Positions 1-64,000 of a DNA stretch of 64,000 nt are shown here, one piece after another; within the stretch, counting starts at the first letter, position 1, and every line of letters starts with the position of its first letter. Source of the stretch: Fragilaria crotonensis (Eukaryota; Bacillariophyta; Fragilariophyceae; Fragilariales; Fragilariaceae). The position numbers were made by a program, and so were the translations under genes. Below the pieces are notes generated by a model that saw only the letters and a program-made list of their open reading frames with translations, ran no database searches and was not told the origin of the DNA. The DNA lies in assembly GCA_022925895.1 (NCBI GenBank), contig JAKSYS010000191.1, positions 27,642 through 91,641 on the forward strand. The letters run 5' to 3'.

Positions 1-2
1 AG

Positions 3-404
3 TTTAATTTGTCGCAAGACGCAGCAGCGTCACACTATGTCTTCAGATCCGCTCTAGCTTCGAAAGTGAGGCTAGTGCTAGCATCAGACACTTCACCTGA
101 CAACCAGGGGCATCTTGTGGACCAAATACAAGACTTTGCAGCTGGAAAACGAGGGATGTTGGCTAGAATACTGCAGGTCCGACCACAAGAATGCTGCTTC
201 GATCCCTTGGCTGCCTTTGCGACGATCCAAGTTGCTTCCGCAGGACGACACGAACAGATCCCAATGTCCGTCAACCCTAACACAGGTCTACTGACGTTCG
301 GAAATGGGCAACTCGTAGGCCTGGTCCAAGATTTACGTGTGGAGACTGGATTTTTGCCATGGCTCCAGAAGGCAATCGAACTTGACGATGCTAATGCCGT
401 GTGA
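3..404 (+). CDS. 3' end of an unrecognised protein-coding gene (partial)
   Basis: The frame is open from the left edge to a TGA at 402-404 (about 134 codons). The only start-like codon near the edge is a TTG, so the gene almost certainly begins outside the window. The protein has ordinary composition, is mostly hydrophilic, and shows no signal peptide, membrane segment or motif I can name. It ends in a short acidic tail (ELDDANAV). The stop lies about 520 bp before the BMT2 start on the same strand. It could be the last exon of a longer gene. Function unknown. Confidence 0.5.
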   Translation, partial: FNLSQDAAASHYVFRSALASKVRLVLASDTSPDNQGHLVDQIQDFAAGKRGMLARILQVRPQECCFDPLAAFATIQVASAGRHEQIPMSVNPNTGLLTFGNGQLVGLVQDLRVETGFLPWLQKAIELDDANAV

Positions 405-923
405 TTTCAGAATTTTCGTTTCATATTGTGCACAACATCGTTGTAAGGACCAGTAACAGTTTGTTATCAGATCGACAAGAATCCACATGTAGGCGCAATG
501 CACATTCCCTGTAGAGCCGGAGTAACATTACGAGATTGGTCCTGCATAGGCTAAGCTTATCCACACGCTAGACCTAAGATAAAGCGCGAGTAGGGGCGAC
601 AAAAATGTACTCGGCGGAGACTACCCAGAGTTTTGATGTCTCCACAGCGTATCGCGCACACCAGATCACAGCAACACGTCAACAGTCAACAATTGCCAAT
701 CAATGGATCATAATATACAGTTAGCAGTTGACGTGATTGTTCCGCATTTACAAGCTGACAATAATATGTGCTTTAAACTTTAAACCACCGGCCCTATTTA
801 GTGTTGCGTACCGAAGTTGCAATTCGACATCACGGTACCAGTACTGCGGTAGTGTATTACAAATTCACCTGTATTACAACAGCAGTCTGCAGCGAACGAG
901 ACACCGATTTTTTCAGTTTGACC
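405..923. other. Intergenic region upstream of BMT2
   Basis: No coding frame of note. It presumably carries the 3' UTR of the left-edge gene and the promoter of the BMT2-type gene. An in-frame upstream extension of BMT2 exists from about 801, but it starts without a convincing ATG and has non-conserved sequence, so I treat it as 5' UTR. I see no TATA-like element that I would defend. Confidence 0.4.
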
Positions 924-1826
924 ATGTCGACGAAGCGAAAGAAGAACAATAAGCGTCCACTACCATTGGCACCTCCTCCTGCGATGCGTTCTCGTAAGAA
1001 GGCTCGTGTCGTCACAAGTTTGTTTCACAAATACACCCGAGAATTGGATGAAGCCGTGCGAGAAAACAAGGTCGAAAAAGTGGGTGAGCTCGAAGGAAAG
1101 CTCAAGGAGCTCGGTGGGCGGGAGGCCTACCAACAAGCCAGTCAATTGAGTACATCCTTCTTCTCCACTAGTAAGTGGGTACTTGGACATCTGGCAAGAT
1201 CGGGATGGTTGTACGGGATCCATGAAGGCAAGAAAAGTCGAAGAGTCCTACAACTATTGGAAGTTGGCGCAATCAACACCGAACTCCTGGACGCTGCCAA
1301 GAAAACGAGATTGCTTGAGGATGGCACAGAAGTATCAAAGTACCGCTTATGTACACGAGCGATTGATTTAAGGGCATCACAAGATGGGATTGAGGAAGCT
1401 GATTTCCTTACTCTTCCATTGAATAACTATGACGTTGTCGTTTGCTCGATGGTCATCAACTGCGTACCGCGACCAGATCAGCGAGGGCTTATGTTGGCGA
1501 GACTCTATCACCAGCTTCTTCCAGGAGGGCTTTGCTTTTTGACTTTGCCCCGCCTTTGCTTGAACCAGTCGCCGCACATGTCTTTGGAGCGCTTCAAACA
1601 ATTGTTGACGGAAACAGGAGTTGGTTTTCAATTGGAAGAATTGAAGGAGTCCCCGAAAGTAGCTTTCTTCGTACTGAGACGTCCGATTCACGACGATGCA
1701 TCCTCAAATGACTTTGATTCGCAATGGGCGACTAGCAAAGTAATAAACAGAGGGAAGAAATTCCGCAACGCCTTCGATGTGACGTTGAAGGCAGACGAAG
1801 TAGATGGGAGTGGTTTGGCAATTTGA
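924..1826 (+). CDS. BMT2: BMT2/SAMTOR-type SAM-dependent methyltransferase (25S rRNA m1A)
   Basis: Single exon, 300 aa, with ATG at 924 in a good context (ACCATGTCG). The N-terminus is very basic (KRKKNNKR, RSRKKAR), fitting nucleolar localisation. Family blocks are seen in order: AYQQASQLSTSFFSTSKWV (~residues 70-90), the LLEVGAINTELL core replacing a canonical SAM loop, then AIDLRASQDGIEEADFLTLP and YDVVVCSMVINCVPRPDQRG. The last two are the most diagnostic of BMT2 (yeast 25S rRNA adenine-N1 methyltransferase) and of the animal SAM sensor SAMTOR. The length is close to yeast BMT2. The likely role is m1A methylation of large-subunit rRNA; a SAM-sensor role cannot be judged from sequence. The gene converges on CTF18 with only 18 bp between stop codons. 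Confidence 0.85.
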   Translation: MSTKRKKNNKRPLPLAPPPAMRSRKKARVVTSLFHKYTRELDEAVRENKVEKVGELEGKLKELGGREAYQQASQLSTSFFSTSKWVLGHLARSGWLYGIHEGKKSRRVLQLLEVGAINTELLDAAKKTRLLEDGTEVSKYRLCTRAIDLRASQDGIEEADFLTLPLNNYDVVVCSMVINCVPRPDQRGLMLARLYHQLLPGGLCFLTLPRLCLNQSPHMSLERFKQLLTETGVGFQLEELKESPKVAFFVLRRPIHDDASSNDFDSQWATSKVINRGKKFRNAFDVTLKADEVDGSGLAI

Positions 1827-1844
1827 TTCCTACTATCACTCGAG

Positions 1845-4686
1845 CTAAAGCAAGTCTTCCATGTGACACACTGTTCGAACGGCCTGTGTGAATCCCTTTT
1901 GGTATTTGAAGCGAACCACGTGTGTCAACGGAATTCCGCTTCCTGTGTGAGTCAGTTTTTCAGCGCGAACTCGATTATTAAAGCCAACGAGTGCCTTCTT
2001 TCGTGCGTTACGAGATGCCTTGGCTTTTTGGGCACCAATACCCAAAAAGTTTTTCAAAGCGGGTTCAACCTTAAGCTTTTTAAGCGGCGGGGCAGCGGCA
2101 AGATGTCCCTCGTCAGCTTTTCGTTGTGTTCCGAGGGAAGGTAGCTCCTGAGGATGAGTCTTTTTCGGTGTTTCAGATGTTCTGGAGTTCATGTCTCGGT
2201 CACGAATGATTTCTACTCGAGCCTTATGTGCCAATAACTCTCGTAACTGCGAAGGAAAATTTACGTGAGCGGTCGATAAAAAATTCTGGTCAGTAGCATG
2301 ATCCACTTACCACTGACGGTATTCGCTTTCGTCGATGTTGGATCGACGCCTTGTACCCTTTGAAATAAACCAACCGGTCAATCTCCGGTTCAAGTCTCAT
2401 TTCCACTGTAGGCGCTATTTCCCCCACATCAAAGGTGGTCGGCCGCCCGGCAGCCTGATACGTAAGCCCCAATGATCGAAGTGTTGAGACGTGAGCATTG
2501 AAGGCCGCGAGTTCCTTCTTGTTCAATATATCAATCGACGACACAGGTCGATGCAGCAGATCTGCAGCCGATAGCATCCATAAGGCGTATGGGACAGTCT
2601 CCGTGATTGCATTATTGTAGCTGGATTGCTGCAAACCCTCTACAAATTTTTGAAGAATTCCCATGTTAGACTCGTGCTGAAAGTGTGCATTTGATGATTC
2701 TTTGTTCGACAGAACTAACTCGGATCGAGTTTCGATGCGACATAACACATGAATTGCGCCGGCAGCGGCGGATGACAACGATGCCATGTCCACACCACCA
2801 GAGAGCCATTCATGAGCTAATAGGCATCGCTCCATGGTCGGGTCAACATAGGAAACTTGCAGGAGATTAGTGAAGAGGCATTCTAGAGTTTTGGAGTGGT
2901 CGCCGAACGATTCAACAACGGAGATAACCTTCTGAGTCGAGGATTCAGCACGCCTGTCACCTTGAGTTTTAGGCTTTTTGAAAACAGTGGCCACTGTGCT
3001 TGCTAAATCCGTCCTCGTGTCTTTGAGTCCATCTCCACCCAATGCGCCATTGAGAACTGACGAAATATCCACAACTTCACCTTTTTTCACAGCCTTCGAT
3101 GACCTTGCCTTGGCAGCCGAAAACTGTAGGGTAAACAAGCATGATCGTATGTCACCGCCTGTGCCAATGACAAGGTTGTTCAAAACTGACGACACATTTG
3201 ACGACAATCGCTCCTTTGCCAAGATAGCTCGCAAACGTGCTACCAAGCGTTGATCAGACGGCGGCTCGACATCAAAGTGCTGGCAGTATGGTAAAAGCGG
3301 TCTCAGTGTTGGAGCATACTTGTGATTGCAAATGAATATAATAGGACGGCGCAGGAAGGGTTGTTTCTGTTTAGCCCCCTTCTCAGGGATGTCAGCGCGA
3401 ATGATATTTACCAAGGCCGCAATCGCAGTCTTGGCATCAGCTCCGTCAACTTCGTCAAGAATGATGCAATTGGGCTTCCCACCCAGCTGCAAGTCCTTCG
3501 TCAAGGTGGAGGACTCCATCGCGCGAATAACCTTTTCCTGCAGGACGGCTGCTGACCTATCGTCAGAAGCGTTAACTTCTAGGGGCTGGTAACCAGCATG
3601 GCGAGCAACAATATGCGCCAATGTAGTCTTTCCCACACCAGGAGGTCCAGAGAGGAGTAAGACACGGTGCGATTCCAGTGGACGAGTATCACGAGAGTTA
3701 CTCGGTCGCTCCTCATGTTCTTTGGAAAGAAAACGAGATTTTGGTGCATCTTTCTGAAACACGTACGGATCCCAAGCTCGTAATGCCCTCAAGACGTTTC
3801 GATTCGTCTGTTCATCCGACAAGAGATGCGAAAACGCACTAGGAGCATGTTTGTCAACCCACAATTGAGTATCGCCTGATGACTGGGGTTCGAGTCGATC
3901 AGTGCACCTCACGTGCTTCTGTTTCCTCGCGATCGTGTTAGATCTTGCAATCAAGGTAGCCATGCTCACCCCCAACAAATGGTGTGATCCTTTCCTATTA
4001 TTTGCTGGAGTGGCCGAGCCCTGCTGTGGTTGAGTCATCACAGGATTCGACGCAACGTGAACTCTGGTTCCGGCCGACATTGTCATTGAAACGCTGGCTT
4101 GCCCCTCTGTCGGAAACTTTGTGAGCACTTCACGATACTTATTTGAGTTGATATCAATGCGCACTGGTTCCAAGTGTCGCCAAACGTTGCTGGAAAGAAG
4201 TGGGCCTGACACCATCGATGGATCCCCTCTCTTATGCGAGTTCCCGGCAACTTTGGTGGTTCGATTCCACTCTCGAACTTCAAAGGATTCTTCGTTGCGC
4301 GTTTGTCTCCATTCACTGGTGGCGCTATACCTGTATTGCAAAGTGAGATGGGTACGCCAGGTCGGTACGTGGTCGACAGTTCACTCCGGGCCTTACCGTT
4401 CGAAGGAATACAGGTCGCCATCACGTCGACGTGATGGTACGTTCTGAACATTGATTTCGGTAGGAGGAGGATCATTCTGCGGGACCTTGCTGATTGAAGT
4501 ATCGCGAGGTACGATAGCTTTCGGTGCGCTGGGGCTGCTGGCATCTGCGGGAGAGGCATGTTGCACTGGTTGAACAACCTCCTGCTCCATGATGTAATCA
4601 TCTGGAATATCTTCCTGAGGAGGAGGCTCAAAATCGTCATCTTCCATGTAGTCATTTATCAAGTTGTCATCGTCAAAGTAGTCCAT
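1845..4686 (-). CDS. CTF18: CTF18, AAA+ subunit of the alternative clamp loader Ctf18-RFC
   Basis: Three exons on the minus strand: 4686-4397, 4330-2311 and 2246-1845. Introns are 66 and 64 bp (donors GTAAGG and GTAAGT, acceptors ATACAG and TTCGCAG). Phases close to 903 aa. The N-terminus is acidic and proline-rich, starting MDYFDDDNL. The AAA+ core has Walker A GPPGVGKTT (~residue 325), the NASDDRSA box typical of clamp loaders, and Walker B LDEVDGAD (~386). The C-terminus ends VVRFKYQKGFTQAVRTV then MEDLL, matching the conserved Ctf18 tail that contacts Dcc1/Ctf8. The protein loads or unloads PCNA and supports sister-chromatid cohesion and the replication checkpoint in the nucleus. The start at 4686 is the first ATG of the acidic exon and lies divergent from the cytidylyltransferase gene. 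Confidence 0.9.
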
Positions 4687-5074
4687 GCTTAATGTTGGAT
4701 AGGCGGCCTTATGGCTTCAATCGACACCTGAATGTTATGGACGGATGTGAAAACACGATGATGTGATCGATCATTGAGATCCGATCATTTTTGGAGGGAA
4801 GCTAAATAATTCGAATTTTGGCCCAGTGTTTCTATGTTTGGGATAGGGTTCCTTAATCATCCGTCCGTCACCACGTTACAACGACTTGGAGGAGAGAAAA
4901 TACATCATCTTATCATACACACGGTTATCTTCGGACCATGTTCCAAGCTTTCTGAAGGAGCGCTTCCTCTTCCAGTTGCAAGGCCCTCTGTCCCTCGTAA
5001 CGCGAGCTGTCTGTGAACACAGAAGAAAGAAAATCTTCACTCGACCCCAGTCAAAATCATAGAAACACTAAAAA
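4687..5074. promoter_or_regulatory. Divergent intergenic region between CTF18 and PCYT2
   Basis: A 388-bp stretch between two outward-facing ATGs, so it should contain both promoters and 5' UTRs. Just upstream of 4687 there are short inverted motifs around 4757-4790 (GATGTGATCGATCATTGAGATCCGATCATT), but no recognised element. The function is inferred from position only. Confidence 0.4.
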
Positions 5075-6279
5075 ATGTCAGATTCCTCCTCGGCACTCGT
5101 TCAAGGCCAAAGCAATGGCCCGAAACAAGTTCGAATATTCATGGACGGGGCTTTTGATATGATGCACTTTGGTCATATGAATGCGTTTCGTCTCGGTCGA
5201 GAACTCGGAACGCACTTGATTGTTGGCATTAATTCGGATGAATCCATAACGGAATGCAAGGGCCCGCCACTCATGAACGATAACGAACGGCGTACCATGG
5301 TAGAGTCCTGCAAGTTTGTTGACCAAGTACTTCCAGATTGTCCGTACATTATGAACAAGGAATATTTGGATTTCATTATAAGTGAATATAAGGTGGATTA
5401 TGTGATTCATGGAGATGATCCTTGTATCGTCGATGGCAAGGACGTCTATGCCACTGCCAAAGAAGCCGGCCGGTACCACAGCATTCCCAGAACGGAAGGC
5501 ATTTCAACGACCGATATTGTTGGACGCGTCTTGTCCATGTCACAGAATAAGCTAATTCGTGGATCTGAGACTGAATCGCCATCGCACGACACGGCGATAC
5601 TGGGACAAACCTCGCGCTTTTTGACGACCACCAACCTGTTGAGTTTATTCAGTGCCGGAAACGAGGCGCCGAAACCTGGCATGCAAGTTGTGTACATTGA
5701 TGGTGATTTTGACATGTTTCATTGCGCTCATGTGGCGATGCTGCAAGCGGCTAGAGAGGTGAGTTCAGGAACCAATCGTCTTTCAACTGGTGAAATGAGT
5801 CCGTTAGGGCTGAGTACCTAACGATCTCGTTCACTCACATGTCCCAACACCCGCATCAGGCAGGGGATTATTTGCTAGTCGGTATTCACGGTGATGCTGT
5901 TGTGAATCGAGTCAAGGGTGGCAACCTTCCATTGCAGAATTTGAACGAACGAGTCTTGAGTGTGTTGGGGTGCCGATTCGTCGATAATGTCCTCATGGAT
6001 GCTCCGTACGATGTTGGTACTGCGATGCTGGACACTCTCAAAATCACGAAAGTGATAGCTAGTGCTGGTGAAGAAACATCGGCGAGGTTCAATTGTGCTC
6101 GACAAGCAGGAATCTTAGAGGTGATCCAAAATTCAAGCAGCTTTTGCATTAATGACGTTTTGCAACGGATTCTCGACGATGAGGCTGCTTATCACGCGAA
6201 GTTCGAGCGCAAGATGTTGGCAGAGGAAGACTTCCTCAGCAGCAAGTATGGAAGAAATGGTGGCCAGAATCCCCCATGA
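5075..6279 (+). CDS. PCYT2: Ethanolamine-phosphate cytidylyltransferase
   Basis: Two exons, 5075-5758 and 5860-6279, with a 101-bp intron (donor GTGAGT, acceptor CATCAG), giving 367 aa. It catalyses CTP + phosphoethanolamine to CDP-ethanolamine, the rate-setting Kennedy-pathway step for phosphatidylethanolamine. It has the tandem cytidylyltransferase architecture of the family. The first domain has MDGAFDMMHFGHMNAFR with the catalytic HxGH and a perfect RTEGISTTDIVGRVL signature (~residues 142-156). The second has YIDGDFDMFHCAHVAMLQ, where HxGH is altered to HCAH, and no RTEGIS block, as expected for the degenerate C-terminal half. There is no membrane segment. The start is an ATG preceded by an A run. 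The intron interrupts the second domain just after the HCAH helix (AARE / AGDYLLVGIHGD). Confidence 0.93.
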
Positions 6280-6336
6280 TTTATACATAGCGCATTAACT
6301 ACAAATGGATGTTAAACTTCCCCTAGAAAGTCCAAC

Positions 6337-8454
6337 TTACGGCTTGCTCTTGTGGTCGCCTCCCTTCGAATGAGGCACCGAGAAGGGCTCAATCTGATGC
6401 TGTCCTCCGTGATGCAGCGCATCCATTCGTGTCGTGTGCGCCGCCACATTTCGACTCGTAAACTCGCTCACTCTGACCTTGTGGCGCTTCCGAGGTGGAG
6501 CGCGGGGTCGTTCCATAGTTGCATCGGACTCCTCACTGGAGGATGGATCCTTGCCTCCTAGCTCAGATTGCGAATCTTCTGGTGAGCTGTCGGCGGGTTG
6601 GGATGTTCTCCCTGACGAGGAATCGTGCGAATCGCCCATTATTGCCGTGGCCGCAACTTTATTAGACCAAGCAAGCTCGCGAGCAGCCATTTCACGTTCG
6701 TCCTTATCCTTGAGACTCTTCGCCTCAAGAAACCCTTTATGGAGAGAATTGAGGAATCCTATGAGCATCGACCCGGCATCAACCTCGTCCTTAGTTCTCG
6801 AAGTACTCGTCTCCTGTGAATCAGGATTGCGCTGTGCGACTGGTGCAACCACTTGGGCAGAAGGCTCCACTTGCACTGGACGTGGCTGAATGGGAACAGC
6901 GGCTGGCTTCGCCACAATGGGTGGAGGATGCGTAGGGTGTGGAGACGGCTGCAAGAATGATTGCGTGGGGATGGGGAGAGGTATTGGTGGGGGAAGGGCC
7001 ATTGTGAAAGGAACTGGGGTGAGGTGTTGCGCCGGCACTGGTGCCGCGAAGACTATAGGCGCAGGTGCGGGGGTTAGCGATGACTGAATGTAGTGCTGCA
7101 TGGGTGCTACTTGTTGCGGAACCGATTGGCCATACGTTTGAAGTTGGGTTTCGTATGCTTGTTGGAGCTGTCGCTGATGTTGCTGCAGATTCGCGGCCGC
7201 TAACTGCGACAAGGCGGGGGTCAATGAAGCGGCCGCCTGAGCCCATGCCATATGGATTGCGTCGTTGGTAGCTGTCTGTATTGAGGACAGCGACGTCGGT
7301 TGGGAATGACTAATATGAGACGAGGGAGTTAGTTGATGACCTATTCTGAGTGCGCATCTGAGCACGTTTCCAAGAACAACTTACGGAGCAGCTGGTTGGG
7401 GGGCAGCAGTAACAAAGGACCATGGAGCGGGAGCACCAACTTGATATTGAGGGTGTGGTGGGACGAAGTGACCCGTGCCTGGGGCTTGCACTCCCATTTG
7501 CGAAGCTAGAGTCTGAAGCCAGGATGCCGCGACCGCAGCTGGTGCAGGATGACCTGCAGCAGCAGCATACCTTATAGGAGGTGGGTTCGGGTTCATCGGC
7601 ATCACTGGCGGAGGAAGCGGCACGCCGCTTTGTCCGTGATGTATCCGCAAACGGAATCGATGTTCGAGTTGAGCCAGTTCAACTTTGGCCATTTCAATGT
7701 CACCAACAGTTGCTTTTGTTTGATCACACAGGTGGAACACTCTCTTTCCGAGACAAGAGGCACCTGCAAACTTTTTGGTGATGCGCATCGGGTCGCAAGC
7801 GAGCTTCTCTGCCAAGTATGATCGAAGCGTTGTGCCCTCGGGCAGGGTTAACAGCCCAGTACTAAAATGATGAATTATTCGCGATGTGTACTCTTCCTCC
7901 TCCACCTGAAAGAGTTGAGCTGAGTACTTCTCGGACGCGAGGGCATGATTTATGTAGCAGGACAGCATTTATTAACGTACCGTCCACTTTCCCTTACGAA
8001 GAGTTGATCGATCGATCTTTCCTGCCTTCCTCTTCTTTCCCCTTTTCTTCTTATCACCTTCAGCAGCGTCCACGACCCCATCGGATTCATCTGTTGATTC
8101 TTCATCATCCAAAGCCCCGGATGATTCCGTATTTTCAATTGATTCTGCTGTCGTTTCTAACGAGACTTGATGTATCATGCGTTTTGAATCATTGAGATTT
8201 GCCGAATTGTCTGCGGCCTGGGACGTGTTTTTCGGTATGAGTGTAAAAGGTTGCAAAGATATAGACTCACGGATCTTCTCCTCGCTTATTCTTACATCGT
8301 CATGCGTATGAATGAAATGAGGAAGGACTTTGGGCCGAATTGAAGCTTGATCTTGGAGTCCGTTGTCTTTCCCCTGTTTCCCTGAAGCAATAGGTTGGAT
8401 CTGTTGCTCTCCCGCCTGCGCACCTGGCTCGTCCTGTCCAACAGATGAAGTCAT
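6337..8454 (-). CDS. Unknown nuclear-type protein with a conserved diatom-like domain and Pro/Gln-rich tail
   Basis: Three exons by splice logic: 8454-7981, 7905-7385 and 7309-6337. Introns are both 75 bp (GTACGT..TTTCAG and GTAAGT..ATATTAG). The predicted product is 655 aa. Residues ~1-150 are low-complexity and acidic, then a basic KKKRGKKRKAGK stretch follows. A compact block at ~155-215 (KGKWTVEEEEYTSRIIHHF, then LRSYLAEKLACDPMRITKKF) resembles a domain I recall from many uncharacterised diatom proteins; the W-EEE-Y start is reminiscent of Myb/SANT helices, but that is inference. The remainder is rich in Pro, Gln and Ala, then acidic/basic. The stop TAAGT overlaps a good donor consensus, so a further 3' exon is possible. 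No function is assigned. It converges on PCYT2 with a 57-bp gap. Confidence 0.7.
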
Positions 8455-9416
8455 CGTCCTTATGTCTTAGTTGCTATGGATGGCTGAACAACTTGGTGTC
8501 AATCCTTGTGTCGTCGCTGTGTTGTTGGAGAGTTGCAAGGTGCAACGTGAATGCTCGAAAATTGTACCCCCAGCACAACTCTCGTATGTTAGTTGCACTT
8601 CGATGAGTACAGTTGATGTCCCGAAAGCAGGAGTAGCAGATGGGGCAATTAGAGCAATGACGCATTTAGCACTCACTTCAATCTTTCATTGGTAAATGGC
8701 TAATGACGTATTTTTCCGATTGTGATGATCATCGCACCCCTGCACCCCAAAATCTCCGTGTCAACAACGAAAGGTGATGCGGCGCGAAAAAAATACCAAC
8801 GATGTGTGCTACGTGTTATGAGATTAAATGGGAGTAAATGGGGCTGCCTTTACGTCACACAGATGCAAGCTGCAACAGTACATAGATCAATTTCTTTCTA
8901 CACCGACAGTGACGAACTTACGTTCAGCCCTGACGAAGCGAACCCTATGGGTTTCGTCAGTTTCATGTCATTCGAGGCAGAGTTAGCTAAATTTTTGGAA
9001 AGGTTGCAGTGCCTCACTCGACATCGTTCTCATTTCTCATTGGACAACCAGAGGGAGCATGGAGGCGTGGTGGGAATCCCATCACACAGCCCAAGCATAC
9101 GCAGATGCCCTTTTGAGCCAGCTTGCTGGCAATTTCGAGGCTGGAAGGACAGGAATTTCCACCCGTTTCACATTTTAGGTTTATGCTAACAAAAATAGTC
9201 TACCTCACTCCACGTGTACACGGATTGTTATGGCTGAATGGACAATCGTATGCGTATGACATTCACCAGTAGACAGTAGACAGGCACACCATCACTCCAT
9301 CAGCAGTATGACTATGTACTGGAGCAATCCGAGGGTATAGTACCTGGTACCTTGTACGGAGTACAGCAATACAGCAATAGCCTGTTCGCGAAGTAAAATC
9401 GTGTCTGCTTCAGTCA

Positions 9417-9458
9417 CCTTCAATAGATGCATTGAGCACCTGATGCATCTATTGAAGG
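9417..9458. repeat. Perfect 16-bp inverted repeat (hairpin)
   Basis: The arms CCTTCAATAGATGCAT and ATGCATCTATTGAAGG are exact reverse complements, separated by a 10-base loop. It is A+T-rich and not followed by a T run. It immediately precedes the dispersed repeat at 9464 and may be the end of a small mobile element. Confidence 0.8.
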
Positions 9459-9463
9459 ACACA

Positions 9464-9570
9464 TGAATAAATAACACTCCAGACTTTGGAGTCGGGTGTA
9501 CCATGCCTTGTGTTGAATAACCGGCAGAAACAAAAATGAAAACATTTTGTCGGTTTGGTTTCATCCTTGC
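9464..9570 (+). repeat. Dispersed ~100-bp repeat, copy 1
   Basis: It aligns by eye with 16104-16202 over about 100 bases, including the shared blocks CCATGCCTT, TGTTGAA, CCG(G/A)CAGAAA and the identical 20-base end ACATTTTGTCGGTTTGGTTT. Both copies are in the same orientation, 6.6 kb apart. Likely a remnant of one repeat family; no coding potential. Confidence 0.7.
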
Positions 9571-11831
9571 CTCGTGCTTGTGTAGTACCGGCGGTACTGC
9601 AAATACTGCTTGCTTCGATTTCCTTCCTTCTTCTTGTCATCTCTCAATGAAGATCATGTTACCTGGTACTCATCGTCTTCGAACACATAAAGGAAAGTCT
9701 TCATTGTGACTATAATTACTACTAAATTTATGTACATCCTCCTTCTAGTATTGTCCTTGGCATATCTTATTTCTAGTAGCTCCTTCTCTTGCTTCCTTTC
9801 TGACTGCTAGTACCAGCAGTGTCTTTTGCCTCAATGTTCGTCACCTTCATCTAGTTATCCATTTACGTTTTTGATTCCTTTTGCCTTGCTTCTCAGGCAG
9901 ACCCTGGTGGTGAACAACATTTTTTGTTGTTTGTTGCCAGTGGCGGCGACGGCATTACTAGGCTTCCATCTTGGGGCTCTATACCCTATATGCATTAAAC
10001 GGGTCATCCTAGTCATTTCATACAGTACTGGTACACGGTAACCAAGGAATTTTTGTACAGTACATGGTTTAATGCAAACAAGCTGAGTTTAATGCATGTT
10101 GGGTGTTTTGGTCTGCTGCACTTGCATATGTGGTGGTGTCGTAGCTATTTGCTGGTTGTGGCCTCAACATCAAGGCTGCTTGTGGCAAAGTCAAACCATC
10201 ATTTCCTAGGTGATGAAGTGTTGTTGTTCTGACTCTGTTAAATTTTTTGGTGTTGAATGTGCTCTGGAGGTGGAATAATCTTCATATTTGTCACTTGAAG
10301 TGCTTGGGTCATCGTTACCAGCAGCAGTGTTTTGCCCATTTGTACTTTGGGATGTTCTGCCTCGCTTTCATCTTCCACTATGGCAGCCATATGTTGGAAA
10401 CATTTTCCTGCCTCTCTTGGTAGGACTTCCACTGGTTGTAATGGAGTACACCTAATAGACACCTGAGCCAATTCACTGTCTTTCTTCGTATCAGCCTTAT
10501 TCAGTGTTCTGAATTTGAACCTTTTGCAGCCTAGTAACAATACTAACACCATCATCCAACACAGAGCCACACATGCATGACATGATGCTAATCACATGAT
10601 CTAACATTGTTACAGGCTTCAATACCTACTAGCTAACATGTGAACAGTTATCCCATTGGGGTGAAGGATTGGCATGCTGTTGAAATGAGATTCTTGGGCA
10701 CCAGATTGCAGCACCAGTCCGGAGTACTGATAGCCGCTGTGGTACAACCATTAAGCAATGAGCACGGAAATTGACTCCTCTCGAAGATTTTCTTAAAGTC
10801 CGAATCTTTTCAGTTCACGATGTACACCATACTAAGGTCCTTCTGTCTTTTGGAACTTAACTAAAGCTGAGCAAACTTGTTCCTGCTATGGTTTATGGTA
10901 AAGTAGCTGTGATCAGCCATCATGGCAGTCTGAAAGATCTTGTGAAGAATTTGCTTCTCCCAAAGATTTTGCATACCAGTATTAGGTACTAGCTAGAAGG
11001 TTGCTTCGGCCCATGCGCATTCAACCATTAGTAAGTTTGAGGCTGCTGCATTTGTGCTTTGTCAGCCATGCTCCTGATTGGCACGATGTGAGATTTTTGC
11101 CATGACGTTGATCCATCAAAGCCAGCAAGGTTGATTTATCATAAGCAATCATTGTTTACTACTGTAAAAGCAAAATTTTCCAGTAAGCAAATTTGATTTT
11201 TAAATACAATTGTTCATTGCTGAATGCAAATTTCATCAGGCGTTCAACAACAAGTGTGATTATCTATACCAGAAATGTTTCTCTTCTAAAGCAAATTTGT
11301 TTCTCCAGATGCAAATTTACTTCTCCATTTTTGCTTGAAATGGACTTGATTTTTGTACTATGCAACTTTTGTTCCATCAGCAATTTTTCAGGCGTCAGAT
11401 AATAACGCGGGAAGATGCTGCTTTTTAGCGCCAGCCACCAGAGTGGTTTCCCTTCCGCGGCCCGCGGCAGGCACTTTTTTTCCTGAACGACAGCAAGTAG
11501 TGTACTCCGAAGTACTTGTACCGGAGACCGGAGTACGTACTGTAACAGGTGTACATACTGTACTCCGTATGGGAATACGAAGTACTCCGTTCATGGCATG
11601 TACTGTAGCATGTCATACCAGTACACAGTTGTATGGTCACTGGATGAGTACTTGCACCGGGTACTACACGACCACGTGAACTACCGTTTGAAGAACGACG
11701 AGTGGTACTGTACTTCGCCGTCGGGACTCCGAAAATTTGGATATTCCCGCACTCCGCAAACAAGTACAGTATGATTTCCTTCTCGCTCCACAGTTCTATA
11801 ACGAGCGCTCGTCACTTTGTTCGTCACCAGA

Positions 11832-12746
11832 ATGACGCTTTCAACTGTGAGATCATGGCTGATGTGTCTGTCAGCGACACTTGCCGCTGTTGCTGCGGCG
11901 GATATCCTGTGTCCTTCTTGCGAAGCCTCGGAAACCGAACGATTAATGCAAGCGACCGTAAACACAAGCTCATTCTGGGCGATTGCCGACGTCCCATACA
12001 CAGCTGCTGAGCGTACGACTCTAGAGGCTCGTTTGAAAGTGCTTGGGTCAGAAGCTGACTTTCTTGTACATCTTGGAGACATCAAGTCCGGTGCTAGCAA
12101 ATGCAACCAAACGGTGATCGATCAAATAGACGAACTCATGCGTTTGTCACCTGTTCCAGTCTTCATGGTGATTGGAGATAACGAGTTCAACGACTGTGAC
12201 ATCGATCCAAATGCAGCTCTCGCCATGTGGAGAAACAAATTCTCTGGATATCACCAGAAACATTGGAGTCGCAAGTTCGCTGTGACGCTGATGCCCAATC
12301 GGACAGAAGTGTTTTCTTTCGTCCACAAGCAAACTCTCTTTATTGGGCTCAATTTGGTGGGTGGGAAAGTGCACGATCTCAATGAATGGAAAACCCGACA
12401 TGCAGCTCAACTCGCCTGGATCCAGCCATTGATGCTTCGTAATAGAAAGGCGGTCCATTCTGTTGTCGTTTTTGGTCATGCGGATCCCGGCGCCAACCAA
12501 GCAAGCTTCATCAACCCCTTTGTTGTTTTCCTCCGCAAAAAGTTTCCGAAAACCATCCCTGTCCTTTACCTTTGTGGCGATGCACACAAGTGGGGCAACA
12601 ACACAGCATACCTCAACGTCCCGAACTTATTCCGACTTAGACTTACTGGCGGCGTGAAAGAGAAAATCAACAAGATTACTGTGGATCCTTACCGACTAGG
12701 CAAGGACAAATCGACATCATTCCAAGTCGAGCGATACCTTGTTTGA
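11832..12746 (+). CDS. Secreted calcineurin-like metallophosphoesterase-type protein
   Basis: Single exon, 304 aa, starting at the ATG at 11832. The first ~24 residues form a signal peptide (MTLSTVRSWLMCLSATLAAV then AAA/DI), so the protein is secreted or enters the endomembrane system. Metal-ligand-like motifs of the phosphoesterase fold occur in order: AIADVPY (~50), VHLGDIKSG (~80), VIGDNEFNDC (~115), VVFGHADPG (~215) and CGDAHKW (~250). These correspond to D-x-, GD-, GDNE/GNHD-, H- and GDxH-type positions. The substrate is unknown. Four upstream codons in frame begin with a non-ATG codon and were excluded. It stands alone between repeat-rich regions. Confidence 0.75.
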   Translation: MTLSTVRSWLMCLSATLAAVAAADILCPSCEASETERLMQATVNTSSFWAIADVPYTAAERTTLEARLKVLGSEADFLVHLGDIKSGASKCNQTVIDQIDELMRLSPVPVFMVIGDNEFNDCDIDPNAALAMWRNKFSGYHQKHWSRKFAVTLMPNRTEVFSFVHKQTLFIGLNLVGGKVHDLNEWKTRHAAQLAWIQPLMLRNRKAVHSVVVFGHADPGANQASFINPFVVFLRKKFPKTIPVLYLCGDAHKWGNNTAYLNVPNLFRLRLTGGVKEKINKITVDPYRLGKDKSTSFQVERYLV

Positions 12747-13414
12747 CATAGCTCGAGATCAGCTAAGCAACTGCTGATTTGATGTGCAGGTGACACACTT
12801 AGTCAGTCCACAACGCTATGCTTATTGCGAATACGAAATAGGAGTATTTCATTGCTGCACACTTCGAGTTTTACCAGTCAGTACAAGAGCTACTACAGTA
12901 CTTTCGTCCGGTTCCTTTTGATTACTCGGAGTACTCCAGTACCACAGGTACTTCCATTCCTCGTGTTGCAATGGGCGACGTCGCGGGTCGACATTTCAGA
13001 ACCATTCTCATCATAAGGAATCGGCAATGAATCAAAGGGTCGGATCTTGGGACTTCCATCCCCACACGCACTGTGACCTTCGCATGATATGATCGCTCGA
13101 TACACACTCCTTGCCTATTACGCTATACGAGCAAACCTTTGGCACAAGTACAGTACAGATACGTAGTGTAAGATCATCGGATTTTGAGGTACTAGTAATA
13201 GTACTCCAGTACTGTACAAAAGTCGAACTGGACAAAGGGTGGTAAACACTACAGACTCTACTACTACCGGTAGTAGCGTAGAGCGTAGAGTAGTACAGTA
13301 CAAGTAGAATTTGTACCTTGAGTACTAGAATAGGAGCTCTACGGTACTACGGTTTACAAATAGTAGTACAATTATATGGTACAGTACGCCAGTACAGTTT
13401 TGCTTAAATGTGCC
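12747..13414. other. GTAC-palindrome-rich intergenic DNA
   Basis: No gene seen. From about 12890 to 13400 the tetramer GTAC and the palindromes AGTACT, TACCGGTA and GTACTGTAC recur every few tens of bases. The same composition recurs around 11500-11700, 45480-45900, 54-bp scale clusters near 55560-55980 and 62590-62720, always outside coding sequence. Confidence 0.5.
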
Positions 13415-14018
13415 TACCACATAAAAAGTGCCTGGAGCCGTTACTTTCACCCCGTTGTGGACTAAAGATATCTTGCTCAAAAATGCTTTGATTTCAATTC
13501 TGTTTTTTTACAAATGCTGTGTGATGTTCTTGGCTATCCAGAACATTAATCATTCTTTTTCCAGAGCAAGAATTGATGAAGTTGTTGCTGAACTTGTGAC
13601 GCTCATTTTAGCAGTTATCAGCTCCAGGCACTTCATTTAAATGTATCCATACCTTAAGACATTTTTTAGGCATCGGTTGAGATTTTTCACCCCATTCAAC
13701 TATGATTTTTTGTACTTGTTTTCTACTGCTACAGAGTTTTTCCCTATCATATTGGTGGTACGCGATCAATGGGGTGAAAATCCGAGGGGGTGAAAAATTG
13801 CGAGCCCTCAACTTCCAGTGATGTTTACAACACCAGTTTCTAATCGGTTTGTTCACCACTCCAGAAGACTTCGTTGTATTGCATATCAGAGATCAAAACG
13901 GCCATAGCAAGTGCCATTGATTTCTTGAAATTGAGTGACTTATTTGTAGGAGGAGTCGAAAAAACCCCGTTTAACGGCTCCAGCGGTCGAAACGGCTCCA
14001 GGCACTTTTTATGTGGTA
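13415..14018. mobile_element. MITE-like element with 26-bp perfect TIRs and TA target duplication
   Basis: The left end (CCACATAAAAAGTGCCTGGA and onwards, 13417-13442) is the exact reverse complement of the right end (13991-14016) over 26 bases. Both ends are flanked by TA, giving a 600-bp element with the TA duplication typical of Tc1/mariner-type elements. An internal copy of CCAGGCACTT lies near 13626. No transposase frame is present, so it would be non-autonomous. Family assignment rests only on the TA site and is tentative. Confidence 0.8.
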
Positions 14019-14046
14019 CTGAACAAACGTGATACTCGCCTCCGAT

Positions 14047-14293
14047 TATCATACAACAACTAAAAATCCCAGATCTATTTTACGTGCTGCCGCTGTGCTC
14101 ATGATTAGGAGAACTCGACCCACACGGTACGATACTACCCTCTAGTGGATAGCGTCATACTGCAGGTTCATGAATCAATAGGTTTTTGACTTTTCTGCAG
14201 GACTTGAACCCACAGCCTCACCCGAAAGGATACCTCTGCTTGAGATTTTAGCCAACTATACTATACACCAATCCCCTATCATACAACAACTAA
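14047..14293 (-). mobile_element. tRNA-derived SINE with 17-bp target-site duplications
   Basis: The 17-mer TATCATACAACAACTAA occurs at 14047-14063 and again at 14277-14293, flanking a 213-bp insert (14064-14276). On the minus strand the insert starts directly after the repeat with a tRNA-like head: a pol III box A-like TAGTATAGTTGG and box B GGTTCAAGTCC about 50 bases further on, with a TCCTTTCGGGTGAGG stretch like the long variable arm of tRNA-Leu. The acceptor stem does not pair, so it is not a functional tRNA gene. Head plus unrelated body plus long target duplication is the classic SINE layout. There is no long poly(A); the tail ends GGGATTT. Confidence 0.75.
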
Positions 14294-14551
14294 TGTGGAG
14301 TACCGTCTGTACTGGAGTACTCTACTAGCTAGTAATGAGTACCTGCTAGCATAGTACGGAGTATCAAACTATCACACATCACATGCGCCCACCCAGAATG
14401 CCTGGATGGGCAGACCGAGAAAGAGCGCAAACATGCCGAATTGTGGCGAATTGTGAATTGTGATTCATCTCAAGTCAGTATTGTTTAAGCAGACTCCATC
14501 CATTGCACTGTTTCTCCCACAATAGCTTAAAACAACTTCTTTGAGTGCACT

Positions 14552-14990
14552 ATGATACTGACATCTCGTGTTCGGCAACTGATTGGCGCAATGATTTGCG
14601 TTGCAGCACTGACTCATCCACAAGTAGCATGTGTTGCTACCGATGAGCCAACTCCGGAAAAGTCTGAAACATGTGATAATCCTGAAAAGATCACACTATG
14701 GTCAATCGAAGAACTTGAAAAGTAAGTCACTTTGCTCCTCTTTTGAGAAAATTCACTATCAGTACAACCTGAAATACAACAGAAACAGCAAAGGAAGTGA
14801 GAAACGAAGCGATGATGAAATAGTGGTGCACCAACAAAAAGCTCGCAAATTTTTTTCAAAGCACCTTCAGCTTTTTGTCACACCACACGAAGCATCAAAA
14901 GTTAGAGATGACCACCAGTTACATAGCTACCTTTCGTTTAAAGCACACTTCAGTCAACTGTACTGGAGTGTATTGGCTCAATCAAAGTGA
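14552..14990 (+). CDS. Chimeric ORF: MAPR signal-peptide exon joined to an unrelated exon
   Basis: Exon 1 (14552-14721) is a diverged copy of exon 1 of the MAPR gene at 19099: same length (170 bp), same phase-2 donor GTAAGTCACT and a matching 61-bp intron ending ATACAACAG. After this acceptor the sequence (14783-14990) no longer resembles the MAPR second exon. Even so it stays open for 69 codons, basic and ending LAQSK-stop, giving a 125-aa predicted protein with an N-terminal hydrophobic segment. It could be a new gene formed by exon capture, or a truncated pseudogene whose new frame is open by chance. There is no haem-binding core. Confidence 0.45.
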
Positions 14991-15329
14991 AAGGTAATGA
15001 AATCAATGAATTGATTGAAGCTTCGAATGAGTTGACGTTGTGTAGCATGCTTAGACTGCATACTATAAATCCGGGTCTATTTTGTGTTATCTTCCGACCC
15101 GAAAAACTCGAAAAAATTGGCAACCTTTTCTTTCCCATTAACAGAAGTCAGGAACTGTCGTTTACTAAGATTTCCCCATTTGGCCCACAAGGTTTGACTC
15201 AATGGAGAACACATTTGCCATGTTAATTTTGGTGCAAATGACATAATGACGAAGTTGAGTGGAGGCCCAAAATTATCTTTAATTAAAGATTTTACCTAAG
15301 CGATCTTTAATGAAAGATTTCGGGCGTTC

Positions 15330-15761
15330 ATGTCCTCGGAGCCTCGGAGTAGTATTCTGCCTCATTCCATCATATGTACTATGTACATACGTGTAGGGAC
15401 GAGCCCGTGCATCGTGTATGTCGAGGATAAGCGTTTACTGACAAGCGACAGTAGCAGTGGAAACGGGACTGCTATGACAGTGCAGTACGCACGACCGACA
15501 GTCGTGCGGAATCTGGAAGATTCGTTCAAGAATATTTATTCGGGATTCGTAAATGGAATACGAATTCCTACGGATGAGGTCCAACATGCAAGATTAACTG
15601 GTACGATCGAAACGAAAGGAATCAACGGTGCAAGAAATATAATTACTGAAGATGCATGGATTGAGGTGAAGAACAAGGCTAAGAAGGTTACTTCCAAGAA
15701 GCAAGATCAATTTGGTAAGACCAAGAGGTCTGGGAGGATTGATAGGAGTAATCTTAAGTAG
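15330..15761 (+). CDS. Uncertain ORF with basic C-terminus
   Basis: Open for up to 143 codons from an ATG at 15330, with internal ATGs at about 15387 and 15474. The last 35 residues are strongly basic (KNKAKKVTSKKQDQFGKTKR then SGRIDRSNLK), which is more gene-like than the first half. No family is recognised. It may be a chance ORF, or the last exon of a decayed nuclear-protein gene; the RIDRS motif loosely recalls KIDRSTLRKG in the gene at 6337-8454. Confidence 0.25.
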   Translation: MSSEPRSSILPHSIICTMYIRVGTSPCIVYVEDKRLLTSDSSSGNGTAMTVQYARPTVVRNLEDSFKNIYSGFVNGIRIPTDEVQHARLTGTIETKGINGARNIITEDAWIEVKNKAKKVTSKKQDQFGKTKRSGRIDRSNLK

Positions 15762-16103
15762 TCACAACATTGCAGAGAGGAAAATAAACAAGGGTTTATA
15801 GTGTTGTCAAACTACTAGCTGGTAGGAATACGGAAGTGTAAGTACTGTTGAACATCTCAACACGTGTATGTCATATCTTACCCCTCGTTGAGCCGGCCAT
15901 TGCCAGCAGCAGCGTACGGGAGTACTGTCCTCAACTAACTACTGATACGGTGAGTTCGGAGTTCGGAGTCTTGAGTAAAGTAGCACACTACCAGGTACTA
16001 CCGGTAGTAGAGCTAGTACACAGGACTACAAGTAAACGTTCGTGTCACCTTCTGTCACCTCCTTCTACTGGTAGATGCATGGATCCCACTATGAGGCAGA
16101 CAT

Positions 16104-16202
16104 AAACAAACAACACTGCTGACTTTGAAGTCTAAAGTTCCATGCCTTTTGTTGAACAACCGACAGAAAAAAGTGAACATTTTGTCGGTTTGGTTTCATC
16201 TA
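16104..16202 (+). repeat. Dispersed ~100-bp repeat, copy 2
   Basis: Partner of 9464-9570, same orientation. The shared end ACATTTTGTCGGTTTGGTTT is identical, and the rest is perhaps three-quarters identical by eye. Here it is followed by TCTATATAAAAGG, which looks like a TATA box, though no downstream gene is evident. Confidence 0.7.
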
Positions 16203-17096
16203 TATAAAAGGAAGTAGTCAGGTCCCACAAGTACCATTGGTGGTGCTATACAATTGTTTCATGTAATTATTGCTTGATCATTGGCTCCTATAGCAGTTGT
16301 CATGATGACAACAGTCACCAGTACATTGGCTGGAAACTCACAACTGATGTGCGGCTTTCTTCACTTTGAAGCACCACCAGGGTTGGGACCATTGAGAACT
16401 TCTACGCATCATGACTGGGCAGGTTTTTGTTCTACTGCTACTAGTACATCTACTTGTAATCATGGTAGGTAATAGCACACCACTGTGGACAGAAGTATCA
16501 TTGCTCTCATAGATGGCTTCTTGCTGATGGTGAGGTTGCAATAAAGGAGTGTCCCTCCTGTTGCTATCCTAAGATTATAACACAATCTCCTATATCATAA
16601 AATTTTTGTGAATAGCTACCAGCAGTCGGCCTGTCTTTCTGTGAAATCTGAAAGAAGTCGACTGTATAGTCTTCATCCCAGTGGCCAAAAATGAGCAACA
16701 CAACAATGATTAAAGATGGTTTCTGCAATTCGATGACTGGCAACTGGCAACCCTATCACATGCATTAGTAAAGCGAATTGAAAGGGTGAGGGGTATTTAA
16801 AGGAAATCGATTCAGCAGCCAGGAATTCTCTAAAATTTTTATACAACAGTGTATCAAGATTGTTCGTCAGAGCGTACTTTCGAGCTTCGAGTCGAATTCA
16901 ATGACGTCAATATGACGCAAAATGTTTGCCGCAGGCTGCGGGGCCGCGGGGTTGGTTCTTGGTGTTCTCTTCCGAGTTCGGAGGGAATTGCTTGCATATG
17001 ATACAAGTATGTTACAAGTACAAGTACAAGTACAAGTACTACTAGTAGTCGAGATTGAGATTGCTATCGCATCTAATCCGCTTAATACACACAGTA

Positions 17097-18430
17097 ATGT
17101 TTCCAAACTTGATCTTGCACTCGTGGATGAATCATCGCCAGCCATCGGCGATAGTTGTCATAGCCCTAGTAGTGTTTTTAATTCGTTCGGTCATTGCGGA
17201 TGTGCCTCCTCGCACTCGCGACACACCGGCACGCCCGTACCTCCCGTATCATCATCACAACAACAGCTTCAACACTGACACGAGCGAGTGGAACGTATTG
17301 GCAAAGCAACGTGTACGAGTGCAGCAGAAGAACTACGGCATAAGTACGAACGATGTTGCCGATGCCGTTGTTAGTTGCGGTTCCTGTTGTTATGAGATCG
17401 TGGCTGCCCGAAGTCCTCTCGATCTGAATTTTTACACGAAAATGATTGATTTGAATGGCTTTCTCATTGGAAGTTCGAGTGATGTCCGTGACTCGGCACT
17501 CTATGAAGCAGCGCTCACCGTTGCGACGATGACGGAAGAGCGCCCAGATTTATTGCAGTTACTTGTGGACGAGCAGGTCGTAATGGCAGTTATTGGGAAA
17601 GACCAAGTGACACGAGACATCCCTGACTATGCCGACTTGGATCCCGAATGGGATGTCTTTCGAGGACTTGCCGCAACTCAGTCAAGACCAACGACCTCCT
17701 GTGCCGAGGAGAATTTGCTGTGTTTGACGGACGATGTGTACCGCGGCGAGAACATTTGCATCCACGAAACTGCCCACTCTCTGGCTGGATCGGGGTAAAC
17801 TTCAGTCCACGATTTATGGATGGCGAGAATTTGGATCAAGTGCTGCGGAAAGTATACAGTAAGTCAGTCAACGTGGAAGGGCTCTGGTCCAGAACCTATG
17901 CAGGTACGAATCATGAAGAACTCTGGGCAGAGGGTGTGCAGTCATATTATGACGTCAACTACCTTGGTCCTGTCGGAGGTGATGGGATCCATAATGACAT
18001 CAACACAAGGGCAAAGCTCCAGAATTACGATCCCAATTTGTATGCTGTGACGAAGAATATTTTCGGGACAAGTTCAACAGGAGCAGTTACATGTCCTACT
18101 ACAACATGCAACTGCACCAAGTTTGTTTGCCCCTCGAAGAAGCCATCGCCGTCTCGAGCACCAACCAAGAAGCCATCGCCGTCTCGAGCACCAACGAAAA
18201 AACCATCGCCGACTCGAGCACCAACCAAGAAGCCGTCGTTGACTCGAGCACCAACCAAAAAACCATCGCTGACTCGAGCACCAACCAAGAAGCCATCGCC
18301 GTCACGAGCACCAACCAAAAAACCATCGCCGTCACGAGCACCAACCAAAAAACCATCGCTTACTCGAGCACCAACCAAAAAACCATCGCTGACTCGAGCG
18401 CCAACCAAGAAGCCATCGTCCATTGGTTAG
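17097..18430 (+). CDS. Secreted HExxH zinc metallopeptidase-like protein, frame broken at 17796
   Basis: Two overlapping frames read as one protein of about 444 aa. The N-terminus has a signal anchor (SAIVVIALVVFLIRSVIADV, ~residues 21-40). A zinc-binding helix ICIHETAHSL follows (~residue 225), then, in the next frame, FMDGENL, LWSRTYAGTNHEELWAEGVQ and YDVN. The second Glu-containing segment (NHEELWAEG) is a plausible third ligand site of a gluzincin-type fold. The frames meet at GGATCGGGGTAAAC, where one base too few in the G run causes the break. The tail (~residues 348-443) is about nine copies of a ten-residue KKPSPSRAPT-type repeat, like the mucin-like linkers of wall or extracellular proteins. 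ATG 17097 was chosen to precede the signal. The substrate is unknown. It may be intact with an assembly error, or a recent pseudogene. Confidence 0.7.
18137..18421 (+). repeat. 30-bp coding minisatellite, about 9.5 copies
   Basis: The consensus begins AAGAAGCCATCGCCGTCTCG and continues AGCACCAACC, encoding KKPSPSRAPT. Copies differ at a few fixed positions (AAG/AAA lysine codons; TCT/ACT/ACG), and similar variants sit side by side, as in unequal crossing-over. It lies in the C-terminus of the metallopeptidase-like gene. Confidence 0.95.
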
Positions 18431-19098
18431 GTGGAATTCGATACCAGGGCTGGTGTCGTTTTGACATCACCTAGTATTGAACTACATGTTAGGTACTCCG
18501 GTATGAGTGTTGTTTCCCGCGTGCTTAAAGTGCAGGTTGCCGTCAGAGTGGCTCCAGATTCTGTTGGCTTGTTGCCGCAGTCGCCAGACCGTCGCAGAAT
18601 GACGATTCTGGCGGATAGAGTTGCCCCTCGTTCGGTTATACGAGTATGTCAATAGGAAAGCTCCTTGTAGTCTAATTGAAAATGTTTTTGTTTATTCTGC
18701 ACTCGCTAACAGAGAGTACCTGGTGGCTGGTACCGGTACTAGGATTACGACGTAGTACGAGTATGGGAGTGTTACTACCGGTAGATTATCGAGTGCATAT
18801 CATATATTTACTTGATTGTAGCTTTACCGGCAGCGTAGAGTGTCGAGTGGTGGAGTACTAACGTACTGACTATAGTGTATGAAATTGCATACTGCATACT
18901 GTATGCACATTACACATCACACGCCCAGAATGCCTGAAACAGCTCAGAGCACGGGAAAGTGTAAGGAAAGACCAAATTCTAATACATGCCATTGAGAGTG
19001 AATTGTGATCCATCTTGAATCAGTATCGTTTAAGCAGACTCCATCCATTGAAGTGTTTCTACCATAATCGTTTGCTAGGAGAACAATTTTAGTGCAGT
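18431..19098. other. Intergenic, includes the duplicated MAPR promoter
   Basis: No gene seen. From about 18905 the sequence matches the region upstream of 14552: shared CACATCAC..CCCAGAATGCCTG near 18913/14377 and GTTTAAGCAGACTCCATCCA at 19029/14485. The duplicated block therefore starts well upstream of the ATG and carries the promoter. Confidence 0.6.
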
Positions 19099-19729
19099 AT
19101 GATATTGGCATCTCGTGTTCGGCAACTAATTGGCGCAATGATTTGCGTTGCAGCGCTGTCACTTCCACTGGTAGTCGTTGTTGCTGCCGACGAATCAACT
19201 CCGGAAAAAATCGAAACATGTGACAATCCTGAACAGATTCCTCTAGTGTCAATCGAAGAACTTGAAAAGTAAGTCACTCTGCTCCTCTTGCTGTGAGACT
19301 ATTCACTTGCGATACAAACTAAAATACAACAGATTCAATGGCAAGGTCAAGGGCGAGACGATTTATCTGTCCATCTTTGGCGAAGTTTATGATGTCACCA
19401 AGGGTGCTGAGTTTTATGCCGAGGGAGCTGGATATCACGCTTTCGCGGGCAGAGATGCAGCTGTGCCTTTCATCACGGGCATATTTACGGAGGAGGAGGC
19501 TGCGAAATCGACGGACGTTTTGTCAGACGCGGACCTAATGAGCATGAAATCTTGGCTAGAGTTTTATCAGAAGGAAGAAAGGTACCCATTTGTTGGTAGA
19601 CTCGTTGGTCGGTATTACGACAGTGAAGGCAAAGAGACCGAGGAAATGCAACGAGTCCTGACGAGATGGGAGAATTTTCAACCGCCGGAGAAGAAGGAAC
19701 GCAAAAAGCCAAAAACTGGGAGTGAATAA
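19099..19729 (+). CDS. MAPR-family (neuferricin-like) cytochrome-b5-like haem-binding protein
   Basis: Two exons, 19099-19268 and 19333-19729, with a 64-bp phase-2 intron, giving 188 aa. The N-terminus is a signal peptide or anchor (LIGAMICVAALSLPLVVVVA). The single b5-like domain (~residues 58-150) contains IYLSIFGEVYDVTKGAEFY, GAGYHAFAGRDAAVPFITG and LMSMKSWLEFYQKEERYPFV, then GRLVGRYYD. This matches the membrane-associated progesterone-receptor/neuferricin family, in which the Tyr and Lys positions bind haem. The C-terminus is lysine-rich and hydrophilic. It is the only complete one of three related copies in the window (others at 14552 and 28118). Likely role: haem binding in the ER or secretory system. 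Confidence 0.85.
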
Positions 19730-19747
19730 CTACGTTATAGAGGACTT

Positions 19748-19868
19748 AGATTGGCATGTCGAGAACTGCACCCAGTGGCCGTTCTGTCGCGCTCGTTCCA
19801 TCGTCTAGGTTTCCTATGCTTCCTGTGACCGTTATCTTTATCGCGTTTTGTTCAATGCAAGTCTCATG
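19748..19868 (-). pseudogene. Remnant of the 3' end of a HAD-phosphatase gene
   Basis: On the minus strand this reads IEQN-IKITVTG-I--LD-GTSATER-L-AVLDM, matching the C-terminus of the complete HAD gene at 28345-29526 almost residue for residue. Nothing upstream of this tail is retained here. It sits tail-to-tail with the complete MAPR gene. It marks the end of a duplicated block whose other half lies at 28.1-29.5 kb. Confidence 0.85.
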
Positions 19869-20202
19869 TCAATTGATTTAAGTAGAGGATGGATGATCTC
19901 ATGTGGCGAACATGATGAATAGAGCAGTGAACTCAGGCTGCCCTGGCTCATGGGTTGTCGTCATATCAGGCTCTCCATTAATTTGAAATGTTCGATGCAG
20001 TGAGGGATCTGTGAATGAGAGCAAATCATAGTGGGTGAGTGCACAAAGTGCAAATGGTACGTCACAACAAAAGCATACATACGTACCTACTATAGGACCC
20101 GGGACATCCAGCCAGCTATGCTCGGGACTGGCACGTAGAAATTTCTGGTGGTAGCTCGGGCACCCTCTCGGTGCTGAGCACTGTGTGCGTTGCCTAGTGC
20201 AG
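19869..20202. other. Intergenic DNA between the duplicated block and a MITE-like element
   Basis: No ORF or repeat of note seen. It is ordinary intergenic sequence ending at the terminal repeat at 20203. Confidence 0.4.
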
Positions 20203-20656
20203 AGGCCTCCTAAAGTGGCATTTCAGCAAAATGTGCCACCAAATGCCACTTTTAATATTGACGAGATGCCACTTTTAACGTTTTTTGTCGTGTAGAGTTG
20301 GAGCAGGTTGGCATTGTCCAAATGTCCTGTGGTATGTGATGTGTAGAACCCCCCGTAGGGTTTGCATGTTTGTTAAATCTTTCATTTTCAATTAAAAAAA
20401 CTAAAATTGAGTTGGCTCTGGAATCCTCTTGGCGTCATCTATTCATACATTCATACACGTAATTTCACTCGGCATCGATGCTCTAAGCGTGCATCTCTTG
20501 GGATTCCGTGGCGCACCCGTGGTCGTTTACTGACATCCTACGTGATTTTTGTACCATATCACTGAATGCCACCTAATGCCACTTTTAGTGGTAGAAATAT
20601 GCCACTTTTAGCTTAAAAGTGGCATCGGGTGGCATATGCCACTTTTTAGGAGGCCT
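20203..20656. mobile_element. MITE-like element with AGGCCTCCTAAA termini and ATGCCACTTTTA subterminal repeats
   Basis: The left end AGGCCTCCTAAAGTGGCAT mirrors the right end ATGCCACTTTTTAGGAGGCCT, with two extra A bases in the right arm. Just inside both ends the motif ATGCCACTTTTA recurs several times (20252, 20268, 20577, 20608 region) in both orientations, next to TGGCA half-sites. Such clustered subterminal motifs are typical transposase-binding sites. Total length is 454 bp with no ORF. No clear target duplication was found. Confidence 0.75.
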
Positions 20657-21329
20657 ACTAGTGGTACATAGACGCGCGGAAAGATTTCTGGAGCTAGCAT
20701 ATGCACTCTCCTGTGAGCATCTAATTTCACACGTGAGGGTTCATCTTCTCGTCTCAAAAATGCAACTTTTATATAATCTGGTATAAAACATATGATTTAT
20801 CAAAGCTATTGCACAATTCCTCGTCAATTCAATCCTTCTCGGGTGTTACCGCTGCCGCTCACATCAGCACCACCAAGGGCAACTGGTAGCTACTAGATCA
20901 GAGGGGGACACCACTTGCTGTTCCTGTGCCCTTCAAGGGCCATCTGCTTCTGCCTGAGTGTTTGGACATCGGAAAAATGTCATTTCGGCTTCGTCCTTGA
21001 TAAGGTGGCTCTCCAGCTATTCCATGATCTGGTAGGTCCTCAGCCAGTTGACATGATGAGGCAAGGGAGAAATTACTAAGATGGTACTATGATGCACAAT
21101 TTTGGTAAAAAAATGCTTGCTCTAAAGATGCATGATGATTTTCAGAAGAAGGGAGTATGGCTCATCATTGAAGGAGAACAATGGTTTAGTATACTCCTCC
21201 ACACCACTGAAATTGTCATCAGCACTGGATGGACCACTCAGCAATCTAAAAAGAAAAACGGTATACGACCCATCCCTTGTTCCCGGAATCAATTTATATG
21301 ACATACCTGTTTCAAAACACAGGTAGTAC
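20657..21329. other. Intergenic DNA between two TIR elements
   Basis: No gene recognised. Short frames around 21089-21430 are open but show no family resemblance and overlap the start of the next element. Confidence 0.4.
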
Positions 21330-22530
21330 AAGCATAAGCACAGTAGTGGACTGAAAAAAAATAAGTCGTACCGTAAAATCGTCGGGGGAAGCTCAGACTC
21401 TACCAAACGATGCAGCATGGTACGATGCATCTTCTGGGGTAAGTAGGTTGACGGAGGACAGATATTACGGGACTTACGTTTAGTCGAATGAAATATTTCT
21501 CAATATAATTTTAAGCACAGTAGTGGCACACCCTTGCTTCGCTCGTGTTATTTCAGCAATTTGAGTTTTGAAAAGAATTCAAGCCACCTCTATCATGGCA
21601 AATGGAGACATTAAGGCTGTTGCAATTGAGTCCTAATGCTTCAAACAACTTCACAATATGTTGATCTAAAGGCTTTCACATTTAAACTTCATCTACAAGT
21701 GGAATGTATGTTTTCCAATCATGACTGAGTGACAAGACTTTCACGGCAACACTCTTCTCGGCTTTCGTTTCTTGACAATGACTCTCAAACAACTCGGCAT
21801 TCACCCGATGGAATATGTCAAACTTCTTCATCCAGTTTAACCTTGCTATTCAGCACATGTTCTTTGCGCCGCTCCTGGTTCGCCCATTGCAATCATTCCT
21901 TGAGCTCGTTACTTCATCTCATGCGCCGTCTAAGAATGCTCCACAAGGATCTGTTCTTGTTGCTTTTGCAATTGCTGCTCCAATTATATCCGATTGCGAT
22001 TCCCAAATGCCGCCAGAGCCGTGTTGTGTTCCAATCTTTGTGGTTGCTTCCTGCCGACGCTATCGTTTCATTAGTTCCCGATGATAAGTCTCCCACTTTA
22101 ACACGACGACCACTTCGCGCTTGAATGCACGCTCAATTCCTCTTGTGACGCTACAGTCGCTTCATGCAAATCTATTCTGAGCTCGGACTTGAATAGAAGG
22201 CGCTCTTCGTCGTTGAATGATGACATTTCATTATTGTTGTTTTGCAGAGCCTTTTGCATCTTTGGCGTCCTCAATCTTTGAGCAATTGTTTTCAAAATCC
22301 TCTGCGACAAAACTCTGAAAAAGTCCCCAACTTGAAGTCTTCGTATCTTTCGCATCGCAATTGCGACCTACAAACAAGCCACTGGACTTCCATACCAATT
22401 TCTGTCATGGTTAATATTGATAGAAGCCAAAATAGAAGTATTAGTGCATGAATACATTCATAATGGATGAAATAGCTAACTGTGCCACTACTCTTTGAAA
22501 AACGACCGTGCCACTACTGTGCTTATGCTT
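21330..22530. mobile_element. 1.2-kb element with 20-bp perfect TIRs flanked by GTAC
   Basis: The left end AAGCATAAGCACAGTAGTGG (21330-21349) is exactly the reverse complement of 22511-22530. Both are flanked by GTAC, which may be a 4-bp target duplication or simply extend the inverted repeat, since GTAC is its own complement. Further copies of the core lie inside: AAGCACAGTAGTGGCAC at about 21514 and GTGCCACTACT at about 22483. The interior has two minus-strand frames (22098-22355 and 21914-22096), Gln/Asn/Lys-rich and coiled-coil-like, with no DDE motif. Probably a non-autonomous or decayed DNA transposon. Confidence 0.75.
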
Positions 22531-23384
22531 GTACTGTACTGTCCTTTGATTTGAGAATGGTGTTTGTATGAACACCTGCAACAATGTCATAGTTGATAGA
22601 CATCATAGTAGCAGAGGAACGACAACAACATCTGGCTGCTCCTTACACCAAGATTCTCCTAGCTGCTGCTGACTGCAGCACCAAATTATTGTTAGAGCAC
22701 GTCATGCAGCTCATTGTAATCCAAAATTCACAGCGTCATGAATACATTACTCCTAGCAAACTCAACTAGTATCAATAAAGTTGCAATTAAATGCCATTCA
22801 CACATGGTAGATGGAAAATAAATGGTCTCAAATGTAAATTGCTTACTTACTCTGTAACTGATCAATTTGAGTCAATGAGGTGATGTGATATCTGCCTGTT
22901 CATTGTTTTGCTAACCCACCTGCCATACCCTGCAACTCCAGGCCTGTGCTACTAGTGAACCATCCAAGAGCATTTAGACTTTAGACTCCTAGTATCCTAA
23001 CATCATAGCTACTACAGTACTGCGTTCTTAGAACAACTACGACTGTAGAGTTGGAACTGGCATATACAGTACCAGTACTACTAGCGCAACCAGTATACCC
23101 ACTTACAGTCGCAATTTGGAGACTGGCACAGGAGCCGTAAAGGGAACCCCAAGCAAACCCAATCTAAGAGTCATCAGTACAGTAGCACTTCCCACTTCCC
23201 ACTTCCCATATCGACTGTTGTGTACCAGTAGCAGTAGGCTGAGGCACCGTCAGGGGAATCCAGAATTAATTCCTAGTAGTATCGCAAATGTCTTGCTCCT
23301 ACTCGTATATCACTCGAGTACCAGGTGTCCTGAAAGCTTATGACACTCAACACAACATTTCAGAAATTAGAAAAGGTCATCATT
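22531..23384. other. Intergenic DNA
   Basis: No gene recognised. It contains GTAC/ACTAGT motifs near 23010-23090 and a short CCCACTT triplication near 23187-23205. Confidence 0.4.
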
Positions 23385-26300
23385 AGGGGAGATCCGGGTA
23401 GAGTCGTGTTTCCACTAACGTTTCTGCTATTTCAGCTCAGAACCGGTTATGAGTCACAATAGCGGATCTGAAAAAGGGAATCTTGTTTCGCAATTTCCGA
23501 TAAACGTCGATCCTCGGGGCTTTAGTGGAAGTTTGAAGCTGCTTCATTCCACTACGTTTTCTGTTATCAAGACTCCGTTACACGTGTCAAAGTTTTGCTT
23601 TCTAAGTTCCACGCTGCACTACATTTATGTAGGCCAAAGCAGGACGTCGTATTAGAAGACAAAGCTGACAACATAAGCGTTCGAATTAGTCGGCACCAAC
23701 CGGAAAACGACGACATCCCTCTCACGCCATGACGTCGATTGCAAAATCGGTGCTGTGTCATCTTCATCTCAGACTTCTCATCTTTCCTAAACTAATGTGG
23801 ACATTGCGGATTCAACGGTACAAACGACAGTGCTCAAAATTTTGAATCCGCTGAGATTCGAGCAACAACACTACTTGACAACTGGACCTAGTGCGGAATC
23901 TCTCGTAACATTTCTGGAGGAATCCTTGTGCTGGAATTTATTCGAAACTAGTGGGTACCTCCCAATTGGTCGGACTTTTGGAATACGTGTACGGTATGGG
24001 TTGTGCACGGTTGTGTGTACTGTTTGTACAGTTCAGTACTATACGCAAGTAGTGCAGTACCCCAGAGTGGTCATACTCCGTAACAGACGCACGCACTGAC
24101 GCAACTACGTGTACTCCAGTATGCATGTATGACATATATCATACTCCCGAGTATGAGACAGTATTCATTTGATCCAGTACCCCAGAGTGGTCATACTCCG
24201 TAACAGACGGACGCACGCACGCACACACGCACACAATTAATTTATAATATTTCGAAATATCGAGCCTTGGTTTGGCGCGCTCAGAGCAAAAAAAACGATG
24301 TCGTCGCTCTCCGACCACAACGACGATTGCCATACAGATAAATGTATCCCCTAAAGCACTGACTAATGTTGAAACTAAAGACTAATATTGATACGGAAAA
24401 TCTATCGATAGAAACGACAGCGCTTAGCAATCCGAATTTGCTGAGAACAACCCACCAACAGGCATTCGATGAAAAAGCAACTCACAACGGAATCTTATGT
24501 GACGTTCTGGAGGAATCCCCTTGTCCAGGAATTTAGTAGAAATTTCACTTGCCCCACGTCAACCCGGATCTTATAACCCACGGGTTTTGTCAGATGCTAT
24601 CTGACAACACAGAAACCACCTATACAGTGCACTGTAGTAGAGTAGCCTACTATCTTTGAAGGTACGGGAACGCACGTCTACATATGCATATCATCCACCG
24701 CTTGCTCATGTTTCTGAGTAATCTAGTACTAGTACCAGGTACATGTAGACTGAAGTATGATACGTATGCATACCTGACACAGGCTTGATACTGCCCTATA
24801 CACGCAATACTTAAATGCTGCAAGATTTTACCATTTGTAGATCGTCGCCATAGTTTGGCCAATTAAATACTCAGAGTACATTTCAGGAAGGACATCGGCA
24901 GTTTTCCTTCAAGTACCGTAATTTACTTAGGGATTCCGAAATCAAAAGGCAGTACTCCAAAGTACTCCACATTGATTCATTGTATTTATTTGGCCAATCA
25001 AATATCAATCTGAACCTGAAAGGCAGAATATCATTTTTAATTAGATCGATTTGCTAAATCAAATATATGCTATCATAGTACAAAAGGCATTATATTAGAA
25101 TAACGAATAATATCAAATTCAGATACATACACACTGAATCTATTAAGTAAGCAATTTGATTCGACCAAATGGGTTGTCCGAAACAAGAAGGCAGTGCATC
25201 ATTCTTACTTACATTGATTTGGCCAATCGTATGATCTTCTGGAACAAAAGTCATTAAATCAATTATTATAGTTTGATGGGCAATTGCAATACTTAAAGAC
25301 TGGCTTCTTAAGTATCCAACCGATTAGCCCGCTCGGGCAATTTTCTTACCGTAAACAGAAGTTGTCATACAAAATCTGACAAACCGGTAAAGATCAGAGA
25401 TCCGCAGCAACACTCCTGTACCTGGTCATACATTATCTACAGAGGTACAAGAACCATGATCAACTGGATCCCAAGGTTTTGTCAGAATTCATCTGACAAC
25501 CATCTGACAGACCGCTAGAAAACCCCGCATGCTATCTGACAAACCCTGGGGATCTTATAACCCACGGGTTTTGTCAGATGCTATCTGACAACACAGAAAC
25601 CACCTATACAGTGCACTGTAGTAGAGTAGCCTACTATCTTTGAAGGTACGGGAACGCACGTCTACATATGCATATCATCCACCGCTTGCTCATGTTTCTG
25701 AGTAATCTAGTACTAGTACCAGGTACATGTAGACTGAAGTATGATACGTATGCATACCTGACACAGGCTTGATACTGCCCTATACACGCAATACTTAAAT
25801 GCTGCAAGATTTTACCATTTGTAGATCGTCGCCATAGTTTGGCCAATTAAATACTCAGAGTACATTTCAGGAAGGACATCGGCAGTTTTCCTTCAAGTAC
25901 CGGTAATTTACTTAGGGATTCGAAATCAAAAGGCAGTACTCCAAAGTACTCCACATTGATTCATTGTATTTATTTGGCCAATCAAATATCAATCTGAACC
26001 TGAAAGGCAGAATATCATTTTTAATTAGATCGATTTGCTAAATCAAATATATGCTATCATAGTACAAAAGGCATTATATTAGAATAACGAATAATATCAA
26101 ATTCAGATACATACACACTGAATCTATTAAGTAAGCAATTTGATTCGACCAAATGGGTTGTCCGAAACAAGAAGGCAGTGCATCATTCTTACTTACATTG
26201 ATTTGGCCAATCGTATGATCTTCTGGAACAAAAGTCATTAAATCAATTATTATAGTTTGATGGGCAATTGCAATACTTAAAGACTGGCTTCTTAAGTATC

Positions 26301-26624
26301 CAACCGATTAGCCCGCTCGGGCAATTTTCTTACCGTAAACAGAAGTTGTCATACAAAATCTGACAAACCGGTAAAGATCAGAGATCCGCAGCAACACTCC
26401 TGTACCTGGTCATACATTATCTACAGAGGTACAAGAACCATGATCAACTGGATCCCAAGGTTTTGTCAGAATTCATCTGACAACCATCTGACAGACCGCT
26501 AGAAAACCCCGCATGCTATCTGACAAACCCTGGGGATCTCTAATTCCGGATTTTCCCTTCCACTGTGTGTCCCTTATGACAACGGAAACATAGTGGAATC
26601 ACGACTGCACCCGGATCTCCCTAT
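23385..26624. mobile_element. 3.2-kb composite bounded by imperfect ~40-bp inverted repeats
   Basis: The left end (23385-23424; core GGGAGATCCGGGT..AGTCGTG..TTCCACTA..GTTTC) is mirrored by the right end (26585-26624), with about 36 of 40 positions agreeing by eye. Inside are a diverged direct duplication (about 23815-23945 versus 24405-24540, sharing ACGACAG, TTCTGGAGGAATCC and GGAATTTA blocks), a 41-bp direct repeat 120 bp apart (24055 and 24175; CAGTACCCCAGAGTGGTC), and the 984-bp tandem duplication. No transposase frame was found. It may be a large non-autonomous DNA element that has accumulated internal duplications. Confidence 0.6.
24567..26534. repeat. Near-perfect tandem duplication of a 984-bp unit
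   Basis: Unit 1 is 24567-25550 and unit 2 is 25551-26534, followed by GATCT, the first bases of a third unit. I found only two small differences, a G insertion (CCGTAATTT versus CCGGTAATTT) and a C deletion (GATTCCGAAA versus GATTCGAAA). Each unit begins with GGGTTTTGTCAGATGCTATC and ends with GCATGCTATCTGACAAACCC, so its own ends form an inverted repeat and the junction can fold as a hairpin. The identical 70-codon ORF found in both units is incidental. Confidence 0.95.
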
Positions 26625-26957
26625 TGTGTCCGAGACCAAGACTCCGAGTAGGAACGTAAAAGATCTGACAAGACTGGATGTTCTCAATGTTCATCCTGCC
26701 AGCCAAGGAAACAAGCCACTTGATTTCAAATTTCAACACGACAGACATACATCGATAAATGTCACAAAAATATACCCTACGGTTGTACATACTCGAGTAC
26801 AGAGTACCGAGTTGTAGTATGGTACTGTAGTACAGTACGTACCAGTAGGATGTTATGAATTATGAATCTCTCAGGGCTTTTTTCGAATTCAGTATACACT
26901 TCACACCTTCACACTTCGTCCAATGGACGAACTCGCCGCGGTGATCACAAGACGACA

Positions 26958-27751
26958 ATGTTGGCAGGTTCCAGGGCTGTTCGATGGCTCAGCACAAGCA
27001 AGCAAAGTACTATAGCTCCATTTGAAGCGCAATTGACGTCAGCGACGCAACGACACCGTGAGGCTCGAAGAAAGCGACAAGAACAGCAGCATCAAGCGCC
27101 AACCGAGGCTGACGATGGTAAGTCGTGTTGTGGTCGATTAAATGCATGTACTGGAGTATCCCACCAGATCGTATCCATGGTAAGAATGAGGGAGATCTAT
27201 TTGTCGAGAATAAACTAACCCAATTATTGAAAATGGCTGTTCGCAGATGCTCAACCTATCAAGCCTGCCTTTGGTGGTCGGCTCCCGTTGGATGGGGTAG
27301 GCGGCGTTTCGCAGGCTCACTCAGAATCGGCAACCGTCCAGTACCGAAGGAGCAAACGAGCTGCGGATGAGGAATCACGACGAGGTAGCGCATTGGTACG
27401 TGGTCAGTTTGCTTTGTTTGTGGTCAATCACCATGGAGTGTTCACTGATTTTTCTTTGGCACAATCCACTGGTAGTCCTTATCGAGCACGACAAATCAGC
27501 ATCGGCATCAAAGGCAGCCACGGACAAGAGAGTCATCGACCCACAAGGTCAACCCATCTGGTTCAATACTTCCTACGGATACTGCTGCAAATCAAGAGGA
27601 TGAGTTGCGATCAAACAACTCTCGCATCAATGACGGAGCACCGATACAAACCAAGCCGACCGACCAATTCACTCGTACAGCCGTGCGAACTCTCTCTCTT
27701 TTTGTGGCCGTCGCCACTGCTGCAGCATTTGGTAGTGGTCTTTTGCCGTAA
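26958..27751 (+). CDS. Small unknown protein, mitochondrial-type N-terminus and C-terminal membrane segment
   Basis: Inferred from three exons: 26958-27117, 27247-27395 and 27500-27751. Introns are 129 and 104 bp (GTAAGT..TTCGCAG; GTACGT..AAATCAG). Phases close to 186 aa. The N-terminus MLAGSRAVRWLSTSKQ is an Arg/Ser-rich amphipathic presequence-like stretch. A charged Arg/Gln-rich helix follows (HREARRKRQEQQHQ), then a disordered middle. The end has a hydrophobic segment (RTLSLFVAVATAAAFGSGLL) that could anchor the protein. No family is recognised. The third exon frame is supported mainly by its sensible ending; the intron 2 acceptor is a choice among several. Confidence 0.5.
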
Positions 27752-28117
27752 CAAGTCATGCATATGAAGGACCATAGATTCCGAGAAAAAACCTCCGCGA
27801 CCCAGAGTGCGACATTGTTCATTGAGTGCAAAATCATTGTGGGTGTTGTTCCAATTCATGGGCTCCATCCTCCATCACACGGAGGGAAACCACTTACACG
27901 AAAAGGATGACTGCATTTTCCAAGACAAGTTACCCAGTTTATGAGAATGTTAAGGTGGGACAGTCAGCTCGACTTCCGTTAGTTAAGTTCAATAATGTGT
28001 TGTCTATGCAAACAATCTCAGTCGTTCACCCAGTCCCGTCTTTTTGCATGAAAGCTGGAGAAAGCAGACTATCAGTAGCTGTGCGAACTTAGATCGCCGT
28101 TGTGTTGAATGGATTAC

Positions 28118-28320
28118 ACGAAACATGTGGTAATCATGAAAAGAATCTTGGCTAGAGTTTTATCAGAAGGAAGAAAGGTACCCATTTGTTGGTAGACGTA
28201 TTGGTCTCTACTACGACAGTGAAGGCAAACAGACCGAGGAAATGCAACGAGTCCTGACAAGATGGGAGAATTATCAACCGCCAGAATAGAAGGGAACGCT
28301 TAAAGCCAAAAACTGGGAGT
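28118..28320 (+). pseudogene. Broken copy of the MAPR gene (end of exon 1 fused to end of exon 2)
   Basis: It begins with GAAACATGTG-TAATC-TGAAAAGA, matching the end of exon 1 of the copy at 14552. It then jumps directly to sequence nearly identical to 19550-19720 (TGGCTAGAGTTTTATCAGAA, GTCCTGAC, GGGAGAATT), with the haem-binding core deleted. An in-frame TAG replaces the lysine-rich tail. It lies tail-to-tail with the intact HAD gene. Confidence 0.85.
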
Positions 28321-28344
28321 CAATAGCAGTACTTTATAAAGGCA

Positions 28345-29526
28345 TTAGATTGCCATGTCGAGAACTGCATCCAGTGCCCGTTCTGTCGCGCTCGTACCTT
28401 CGTCGAGGTCACGTATGCCTCCTGTCACTGTTATCTTGATCGGGTTTTGTTCAATGATTTGAGCCATGCTTGTCGAGCTAATGCCTGGGACGAACGCCCG
28501 CTTGCATGCCAAGGCCATTTCGAGATCATTGTCATCATCGCACAAACACAGTGCATTCTCGCCCAGCACTGTTTCTTCCGTACACAGTTTTCTAGCGACA
28601 TATTGGCAACTAACTAGATGTAAGGAAACGGATCGGCGCGAGGTAAACAAATGCATTAATGGAGCTCATGACGTACCAGTTCTTCTTGCCACTATCATGC
28701 GGATAGAAGTCAACACAACCAAGATTCACTGAGGTTGCAATGCCTTCAGGCGGCGTCATCGAGGATAGGGCATCAAACTCAATTCGCGATACCGCATCTT
28801 GTTGCTTACGATTTACGCGGAAGCAGACTGAGTACCCCGTGGTGTCGACGACAAATCCTTGTCTTTGGAGTTGGCGGCAATACTCCCATAGCGGGCCCTT
28901 CCTCTGGTCAATAGGTATGGGAGTTGTCGACGAATCGTCGTCGAGCTCGTTCCCCACGAATCCATCGACACCAGCTGTCATCTCCATCTTCAATCGCCAT
29001 TCCATGTCTTCTTCCAGACTAAAAGGCTCTAATTCCGACTCGTCGGCACCGTCAAACGGTTCCAGCTTGAAAACAGAACTCTTGTTATCTGGCGGGACGG
29101 GATAAAAAATGCGCCCACCGGCCTCGCAGCAGTAGGCGTCGGCACGAGGGAGATACGCAAGGCGTTTCCACATTGTGGTGGACCGCATGCCACTAATGAG
29201 AACCAACGTTTTGCCTCTCCGTCGTAGCGCTTGACATTGGCGCAGAGTTTCAGAGGAAATGATGCCCCTCATACCTGTCGAACTCGGTGGGAGCTTGATA
29301 ATTGCGTTACTTGGATCGACTACTTGGTCATCCACATTTTTGGGTAGTGGACAAGAGTGCCGTCAACGTCACTAAACACGATTTGGATATCCGTATTCAA
29401 TGTGGATTCTCGCTTCTCTGGTGCCATCACTGCTATCGATGACAGGCTTGACGGAGATTCGGCAGAAGAAACCAATCGAAAGATACCGAGGAGTAGTACG
29501 GCGAACGTTAGGGCAGCTGCAGCCAT
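28345..29526 (-). CDS. HAD-superfamily phosphatase (Cof/sucrose-phosphatase-like), one-base frame break near 29340
   Basis: Exons are 29526-28677 (with a frame break) and 28609-28345, separated by a 67-bp intron (GTACGT..TAGTTAG), giving about 371 aa. A hydrophobic N-terminus (ALTFAVLLLGIFRLV) suggests a signal peptide or anchor. Motif I is FSDVDGTLVHY, motif II is VLISGMRS, motif III lysine lies in SGKKNCC, and motif IV is CDDDNDLEMA. The order and spacing fit type-IIB-capped HAD phosphatases acting on sugar phosphates. The first and second frames meet in CCCAAAAATGTGG, where one further A would restore continuity (HYPK / VDDQVVD). The ATG at 29526 was chosen because it directly precedes the hydrophobic segment. 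Substrate unknown; an assembly error is more likely than inactivation. Confidence 0.8.
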
Positions 29527-30093
29527 GGGCGCTGGAAACTGGAAACCGATCGATGCGGAATGGGCACCGTCAGATGCAGCTTTCTCAACACTTGTACAGC
29601 TCGCTGGTCGCAATAACCAGAACAGACAAATTTTATATGTTCACTGAGTGAGTGTCACTAGGCTGCGCATACGACAAGAGGGGGCCATGCGACAGGTGCG
29701 AGACATGTTGTAATGAGCGTGTTGTCTGCCCATGAACCATGAACTATGAAGTGAGAAGTGAGGCATGCATCGGATAATTGGGTCAGGAGAAAGCAAGTAC
29801 TGGTACTCAGTGCTAGTATTAGTTCACTGTAACAGTACTGTAACCGGGAAACGACAAGGATTATTGATTTGGTAGTCCTGGAGCTCGTTTGATCAGAATC
29901 GTTCTTCTGCGTGTGTATAGGCTTCGGATGCACCAACATGCAGCAACTGTCTACGCAAAGATTACAAGTGCCGAGGTGCTGGGGTACTGAAACCTCTACC
30001 CTCATGTCGTATCATCTTTCATAACATTCTGGCCCTTGGAGCGGAATGACACGGTTTCACCCCCCAAAAAGTCGATAGCACGCCTTCACCCAT
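29527..30093. other. Intergenic between HAD and ShK genes
   Basis: The HAD promoter should lie here. No ORF or repeat of note; one short TACTGGTACTCAGTGCTAG stretch near 29795. Confidence 0.4.
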
Positions 30094-30767
30094 TTACTGA
30101 ATGTCAGTATTCGCTAGCAAGCAAAACCGGCATGCCGCAGCACAGTTGCTGAGCATGAATATTCTATTCGTTTCGCATTCGTTGACGCTTGCCCAGAAAG
30201 CACATCTGTTGAACTCCAGTGAGAAGGACTCCGGATTTCTACTTAATCCACCCATATCTACGAACTTACAGTTCATCGCTGTTGCGGCTGCGGAGTTGCG
30301 GAAGACGAGGGTGAGGACACTAAGGGCTTTTCAGAGAGGGATGCCATGGAAATGTAGTGCCATGTTCAACTCACCATCGAGGTAGATTTTGCTTGTAATC
30401 CTTGATTGGGTATACTTCATGAATTAGATACTCGTTCATTTTCTGCAACACAACGTTGACTGCTGCTTTCTCTGCATCAGAACCATCTCTCCGTTGAATG
30501 ACAGAATCGGGCAAAGAATCCGATGCGTCCAAAAATCCTGTCTTTTCGTTCATGCCACTTTTGTTGATCCAGGAAGTGATTCCTCGATTACTGAGAAACA
30601 ATTTCGATTTGAGGTGCATTTTGTCACGTTGGTGCTCACCTTGGCTCGACAGTCGAATCCGTCATGCATACATAGCGATCCTTGCCTTTCGCTACACACG
30701 AGTTAGCAGCAGGTTCAATGCTGTGCATCAGAACGAGCACAAGAGTTGTCATCCAGGAAGTCTTCAT
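30094..30767 (-). CDS. Secreted ShK-domain protein
   Basis: Three exons: 30767-30640, 30590-30375 and 30319-30094. Introns are 49 and 55 bp (GTGAGC..TCTCAG; GTGAGT..CCTTAG). Phases close to 189 aa. The N-terminus MKTSWMTTLVLVLMHSIEPA is a signal peptide. The C-terminal ~50 residues hold six cysteines in the ShK pattern, with CAFWASVNECETNR and CAAACRFC diagnostic. ShK domains are cysteine-rich modules, often attached to prolyl hydroxylases or astacins; here no enzyme domain accompanies it, and the middle is polar. An in-frame upstream ATG at 30899 would add 44 residues and bury the signal, so the inner ATG is preferred. Secretion is inferred. Confidence 0.65.
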
Positions 30768-32408
30768 CGTCCTATGCGTTTTGTGCGATTTTGCATATGC
30801 ACTACATGTAATAACGGATGCGGACGACTCGAATACATAAATCAATGTTTGAGTCGTCGGTCCTGCTTCCGTGTGTGCCAACCTCTTGTCTGCTGACATG
30901 CTAACATGAACAAGGACCGTGCTACGCAGTTTAGTGAAGCAATACTACGGTCGTGCACACGGTATCCTTGGTATGTTTACTAACCCACCATCAACCGTTG
31001 TATTGGTGACACATGATGTTGCAGATGGCGTGAGGGCGTCAACGTACGCCTCGTGCATTAAGATGCACCATAACGATAACCTTGTCTATGACCCTCACCG
31101 TCCTTTCCCTTCCACTAAGTACCTTTTTAGTATACCAAGCTGGGACCGATTTGGTCGAGACCTCCATTTGTTTCTATCGGTTTCAGCTGGATGATGTGAT
31201 CAGCATATGCATTATTGGTCCTGTATTGCTAGAACCCATTTCATTTTGATCCTTGCCATTGACTCAATATGGTCAGGTGGACAAAATTGATGACTATAGT
31301 TTGCAGCTTGGGTGGCACTGATAACAATGCAATATGCTGCTGGTGAAATAAGAAGGGAGACCAGAAATCCACCTTTGATATAATTCCAACTCCAAAAGCT
31401 GTGTTACTAGTAATATTTACCATTATGATGCTAGACAAGTAAGATTTATATGATGATGATGTCAGTAGCTAAGAATTCAGTAAGTGACTTATAAGATCCA
31501 TCCATGTCTTGGATCCATGGAGGTATTGAGCAAAGAAAGTGTTACGCACCTTGACCAACAAGCTTTATTGGTGATGCTCCTGAAGGTGCTTTTACACTCA
31601 TACTACTTCCTACTTTCTTTGCAGTATGATGCAGTAGCTAAGAGTCCTGATTTCATCCTTCTTGTCACCAATGGTAAACATGAAGCTTAATGCATTGTTC
31701 CCTGGCGGAAGGATGTTTTGTAGTTGCAACTGAATTTGATGTCAGTATGACTGATTTAGATTGCCTTATCCTGTGGAAGTTGGACCCATTTCTAAGCACA
31801 GCAGAGCGGCTAGCACACAATCAGATACCTTCTTCCACAATAAAACTGCACAAGACCACCACAGCATAACTTGTCTGCGTTTATAAAAAAAGAAACACCT
31901 TTATCTATCATCATATCTAACAAGGTCGATAATATGCATCCGTTATAAACAGTTGTCATAATCTATGACGCTTTTCTATCATCGTATCTAGAGCCAAGTA
32001 TTTGCAACCACTTCCAGACGGTTGTCGTAGTCAGTGTTGCAAGTCTATGTGCATTGAGATTACATAGGCATGTACATCCCTGCTTGCAACATATATGCGA
32101 CGTCCATTTGTTCATGTGCGTGCTTGACAACCAGTTGGTAAGCTCGACAGAGAAAGAGGACGATTGCGTTCTGTCAATCCAAAAAAAATTGTGTTTGAGC
32201 TGAAATTATTGGCATCCCTTCCATCAAATGATGTTCTACCAGGAACCTTGTGTGCTTAATGACCTGGAAGGTCCGGCCGCACCGTCGGAATCGTGGAAAA
32301 TCCGAGAACACGTGACACAACATCGTAGGAGTATCGTTCCCACGCTGAGTCCTTTTCAACTGAAAAAAGCAAGGCCGGCGCGTTTATCATGCGGATCCTG
32401 ATCAGTGC
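30768..32408. other. Intergenic, no gene recognised
   Basis: About 1.6 kb with scattered stops in all frames. Short frames at 30919-31194 and 31484-31690 have no family resemblance. The last part leads into the palindromic repeat array. Confidence 0.4.
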
Positions 32409-32706
32409 AATTCCACTTACCATAAGTGAAATTCCACTTACGGTAAGTGAAATTCCACTTACCGTAAGTGGAATTCCACTTACCGTAAGTGGAATTCCAC
32501 TTACGGTAAGTGGAATTTCACTTACTCACAATCAGAAAGAGACACGTGTCGCCTACGCAGATCAGTATGAAGACATTTTCAGTAAGTGAAATTTCACTTA
32601 CGGTCAGTGGAATTCCACTTACGGTAAGTGGAATTTCACTTACCGTAAGTGGAATTTCACTTACGGTAAGTGGAATTCCACTGACCGTAAGTGAAATTTC
32701 ACTTAG
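32409..32706. repeat. Palindromic 21-bp repeat array in two clusters
   Basis: The unit is AATTCCACTTACCGTAAGTG followed by G. It contains two overlapping palindromes, centred on GGAATTCC and on CTTAC-C/G-GTAAG. Cluster 1 (32409-32522) has five units in a row. Cluster 2 (about 32580-32706) has six and is itself close to a perfect palindrome. A 57-bp unique spacer separates them. Variants differ by G/T in GGAATT(C/T) and by one GTCAGTG for GTAAGTG. Long ORFs on both strands here (SEIPLTVSGIPLTVS..) are a by-product. Confidence 0.95.
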
Positions 32707-33184
32707 CATAAGAATACCTTGCCGGCTCGTTTGGATCAACCGTTCCAGCTACAAATATCGCAACACACGTTATTGGAAGCCAGCGTACGTGGAATTTCTC
32801 CGGTAACGGAGCGTAACGGCTAGAACTTGTTTTGGCCGGACCTTCCTGGGATGTAAGTATTCTACTGCTATGCCTTCACCTGCTTAATGCTTAATGGCTC
32901 TACAACAAGTGTACCGTGTATTCCTGACGGACTCAGAGTACTATACTGCATTTAGAGCTAGACAAAAACTGGCACATCGTAGCGCCTTGACGACGGAACG
33001 ACAATGTACAATAAGCACACGCAATGTCGCACGACACGGGTACGACAAATATGTTACGTAACCACGTTTGATCACACGCATTCCATACGACAAGCACATG
33101 GGCTTGGAGTTTTATCAAACCTAATGGGAGGTCGAAAGCGCTAATGCAGAAGGTCGTTGTAGACTTTAAGCTCAGCCCACTGAT
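32707..33184. other. Intergenic DNA downstream of the gene at 33185
   Basis: No gene or repeat recognised beyond the palindromic array to the left. Likely holds the 3' UTR of the minus-strand gene that ends at 33185. Confidence 0.35.
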
Positions 33185-33970
33185 TCACTCCGATGCTGAC
33201 AGGAACACTATGTCCTTCTGCGTGAACTGACGTAGTAGCTTCCTTGATCGCGAGGATAATCGCATGGTTTTGCTGTGTGATCGCTTGAGTCCCATCTTCT
33301 TGTCCCAGTCATGAATCTGTTGCTGACTGTCTTGGCTGCGTCCCATTGCCGCGTCGAAGGTGATCAAGATATTCTTGGCCTCACCGGGAACCTTCAATGG
33401 CGAAAAATCGTCCTCTTCGATGATCTGGTCGTCGTCAGAATAGGCATCCTCGATAACCACTCCGTAGTCTTCGTCGTCTGAATCATTGTACTCTACGCGA
33501 TTCCTGGCTCGCTTTTGCACTGGTTCCATGGGAATCGTCGGTTCCGGTCCGTTTTCGAAGATGTATTCGAGGAAGGTCAGCGTCGAGCGCCTCCGCTTCT
33601 GTGTTCCACCAAAGTGAGCATGCTTTCCTCCCTTCTTAATGGCATCATCGTACAATGACTCTGAAAATTGATCGGAGTCGAATTCCCGACCTGGCATGAT
33701 GAGATCGTCAGCCCCAACGCCAAGAGACATGCGTTTTGAAAGTGCGATATTGTCATTTCTGAATGTTTCGAAACCAATTGAATGGTTGGTTTCGTATGGC
33801 CATTGGCCTGACATGTTCGGGGTATCCATAACGCAATGAGGAGGTTGCACCAATTTTTGTTCAGAGTTTAGTCTACTCAATAGCTCTCTTTGGGACGAAA
33901 GAAGGCACTGAAATGTGGCATCGTTATGAAATTTGTCGTCTTGGGGAGCCATTTTGGAAGATCTTTTCAT
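33185..33970 (-). CDS. Unknown acidic/basic nuclear-type protein with a conserved C-terminal motif
   Basis: Single exon, 261 aa, ATG at 33970. The N-terminal half is polar. Residues ~130-150 hold a basic patch followed by LTFLEYIFENGPE. Then comes RARNRVEYNDSDDEDYG and a long acidic stretch. The C-terminal block QIHDWDKKMGLKRSHSKTMR followed by LSSRSRKLLRQF is highly basic and looks like a conserved motif that I recall from uncharacterised diatom proteins, typically nuclear. No enzyme motif. It is isolated between two gene-poor regions. Confidence 0.7.
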   Translation of the reverse strand: MKRSSKMAPQDDKFHNDATFQCLLSSQRELLSRLNSEQKLVQPPHCVMDTPNMSGQWPYETNHSIGFETFRNDNIALSKRMSLGVGADDLIMPGREFDSDQFSESLYDDAIKKGGKHAHFGGTQKRRRSTLTFLEYIFENGPEPTIPMEPVQKRARNRVEYNDSDDEDYGVVIEDAYSDDDQIIEEDDFSPLKVPGEAKNILITFDAAMGRSQDSQQQIHDWDKKMGLKRSHSKTMRLSSRSRKLLRQFTQKDIVFLSASE

Positions 33971-36874
33971 TCCTTTGGGACATTTCGTTAGAATACACCT
34001 ATATCAATTGGGACTCGAAGCGTTGTGACACATCGAATACAATTACAATCAGGATAAACCTTTTTCTGGTGCGTTTGGCGTACATCGCGGCGAATTTGGT
34101 TGCTTACCTTTCTCAACAAGAGAGTGTGGGATGCGGTCAATCGTGAAGATGTAGGGTTTGAGAGGCAGATATTTTGGTTTTGTGGGGGAGGGATAAAACG
34201 AATTCGTAGGGTCTTTTACAAATTGAGTTTCCACCTGGAGTCCATGTCGCATGTCGATAATTCTCCGATGTAATATATGAAATTATACGATCAACACGTT
34301 TCTATAGAGCGTCGTATGCAGTATTCTGAGTTTCCTTGGGTCTCGCTGGCATTCTCAACACTCGGAGTTATACTTTTTTCGAACTCATGTAATCGATGTG
34401 AAGTCGATCTGCACGAACTCAAAACTATTTAGCTTATAAATTTCGGTATGAGTCGGGCTAAATTTATCGCTCTTTGAGGACCAGAAGGGTGTCTTTAAAA
34501 AACGGCGTTGGGCCAGGATTAAAGTGTCAACAAAGACTTAAAGTATCACAACATCATATTTATCTTATAGACGCCGATAGGTGTAAGAGGCACTTTGAGC
34601 GCTGGCATCTTACGAGAAACAGTAGGAACAACAGGCCCAAGAAAACCCGAATTCTCCAGTACTATTGTACATGAGCACAAATACTGGTAGTAGTACAAGT
34701 ACTGTTCCAGAAAAGCACTCCGCGAAAGCGGGTCACACCGAAGGCAAAAAATCATTATGGCTGGTTTCACCACAGAGAACCCCGACGTAGGCCTTCATAC
34801 GCTTTCTACAGACGTCATCATTCTCTTAAGTAAAACATGGTCTAGGACGTCACCGTCGTAGAGCGCATTATCTTTGACGAGGCAAGCACGACCATCGACA
34901 ATAAGTTGAATGACGGCGCAAATGTATTGTGAACCAGATGCAGACTGGCGCAACCCGTGGTATTCATCATTGTCTTACCATTCGAGGGGTACGAAAGTCA
35001 GGCTAAATATGAAGTCTTGTATCTCAAACATCGTCAATCACAGTATGAATGCCAGCATCAAGATATGCTGCATAAACACGAAATGATGAGTACTATGTAA
35101 CAAGTGGTTACCACCAGTGGAGAAAGGGTAGATGCACTCATGAAGTCAACAAACCTTATTGTCCAGACAATTATGTCATCAATAATGACATGGCCCACAC
35201 TTTTAAACCTGTAATGGGATAGAGTCAAGGTTATGCTCATTTCCATGGTCAAACAACACCAGGAATGTTTAGGCAAATAATGTTTTACATCTGTGACACA
35301 CAAGCCATCATGTCTAGCTAGCAGCACCAAGCAGCCAGATGTTGTTGGAAGACATGAAATCATGATGATGCTTCTGTTGCTTGTTGCATTGCCCCCGCTG
35401 CTGTTTAAACCTGCCTCCTTGCAAGAGATATCACGAGGCAAGACACTGACCAGTGGTGTGATCAGTACCTATAGCTCACCTCCGCCTACAAGTAGTGCAT
35501 ACTACTACAAGAATGCTGCTGAATTCTCTCTCATCCTCCTGGAACTGTCCAGATGCTTGAGCTAAAAACTCAATCATGTCTGCTGCTTCCTTCAGTTGTG
35601 GTTCAGGATAGCACAGTGGTAGTTGGATGGTTCTTCCCTGCTGATAGGTACTGTTCTATCTGGCTCCTGCAGCTACCAGAGCATGGTAAGCAGCTTGATT
35701 AGTATTCGGAAAAGCATGTTGTTTGGTGCATTCTTGTTGCAGCAGCAAGGAGTAGTTTGAATTGCTTCTGTGAATCAACATCACGCATTTATATGCATTG
35801 ATATGAATCCAAACACATTTGGAACAAGCACCGTTGGAAGAATTAATGAAATAGTACCGTGGATAAGGGTTCTGTGTCTAACCTTGGGCTTCTATGCATT
35901 CTTTCCTTGATTTCATGGTTGTCTATGTATTCTTATGGCACTTGAGTACTCAAGTACGTCATACTGTAGCACCGGCATGTAGTACTTACGTCTAATTCAT
36001 GACAGCAGTTACCCTGCTGTACTTGCACAACTACCGGAAGCTACATGCAGAGGACTGGCTGGTGGGATTCTATCATCAACAAAACGCTTCAGACGTCAGA
36101 GGATATCCTCAAAATGAACGAACCTTTAGTTAAAACATCAACACCATCATGCAATTGGCAGAAATTTGAACCATACTCCACCAAGACTGTGTGGACCTTA
36201 AACATAGCTTAACTTATGCGCTGCTACTAAGGTGCCAGTAACATCAGGTCTCTGGGAAGGCCTGGCAAAGCTTGCATTCCAAAGCATGCGACAATGACTG
36301 AGACATGATTAATAACCTGAATGCCAATGACTGATGTTGGGATGGCATGAGTTGAAGTAATTCTTTACTACTATGCAGATTTGTCAAATTAACAGTGGGT
36401 GAACTTGTATGACATGATTCATGGCTTTTCAAACCACACAATAAAATATCAACAGCATATCAACAGATTACTGTCAACAGATCATTAACAGTTTCTTACT
36501 AGACCGCGGTTTACTAATTATCAACGGACTATCAACAAAACATCAACAGGTTATCCCAACAAAAGCTCAGAACATGGCAACAAGGTTGGTGCACAGTGCA
36601 CAGTGCACAGTCGTTACGCACTACTCCAGTACGCACCATCGGACAGTATGTGATGACATCGATTGCACCCCAACAATGCGCGGACGACGCGCGTTTTGGC
36701 GGGCCTTCGAGAGTGGAACCCTACTACATACTTGTACCGGATAGCCACGCTTGAACATTCTCAACTACTTGTACTGTATCGTAAATCGTAACCTCCAAGG
36801 TGTAAGTACAGTTGTTAACAAGAGCAACCACGCTATTCGAGTGGAGCCTTTAGAGGCGTCAGATCCGTAGCATG
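33971..36874. other. Gene-poor stretch, possible transposon debris
   Basis: About 2.9 kb without a gene I can support. A 127-codon minus-strand frame at 35058-35441 is open but shows only hydrophobic, low-information sequence. Near 36430-36550 the word ATCAACA is repeated about eight times with irregular spacing. The block GTGCACAGTGCACAGTGCACAG at about 36590 is a short tandem. Confidence 0.4.
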
Positions 36875-38167
36875 CTATGATATTGCCGATGTTGCTGACG
36901 GTCCAACGACAACCTCACCTGTTGGAAGGAGGAATTCGTCAGGCAATGTCCAACCTTTAATGACCAAGTCTCCATTGGCGTCGTCCAGCAAGGGTGCGTG
37001 ACCAAACCAGTAGAGCAACAACCCTGGACCAAATCGGTGAATGTAGGATTCTGCCTGAGGCAAAACTGAATCTTTATGGGTGTGGGCATCGCCAAAGAGA
37101 CCCTACGTTTGGGCATACGCGCAATTCGTGAGCTGATTTGTATTGACACCAACAACAAGGGACAAATAGAACATTGGCAGTGGAAACAATAGCAATGCAT
37201 GTCATACCTTGGAATCAATCCAGCAGACTATTCTCCATCCGTCATCATTCTCATTCGCCGATGTACTAGTCGTGTTGCCCGCTGGTCGTTTCACCTGCAC
37301 CGCGACAGGAGTCGACAGCAAGACATCAGGTGTTTTCGACGACCCTCGCTCTCGCAATTGTTCCTCCGTCTCAAACGGAATTCCTGCAGGAAATAAAGCA
37401 AGGGTTTGTTGAGGAATTCGCCATATAACCCCGGTGTAAAGCCCGGTTGCCACAACATATCCAACACCCTACCTACCCATGGATGTCAGGAGCTCTTCCA
37501 GTAATCGTTCATACTCCACACCTATTGAATGTCGCACTGCATCATGTTCCGGTCCATACATGGGATCTAGTGCAATTACATGAAGCACTTCCCGTGCCAA
37601 TCGTGTCGTCGAGACGCTCGACTGGCTGTCGGAAAGTGATGGCCCGGGGAATGTTTCCGAACATTGGTACACTTCTGCCAACACCGACACGTCACTTAAT
37701 CTCGTCACCGGATCTCGCATGACAGTCGTCAAAGAATTGCGGCTGATAGAGGCATGTAGTATAACGTCCAACATGGCTCGGGCGAACGGATACGGAGGAT
37801 ACCGAATGGATTTGGCAATTTGCCACAAGGATTCTCCCTTTTGCGTGTAGCGATGAATGTAGTGAGTAGGGATCTTTGCCTTGATTGAGCGCGCTGTGCC
37901 TTTCACATGGAAGACGTGCGTGTTTCTAATTAATGAAATGATGGACTTGATTGGCATATCGTAGCGGAGACTGGCGTCGGCAATGGCTAGGTCAAAGGCA
38001 TGCCTGTCATAGAGGAAATCTGCATTGTTGTCGATGGCTTCGCGACACCATTTGACAACTGAGTTGTACTGATCGACCGAAAGATCAGGATGCCATTCCA
38101 GTTCTTTTCTGCTTGGTGTGGTTGTGCTTTCTTCTAGAAGTACAGTTTTGGATGTCTTGGTCGTCAT
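36875..38167 (-). CDS. CDIN1: CDIN1-like (C15orf41 family) PD-(D/E)xK nuclease
   Basis: Three exons: 38167-37477, 37383-37208 and 37102-36875. Introns are 93 and 105 bp (GTAGGT..CTGCAG; GTATGA..AACGTAG). Phases close to 364 aa. Family signatures in order: MRDPVTRLSDVSVLAEVYQC, DPMYGPEHDAVRHSIGVEYE, LRERGSSKTPDVLL, CWIDSKGLFGD and YIHRFGPGLLLYWFG. The PD and D/E-x-K parts of the nuclease core are TPD and DSK, split by intron 2 just after DSK. The human homologue binds codanin-1 and is linked to congenital dyserythropoietic anaemia I; it acts in histone supply/chromatin assembly. A longer N-terminus (~100 aa) than human may include helix-turn-helix repeats. It is divergent from the ERD2-like gene (499 bp apart). 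Confidence 0.9.
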
Positions 38168-38666
38168 GGTCGTGGATGCACGTCGTGCTCGGTCATAGCA
38201 TTGGTGTGATCATGATGGTGCTTGGCCTCGTTGTGCCGTAAACAACTTCACGCCGAACCGTGCGCGATTCTTGATGTGATTCCCGAGTCCAGAGTCCAGA
38301 GTCCAGATATCAGATTCGTCGCGAGTCGCGAGTCGCGAAGAGTGGAGTCGTCAGACGGTCAGACATCCCCCGAAGGTGGGTTGGCGGTTGGACAGCCTGT
38401 TTCGGTTTACATTTTACATAGTAAATGTACAGTATGTACAGTGTACAGTACTTACCGTTACCACCATCCGTGACCAAACGAGTTTGCATGCGATATCCAG
38501 TACAGTACTGACTAGAGCGTGTACGACATGGCAACGGCTCAACAACACGCGGATATTGGGACAGTCATACCTGTGCTGATCTCTATCAACTATCAACACA
38601 CTTCCAACGAGACAATTTCAAGGCGCTACTCTACTACATACCACCACCGCATATCCATAATTCACC
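38168..38666. promoter_or_regulatory. Divergent intergenic region CDIN1 / ERD2-like
   Basis: Should hold both promoters. It contains simple repeats (TCCAGAGTCCAGAGTCCAG at ~38288; CGCGAGTCGCGAGTCGCGA at ~38320) and GTACAGT motifs near 38425-38455. No specific factor site was recognised. Confidence 0.4.
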
Positions 38667-40001
38667 ATGTCTTCTGACGGCCCCTACGGACGACAAGGCT
38701 TCAACGCCAATGCTAGTGGGTATGGAGGTGCGAGCTACAGTCAGGGTGGAGGAGCAGGAGGATACATGGCTCCCGCCTATGGACAACAACAAGGTGGATA
38801 TTCCTATGGTGGAGATGCACCGAGTTATGGATATGGAGTTGGTGCGCCAATGGATAACTTTCAGGTAGGTCGTGGGTTGCAATGTAAGAATCGGTCGTGG
38901 AGGATTTCGTTTGGTTGGTGTCAAAAGTCATGCCTTAATGAATGGTGCATGTTGGCATCAGTCTTGCTGTATGTAATCGAACCGCGTTTGTTATCCATCA
39001 CCAATGCTTGGGGTGTGGGGGTTCGCTTTCGCCGGCCTTTAAGCAGATGGCGCCCTCTCAGTATGATCCAGTACAACTAAATCGGTGCACTCTCACACAT
39101 AACACGCACACACTCGCAGAACGACGGCCCCGACGAGGATAAGAATAAAAAAGGGAAGAAGAGTCTTGCACTAGCAGCTTTGAACCAAAATGTCGTCATT
39201 TGGGCTGGATTCTTTACGGCATCCTTGTTCGTCTACTTCCTTCTATCCGGCGGTGATTTCTCTTTCCTTATGACCTACGGAGCCATGTCTCGTATGTTCG
39301 GATTCGGAATTCTCAATCTAAAGACGTTCAAGAGCCAACGGGCAACTGGGGTCTCTGTCAAGACATTGCAGCTCTACTGTCTCGTATTCTTCTTCCGTCT
39401 AACGTCCATCATTCGTCATGAGGGATACTTACCTTACGATAAATCAGGCGATTGGCTTTATCACGTCATTGAAATCATGGCATTGGTCTTTACCGGAAGT
39501 GCCCTGTACGCATGCATGGTCCCCTACAAGCGAACATACCAAGCAGATTTGGATTGTTTCGGCGAAATGAACGTGCCCCCAGGTTTTGGCGCCATCTACC
39601 TGGCAATCCCAATCTTTATATTGGCAGTATTTGTCCACCCCAACTTAAACTCGGACTTTGTTAGCGACGTGGCGTGGACCTACGCCATGTACTTGGAATC
39701 CCTCGCACTGATCCCTCAATTGTACATGTTCCAAAAGCAGACATCTGGTGTGGTCGAACTCTTGACGGCTCATTTCGTCGCAGCCTTGGGATTTGGACGC
39801 ATTATGGAATTCTGTTTCTGGGTCTACAGCTACCACGAGCTCGCCAACAGTGCCGGGTCGAAACTTCCCGGCTATCTGGCGCTCTTTTCTCAGTTTATGC
39901 AGCTCGTCTTGATGTTGGATTTCTTTTGGTATTACTATCTTGCTGTCAAGAATGCTACCCCCTTGGTTCTTCCGTCACATGTGGGCATGGCCATGGTGTA
40001 A
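38667..40001 (+). CDS. ERD2/KDEL-receptor-like multi-span protein with Gly/Tyr/Gln-rich N-terminal exon
   Basis: Two exons, 38667-38864 and 39120-40001, with a 255-bp phase-0 intron (GTAGGT..CTCGCAG), giving 359 aa. Exon 1 is a low-complexity head (GGASYSQGGGAGGYMAPAY, QQQGGYSYGG). Exon 2 begins with a charged linker (DEDKNKKGKK), then an extra hydrophobic segment, then the ER-retention-receptor fold. Diagnostic blocks are ATGVSVKTLQLYCLVFFFR, YLESLALIPQLYMFQK and ELLTAHFVAALGFGR. Canonical KDEL receptors are ~212 aa without this head. The extra first membrane segment resembles plant ERD2-like proteins, so ligand specificity for KDEL-type signals is uncertain. Likely role: retrieval or sorting between Golgi and ER. 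Confidence 0.85.
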
Positions 40002-40261
40002 ATTGCGGGACTTGCTTTAGGGAGTGGGGGAGAGTAGTGTGGCGTGTGTCCGCCACCAAAATTGTTCCCAAGCGCGCATTTTGGTTCAACCAACAATACG
40101 AGCCAGCACACTCGATACCAGCAAGCACGCCTTCTCGCTTTTTTAGAAATTGCTTATCAAACAAATAACGTGATTAGTTATAGTTTGCTTTCACTGATAA
40201 GATCGAGCAGATGACATCAAATTCGTTCAAGTTCTCTAATCGAGGGATTAGAACTTAAATA

Positions 40262-42407
40262 CTAGTAGTCGCTGCCGAGTCCTGGGTGATTCCATGCTTC
40301 AGCGGCCTGTTTGGCTTGCTGCTGCTGCTGAGGCGTCGGGCCTTCAAGCTGTTGCTGCTGAGGCGTCGGGCCTTCAAGCTGTTGCTGCTGAGGTGTTGGA
40401 CGTTGCTGCTGCTGCTGCTGTGGTGGGGGGTATCCAGGTGGATATCCACCATATGCACCAGGGGGAATTTGACCTGGTGGACCTTGTCTCCCTGGAGGAG
40501 GACCTTGACCTGGAGGGTATTGCCCAGGTCTTTGCGGTAGACCTCCCTGCCACTGAGTCTGTTGAGGAGGTGGGTATTGCTGAGGTCTGGCTCCGGGGTA
40601 CGGAATCGACCCGCGAGGCTGTGGCAATTGTTGGCCATACTGGTTTGGAGGATAGTATGCCCCACCAGGCTGTTGTGGCGGTGGTCGGCCACCCATCGAG
40701 TATCCGGGTGCATAGTCCTGAGGAACATCGTTGACGTTACTCTCAAACAGCGCGCTTACACCAGAGCGAGCCTGTGACAAGAGGCCTGAAAGGAATAACA
40801 ACGTAAGAATCCGATTGACGCTTGAGGTAGGGGGAATTCCAGTGATTTGCAGCCTGATCGCAAAACTTACCAGATGTTGTGGAACCAACTGTCTGTCCGA
40901 CTTCCGTGGCCGATTTCACTACTGTTTCACGAGCTTGGCCAATGACTTCCTTGGTGCGATTGCGGAAGCCAAGTAGGCCCTGCCATGCACTCCCCAAGGC
41001 TTCTTTAACAGCACTAGTGGTGTCTTCCTGAACGAGTTGCTGCTGGGGAGGCGGACCTGCGCGTTGCTGTCCATACTGACTTCCGTATCCAGGGTGTCCG
41101 TATTGGCCCCCATATTGACCGTTGTATTGGCCAAATTGTGTTGGCGGCGGACCTGCCTGTTGTTGTGGCGGCTGCTGGTATTGGCTTTGCGGCTGCTGCT
41201 GCCATGCAGGACGCGGATCATGTGCTGGCAACCCTTGAGGACGTTGGCCTTGAGGCGGTGACATACCCTGTTGGGGTGGTGGCACACCAGTTTGAGGTGG
41301 TGGTGTACCGTGTTGGTGCGTTGGCATACCAGCTTGAGGTGGTGGTGTGCTGTGTTGGTGCGGTGGCACTCTGGCTTGAGGTACATTTCCCTGTTGTGGG
41401 GGTCGCTGCCATGGTTGCTGTTGCTGCTGTGGAGGCACGCCTTGGCGAGGTGGTGGAAGCTGCTGCTGTTGAAACGGCGACCCACCTTGATACTGTTGTT
41501 CCAGAGGCCGATACTGCTGCTGTTGCTGCTGCTGAGGAGGCGGACTGCTTTGATGCTGTAGTTCCGGAGCCCGATACTGCTGTTGTAGGGTCTCAGAACC
41601 TTGCACAGGCTGACCAGGTGCGTGCTGATTGGCTGGAGGCTGGAATTGTGTGTGCTGAAGTGAAGGCTTCTCTTGCTGATGTGGCGGCTGCTCAAACTGA
41701 CGAGTAGGCTCTGGTTCCTTGGCTTCTACGACTGGCTCGAGAGACGACTCTTCGTTTTGGACCGGCGGTGACTGGTTCCATGCTCCATATGGCACAGCTC
41801 CAGGCTCCTCCTTCGAGACGCCCCACGGAGCAAGGTTCTGCGTCTCGTCCTTACGAGGCAAACCCCACGGCTCTCTCTGGTGCTGCTCCGATGGGAACTG
41901 CGATGGCCCGTCTTCTCCCTCAGTTCGTCCTTCCCCACTCTCCTCACCAGTGTACTCGGTTGACAGTTCCACCTTTTCAATCCCATCTACACCCACTTGG
42001 GGCTCAGGGTCTTGTTGACGTTCTGGCTCCTGCACTTCTTCGTCTACGATTGCGGCAGGTCTCTCCCACGTTGTCGTACCATCATTTTCGTTGTAATAGT
42101 ATGGACGACCACTGGCCTGATCCAAGTATTCGGTCCAACCAGGCGGGAGTGGCGAAGGGGCGCGGTCCTCTATGTGCTGCTGCTGCGGTGTGGTGTGTTT
42201 CTCCTGTTGCTGTCCTCCATACGAACTGTACCCTTGTTGTGGCTGTTGTTCTCTTTGTCGCTCGCCATAGTATTGCTGCTGTTGCTGCTGATATGCTTGA
42301 GGAGTATGGTAGCTTCCAACCCCTCCTCCTCCTGGAGCACTCGTCTGACTGGACAATCCGACGCACCCCAAGAGGAATAATGACATGAGTTGACTGTCGA
42401 ATTTCAT
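40262..42407 (-). CDS. Signal-peptide protein with one WW domain and long Pro/Gln-rich region
   Basis: Two exons, 42407-40871 and 40785-40262, with an 85-bp phase-1 intron (GTAAGT..CTTTCAG), giving 686 aa. The N-terminus (MKFDSQLMSLFLLGCVGLSS) reads as a cleavable signal peptide. A canonical WW domain lies at ~87-118 (LPPGWTEYLDQASGRPYYYN, then TTTWERP), with both tryptophans present. The rest is dominated by Gln, Pro, Gly and Tyr (QYGGQYGHPGYGSQYGQQ). There is a short amphipathic helix region near ~480-505 (WQGLLGFRNRTKEVIGQARE) and PTPQQQQLEG tandem repeats near the end. WW domains are normally cytosolic or nuclear, so targeting is the question. No enzymatic motif. It converges on the ERD2-like gene. 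Confidence 0.75.
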
Positions 42408-42985
42408 GATTAGTGATCACAATGTTTTGTTCGTTGTGCTTTGGATGCTCTCAAACAGGCGAGGAGTGATTGTTTGCTATCTCAATCGAGACAAGCGCGT
42501 TGATGCGAACTACGATTTCTTGTGGGACCAACGGATTGACACGTGAAAGTTAACTCGATCATAAAGTGGTTCACTATCAACACATGCTGATACAGGTTAT
42601 GTAGATACGTGTAAAGCGTGTACAAGATTAAACATAGCAATTGTTTCCACGCGTCCACTCTCCAGGCTCCGACAACCAACAACCACGCAGACAACAGCAG
42701 ATTACACCTACGTCAGCGTCCTATACTGAACAGTAGTCCAGTACAACAGTAGCTGATCTCGAATCTTCGAGTATTGTACCAGTACTGTATGCACCTTTTA
42801 TCTACTGCAGAATTTAGTTACAGTACATAAGATTCTAACTTCTTCCTAACAACTAACAGAGGAAAGTCTCCATGATAAAGTCATCAAGGTCAAAGCCACC
42901 ATGGAAGAACGCCTCGAAGAGCCTTTCCAATCTCTGATTCGAATCTCGCATGTTCAGCGGCATGGACTGCCAGAGAAGCAATACA
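42408..42985. other. Intergenic: WW gene promoter and Kelch-BTB 3' flank
   Basis: No ORF of interest. It contains GTAC-rich motifs near 42730-42790. The Kelch-BTB stop at 42986 is followed by frames that only shadow its coding sequence. Confidence 0.4.
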
Positions 42986-45112
42986 TTATCGATTTCGTAA
43001 AACCTCGAAGACCAGTTCCATGTTGCTTCGGCCCATTTCTTCGAAAGACTCTGTCTTGGATACTTCTTCAAAATGTGCAACGATGAACTTTAATGCTTTT
43101 CGTCGCAGAGCAGTGGCGGTATGCATGTCTGCAGCATGAAAAATAGTGGCCGCCGTCTCGACGCTGATGGATTGGATCATTCGCTTTTCGCACATTGTTT
43201 TCAGGCGTGGGATGCAATAGAGATCGGCGGCTTCAAAGAGTTCCATGGCCTCCTCAAGGTTGATTCGTACAGTGTCTGTGTACAAGTATTCCAGAATGGA
43301 CAAAAACGGAATGCCGGACTTCTTCGATACGAATAGTGGACAAGCGAGACTCGCGCATGTCACCCAGGAAGAGCGCTCGAAAGTAAGGACTCCTCATGAG
43401 CATCAGCTTATGGGCATATATAGGTTGGTTTTCGACAATGAACGTGATGTCCGACATGGTATCATCATCTACTAGGCCTCGCAAGTCTGAAATCAGGGTC
43501 GACGGAGGCACTTCAAAGTTGAGATCGTATGCAGCAAAGTCGAATCGAATGAAGTCATTCAGACGTTCTGATCCATCGTACCCACCGAAGATGTACATGG
43601 AATCCTGGTATGATACGGCAACATGGCAGAATCGAGGTCCAGGCATGTCCGGTGATGTCGATTTCAGCTCTCGCCACTTGGAAGCGGATGAGGAGTTCAA
43701 TGAAAGTTGCAATTCGTGTAAGTCGCTCATCGCCGCCCCGCTGGAGCCGCCAAAGATGTACATCGAATGATTCCACACGCAGCTGATGTGACTGTCACGC
43801 GGAATCGGTGGTGTCCCATCCGTTACGAGCGAGCTCCAGATTCGTGCCTCAATGTCGAACACATGCGTATCAGACAGGTGGCGGGTGCCATCATGACCAC
43901 CAAAGAGGAGGATTTGGTTCATATGTACAACGCAGGTAGCACGATAACGAGATCGAGGTCGTCGGCCGGCAACAGAAACGGCGCTCCATTTGGACAAGGT
44001 AAAATCAAATTCGTGTAAATCAGATCTGAAAATACAAGTGATGGTGAGAACGAGGAATCAATCATATGCTTAAATCATCAATCTCCCACGTATGAGTAAG
44101 ACCGCACTTACTTATAGGATCCATCATATCCACCAAAGACATACATGGAGTTGCCGTGCACAACAGATGCGTGCGAGTGTCGTTCCGACGGCGGTCGACC
44201 AATCCTGGCATTGATTTCCTTCCATGTCATGCTGGTAAAGTCGAATCCAAAGAAATCGTTCGTCCTTGAAGTTCCGTTAAATCCTCCGAAGACGTAAAAG
44301 GTACTGCCGTGTACAACTGATACATGCCGATCTCGAGGACTTGGAGGACGTCCGGAGTTAGCCGCAGCCAAGACGGGACTCCAGCGGCGAGTGGCAAAAG
44401 AGTAGGCATGGAAATCGTTGACGCGGACCTGGCCATTGTACCCGCCAAAAATGTATAATGCTCCATTCAAGACCGCAGCGCTGTGCAAAGATCTTGGGCA
44501 GGGAGGCAATGATCCTGGAACGGTGCTTACTACTGACCAACCCGATGCTGCTTGTGATGGTGAACTAGGTTGGGCAAGCTCAGGATCGGAGAAGGGTTCA
44601 CCTTGTAATGCAAGACGTTGGCCTTCGTAATACAAATTAATAGGTGCGCCTTCATGGTTGCGAACAGATGCAGCGCTGTGGTTGTTGTTGGACGTGATGG
44701 ACGTAACGGAACGATCCGGCAAAGGCGAAACAACCCCTGACAGTCCTCGGCGACGATCACCGTCTGAATCAATCGTCAATTCTCTCGTTTCTCGATCAAC
44801 CATGACTAAGGACTCTTGATCAATGACCATCGCAATGGCGGGTGGAGGTCTCGGGAGAGAAGGAAGCGGTGCTGATGCGGGTGGCTGCTGTTGGGTTGTC
44901 GCTTGTCGTCTCAGCTGTGCTTGATGAGAGTTTCGTCCCGGTCCAGCGCCATGAGATTGCAAGGAGTTCATGGCATGCAGTTCGAAGCCATGAAAGGAGT
45001 GAGTTAAGTCACTCGATGACTCATCTCCATGGTTCGAGACATTGTTGCTTCCGTGGTCATCATCAGTGCTGTTCGGTTCAGCGTTTTGACTATCCCGGTC
45101 GCCGCTCTCCAT
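42986..45112 (-). CDS. Kelch-repeat/BTB protein (LZTR1-like order), frame break near 43303
   Basis: Exons are 45112-44112 and 44025-42986, with an 86-bp phase-2 intron (GTAAGT..TTTCAG), about 679 aa. The first ~190 residues are disordered. Six kelch blades follow, with repeated LYIFGGYNG, FYVFGGFNG, MYVFGGYDG, ILLFGGHDG, MYIFGGSSG and MYIFGGYDG. A C-terminal BTB domain follows (DDDTMSDITFIVENQPIYAHK, then LEYLYTDTVRINLEEAMELF), ending FEEMGRSNMELVFEVLRNR. Kelch before BTB is the order of LZTR1, a CUL3 substrate adaptor, so an adaptor role is likely. In the middle of BTB the frame shifts at CCGTTTTTGTCC; total exon length is one base over a multiple of three. ATG 45112 is the first in frame (upstream extension starts TTG). 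Confidence 0.8.
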
Positions 45113-46478
45113 GGTCGATTCGAATAATTCTTGTTCGCGGCGTAAGAGCGATCTTATCAAGGTATTTTGTCAAACTGTTCGTCACAGTTTGAGTAAAGCC
45201 GGTCGTTCGTCGCGATCGTGTAAGCGCAGCAGAGCAGCAGCAGGACAGCAGCTATCAGCAGCAAACGAAATCAAAACACGATAGCGAGGGTTGTACGACG
45301 TACGTACGACATGGCAACAACCGGCAACCATGCGGTGGTCAATCGTCAGCGATTGCCGTTTCTTTGTCATGTCTGTACTTACAACCACCGTAGAGCGTAG
45401 AGTATCGGTACAATTGGCTAGTAGTACCGTAACCGTGGCGAAACATGCACACTGTTGTCGAGAGTTGTGCGAGTGAGATCTACAACTACCGGTAGTACCT
45501 GGTACCTGGTACAAGTACCGGTAGTCGTATGCGTGACTTCATAGCATTTCGGGCAGACAGTTCACAGTTCACAGTTCACAGTGATCGTGGCACCGAGCAC
45601 AAAGGCTCATCACCACATCACGAATACTGTGGAGGAGAATCACACGTACTGTAGAGAGTGACCTCTGTGCCCGAGTGTTTTCTCGGCGTGTGTGCTACTG
45701 GGTACTACCCGGTAGTACCATGTACTTGTACTGGAACACTTCCGGTAGTGACACGAGTTCTCGGAGCGGAGTACAGACTGCACTGAGTCCTGTGTCTTTT
45801 GTCGGCTTACCACTTACCAGTACAAGTAATTGCAACCGGTAACCTGCAGCGGTATCGTAGTACCGGAGTATGACGCTTAGTATTGTACTGTAGTAGCTGG
45901 AATCTGACGTTAGGCCAGGCCTATGTAGTACATAGATCTATACGCGGAGTAGAATGCCAATACAGTACAAAAATTCGGAGAATGCCTTTCCCACGGCATT
46001 TACATACGGCCGGAATACGTTCCGAGAACATCTGGTTTGACGTCACGACCTCACGACACCACTGGATCTTATGACTTCAAGAAAGAGAGAGGCGACAAAA
46101 ACACTGTAGACAAGACTTCGTTTACATGGCCTGTCTGGGGCATGCACATGCAGTTCCCAAACTCTTTTCACCCTAATAGAGACACCCTACTTGACCCCCA
46201 CCGGTAGGCACCTGGACCCGGACACAGTCCATCGGATCGCGTTGGGCACGGCTTCAAGCGAACCCGTTCAATCCTTGCAACATAGATAGGTGTCAAGAGA
46301 AGGGAGCACTTCATTTCTTTCATCTACCGGCCGCGTCGGATTGTGCTGTCGACCGTATAGAGTCACTTTGTTTAGGTGCCTCAGGGTGGGATACCGACAT
46401 TGGGATCTAGGGTATAGAGTCTAGAGTACCGGTATCATAAGAAAGTCTGCGTCTGTGGGTGGAAGTCATACCATTATC
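45113..46478. promoter_or_regulatory. Divergent intergenic region Kelch-BTB / aureochrome
   Basis: A 1.4-kb region between two outward-facing starts. From about 45480 to 45900 it is dense in TACCGGTA, GGTACCTGGTACCTGGTACA and related GTAC palindromes. TTCACAG is repeated three times at about 45560-45580. No TATA box or defined light-responsive element can be claimed. Confidence 0.4.
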
Positions 46479-48254
46479 ATGGCGAATCGTAAGTTGTTGC
46501 CGATTGAACAGGTCGTCGGCAGGACCTCCATTACCCATTACATGTCTAATCTCGTCCGTTTCCGACGCTAACAGAGCATCGCAATGGCGTCCAACAGCCT
46601 TTGTTCGCTCCCGTATCCCAGCAGGGAGGACATGTAAGTAGTTGAACGTTCATAGACGTGCCGCCTTGGTTCGACTGACACCTACCTGTTCTTTGAAATA
46701 ACAACGACAACACCAACAATAGTTGCTGGGAGACGACATTGATTTGAACGAGATTTTTGCCGACTATTTCATCAACGAATTTGAGGACCCCCTGAACGCG
46801 TACACAAATTCCATGGCCAACTACAATGGGGCTGCTGCGGCTGTGGCCTTGGCACAAAAGCAGCAACAAGTAGATATGAAAATGGAGATGAATGCAACAC
46901 AAGGAGGGATGCAAATGCAACAACCTATTTTTTCATCCTTGCCCACGGGCGGTATCAAGACTGCCTTTCACAAAGCATCGGAAGCTCCTCCCCCGCAACA
47001 ACACCCTTATCAGATGCTGCAACAATCGCAGCTTCAACAACAAGCCACCAGTACCGTGCCAGCTGCGAAGAAACTGAAAGCGGATGGTCAACTTTTTAGC
47101 GGCGGGGGAGTAGTCACTGCTTACCATCAGTCAGTGATCCCTAAGCCGCAAGCGGGAGCTCCGATTATTGGGAGAGGAGCCATCTCGGGTAGATTGGGCT
47201 TCTCAGTGGTGGGCGGTCAGCTCGCCGTGCCCAACCAACAGCAGCATTCTGCGATGGCCCCGGCTCCTGCAAACAACGCACAACCACCTGCACCACCACA
47301 ACAGACCAGTGGTGGTGTTCCTCTTCCCGTGGGTGTTGGCATTCGACTGGGAGGTGTCGGTGGAGTCGCACCTGCCATGGCTCAATCGGGTGTTCGCGGA
47401 GGGCAATATACCATGTGGAGTGGCGGATCGGCCATGGCACCTGGTGCCGGCGTCATGTCCGAGCAAGCCGTAGCACAGCGTCGTCAGCGGAACCGTGAAC
47501 ATGCGAAGCGCAGTCGCGTTCGAAAGAAGTTCATGTTGGAATCGATGCAAGAACAAGTTCGAGCTCTACAAAAGGAAAATGTTGAACTTCGAATGCTGAT
47601 TCAAGAGAAGATCCCACAGCATGCGCAAACGATAATATCAGAGTGTTGTAGTACTAACGCCCTGTTCTCGGATCCAGTGGGTCATGATGATGGCAGCGGG
47701 AAGGCAAGACCAACATCTTTGGAGAAGGCTGACTTCAATCTCATGGAGAGTTTGACTACTGGACAACAAAACTTCGTTCTTTCCGATCCTCGGCTGCCTG
47801 ATAACCCAATTGTTTACGCTAGCCCAGGATTTTACGCACTGACGGGATACACACAAGATCAAGTATTGGGCCGCAACTGTCGCTTTCTCCAGGGACCCGC
47901 AACTGATCCGCGCGCTGTTGATATCATCCGAAAGGCGGTTGCCAGCGGTTCCGATGCAACGTGTTGCGTTCTAAACTACAAGGCCGATGGAACTCCCTTT
48001 TGGAATCAATTTTTTGTTGCTGCCTTGCGTGATGCGGACAATTGCATTGTCAATTACGTAAGTTTGTATTTCGAGTTTGCAATTCCTGTTGCCTGCATCC
48101 ATAAGGATCCGTCTCTCATTTTGTTTTGCAGGTGGGGGTCCAATGCGAGGTCGAATCTGAGGGTGCAACCTCGAATCTCGAAGACAAGGTGAATTCTGTG
48201 CTTCCGCTGCAGAACAAGGATGGGGATGATGATGACGACGACGACAGTTCTTAA
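46479..48254 (+). CDS. AUREO1: Aureochrome: blue-light-regulated bZIP-LOV transcription factor
   Basis: Four exons: 46479-46488 (only 10 bp), 46575-46633, 46723-48057 and 48132-48254. Introns are 86, 89 and 74 bp with GTAAGT donors and CAG/TAG acceptors. Phases close to 508 aa. A Gln/Pro/Gly-rich activation-like N-terminus precedes a bZIP (basic region RRQRNREHAKRSRVRKK at ~273-289, then a leucine heptad) and a C-terminal LOV domain with GRNCRFLQGPATDPRAVD. The flavin-adduct cysteine is Cys409, and NCRFLQ with glutamine is intact. The last exon encodes VGVQCEVE, then an acidic tail (GDDDDDDDSS). In the family, blue light frees or dimerises the bZIP for DNA binding. Because NCRFLQ is intact, it is an AUREO1-type photoreceptor rather than the non-flavin AUREO2 type; which of 1a/1b/1c is not decidable here. 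Confidence 0.93.
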
Positions 48255-48630
48255 CATGGCTGTACCTGAATCCTGAAAATCTTCAGTTCGTTCATTAAAC
48301 AAGACGACGACCTTGAAAGCGATCCTGTATGGTCATTGAATGTTTAGTTGCCCTATTATGACTTTTTGTATGACTAGTGTCTACCTGCTGTCGCGATTTC
48401 ATCGTTGGTGTGGGGGTGCAATGCAATCCAACGTCATGGCGCGTCCGCCTCAATGATTCTCGGATGCAGAGACTGCCCCCACCATGAATATGAAGGCATG
48501 AAACAAGGTCGCACATACACCAAAAAGTACTAGAAAATCAACGTTTAATCGAAACATGTGAAGGCATCTGCAGCTATTTTGAACGAAAAAGCGGATCCAG
48601 TTCGAAAGATAACGGCAGGGCATGAGATGT
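48255..48630. other. Convergent intergenic region aureochrome / NOG1
   Basis: 376 bp between two stop codons; presumably both 3' UTRs. No ORF or repeat of note. Confidence 0.4.
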
Positions 48631-50787
48631 TTATCGGCAATAATGAGTACCATTTCTCTTCTTTCCGGTGTTCATCCATTTTATGAGATGCACTGCCTTC
48701 CGCTGATCTCCTTCGCCACTTCCATGATACCTACTCCATCCCTCCTGGCCTTCACGTGCCATGTGCTTTGTCAACTTGAGCGCCTCGCCATCCTTAAGAC
48801 CCATTTGCGATGGTTCACGTGGGCGAGAATGACTCCTTGCCCGACTCTCAGATTCCTTTCTCTCTTCAGCCTTGGCCTTCTTCGCCTTCTTGCTCAAGCC
48901 CGCGTCTTCCATTTCCAAGTCAGGAGATGCCTCTCTCTTGCGGCTAAGTGATCGCTCACGTTTGCGGCCCCGCTCCACAGAACGACCGCGTTCCAACATT
49001 TTGGTGGTGTCGACTCCGAAAGAGTCCATCTTTTTCTTGATCTCGTCTGCATCGAGAGGTCCAGGAGTGTGCTTGTCCTTCATCCGGTTGCGCGCAGCTC
49101 TTGGTAAAATTGACTTATTGCCGGTATTGTTCATTCGCGAGTCCTTGCGAACAATCTTCTTACGCTCGCGAATGGCCATGACAGCCGCTTCTTCCTCGGA
49201 ATCCAGATCAGACTCAGGTTCCTCTCCCATTGCAGACGCTTCCAATTCTGCAATGAGCTGGTCTTCCTCGTTCTCGAGAGCCAAAAGCTTGGCCTCGATA
49301 TCAGGATCAATGTAGTCAGAAATGTTCTTTCCATCAATGATTTCTGGAATAGCGTCAAATCGCCACTCGTCATCCTTTGAGATCATATTGTGCACGGTAG
49401 TCCGGAGCCCAAACTCCTGGACCGCCATTCTCCCACATGAGATCACGCGCCGTCTTCTTGGCGTTCATATCCACATCCCTATCAGCATCCTTAATGGTTG
49501 GAGCATAGCCAACTGTGGACGTGCGCTTCTGTTCGTGTCCCGGACGCACTTCCACGTCCTTGACTGATTCTGGGATAAACACATCACGCTCCACATTGTC
49601 GCGCGCTTGCGGCTGAAACACTTGCAAGCGATTCATGACGCCGTCCACCTTGTTGCCGGCCACGCGAGAATCGACGCGAGAGGCCAACAACTTGTCGCAC
49701 GCCAAATTCTTCACTTCCGAGACACCGTGTTCTGAAAGGTTGGACATGGTCATGAGAGTGCAGTTCGATGACTCGGACAAGGCATTCACCATGTCCTTCT
49801 TTTCCTTGGCAAGGGTCTCCCAGGGCTGAATGTCAACCTTGTTGACAACAATAATGAGTTGCTTGTTGGCAAAGAGCGGCTGGATACTACGGAAGAGGGA
49901 GCACTGTTGTTCAATGGTGTATCCACATTGTTCAGAAATGTCAACAAAGTACAAGACGCTACAGGTCAAGTGGGCCAAGGCTGTAATGGCTTGCATTTCA
50001 ATTGTGTTGCGCTCCTCAAGAGGATGATCCAAGATTCCTGGAGTATCAATAACTTGCCAACGCAAGTACCTGTAATCACAGTGTCCAACAAACAAAGACT
50101 TGGTGGTAAACGCATACGGCTGAACGTCCACGTTGGCGCGAGTAATTTTGTTCATAAAACTGGATTTCCCAACATTGGGCAAGCCGCACATGAGAAGAGT
50201 GCGAGTGTTGGGATCGAGGGCCGGAAGACGGGACATGTGCTTGCGAACTTCCTCGAGGTAGGCCAAGGAGGCCTTTTGGCGCTTCAAAACGGTGCACATA
50301 CGACCTAGTGCAGCGCGCTTCAAGCATTTGCAACGGTAGAGGGAGTCACCGTATTTTACCATGCGGATCATGTCACGGGCAATGGCATCCACCAGGGAAC
50401 GAGCAGTGTTGATTTGACCCAATGCCAACTTGTAGTGGTCACGGTCGTAGAGGGTGTTACACAAGTCAGCATAGAAGGGGTGAATGTCATTGAGGCGAGG
50501 GAAATCCGTCAATATGTGTGTCAAACGCTCCGAAATAGTTTGCTGTGTAAACTTAATCTTGCGCATGCTGAAGGAGACGAAAGAGTAGAAAGAGATAAGC
50601 CTCCTGCGCAAACTTGATGATTGGGGCGTTGGTATCGCGGCACTTACTAGAATGATCGAATGCGGTTAATTTTGTAGCCAGGGTGAACAACGGTCGGGGT
50701 TTTTCTTTGCGTCCTCATGAGGACGATGTCGACAAGCTCTGTTGCCGACGGCACAGCGTGCATCTTCTTAAAATTGTAGACTGGCAT
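48631..50787 (-). CDS. NOG1: NOG1 nucleolar GTPase (60S ribosome biogenesis), frame break near 49376
   Basis: Exons are 50787-50648 and 50567-48631, with an 80-bp phase-2 intron (GTAAGT..CTTCAG), about 691 aa. The N-terminus reads [20 protein letters not shown], then [20 protein letters not shown] and [12 protein letters not shown], as in all NOG1 proteins. GTPase motifs are G1 [10 protein letters not shown]3 DTPG ([13 protein letters not shown]) and G4 NKVD, plus [13 protein letters not shown]. The C-terminal half is charged and Lys/Arg-rich ([13 protein letters not shown]), typical of nucleolar tails. The two frames meet within [25 protein letters not shown] carries one base too many. NOG1 is essential in yeast, so a real knock-out is unlikely. 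It converges on the aureochrome gene. Confidence 0.92.
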
Positions 50788-52250
50788 GATGTTATCTCTT
50801 TATCCTGTCTTTCAGAATGGCAGTCGAAGTCGATCGTTATCTAGAGCACACTATTCAATCCAAACAATGTTTGCGAGATCGAACAGGTCGGTTCGAAGAT
50901 GGTCAGCCAGATTGTGTCTGTAGTGTTGGGCTGGACTGGGTCTGTCCTGAACTGGAGGTGGGGATGAGAAAGTTGGTGGTCACAGTAACAGGTCGCCTGT
51001 CCGGTTGTTCCACCTGTGAATTTGTTTGTCTGGCAATTGACTATGTATGATGTCTATTTCGCTCACATCTGAGACGCACCGTCAAGAAAATTGAGTCACG
51101 TGCTGGAGACGAGCCAGCCAGAAACCAGAACCCAAACCGGAATCCAGTCGTGATTCATGATCAGTTCAATTAAACATGTTCTAAGTTGCAAAACCTCGTC
51201 CCTCAGTGATCCCATCGTAATGGCTTTTGAATAAGTTCATCAGGATGATGAGTGCAGCGTTCATAGTTATTTTCCTTTTCCAGCTCTATTCCTAACAGTG
51301 TTGTCACAAGGAAGACGCGAAAGAAACCTGCGCCAGTGCTGACGAGACCTTGCAATGTTCGAATTCATACTCTTCTGCACTCAGCATTGAAAGTGGGTGA
51401 CCTTGCTCCCCTGGGTGAGAACGCCTACCCTTCTCTTAGTGACACCCACATGTTGTTAAGTCTTGCAGCAACTCGTTGGCAACGCGTTGATGCCAGTATA
51501 AGGAGACCAAGGCGAAATAATTTTTCGAGCAGCTTGTCATTGTCATGACAAACAGTCTCTCCTATCATTTCATTTTCTGAATTCACGGCAGATGCTACGA
51601 TCAACAGGCATGCCAATCGATTCGAAGCAGACCAAATCAAGCAAGTTGTTGCTCCCAGAGGTTGTCCCTCGGAGCCAGACTTTGTGTACAGCTAATAAAT
51701 TGTGACTGCCCGGTGGTGCTTCAAATGCCCAAGACTCGGAGCACGTCGCCCCGAACGTGACTTGAGTATACGATATGAAAGGGATGCCACACTATTTGGA
51801 CAACATCGTCCTTCCCTCTCGTAAGCATCCAAAATTGACGGAGTTATCTCTACCTTGAAAGGTCTTCTGCAGAGACTTCCCATGTTACTTCTACGTGAAG
51901 GCGTGAACGCGGCAGAATGTGCCCGGTATTTTGACATTTCATTGAAGGGTCAGGCCGATCTCAAGTGTCTGGGTTGTTCGGATGATGCCGAACGATTCCT
52001 CAGCGTTTAGTCGATCGGTCAGGCTCCGTGGATACCTGCGTCTATCCACAGTAAGACGACAATGCTACTGTACCAAACAAATAATTTGTCTTTTTAAACT
52101 GATTTATCGGGATATTATATTGCAGCCCAAAAACGAAGCATCGAAATTTGAGAACCAACTCCATCGCATAGCAAAAATCGCGCTGTTTGACGAGGATGTC
52201 ATCGTCCCGCGTTTCAAATTTGCCAAGCGCAAGCGGATCACATTGTGGTG
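50788..52250. other. Intergenic, no gene recognised
   Basis: About 1.5 kb. Small frames at 50817-51050, 51336-51548 and 51982-52401 have no recognisable family features, and the last overlaps the LRR gene antisense. It should contain the NOG1 promoter and the 3' flank of the LRR gene. Confidence 0.4.
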
Positions 52251-55047
52251 CTACATCATGTCAAGGACGATCATTTCAGCGTCGCTGGCCAATACTCCGG
52301 ACAGATGTGTGGCGTTCAGCGTGACGGAAAAGATGTCTCCCCTTAACAGCGCACACTCCACGAAATACAACTGGCGCATCAATGTCAAGGCTTGGTCGTG
52401 ACACACGTCCAAGAGAGAATCCAATTTTTCTTGGATTCGAGGGAGGAACGAGATTCGTGTCTTGTTGCGACGCATTCGCTTAGTGCGAGGAGGCATGGAA
52501 TTGACTCCAGGCCCATCGTGAATCATTTTTGCCACTGTATCATTGACAGGAGGCGACAAAAACCGAACTTCCGGCGTATGCTTGCTGACTGCAAGGAGAG
52601 CAGCATCTCCCAGGGATCGGTACGATACTTTCCTCTTCAACATTGGCACTCCATTCGGCGGTGAAAGAGCAGGATCACTTTGCAGGAGCACGTCATCCAT
52701 ATTCGAATCGGCCGAGAGCGAAATAGCGCTCACACCCGTTGGATCATGAGAGACATCAGGTAAACTTTGAGCAATACGCGAACGACTCTCGTGTCTTGGT
52801 GGTAAACTACCACCAATTTCTTTGACAACTGGAGTGAAGTAGTGCTGATGCAGTCGCCATAAATCAGCGGGATCAAAAGGGACCTTGGCCAGTTCATTTA
52901 AATGTTGTATGCTTTGACACAACCAATCGACGATCTGTTTCTTGCGGGCAGGATCGGGGATGTTTACCACGGCCGATTCCACAGGAGTCGCCACGAACGA
53001 TTTCGCAGGCCCCTTCGGTAGACCCTCCAACGCGTACCCATTTTTGAGCCCATTTTGTTCAAAAGGTATTCCATTCTCCTCCACAGACGCCCCGCTCTCG
53101 CCATGAAGCTCGTGTCCTAGCGTATGCTCAATAATCGTGGTTGAGGCTGTAGCCTCAACAATTATGGCGTCTTCCGCCAAGGGGGAATCGAAGGCCCCGT
53201 GACAATTATGCGGTCGCATAAAGACGCTTTCTCCGTAGTCACCCAATGATAAAAATGCACGCTTGGCCACTTCCACTACCGTCGACGCATCAAGTGGTCC
53301 GATCAGTTTTGGATCGCCTCCATTCGGCAAAAAATGGAGCGGGTCAACAGCTTCTTCGTCCAACTCGCTCTGGCTCGATTGTTCCCACATGAGGTGCATG
53401 AAGTTCAGTACTTGCTCGTTCGTCCATTGTTCCAATGCGCTTGGCAGTCCGATCGAGACGATGACCGCTATGTCGTTAATTTAAACGAGAGGGAGGTGCA
53501 AGGTAAGCCACACAAGAATTGTCAGGGGACAAACCCAACTCGTAAATCAAACGTTCGACTTACGTCCTATTCGAAAACCAGTCAACTTCCGCAACATGAT
53601 CCCACTATTAGACACGACACCAGCAATGATATGTCGTTGCCCGTCCCGTTCAATCATGCAATGGTCCAAAAAGAGCGATGTAAGGGAACGATTGTATGCC
53701 AATGCATAGGCGACTGCCTTGGCAGCACTCGTATCAATCGGATTGCCAGATACCGAAAGCGATACCAAATGCTGGGTTTCGGCGACTACCTTCATGAGGG
53801 TTCGCATCCCTGAGGATGGAATTGAATTAAATCCCACGTCAAGGACTTGCAGTGTCTTAATGTGAGGCAAGATGTTGGCCAGCTGGTGACCACCACGCTC
53901 CCCGATGTGATTATTATCCAACAGGAGTTCTCGCAACGTCCGTGATCCCCAGAGAGCATTGGTGAGCGCATCAAGGCCTTGACAGGTGATGTTATTGAAT
54001 GACAGCTGCAGTGCTTCCAAAGGCAGCCGATCTCGGTTCTCCTTTATGCTCTCTGCCAAGGTTGCGACGTCCTCATCATTGATGTTGCAATTGGCCAGGG
54101 AAATGACCTTGAGCGACGATGAGTGCTGAAGGAGCCTAGCGACCGACTGACATCCGCCGGATCCGCTAAATGTGCCGCCTAAAAACAATTCGCAAATCCC
54201 TTCATGATCCATCATCGCGGATGTAATGGCTGCAACCCCATCTGGTCCCAAACTATTCCCAGTTAAGTGTAATTTTTTCAACCCACAATAACGTATCGCA
54301 TCTGCAAGGGCCATCGCCCCTTGATGCGAAATCAAATTTCCAGCCAGATAAAGAGTCGACAAGGATGAGGTGGATGACGATGTGGACGATTGCCACACGA
54401 GAGCTTCTGCCAATGCAGCGCATCCTTCGTCTCCAATGTGGTTGAATCCCAAGTCAAGCGAAGACAACACTCTATGCATCGCTACGCCATTGGCTAGTAG
54501 GGATACGCCTTCGTCGCCCAACTGGTTGTATCCCAGTTTGAGGACCGACAAATTCGCATTCTGTAGCAGCGCCAGTTTCACCAATTTAGCGTCAGATGGT
54601 CGCAAACCTCGCTGAGACAAGTCAATCTATTGATAATTCGCAGTTAGTATTCGCATCACTTCCGTGACAAAATGCGCTATTGCAGCCAACACTGTTACAA
54701 ACACACGGTCCCTGACGTACCTTGACGAGCGACCGTCTCATAAGTGCATCGTAAAGTCGTTTCAAGACACTTTCCCGAGTCGGCCGAGAGTGAAGTTGGT
54801 CATCGCGGCCGCAATCTGGTAAGTTTTCCACTTTGACTTGCCGTTCCCTACAAAGATTGCCGCTGCTGGCCTCCAAGTGCAACGGAAGGGTGACCCGCGT
54901 ACATGAATCGAAAGGTTCTGCCTTCTCGTCGACAATTGTGTCAATCATACCGTTGCTGTTGCTGCTTCCATTGTGACCGAAACCATTGTTAACCGCCGCC
55001 ATAATTGTTGCTTCTTCCAGTAGACTGTCAAAATAAGCCTTCACCAT
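52251..55047 (-). CDS. Leucine-rich-repeat protein of the RNI-like (RanGAP/NLRC3-type) class
   Basis: Three exons: 55047-54721, 54626-53564 and 53467-52251. Introns are 94 and 96 bp (GTACGT..ATCAATAG; GTAAGT..GACATAG). Phases close to 868 aa. Exon 2 encodes about ten 28-residue LRRs of the RNI class (LSSLDLGFNHIGDEGCAAL, LEALQLSFNNITCQGLDAL, LRELLLDNNHIGERGGHQL). Exon 3 adds a predicted helical and disordered region with several Ser/Pro stretches and the basic patch PPRTKRMRRNKTRISF. There is no kinase, NACHT, TIR or membrane segment. Likely a scaffold; the partner is unknown. Exon 3 lacks its own ATG and reads smoothly from the LRR block (GFRIG/PVIVSIGLPSALEQW), which supports joining them as one gene. 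Confidence 0.75.
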
Positions 55048-56002
55048 GGAGGAATCCTGTGGTTTATCAGGTCGTGTGGTTACGGTGGAGTAATAGTGTC
55101 CGCAGTTCCGGGCTCGTCCAAATGTGATATCCTTTCTCGTTGAACACGTTAAACGAGAACCTTGGCTTTTGTGCAAATGAGCACAGCGCTGCCGTGTATG
55201 GAGCCAAGAGTCAATCGAAAAGTCGAAAGCAATTCAATACCCGGGCCGGCGTACGATGGAGCCAAACCTCTCGTGAGAGGTTAAAAAATTCGATTCTGGC
55301 GGCCCTTCCCTTTGTTTGGTTCACGTCCATGTATATCTGCTACGGTAGGAAATCGGGTGCTGGAATCCAATCATGTTGCAATCCCATCTGCAGCACTGCA
55401 ACTTTTGCGTCACCCGGTATTGGGCATTGCCGCAATATCGGGTGGATGCGACATGTCGACACGTTCAAACTTCATTCACCAGAGGTCATGCAGAAAGAAT
55501 ACTCGTAACACATAAAACCTTCTACTTAATGCTCTAAGTTCTTGTTCTACCAACAGCTACTCGTAGTACTCGTACTTGTAGTTGTCCTTTGTACTCTTAA
55601 TCCAGTACAAATACTTGTTTCGAAAGACGCCGAAGACAGGACGACCGCCTCAGCAATGATAGATTTATTTAGCTTAGGGTTGTAAATAGAGTTCTGTACA
55701 GTACCGGTCCCGTCGATATTCATTCTTTATCGCAAAACGTCTTCTACAAGACTACCGGTAGCTGGAAAATTCCGCCATGCGCAAAGGAAGCCCTGTGCAG
55801 TTCGACAACAAGGTTTCTTCGGTGTACAGATACACTGTACGTAGAGCGGTAGACAATTTACTACAGTACGGAGTATTCTACACAACTACACCACAATTCT
55901 ACTACGGTATTGTACCGGTACTCAGAGTGCAATTTTGCTGTGACCTACACCTGGAGGATTCGAGTAGTACAGTACTGTAGTTCTCCGGTGTGTACCAGCG
56001 AG
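55048..56002. other. Intergenic, GTAC-rich toward its right end
   Basis: A 122-codon frame at 55140-55508 is open but unconvincing. From 55560 to 55980 the DNA is rich in AGTACTCGTACTTGTA and TACCGGTA-type words. It holds the LRR-gene promoter. Confidence 0.4.
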
Positions 56003-56739
56003 TACTGACCAGGCTTTGGAAAAAATATACTGGTACATAAGTATACTGGATACTGCAGTATACCATACCAGTATACTTGTGCTCCATGGCAGTAAGTAAT
56101 ATGTACTGCAGCTCTCGCGCAGTAAGTAAAAAAATATACTGCAGCTCCAGAGCAGTAGAACCATACTGCAGCTCCACAAAAAACCATACTCCAGCTCTGA
56201 AAACGATACTGCAGTATTTGCAGTACTTTGAAATACTGGGAATATCGTGCGAGAACTGACTTGTACAAGAATGATCAATCATGTAAATTTGTAACTATTT
56301 GTGTGATTTTAAGTTACATTCTTATCCATCAATCTGTACACTCCGAGGACGTCACATGTTTTCCCAATAAATCATTGCATATATATATGCTTATTATATC
56401 TCTCAGTCCCACTATGACATACAGTACACAGTACAACACAAATTCTACTTGCACTTTGCTTCAATTGCCACTTTTGCGACTTCGCCACTACAGGTAGCGT
56501 CGTACCAACAGTCGCTACTGTGCTACTGGTTACTGTTGTGCAGTATCAGTAAATACTGCAGCTCCCGTGGCAGTATCAGTATTTGCAGCATCGGTGGGAT
56601 GATACTGCAGTATATACTGCAGCTCTTAGATATACTGCAGTACGTACTGCAGCTCCACTGCAGTAGCAGTATACGTACTGGTACGACGTGGGAGGTCGAT
56701 ACCAGTATGCAGTATTATTTTTCCAAAGCCTGGTACTGA
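56003..56739. mobile_element. MITE-like element with CCAGGCTTTGG termini and 6-bp target duplication TACTGA
   Basis: The left end CCAGGCTTTGGAAAAA (from 56009) mirrors the right end TTTTTCCAAAGCCTGG (to 56733). TACTGA flanks both sides (56003-56008 and 56734-56739). The element itself is 725 bp. Its interior is dominated by TACTGCAGCTC/GAGCTGCAGTA words in both orientations (about 56050-56220 and 56530-56680), giving long potential stems. The middle (56270-56500) is unique AT-rich sequence. No transposase frame. Confidence 0.8.
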
Positions 56740-56863
56740 CTACTGACTGACTTCCGTTAATGATACTGTAGTTACATATACGAGTAGGGGCTACGAGTAT
56801 GTAGTACCTGCTACTAGAGCATTTCTCCAAGTAGACCTGCAGGGTTGCAGGTACTTGTACCTT

Positions 56864-57494
56864 GTACCTGGGACATCCGGAATTCCTTCTTATTCTGTTA
56901 GTGGGTTACACAGATATACGTAGATTAAAATCTGAAAAATTTCATCAATATACAAAACTGAATATGTTCATTGTGATGTCGGAAGAGTATTGGCTAGCGT
57001 GCGAGCCAGCGTGGCATCGTGGCGAACTTATTTACGAGAAGAAATCTAATCGTGAACTTATTCACGAGAAGAAATCTTCTCGTGAACTTATTTACGAGAA
57101 GAATTCTTCTCATGAACTTATACATAAGAAGAAATCTTCTTATGAACTTATTTAAGAGAAGATTTCATCCTTTCAATACACTTTCTCGTAGAAGTCTAAC
57201 TTAAAAACGAGAAGGTATCTAATCGTGAACTTATTTACTAGAAGAAATCTTCTCATCACCTTATTTAAGAGAAGAAATCTTCTCATCAACTTATTCATGA
57301 GAAGGTTTCTAATCGTGGACTTATTTACGAGAAGAAATAACCTCCGAGCCTGCCAAGCCCCCATATGCATTCATGACGCCAGCCAGTATCCATTGACGTT
57401 ATTTATTAAGCGGTCGTGTGTCACGTGACTCGATTTGGCAGCCCTAAAAAACTCGAGTGAGGTTCAAGAAGGAATTCCGGATGTCCCTGGTACT
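56864..57494. mobile_element. TIR element with GGGACATCCGGAATTCC ends and internal ~30-bp hairpin repeats
   Basis: The left end (56870-56893: GGGACATCCGGAATTCCTTC then TT) is matched by the reverse complement at 57464-57487 without mismatch in that core. Outside it, GTACC(T/A) and its complement continue the symmetry. Inside, from 57024 to 57340, repeats of AACTTATTTACGAGAAGAAA followed by TCTTCTCGTG form tandem units. Each unit contains the self-complementary CGAGAAGAAATCTTCTCG-type hairpin. No ORF of interest. Confidence 0.75.
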
Positions 57495-57770
57495 GTAGCA
57501 TGTTCTTTGGTAGGGAGTATTCTGGATACCGGTAATACGCTGAGTACAGTCCAAGCATATGTACAAGTACCGGCCTACCCTCTACTGGTAGAAAGCGTTG
57601 ATTCCATCGTACTGGAGTACACATCATTTATCGTACCGGTACATCGTCGATTCAACCGACAAGAAGGTCTACTCGGAGCTCGGAGGGTCGCAGGAGATAG
57701 GATTCATTTATGTATTGCAATCAATGGGAGCGTGACTGTCATCACTGTGGTTTCCTAACTCACGCCTATC

Positions 57771-60260
57771 ATGTCATTACTTACCAAACCGCTCGTGGAC
57801 ATGACTGCCAAGGTCGGCGGTCGCATCGTCCAACCGGCCAATACCTGCGCCAGCGTCGAACCGCCAACTCCACTCGAACTAAGCTTCAATGCTACGCTGG
57901 TGGAGTACATCCGCGACCACATCCCCCTCGAGTCCACCGAGGGAATCCAGCGTCGGGAACGAGCGCTCAATCGGTTGGGACAATTGTCACGGGAATGGAT
58001 CCAACATGTCTGTCGTAAAAAGGGATTGCCACCGGATGTCGTGGAAATGGCCGGAGGACAATTGTTCACGTCGGGATCCTACCGTTTGGGAGTCCACGAA
58101 CCGGGAGCAGATATAGATACGATCCTGGTAGCACCCAATATGTGTACCAGAGAAGATTTCTTTGGAGAAATAATGGAAAACGACAAGCGAGATCCAGAAT
58201 CGTTGGCCGAACGGATTCGAAGGCATCCGGATGTTACCAATTTTGTCCCCGTTGAGGGAGCCGCTGTTCCGTTGCTAACATTTGATTGGGAAGGAGTCAA
58301 CATCGACTTCCTGTTCGCGCGACCCACGACGGCATCCGTGCCCACCACTTTTGATATTGACAATGATGCCGTTCTTGACGGTGTGGACGGAGCGACAGAA
58401 AAATCACTCAACGGACCTCGAGTGACGAACCTCATTGCCAAACTCGTCAGTGGCACTCCCGAAAGGTACCAAACTTTTCTCTCCGTCGTCCGCTGCGTCC
58501 GTAAATGGTGTAAGGCGCGGGGCCTTTACAGCAACAAGATGGGGTATTGGGGAGGTGTCAATATCAACATTGCAGTGGCATTCTGTGTCCAACTATACCC
58601 TCTGGATTGTCCAGCCGCACTGTTACGAAAATTCTTTTTGGTCCTCGGTCATGTCTGGCCTTGGCCCAAGCCGATGATGTTAACAAAGCCTCACGATGCT
58701 GGGTATGGATTGACTGTTTGGAGTCCGCAACACAACCCTAGAAATTCACACGCACCCATCATTACCCCAGCATACCCGGCGATGAATTCGTCGCTCTCTA
58801 TGTCGCGGCAGACGTTGCAAATCATGACAGGAGAATTTCGTCGCGGCTTTGCAATTGTAGATCAGCTGTGGAAGGACCATCAACAAAATCCAAACTCCTA
58901 CTCGTCGGACTGGTCCAAACTATTCCACCCTTCCGACTTTTTCATTGAATACCCAAATTATCTTTCTCTCTGTGTCGTTGGACCGACCCAGTCGGACGCC
59001 CAAACGTGGAAAATGTTTTGTGAATCTCGTCTTCGAGTGCTGGTCAGCAACATGTTGGGGAAATCGCTGCCGCTGAAGAAGATTCAGCTCTGGAATAAGG
59101 AGATCAAAGCATGCATTGCCGATCGAGGCGCTCTTTTAACCAAGGCGCAACGAGAGAATTCTGCTACCTACTTTGTGGGCTTCCAGATTGACAAGTTGCG
59201 GATGAGGGGCAAGGAGCTCAATATTGAAGCACAGTTGCATAACTTTTCTCAATGGGAATTGTCCAAGTTCCAACCGCTTGTGCCTGGGATGGACATGGTG
59301 GCGAAGTCCTTTCGAGTCAAGGAACTCCCTAAGGTGTGCTTTCCAGATGGCGATAAGGCGGCAGCCATGAAGCGGCGTCGTGAACTGCGCGATGCCGATC
59401 CACGATTGCAAATTCGACGGAAGGAACGGGAGTTGCAAAAGAAAAAGGCAAAGTTGTCAGCAATCATGGCCAAGAAGGCAAAGGACGAGGAGGAAAAGCA
59501 GGCTTCCGATGATGGAGATCGCAAACGCAAACGTGATGAGAATAGTGCGGAGGATGAGGAAGAAATCAAAATCAAGGAAGAACTTGAAGAATTAATTGTC
59601 AAACAGGAACATGTTGATGATGAGGTTAAGTTTAGTGACGATGTAGATGAGACAGCTGTCGCAGACGCGAGCGAGGAAGCCAACTTGTTGGAAAACATTT
59701 TTGACTCCACACTGGAAGACGGCGGCAAAACGCGCGAAGAAGCCGAATCCGACCGTCGCAAATTATTGGCCGGAGAATTGTTGGATCAAGCTGATGATGA
59801 GGACGCTGGTGCCGATGATGAAGACGACGAGGATGCACTCGTTTATAGCGGCGACTCTGCCCGTGACACTTTCATGGTGCCGCGCATCAAAAAGCGACTA
59901 CACAACAACAAGCACAGCTTGCCGCTCAGCAAGGAGGAGTCGGAGATTCTTCGAAAGGCAGGCATTACTATTGTAAGTGACGACGAACAAAAGATTGTTG
60001 GTGGCAATATGATTCTTCCTTGGCGGCAACAGACTCAGGATAGCACTATCAAGAGTGCTCGCATCACTTTCAAAACGAAGTGGGATATCGTTGAATTGGA
60101 CTCCAATGGCCATATTGTGGACAAGGGCGACGAAGACTTCACCCCAAGTAGCAAGTGGACAGGGCGCATAGCTGGATTCGAATTCAAATTGGGTGAGCGA
60201 GGGTTGGGATACTATCGCACAGGCAAGAAGGTTGTAGTGCCGTCGAATACGGCATACTAA
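57771..60260 (+). CDS. PAP: Nuclear poly(A) polymerase with acidic C-terminal extension
   Basis: Single exon, 829 aa, ATG at 57771. Conserved blocks in order: GGQLFTSGSYRLGVHEPGAD followed by IDTILVAP (~96-124, holding the GS and the first two catalytic aspartates of DID), VNIDFLFAR (third aspartate, ~177), YQTFLSVVRCVRKWCKARGL, and GYWGGVNINIAVAFCVQLYP. The poly(A) polymerase central and RNA-binding domains follow (HDAGYGLTVWSPQHNPRNSH, ADRGALLTK). After ~540 there is a Lys/Glu-rich coiled, acidic region (EEDEEEIKIKEE-type), then a compact C-terminal module WTGRIAGFEFKLGERGLGYY. The extension is longer than the yeast enzyme (568 aa), and I cannot assign the terminal module. It adds poly(A) tails to cleaved pre-mRNA in the nucleus. 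The single-exon structure is unusual among its neighbours. Confidence 0.92.
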   Translation: MSLLTKPLVDMTAKVGGRIVQPANTCASVEPPTPLELSFNATLVEYIRDHIPLESTEGIQRRERALNRLGQLSREWIQHVCRKKGLPPDVVEMAGGQLFTSGSYRLGVHEPGADIDTILVAPNMCTREDFFGEIMENDKRDPESLAERIRRHPDVTNFVPVEGAAVPLLTFDWEGVNIDFLFARPTTASVPTTFDIDNDAVLDGVDGATEKSLNGPRVTNLIAKLVSGTPERYQTFLSVVRCVRKWCKARGLYSNKMGYWGGVNINIAVAFCVQLYPLDCPAALLRKFFLVLGHVWPWPKPMMLTKPHDAGYGLTVWSPQHNPRNSHAPIITPAYPAMNSSLSMSRQTLQIMTGEFRRGFAIVDQLWKDHQQNPNSYSSDWSKLFHPSDFFIEYPNYLSLCVVGPTQSDAQTWKMFCESRLRVLVSNMLGKSLPLKKIQLWNKEIKACIADRGALLTKAQRENSATYFVGFQIDKLRMRGKELNIEAQLHNFSQWELSKFQPLVPGMDMVAKSFRVKELPKVCFPDGDKAAAMKRRRELRDADPRLQIRRKERELQKKKAKLSAIMAKKAKDEEEKQASDDGDRKRKRDENSAEDEEEIKIKEELEELIVKQEHVDDEVKFSDDVDETAVADASEEANLLENIFDSTLEDGGKTREEAESDRRKLLAGELLDQADDEDAGADDEDDEDALVYSGDSARDTFMVPRIKKRLHNNKHSLPLSKEESEILRKAGITIVSDDEQKIVGGNMILPWRQQTQDSTIKSARITFKTKWDIVELDSNGHIVDKGDEDFTPSSKWTGRIAGFEFKLGERGLGYYRTGKKVVVPSNTAY

Positions 60261-60566
60261 TCTCTGAGACCTTCGTAGACCCTAGCTTAATGAGTGCTGG
60301 AGTACCATGGTAGCCTCTAGTTTCTCGGAATAAGTCCGTGCGCGGTTATCATCACATAGGAATCGTTTTGATTTCCCCACTGCAACGGTAACAAGGGTAT
60401 CGGAAATGAGATGAATCGGGTACTCAAGTTTATTCGGTGCATTCGCTGTGGACAAATAAAGTAGTCGATGGGGCAGATTAACAAGGGCCTATCTATGCAA
60501 CTGATCGGGGTTCTTGCACGTCACGTAAACACACAACGGGGACAGATTTAACAAACGATACTAGGA
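60261..60566. other. Convergent intergenic region PAP / FAD enzyme
   Basis: 306 bp between two stop codons; nothing recognised beyond presumed 3' UTRs. Confidence 0.4.
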
Positions 60567-62443
60567 TTATAGCTGTAGCAAACCTCGTAATTGTTGGTAA
60601 AGCATCCAAGGAGCTGCAGGAATAACCTCACTTGGAGCCAACGCTCTCGCAGTCTTGGCAAATTGACGGAGGGCTGCCAATTGCGCCGAATCCGGAGGTA
60701 CGGGGATGACATCGGCGGTTACACCCGACAAACCAAAGTCAACGGCCACGGCCTGGGCGGCTTGTCGACCAGTGACTACCGCCTTTTCTGTACTCCACGA
60801 CGCATGTCCCGTCCGGTCAATCCAATCCCCGCAAATGTACAGTCCTACATCACCACCAGACGTTAACTTGACATTGGGAGAGGTGGATGCAGAATCAACG
60901 CAAAAATGCGAAACGGCATCTCGCGCCCTCACTACCGAAAAGTCTATTACGTCGGCTCGGTCGAGTGGGGTCACAGCAAGTGCCGCTGCGACGGCCCGCA
61001 GGGTCACTGCCACAATTTCTTCATCAGATTTTGCCGCCAACGAATCGGCTCGAAAATAATCCACTTCTAGGGCGGCGGTCGCAGTGTTGCGAGATGGGGC
61101 AAAATCGTCTTGTAATCGCTGCAAATCGTAAATACAAAATCCAGTCTCCGCAAGATCTTTGGGAAGAACTCGGGGACCGCAGACCACAGCCGGCGCTTCG
61201 CGCATGGCATGAGCCATGCTGGGATGCAACTGCGTCGAGTCGCCATTCGGGTAGGTGGTTATGACGGGTGAGGGCTTGAGGAAAAGACGGACGGCGACGC
61301 ACGTTACTCCGCGAAGTTTGTTCCAGTTAATAGGAATGGTTTGGAGGGGTGGACACTGTGGGACAAGCCGCTTCATTGCAGTCCCTCCAACCGCCATGAT
61401 AATGGCGTCGCATTCAATCGATTCCGAGTCGTTATGGACATTGATTAGGTATTTTCTGGTGGACGAGGAATCGGAGGTAATACTTGTCACTTTGGATGAT
61501 CCGCGAATTTCCACACCTCGTGCTTGCAAAAGACTCGCCCATGGTTTGAATATCTTCTCCGCAATACTTCCCCTGCACCATCGAACATCAAATGCCCCCT
61601 TGGATTGTAGGGCAAAGACATGAAAACATGAGAGCGCGGCCGCTGCCGAACAATCGTATCCAGGTGTCATTGGCAGAACATGCAGCAGAGGCGACACCAA
61701 TTCTCGGTAGAGTGTTGGCGTAACTCCCGCGGTTGCAAGGAATAGATGCTCGGCGGAGATGCTATCGTAGCGTTTCCACGATTCCCTCTCGTCTTGTACA
61801 AAGTCTGCCCAAACTCCCAGCAGCCCCACAGCACTGAGGCGATCCAAGAGAGAAAGCGGTGATGCTGAGTTGAAATCTGACAGCAAAGCAAGGTCCAAAG
61901 GTGGTGGCATTAATTTAACAAGCTGCTGCAGCGGTTCTGGAAGCTGGGACAATACTTGGGAGTCGACGCTCTCAGTTCCATCTCTTAGCATCACTGGAGC
62001 GACTGCCACCTTGCCACTCTCGGATACAAGTATGGAAGGAACATACGGCGTCAGCACTTGATCCAACTTCAGGCCGATGCGTTCAATAGCAGCAAAGGTA
62101 TTACGATATTCTCTCCAGAAACCATGCAATCCTGCGGCTTCAACTGGTCGACCCGCACGTGGGGCACCAGCACCGCGAGCCTGGACCCTGGCGCGGGCGT
62201 CCAGCAATATGATTTCGGCATCTGAAGAGGTGCTGAGGGCATCGGCGGCGCTAAATCCTGCCCATCCGCCGCCAACTATGACGATGCGGCGCTGTTGTGG
62301 ATTGTGTCAGCGTTGAATGAAGACGCCGTTGCCTGCAGGGCATGAGCACGTTTTTGCATCCATGCGCCATTAGTATTACCATGGGTAACAAATGCGTTAC
62401 AATTCGCGAGAAGGATTCCAACGGAGCAGAGAAAAAGTTGCAT
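60567..62443 (-). CDS. Plastid-targeted FAD-dependent carotenoid-desaturase-like amine-oxidase family enzyme
   Basis: The first exon (62443-62333) encodes MQLFLCSVGILLANCNAFVT, a signal peptide with NA-F at its end, the bipartite plastid signal used by diatoms (cleavage before Phe). The main exon 62291-60567 begins RRIVIVGGGWAGFSAADALS, the dinucleotide-binding motif. It continues with RPVEAAGLHGFWREYRNTFA and FDVRWCRGSIAEKIFKPWAS and ends with the flavin-binding GLYICGDWIDRTGHASWSTE block. The order matches plant FAD/NAD(P)-binding phytoene/zeta-carotene desaturase-like proteins. The two parts lie in different frames. Either a 41-bp GC-AG intron joins them (62292-62332, CTGCAG/GCAACG..ACAACAG, 611 aa), or one base is missing. 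The carotenoid substrate is inferred only from family likeness. Confidence 0.8.
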
Positions 62444-62919
62444 CACGTCGCCGTTTCAGAGAAGGTTCACCTGGGTGTCATGTGTTCCAAATCGAAATGC
62501 AATGAAGATCGTTGAACACTCGTCAACACAGATCTCGAAATGAAATAAAGTGGCATCAAAAGTTTCGACATACGCCGAGCGCCAAGTAGCCTCGAGTACT
62601 AGTACTAGTACCAGTACACTGTACAGAAGAATGCATAGAACGCAACGGCATGCGTCACAGCGTCACAGCCGTTTCTCAGCCGACTTTCTCCATAACTACT
62701 GGAGTACTAGTACCTGGTACCGTAAGAGACAGAGTGACAGTGCGACAGTGACAGCGAACCAGCGTAGAAACGACATGGTGCAAGTATTACCAAAAACAAC
62801 AAGGAGATCAACGTGTATCTCGTACTTTTGACGACAGTCTGCTTTCAGCCTTGTTGTTGATCGGAGATCTATAGGCTTATCGCTTATTGCAGTACTTTAT
62901 TTGTTAGACTTATTCAACC
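62444..62919. promoter_or_regulatory. Divergent intergenic region FAD enzyme / C1-FDX
   Basis: 476 bp between two outward starts; presumed promoters of both genes. It contains ACTAGTACTAGTACCAGTAC (62594-62615) and GTACTAGTACCTGGTACCGT (62700-62725), the window's GTAC palindrome theme. Confidence 0.4.
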
Positions 62920-63517
62920 ATGTTGTCTCTTGCACGTCAACTTACATCGAAGTCGACTCGCTTTTCTGTGGTAGCTCGTGCCTTGAGCTCATCAGCAGTG
63001 GCAGATGCTCCGTCGATCAGGGATAACATCGTGTCCCTTACCTTCGTTGACCCGTCTGGCGCTCGTCGAAAGGTTCCTGCAATGGTTGGTACGTACTGCA
63101 CTGGATTAACCCTTCTTCGAAACTTGTCTGATTATGGGTGTCCACTCATGCTATTCATCCACTGTGTTTGGTCTGTTTCTCGCAGGCGACACCATCTGGG
63201 AAGTCGCCGAGTTGCACAAAATTGATTTGGGCCCCGCATCCGTCGGGGCACCATTCGAAGCCGTAAGAAGCGCAGAATGGACGGAACCCCTCTTTGGCGA
63301 AGGTCCCACTTCTGGATTCGACCACGTCCTCTTGGCCGGAAAGGGTGCCGACACTGCACCTCCCAGGAATGAACAAGAATTGCGCATGTTGCAACATTAT
63401 TGGGATTATGATGAAATCTTCCCCGAATCGCGCTTGGCTTGTGTTATTCCCGTTAACAAGGCCATGGATGGGATGATCGTTTATGTGCCTGATCGTATTG
63501 TTGATGATATTCCATAA
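62920..63517 (+). CDS. C1-FDX-like mitochondrial complex I subunit (ferredoxin fold without iron-sulfur cysteines)
   Basis: Two exons, 62920-63088 and 63186-63517, with a 97-bp phase-1 intron (GTACGT..TCGCAG), giving 166 aa. The N-terminus MLSLARQLTSKSTRFSVVAR is a mitochondrial presequence. The body reads like an adrenodoxin-type ferredoxin (NIVSLTFVDPSGARRKVPAM, GDTIWEVAELHKIDLG). The C-terminus SRLACVIPVNKAMDGMIVYV followed by PDRIVDDIP matches the C1-FDX protein of plant complex I. The mature part has only one cysteine, so it cannot hold a 2Fe-2S cluster. In plants and Tetrahymena this protein sits in the bridge between the membrane and matrix arms of complex I. A diatom homologue suggests a similar bridge. 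Divergent from the FAD enzyme, convergent on DUF711. Confidence 0.8.
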
Positions 63518-63633
63518 TGCTGGAGTACAAGTATTTTAAGGTTGTGTATTGTCAACTTCGAGTAGTCTACAAATGCTGATATTATATTTTTAATGGGGTG
63601 AGCCCATCTATTTCTACAAATCTCGACTCCAAC

Positions 63634-64000
63634 CTATTTAATAGAAAAGATGGAACTGTTGCACAGGTACGGCGAATCAAAGTTGGTCCGCTCTCCAGCG
63701 CGTTTCCCCGGCACGGGAAAAACTCGACAACTTAATGGCTTGTTCCATCGTGCCGCCAAATTCGCCACATCCAACAGTAGCGACGTCAGCGCACCAGGCG
63801 ACACATCGCCCTCAATCGGAACCGTATCCACACCTACCCCACACACGGCACTAATACTTAGCAGGTTCGATATTCGTAAGTCGGATGATGCCAATTCGGC
63901 GAGCCGCAAATCCTCGCAGACGGGCAGCATGAATCCACAATATCCAGTGGTGGTGATGTTTGGCAGATTCTGAAGCGCCACCGTCAACGGCGGCCGCCGC
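63634..64000 (-). CDS. UPF0210/DUF711 family protein, C-terminal part (runs off the right edge)
   Basis: The minus-strand frame is open from the window edge (64000) to a stop at 63634. The ~120 visible residues match the C-terminus of DUF711: TTGYCGFMLPVCEDLRLAEL, NLLSISAVCGVGVDTVPI, then RWNKPLSCRVFPVPGKRAGE followed by RTNFDSPYLCNSSIF. The family is widespread in bacteria and algae; its biochemical function is not established. This part is intact and lacks introns. The start lies outside the window. It converges on C1-FDX with 116 bp between stops. Confidence 0.85.
   Translation of the reverse strand, partial: RRPPLTVALQNLPNITTTGYCGFMLPVCEDLRLAELASSDLRISNLLSISAVCGVGVDTVPIEGDVSPGALTSLLLDVANLAARWNKPLSCRVFPVPGKRAGERTNFDSPYLCNSSIFSIK

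Follow-up and report, generated by a model that had tools for sequence, protein, structure and literature searches.

Partial copies of a MAPR gene and of the tail of its convergent HAD-like neighbour in a transposon-rich locus

The window analysed here is a 64,000-nt stretch of contig JAKSYS010000191.1, and all coordinates below are positions in it. It holds three related blocks, P, Q and R, with parts of a MAPR gene and of a HAD-like gene lying tail to tail. An earlier note explained the blocks by duplication of the whole gene pair followed by reciprocal loss, since Q and R each keep the gene of which the other has only a piece. The question is whether such complementary remnants record the loss of two complete genes or a copy that was partial from the beginning. 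A literature search found nothing on this locus in the titles and abstract openings listed.

The three blocks and the MAPR gene

The gene-derived features are as follows.

14371 to 14783, plus strand: block P, with MAPR upstream region, exon 1 and intron, breaking at the start of exon 2 (blastn against Q, gene structure)
18909 to 19729, plus strand: upstream region and intact MAPR gene of block Q (blastn, gene structure, domain search, PDB matches)
19746 to 19857, minus strand: HAD tail in block Q, the last ~36 codons and the stop, frame open (blastn, frame reading)
28120 to 28143, plus strand: scrap of MAPR exon 1 in block R, 24 nt (blastn, shuffle test)
28144 to 28326, plus strand: MAPR exon 2 tail in block R, frame-shifted and with stops (blastn, frame reading)
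28345 to 29526, minus strand: HAD-like phosphatase gene, ATG at 29526, stop at 28345-28347, 67-nt intron at 28610-28676 (frame reading, model searches)

In blastn comparisons the blocks are collinear and in the same orientation within 15 kb. Block P matches the 5' part of Q, and block R (28144-28456) matches the 3' part of Q, with E-values of 1e-84 and 4e-96 for the two main matches. The common descent of the three blocks proposed in the earlier note is thus borne out by pairwise alignment. Between P and Q (14371-14807 and 18909-19361), 343 of 460 columns are identical with gaps counted, the core reaching 81% over 340 columns, and the MAPR upstream region is alike as well as the 5' part of the gene. 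Between Q and R (19548-19857 and 28144-28456), 276 of 313 columns are identical (88%). Eight flank-to-flank comparisons of the blocks gave weak matches only and no clear tandem junction; the best of these, also weak, had an E-value of 0.007 over 40 columns (72.5%; 19999-20037 against 27806-27845).

A DNA search of the 62.1 Mb assembly matched MAPR DNA only in P, Q and R. Alignable copies in one orientation were thus found at a single locus and nowhere else. Haplotig misassembly was considered and rejected, since the blocks differ by 12-19% and no second contig carrying them was found. Scans of the window for tRNA genes (ARAGORN with the bacterial code) and for Rfam families found none.

The MAPR gene of block Q has an intact frame. 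Its ATG is at 19099, exon 1 spans 19099-19268 and exon 2 spans 19333-19729 with the stop at 19727-19729, the two being separated by a GT-AG intron of 64 nt (19269-19332). The product of 188 aa contains a Cyt-b5 domain (PF00173, residues 52-115) at 38.2 bits against a curated cut-off of 23.7, a domain that it shares with MAPR/cytochrome-b5-like proteins such as PGRMC1. The closest PDB entries, both with an E-value of about 3e-14, are 1t0g and 1j03, titled 'cytochrome b5 domain-containing protein' and 'putative steroid binding protein', which we take to be plant MAPR proteins. The PGRMC1 structure 4x8y matches at 2.9e-9, whereas an entry titled Cytochrome B5 (6nzx) matches at 0.0075. The protein is therefore nearer to MAPR structures than to cytochrome b5 proper, and presumably resembles plant MAPR and neuferricin. 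Other matches in the genome, outside the locus, are only 28-36% identical.

In block P the ATG lies at 14552, exon 1 is open, and both splice sites are kept around a complete intron of 61 nt (14722-14782). Because the intron and the upstream region are kept, P is a DNA-level copy and was not retroposed. After the predicted splice, 125 codons are open in a transposon-derived frame. P could be a small chimeric gene in which the signal-like exon of MAPR is spliced to that frame. The openness of the frame, however, says little. Of the other transposon copies, seven were tried and three were readable; in one of these (L017; not in L018 or L020) the matching frame is open as well over the 60 codons read.

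In block R the exon 1 scrap is joined to the exon 2 tail; the frame changes, and stops occur. Relative to Q, ~310 bp are missing, among them the intron and the larger part of exon 2. The scrap is found by blastn at an E-value of 3e-4, and none of 20,000 plain shuffles of the 74 bases that precede the R boundary, all scored against P only, reached its score.

The HAD-like gene and its tail in block Q

MAPR and HAD lie tail to tail, as the earlier note had recognised, and their stop codons are ~16 bp apart. The gene beside R has two long frames that adjoin at an A-run (29332-29344). An intron would not fit there; one base therefore breaks the frame, and the break is either real or an assembly error. 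The run is preceded by CCC. A programmed frameshift was considered and rejected, the RNA downstream folding no better than shuffled sequences (z 0.33; 123 of 200 at least as well).

Membership in the HAD superfamily, class IIB-like, is likely from two motifs read by eye in the translation, FSDVDGTL and CDDDNDLEMA, which we take to be the DxDGT motif I and the DDxND motif. A read-through translation, spliced and carrying X where the frame breaks, scored below the curated cut-offs of the HAD models: 17.2 against 20.9 bits for Hydrolase_3, 15.3 against 20.3 for S6PP and 21.8 against 41.8 for HAD-SF-IIB, with four other models lower. The best PDB match of the product had an E-value of 0.15, and scans of genome-contig and viral-contig collections for relatives of a 241-aa piece found none.

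DNA and protein searches of the genome matched the HAD body once. In the blastn alignment the HAD match of Q breaks off abruptly at 19857, and apart from the last ~36 codons the same searches found nothing of HAD, either beside Q or elsewhere. The earlier description thus holds for the blocks themselves, for the structure of P, and for the intact MAPR gene in Q and the broken one in R. It has to be corrected for the HAD gene, which is not cleanly complete, and for its tail in Q, which comprises about 36 codons and a stop rather than ~40 codons.

Mobile elements at the block edges

Mobile elements lie between the blocks, again in agreement with the earlier note.

14784 to 15328, plus strand: fragment of element A (545 bp; DDE_Tnp_1_7, piggyBac-type DNA transposon), truncated on both sides (element-copy comparison)
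15418 to 15867, plus strand: element B, a probable solo LTR between P and Q (39 of 42 repeat matches fall here)
19858 to 21324, no strand assigned: element H, a decayed DDE_Tnp_4 (PIF/Harbinger-type) element interrupted by younger repeats (relative on contig C438)
21325 to 22534, no strand assigned: element D, with terminal inverted repeats of 24-26 bp, found in one other place (95%) (repeat search)
23381 to 26627, no strand assigned: nested repeats E and F and tandem pair G (repeat search)

The intron end of block P runs straight into the inside of element A. Three full copies of this 3.1-kb element were read, with 3,110-3,121 bp between the terminal repeats; the fragment beside P is cut internally on its left, and on its right it stops ~10 bp before the terminal repeat. 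The HAD tail of Q adjoins element H, which is 67-73% alike to its relative in three pieces. The low identity blurs the start of H, whose pieces begin at 19841 or 19876 depending on the query, so that on the element H side the joint at 19857 is inferred. By eye, element B is flanked by a duplication of 5-6 bp. Its copies elsewhere form pairs with a spacing of about 5.6 kb. The units of pair G, ~985 bp each, are 99.8% alike (24566-26539).

Origin of the blocks

We consider it fairly probable, judging from the sequence, that the blocks arose by an ordinary local DNA-level duplication of MAPR with the last ~36 HAD codons, followed by truncation at transposon-linked breaks. The ancestral MAPR and HAD-like genes would have been convergent, their stops separated by about 16 bp. 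One or more local duplications that took MAPR with its 3' end would unavoidably have taken the last ~36 HAD codons on the opposite strand, ending within HAD and leaving exon 1 in three or more copies. Q would have remained the working MAPR gene, presumably expressed. R, beside the only HAD gene, would have lost its 5' part, including the ~310 bp that hold the intron and the larger part of exon 2. A rearrangement that ended on one side within the piggyBac-type transposon would have cut P where the intron meets exon 2, and the HAD tail of Q would have come to end at the decayed Harbinger-type element. The breaks would be transposon-associated deletions, and the remaining gaps would have been filled later by other elements. 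The event is of a known kind, and nothing points to a new function.

Duplication of the whole convergent pair, with Q losing HAD and R losing MAPR, is a rather unlikely alternative, although Q and R are indeed complementary. The HAD tail of Q is open over 36 codons and shows 14 differences from R in 111 nt, with Ka 0.106, Ks 0.266 and Ka/Ks of about 0.4, as would fit a HAD copy that was once under selection. Selection on the R side alone, however, could give the same ratio, and the surviving HAD gene is itself frame-broken. The sharp end of homology at 19857 and the failure of genome searches to find more than the last ~36 HAD codons tell against this part of the earlier note. Since no further HAD was found, a duplication that never included the rest of the gene needs fewer steps; the same absence is also compatible with later deletion of a second HAD.

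To the earlier note the exon 1 end of R had further looked closer to P than to Q, a hint that P and R might derive from one copy split apart. P does cover the 5' half, R covers the 3' half, and the scrap is slightly nearer to P (22 of 24 positions) than to Q (21 of 25). These differences are too few to justify grouping P with R. One identical 24-nt stretch of exon 1 is shared by P, Q and R, and P runs past it through the intron, so that P and R overlap; an insertion of ~13 kb between the halves would moreover have to carry Q. A split copy is therefore disfavoured, and we regard it as very unlikely. Capture and transport of the fragments by transposons, in the manner of Pack-MULE or Helitron transduplication, would account for gene fragments abutting internal transposon sequence at two edges. 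It seems highly improbable, however, as all blocks lie in one orientation within 15 kb and MAPR DNA was matched on this contig only; none of the other copies of element A or H was accordingly seen to carry MAPR (40 of 64 candidates were scored). Retroposition deserves almost no credence: P is refuted as a retrocopy by its intron and upstream region, and R keeps the tail of its antisense neighbour and has no poly(A) tract in the sequence read by eye.

The divergences between blocks, which the earlier note had proposed to estimate, bear on constraint and relative age. Exon 1 of P and Q differs by 13 synonymous and 15 non-synonymous changes (Ks 0.397, Ka 0.13; binomial 0.012), so that the lineage of P, of Q or of both was under constraint, which Q alone may explain. 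P as a selected chimera was accordingly rejected, the openness of its frame saying little. The differences number 28 of 170 in exon 1 of P and Q against 9 of 132 in the exon 2 tail of Q and R (Fisher 0.013), a comparison of different gene parts, and those in the exon 2 tail become denser beyond 132 nt (12 of 144 when the stretch is lengthened slightly). At 13 of 42 sites, as compared with 4 of 26 and 6 of 27, the synonymous differences are too few to decide. The contrast between exon 1 and the exon 2 tail hints that P might be older.

It is doubtful, but conceivable, that the remnants were kept as 3' ends, the HAD tail of Q serving as 3' UTR and terminator of MAPR and the MAPR tail of R serving HAD in the same way. 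If so, genes that overlap tail to tail would be unable to duplicate without taking along, and then retaining, part of the neighbour.

Partial local duplication, the reading that we prefer, would make this locus a compact example of a gene copy that gains its neighbour's tail in a transposon-rich genome and then erodes from both sides. Complementary remnants need not mean reciprocal gene loss where 3' ends nearly overlap. As in known partial local segmental duplications with pseudogenised copies, the copies are near to each other, equally oriented and of unequal length, the intron is kept, and one open copy stands among broken relatives. The locus differs in that fragments of DNA transposons have overwritten the block edges, so that the original duplication junction is unreadable. 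With whole-pair duplication and reciprocal loss it shares the complementary pattern of Q and R, each keeping the gene that the other has piecewise, but it differs in that no sign was found of a second HAD gene ever having been whole.

Gene content of the three related blocks

Comparison of the window with itself gave two matches among the three blocks, 14453-14783 in P against 18998-19333 in Q (80.9% identity) and 19548-19857 in Q against 28144-28456 in R (88.2% identity), and these confirm that the blocks are related. Under gentler scoring the P-Q match reached up to 14371/18909, about 180-190 bp 5' of the start codons.

14371-14783, + strand: block P, remnant of MAPR, a cytochrome-b5-like gene
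About 18909-19857: block Q, MAPR (+ strand) tail to tail with the end of HAD, a HAD-like phosphatase gene (- strand)
28120-29526: block R, MAPR remnant (+ strand) tail to tail with HAD (- strand)
ATG 29526 to stop 28345-28347, - strand: HAD gene, with one 67-nt intron

The full MAPR gene of Q starts at ATG 19099, has a 64-nt GT-AG intron and ends at stop 19727-19729. Its frame of 188 aa is intact, in line with the earlier note, which had called MAPR complete in Q. A Cyt-b5 domain in the protein scored 38.2 bits against a cut-off of 23.7, and its PDB matches were 1t0g, 1j03 and PGRMC1. P retains the start codon, open exon 1, donor, intron and acceptor, and MAPR similarity ends at about 14783. 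P was thus correctly described as having only the upstream part, exon 1 and intron of MAPR.

The HAD gene shows DVDGT and DDDND motifs. Since none of its family scores reaches the curated cut-off, the name rests on these motifs and weak matches. HAD had been considered complete in R; the ATG, intron and stop are indeed present, but the frame is interrupted by one base. The first frame stops soon after the DVDGT motif, a second long frame carries on with no room for an intron, and the two join at an A-run (29332-29344). This could be a true one-base break of the gene or an assembly error at this run. On the minus strand CCC precedes the A-run, a combination that matches the pattern of a -1 slippery heptamer. 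RNA downstream of the break folded no better than shuffled sequences. No relatives of a 241-aa HAD piece were found in genome and viral contig scans.

Transposons at and between the blocks

Block P runs into a 545-bp stretch (14784-15328) of element A. Among the best 40 of 64 candidates, 38 of the scored P matches fell on this stretch, and the other two were P itself and Q. Three full copies of element A were read, with 3,110-3,121 bp between the terminal repeats CTAGTGTCTAAACGC... and ...GCGTTTAGACACTAG; one encodes a DDE_Tnp_1_7 transposase (1.6e-19), of the piggyBac type. The piece at P starts internally and lacks about 10 bp of the far end of the element. Being cut at both ends, it is not a clean insertion.

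Beyond the HAD tail of Q, sequence up to 21324 (element H) aligns in three pieces to another contig of the assembly, C438. The first piece starts at 19876, or at 19841 with a longer query, and the transposon-side edge at Q is therefore blurred. A frame of C438 overlapping this piece matches DDE_Tnp_4 (1e-6, above cut-off), which is of the PIF/Harbinger type. The element beside Q is decayed and broken up by younger repeats.

Mobile elements, which had been proposed to separate the blocks, were found in both intervals. That between P and Q contains a probable solo LTR, on which 39 of 42 matches of one search fell; the other three were the query itself and two short matches elsewhere in the query. 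The Q-R interval contains repeat C, with matches at 8 other places, repeat D, with a match at one, and the nested repeats E, F and G.

24566-26539: element G, a direct tandem of two units of about 985 bp (99.8% identity) that sits within an older element

Element G has matches of at least 600 bp on at least 13 other contigs, and matches spanning both units are present on C876, C143 and C442.

Several other features lie in the window. A short pair outside the MAPR blocks (9391-9565 and 16030-16200) is 74% identical and 6.6 kb apart. In a gene-like region at 17055-18430, two long frames overlap, with a run of PTKKPS-type repeats at the end. A palindrome-like repeat of about 300 bp at 32402-32712 gives numerous self-matches, at 81.7-98.8% identity, on both strands. 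A bZIP + PAS protein is located at 46723-48192; it resembles an aureochrome, in keeping with a photosynthetic stramenopile source.

Origin of the blocks

Q holds only the last ~36 codons and stop of HAD, in a frame that is still open, and the homology ends at 19857. The stops of MAPR and HAD (19746-19748) in Q are separated by 16 bp; any MAPR copy with some 3' flank therefore includes HAD codons. The simplest account is that MAPR was duplicated locally at the DNA level together with its 3' end, which brought in the HAD tail, and that P, Q and R were truncated afterwards.

It is possible, as the earlier note proposed, that the whole MAPR/HAD pair was duplicated and then reciprocally lost. This would require a second HAD body; searches of the assembly (62.1 Mb, 881 contigs) showed no trace of one, and the proposal was not supported. 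The sole match of the 241-aa HAD piece was its own locus, and block R matched only itself and Q. Block Q with its flanks gave seven matches, namely Q, R, P and four others confined to sequence downstream of the HAD tail of Q. Of the nine matches of the MAPR protein, four were on this contig (the two Q exons, R and P); the remaining five, of 28-36% identity, lay on three further contigs. As these searches scored the best first-look candidates in a possibly incomplete assembly, the case for the absence of further MAPR/HAD copies is strong but not absolute.

The first 24 nt of the MAPR part of R (28120-28143) match exon 1, and the exon 2 tail begins immediately after them, at 28144. Relative to Q, R lacks about 310 bp (19237-19547), which take in the last part of exon 1, the whole intron and the greater part of exon 2. 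The scrap agrees with P at 22/24 positions and with Q at 21/25, and when the 74 bases preceding the R boundary were shuffled, none of 20,000 shuffles equalled its score against P. Its counterparts are located at 19213-19236 in Q and 14666-14689 in P. At least three copies of this stretch therefore existed, which disfavours the earlier suggestion that P and R derive from a single copy split apart.

The differences were 28/170 in P-Q exon 1 (Ks 0.40, Ka 0.13), 9/132 in the Q-R exon 2 tail (Ks 0.18, Ka 0.05) and 14/111 in the Q-R HAD tail (Ks 0.27, Ka 0.11), synonymous counts too small for the order of duplication to be read from Ks. Synonymous changes are in excess in P-Q exon 1 (binomial 0.012); the P and Q lineages were therefore not both free of constraint throughout, and constraint on Q alone may be enough for this excess.

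Eight comparisons of the block surroundings gave no clear tandem junction. The best, 19999-20037 against 27806-27845 (40 columns, 72.5%, E 0.007), has the sense predicted for a tandem Q-R junction. Being a weak hit for a set of eight tests, and located in a stretch that resembles element H, it was not counted. The remnants in P, Q and R represent an ordinary kind of event, of modest interest, that is well preserved for reading.
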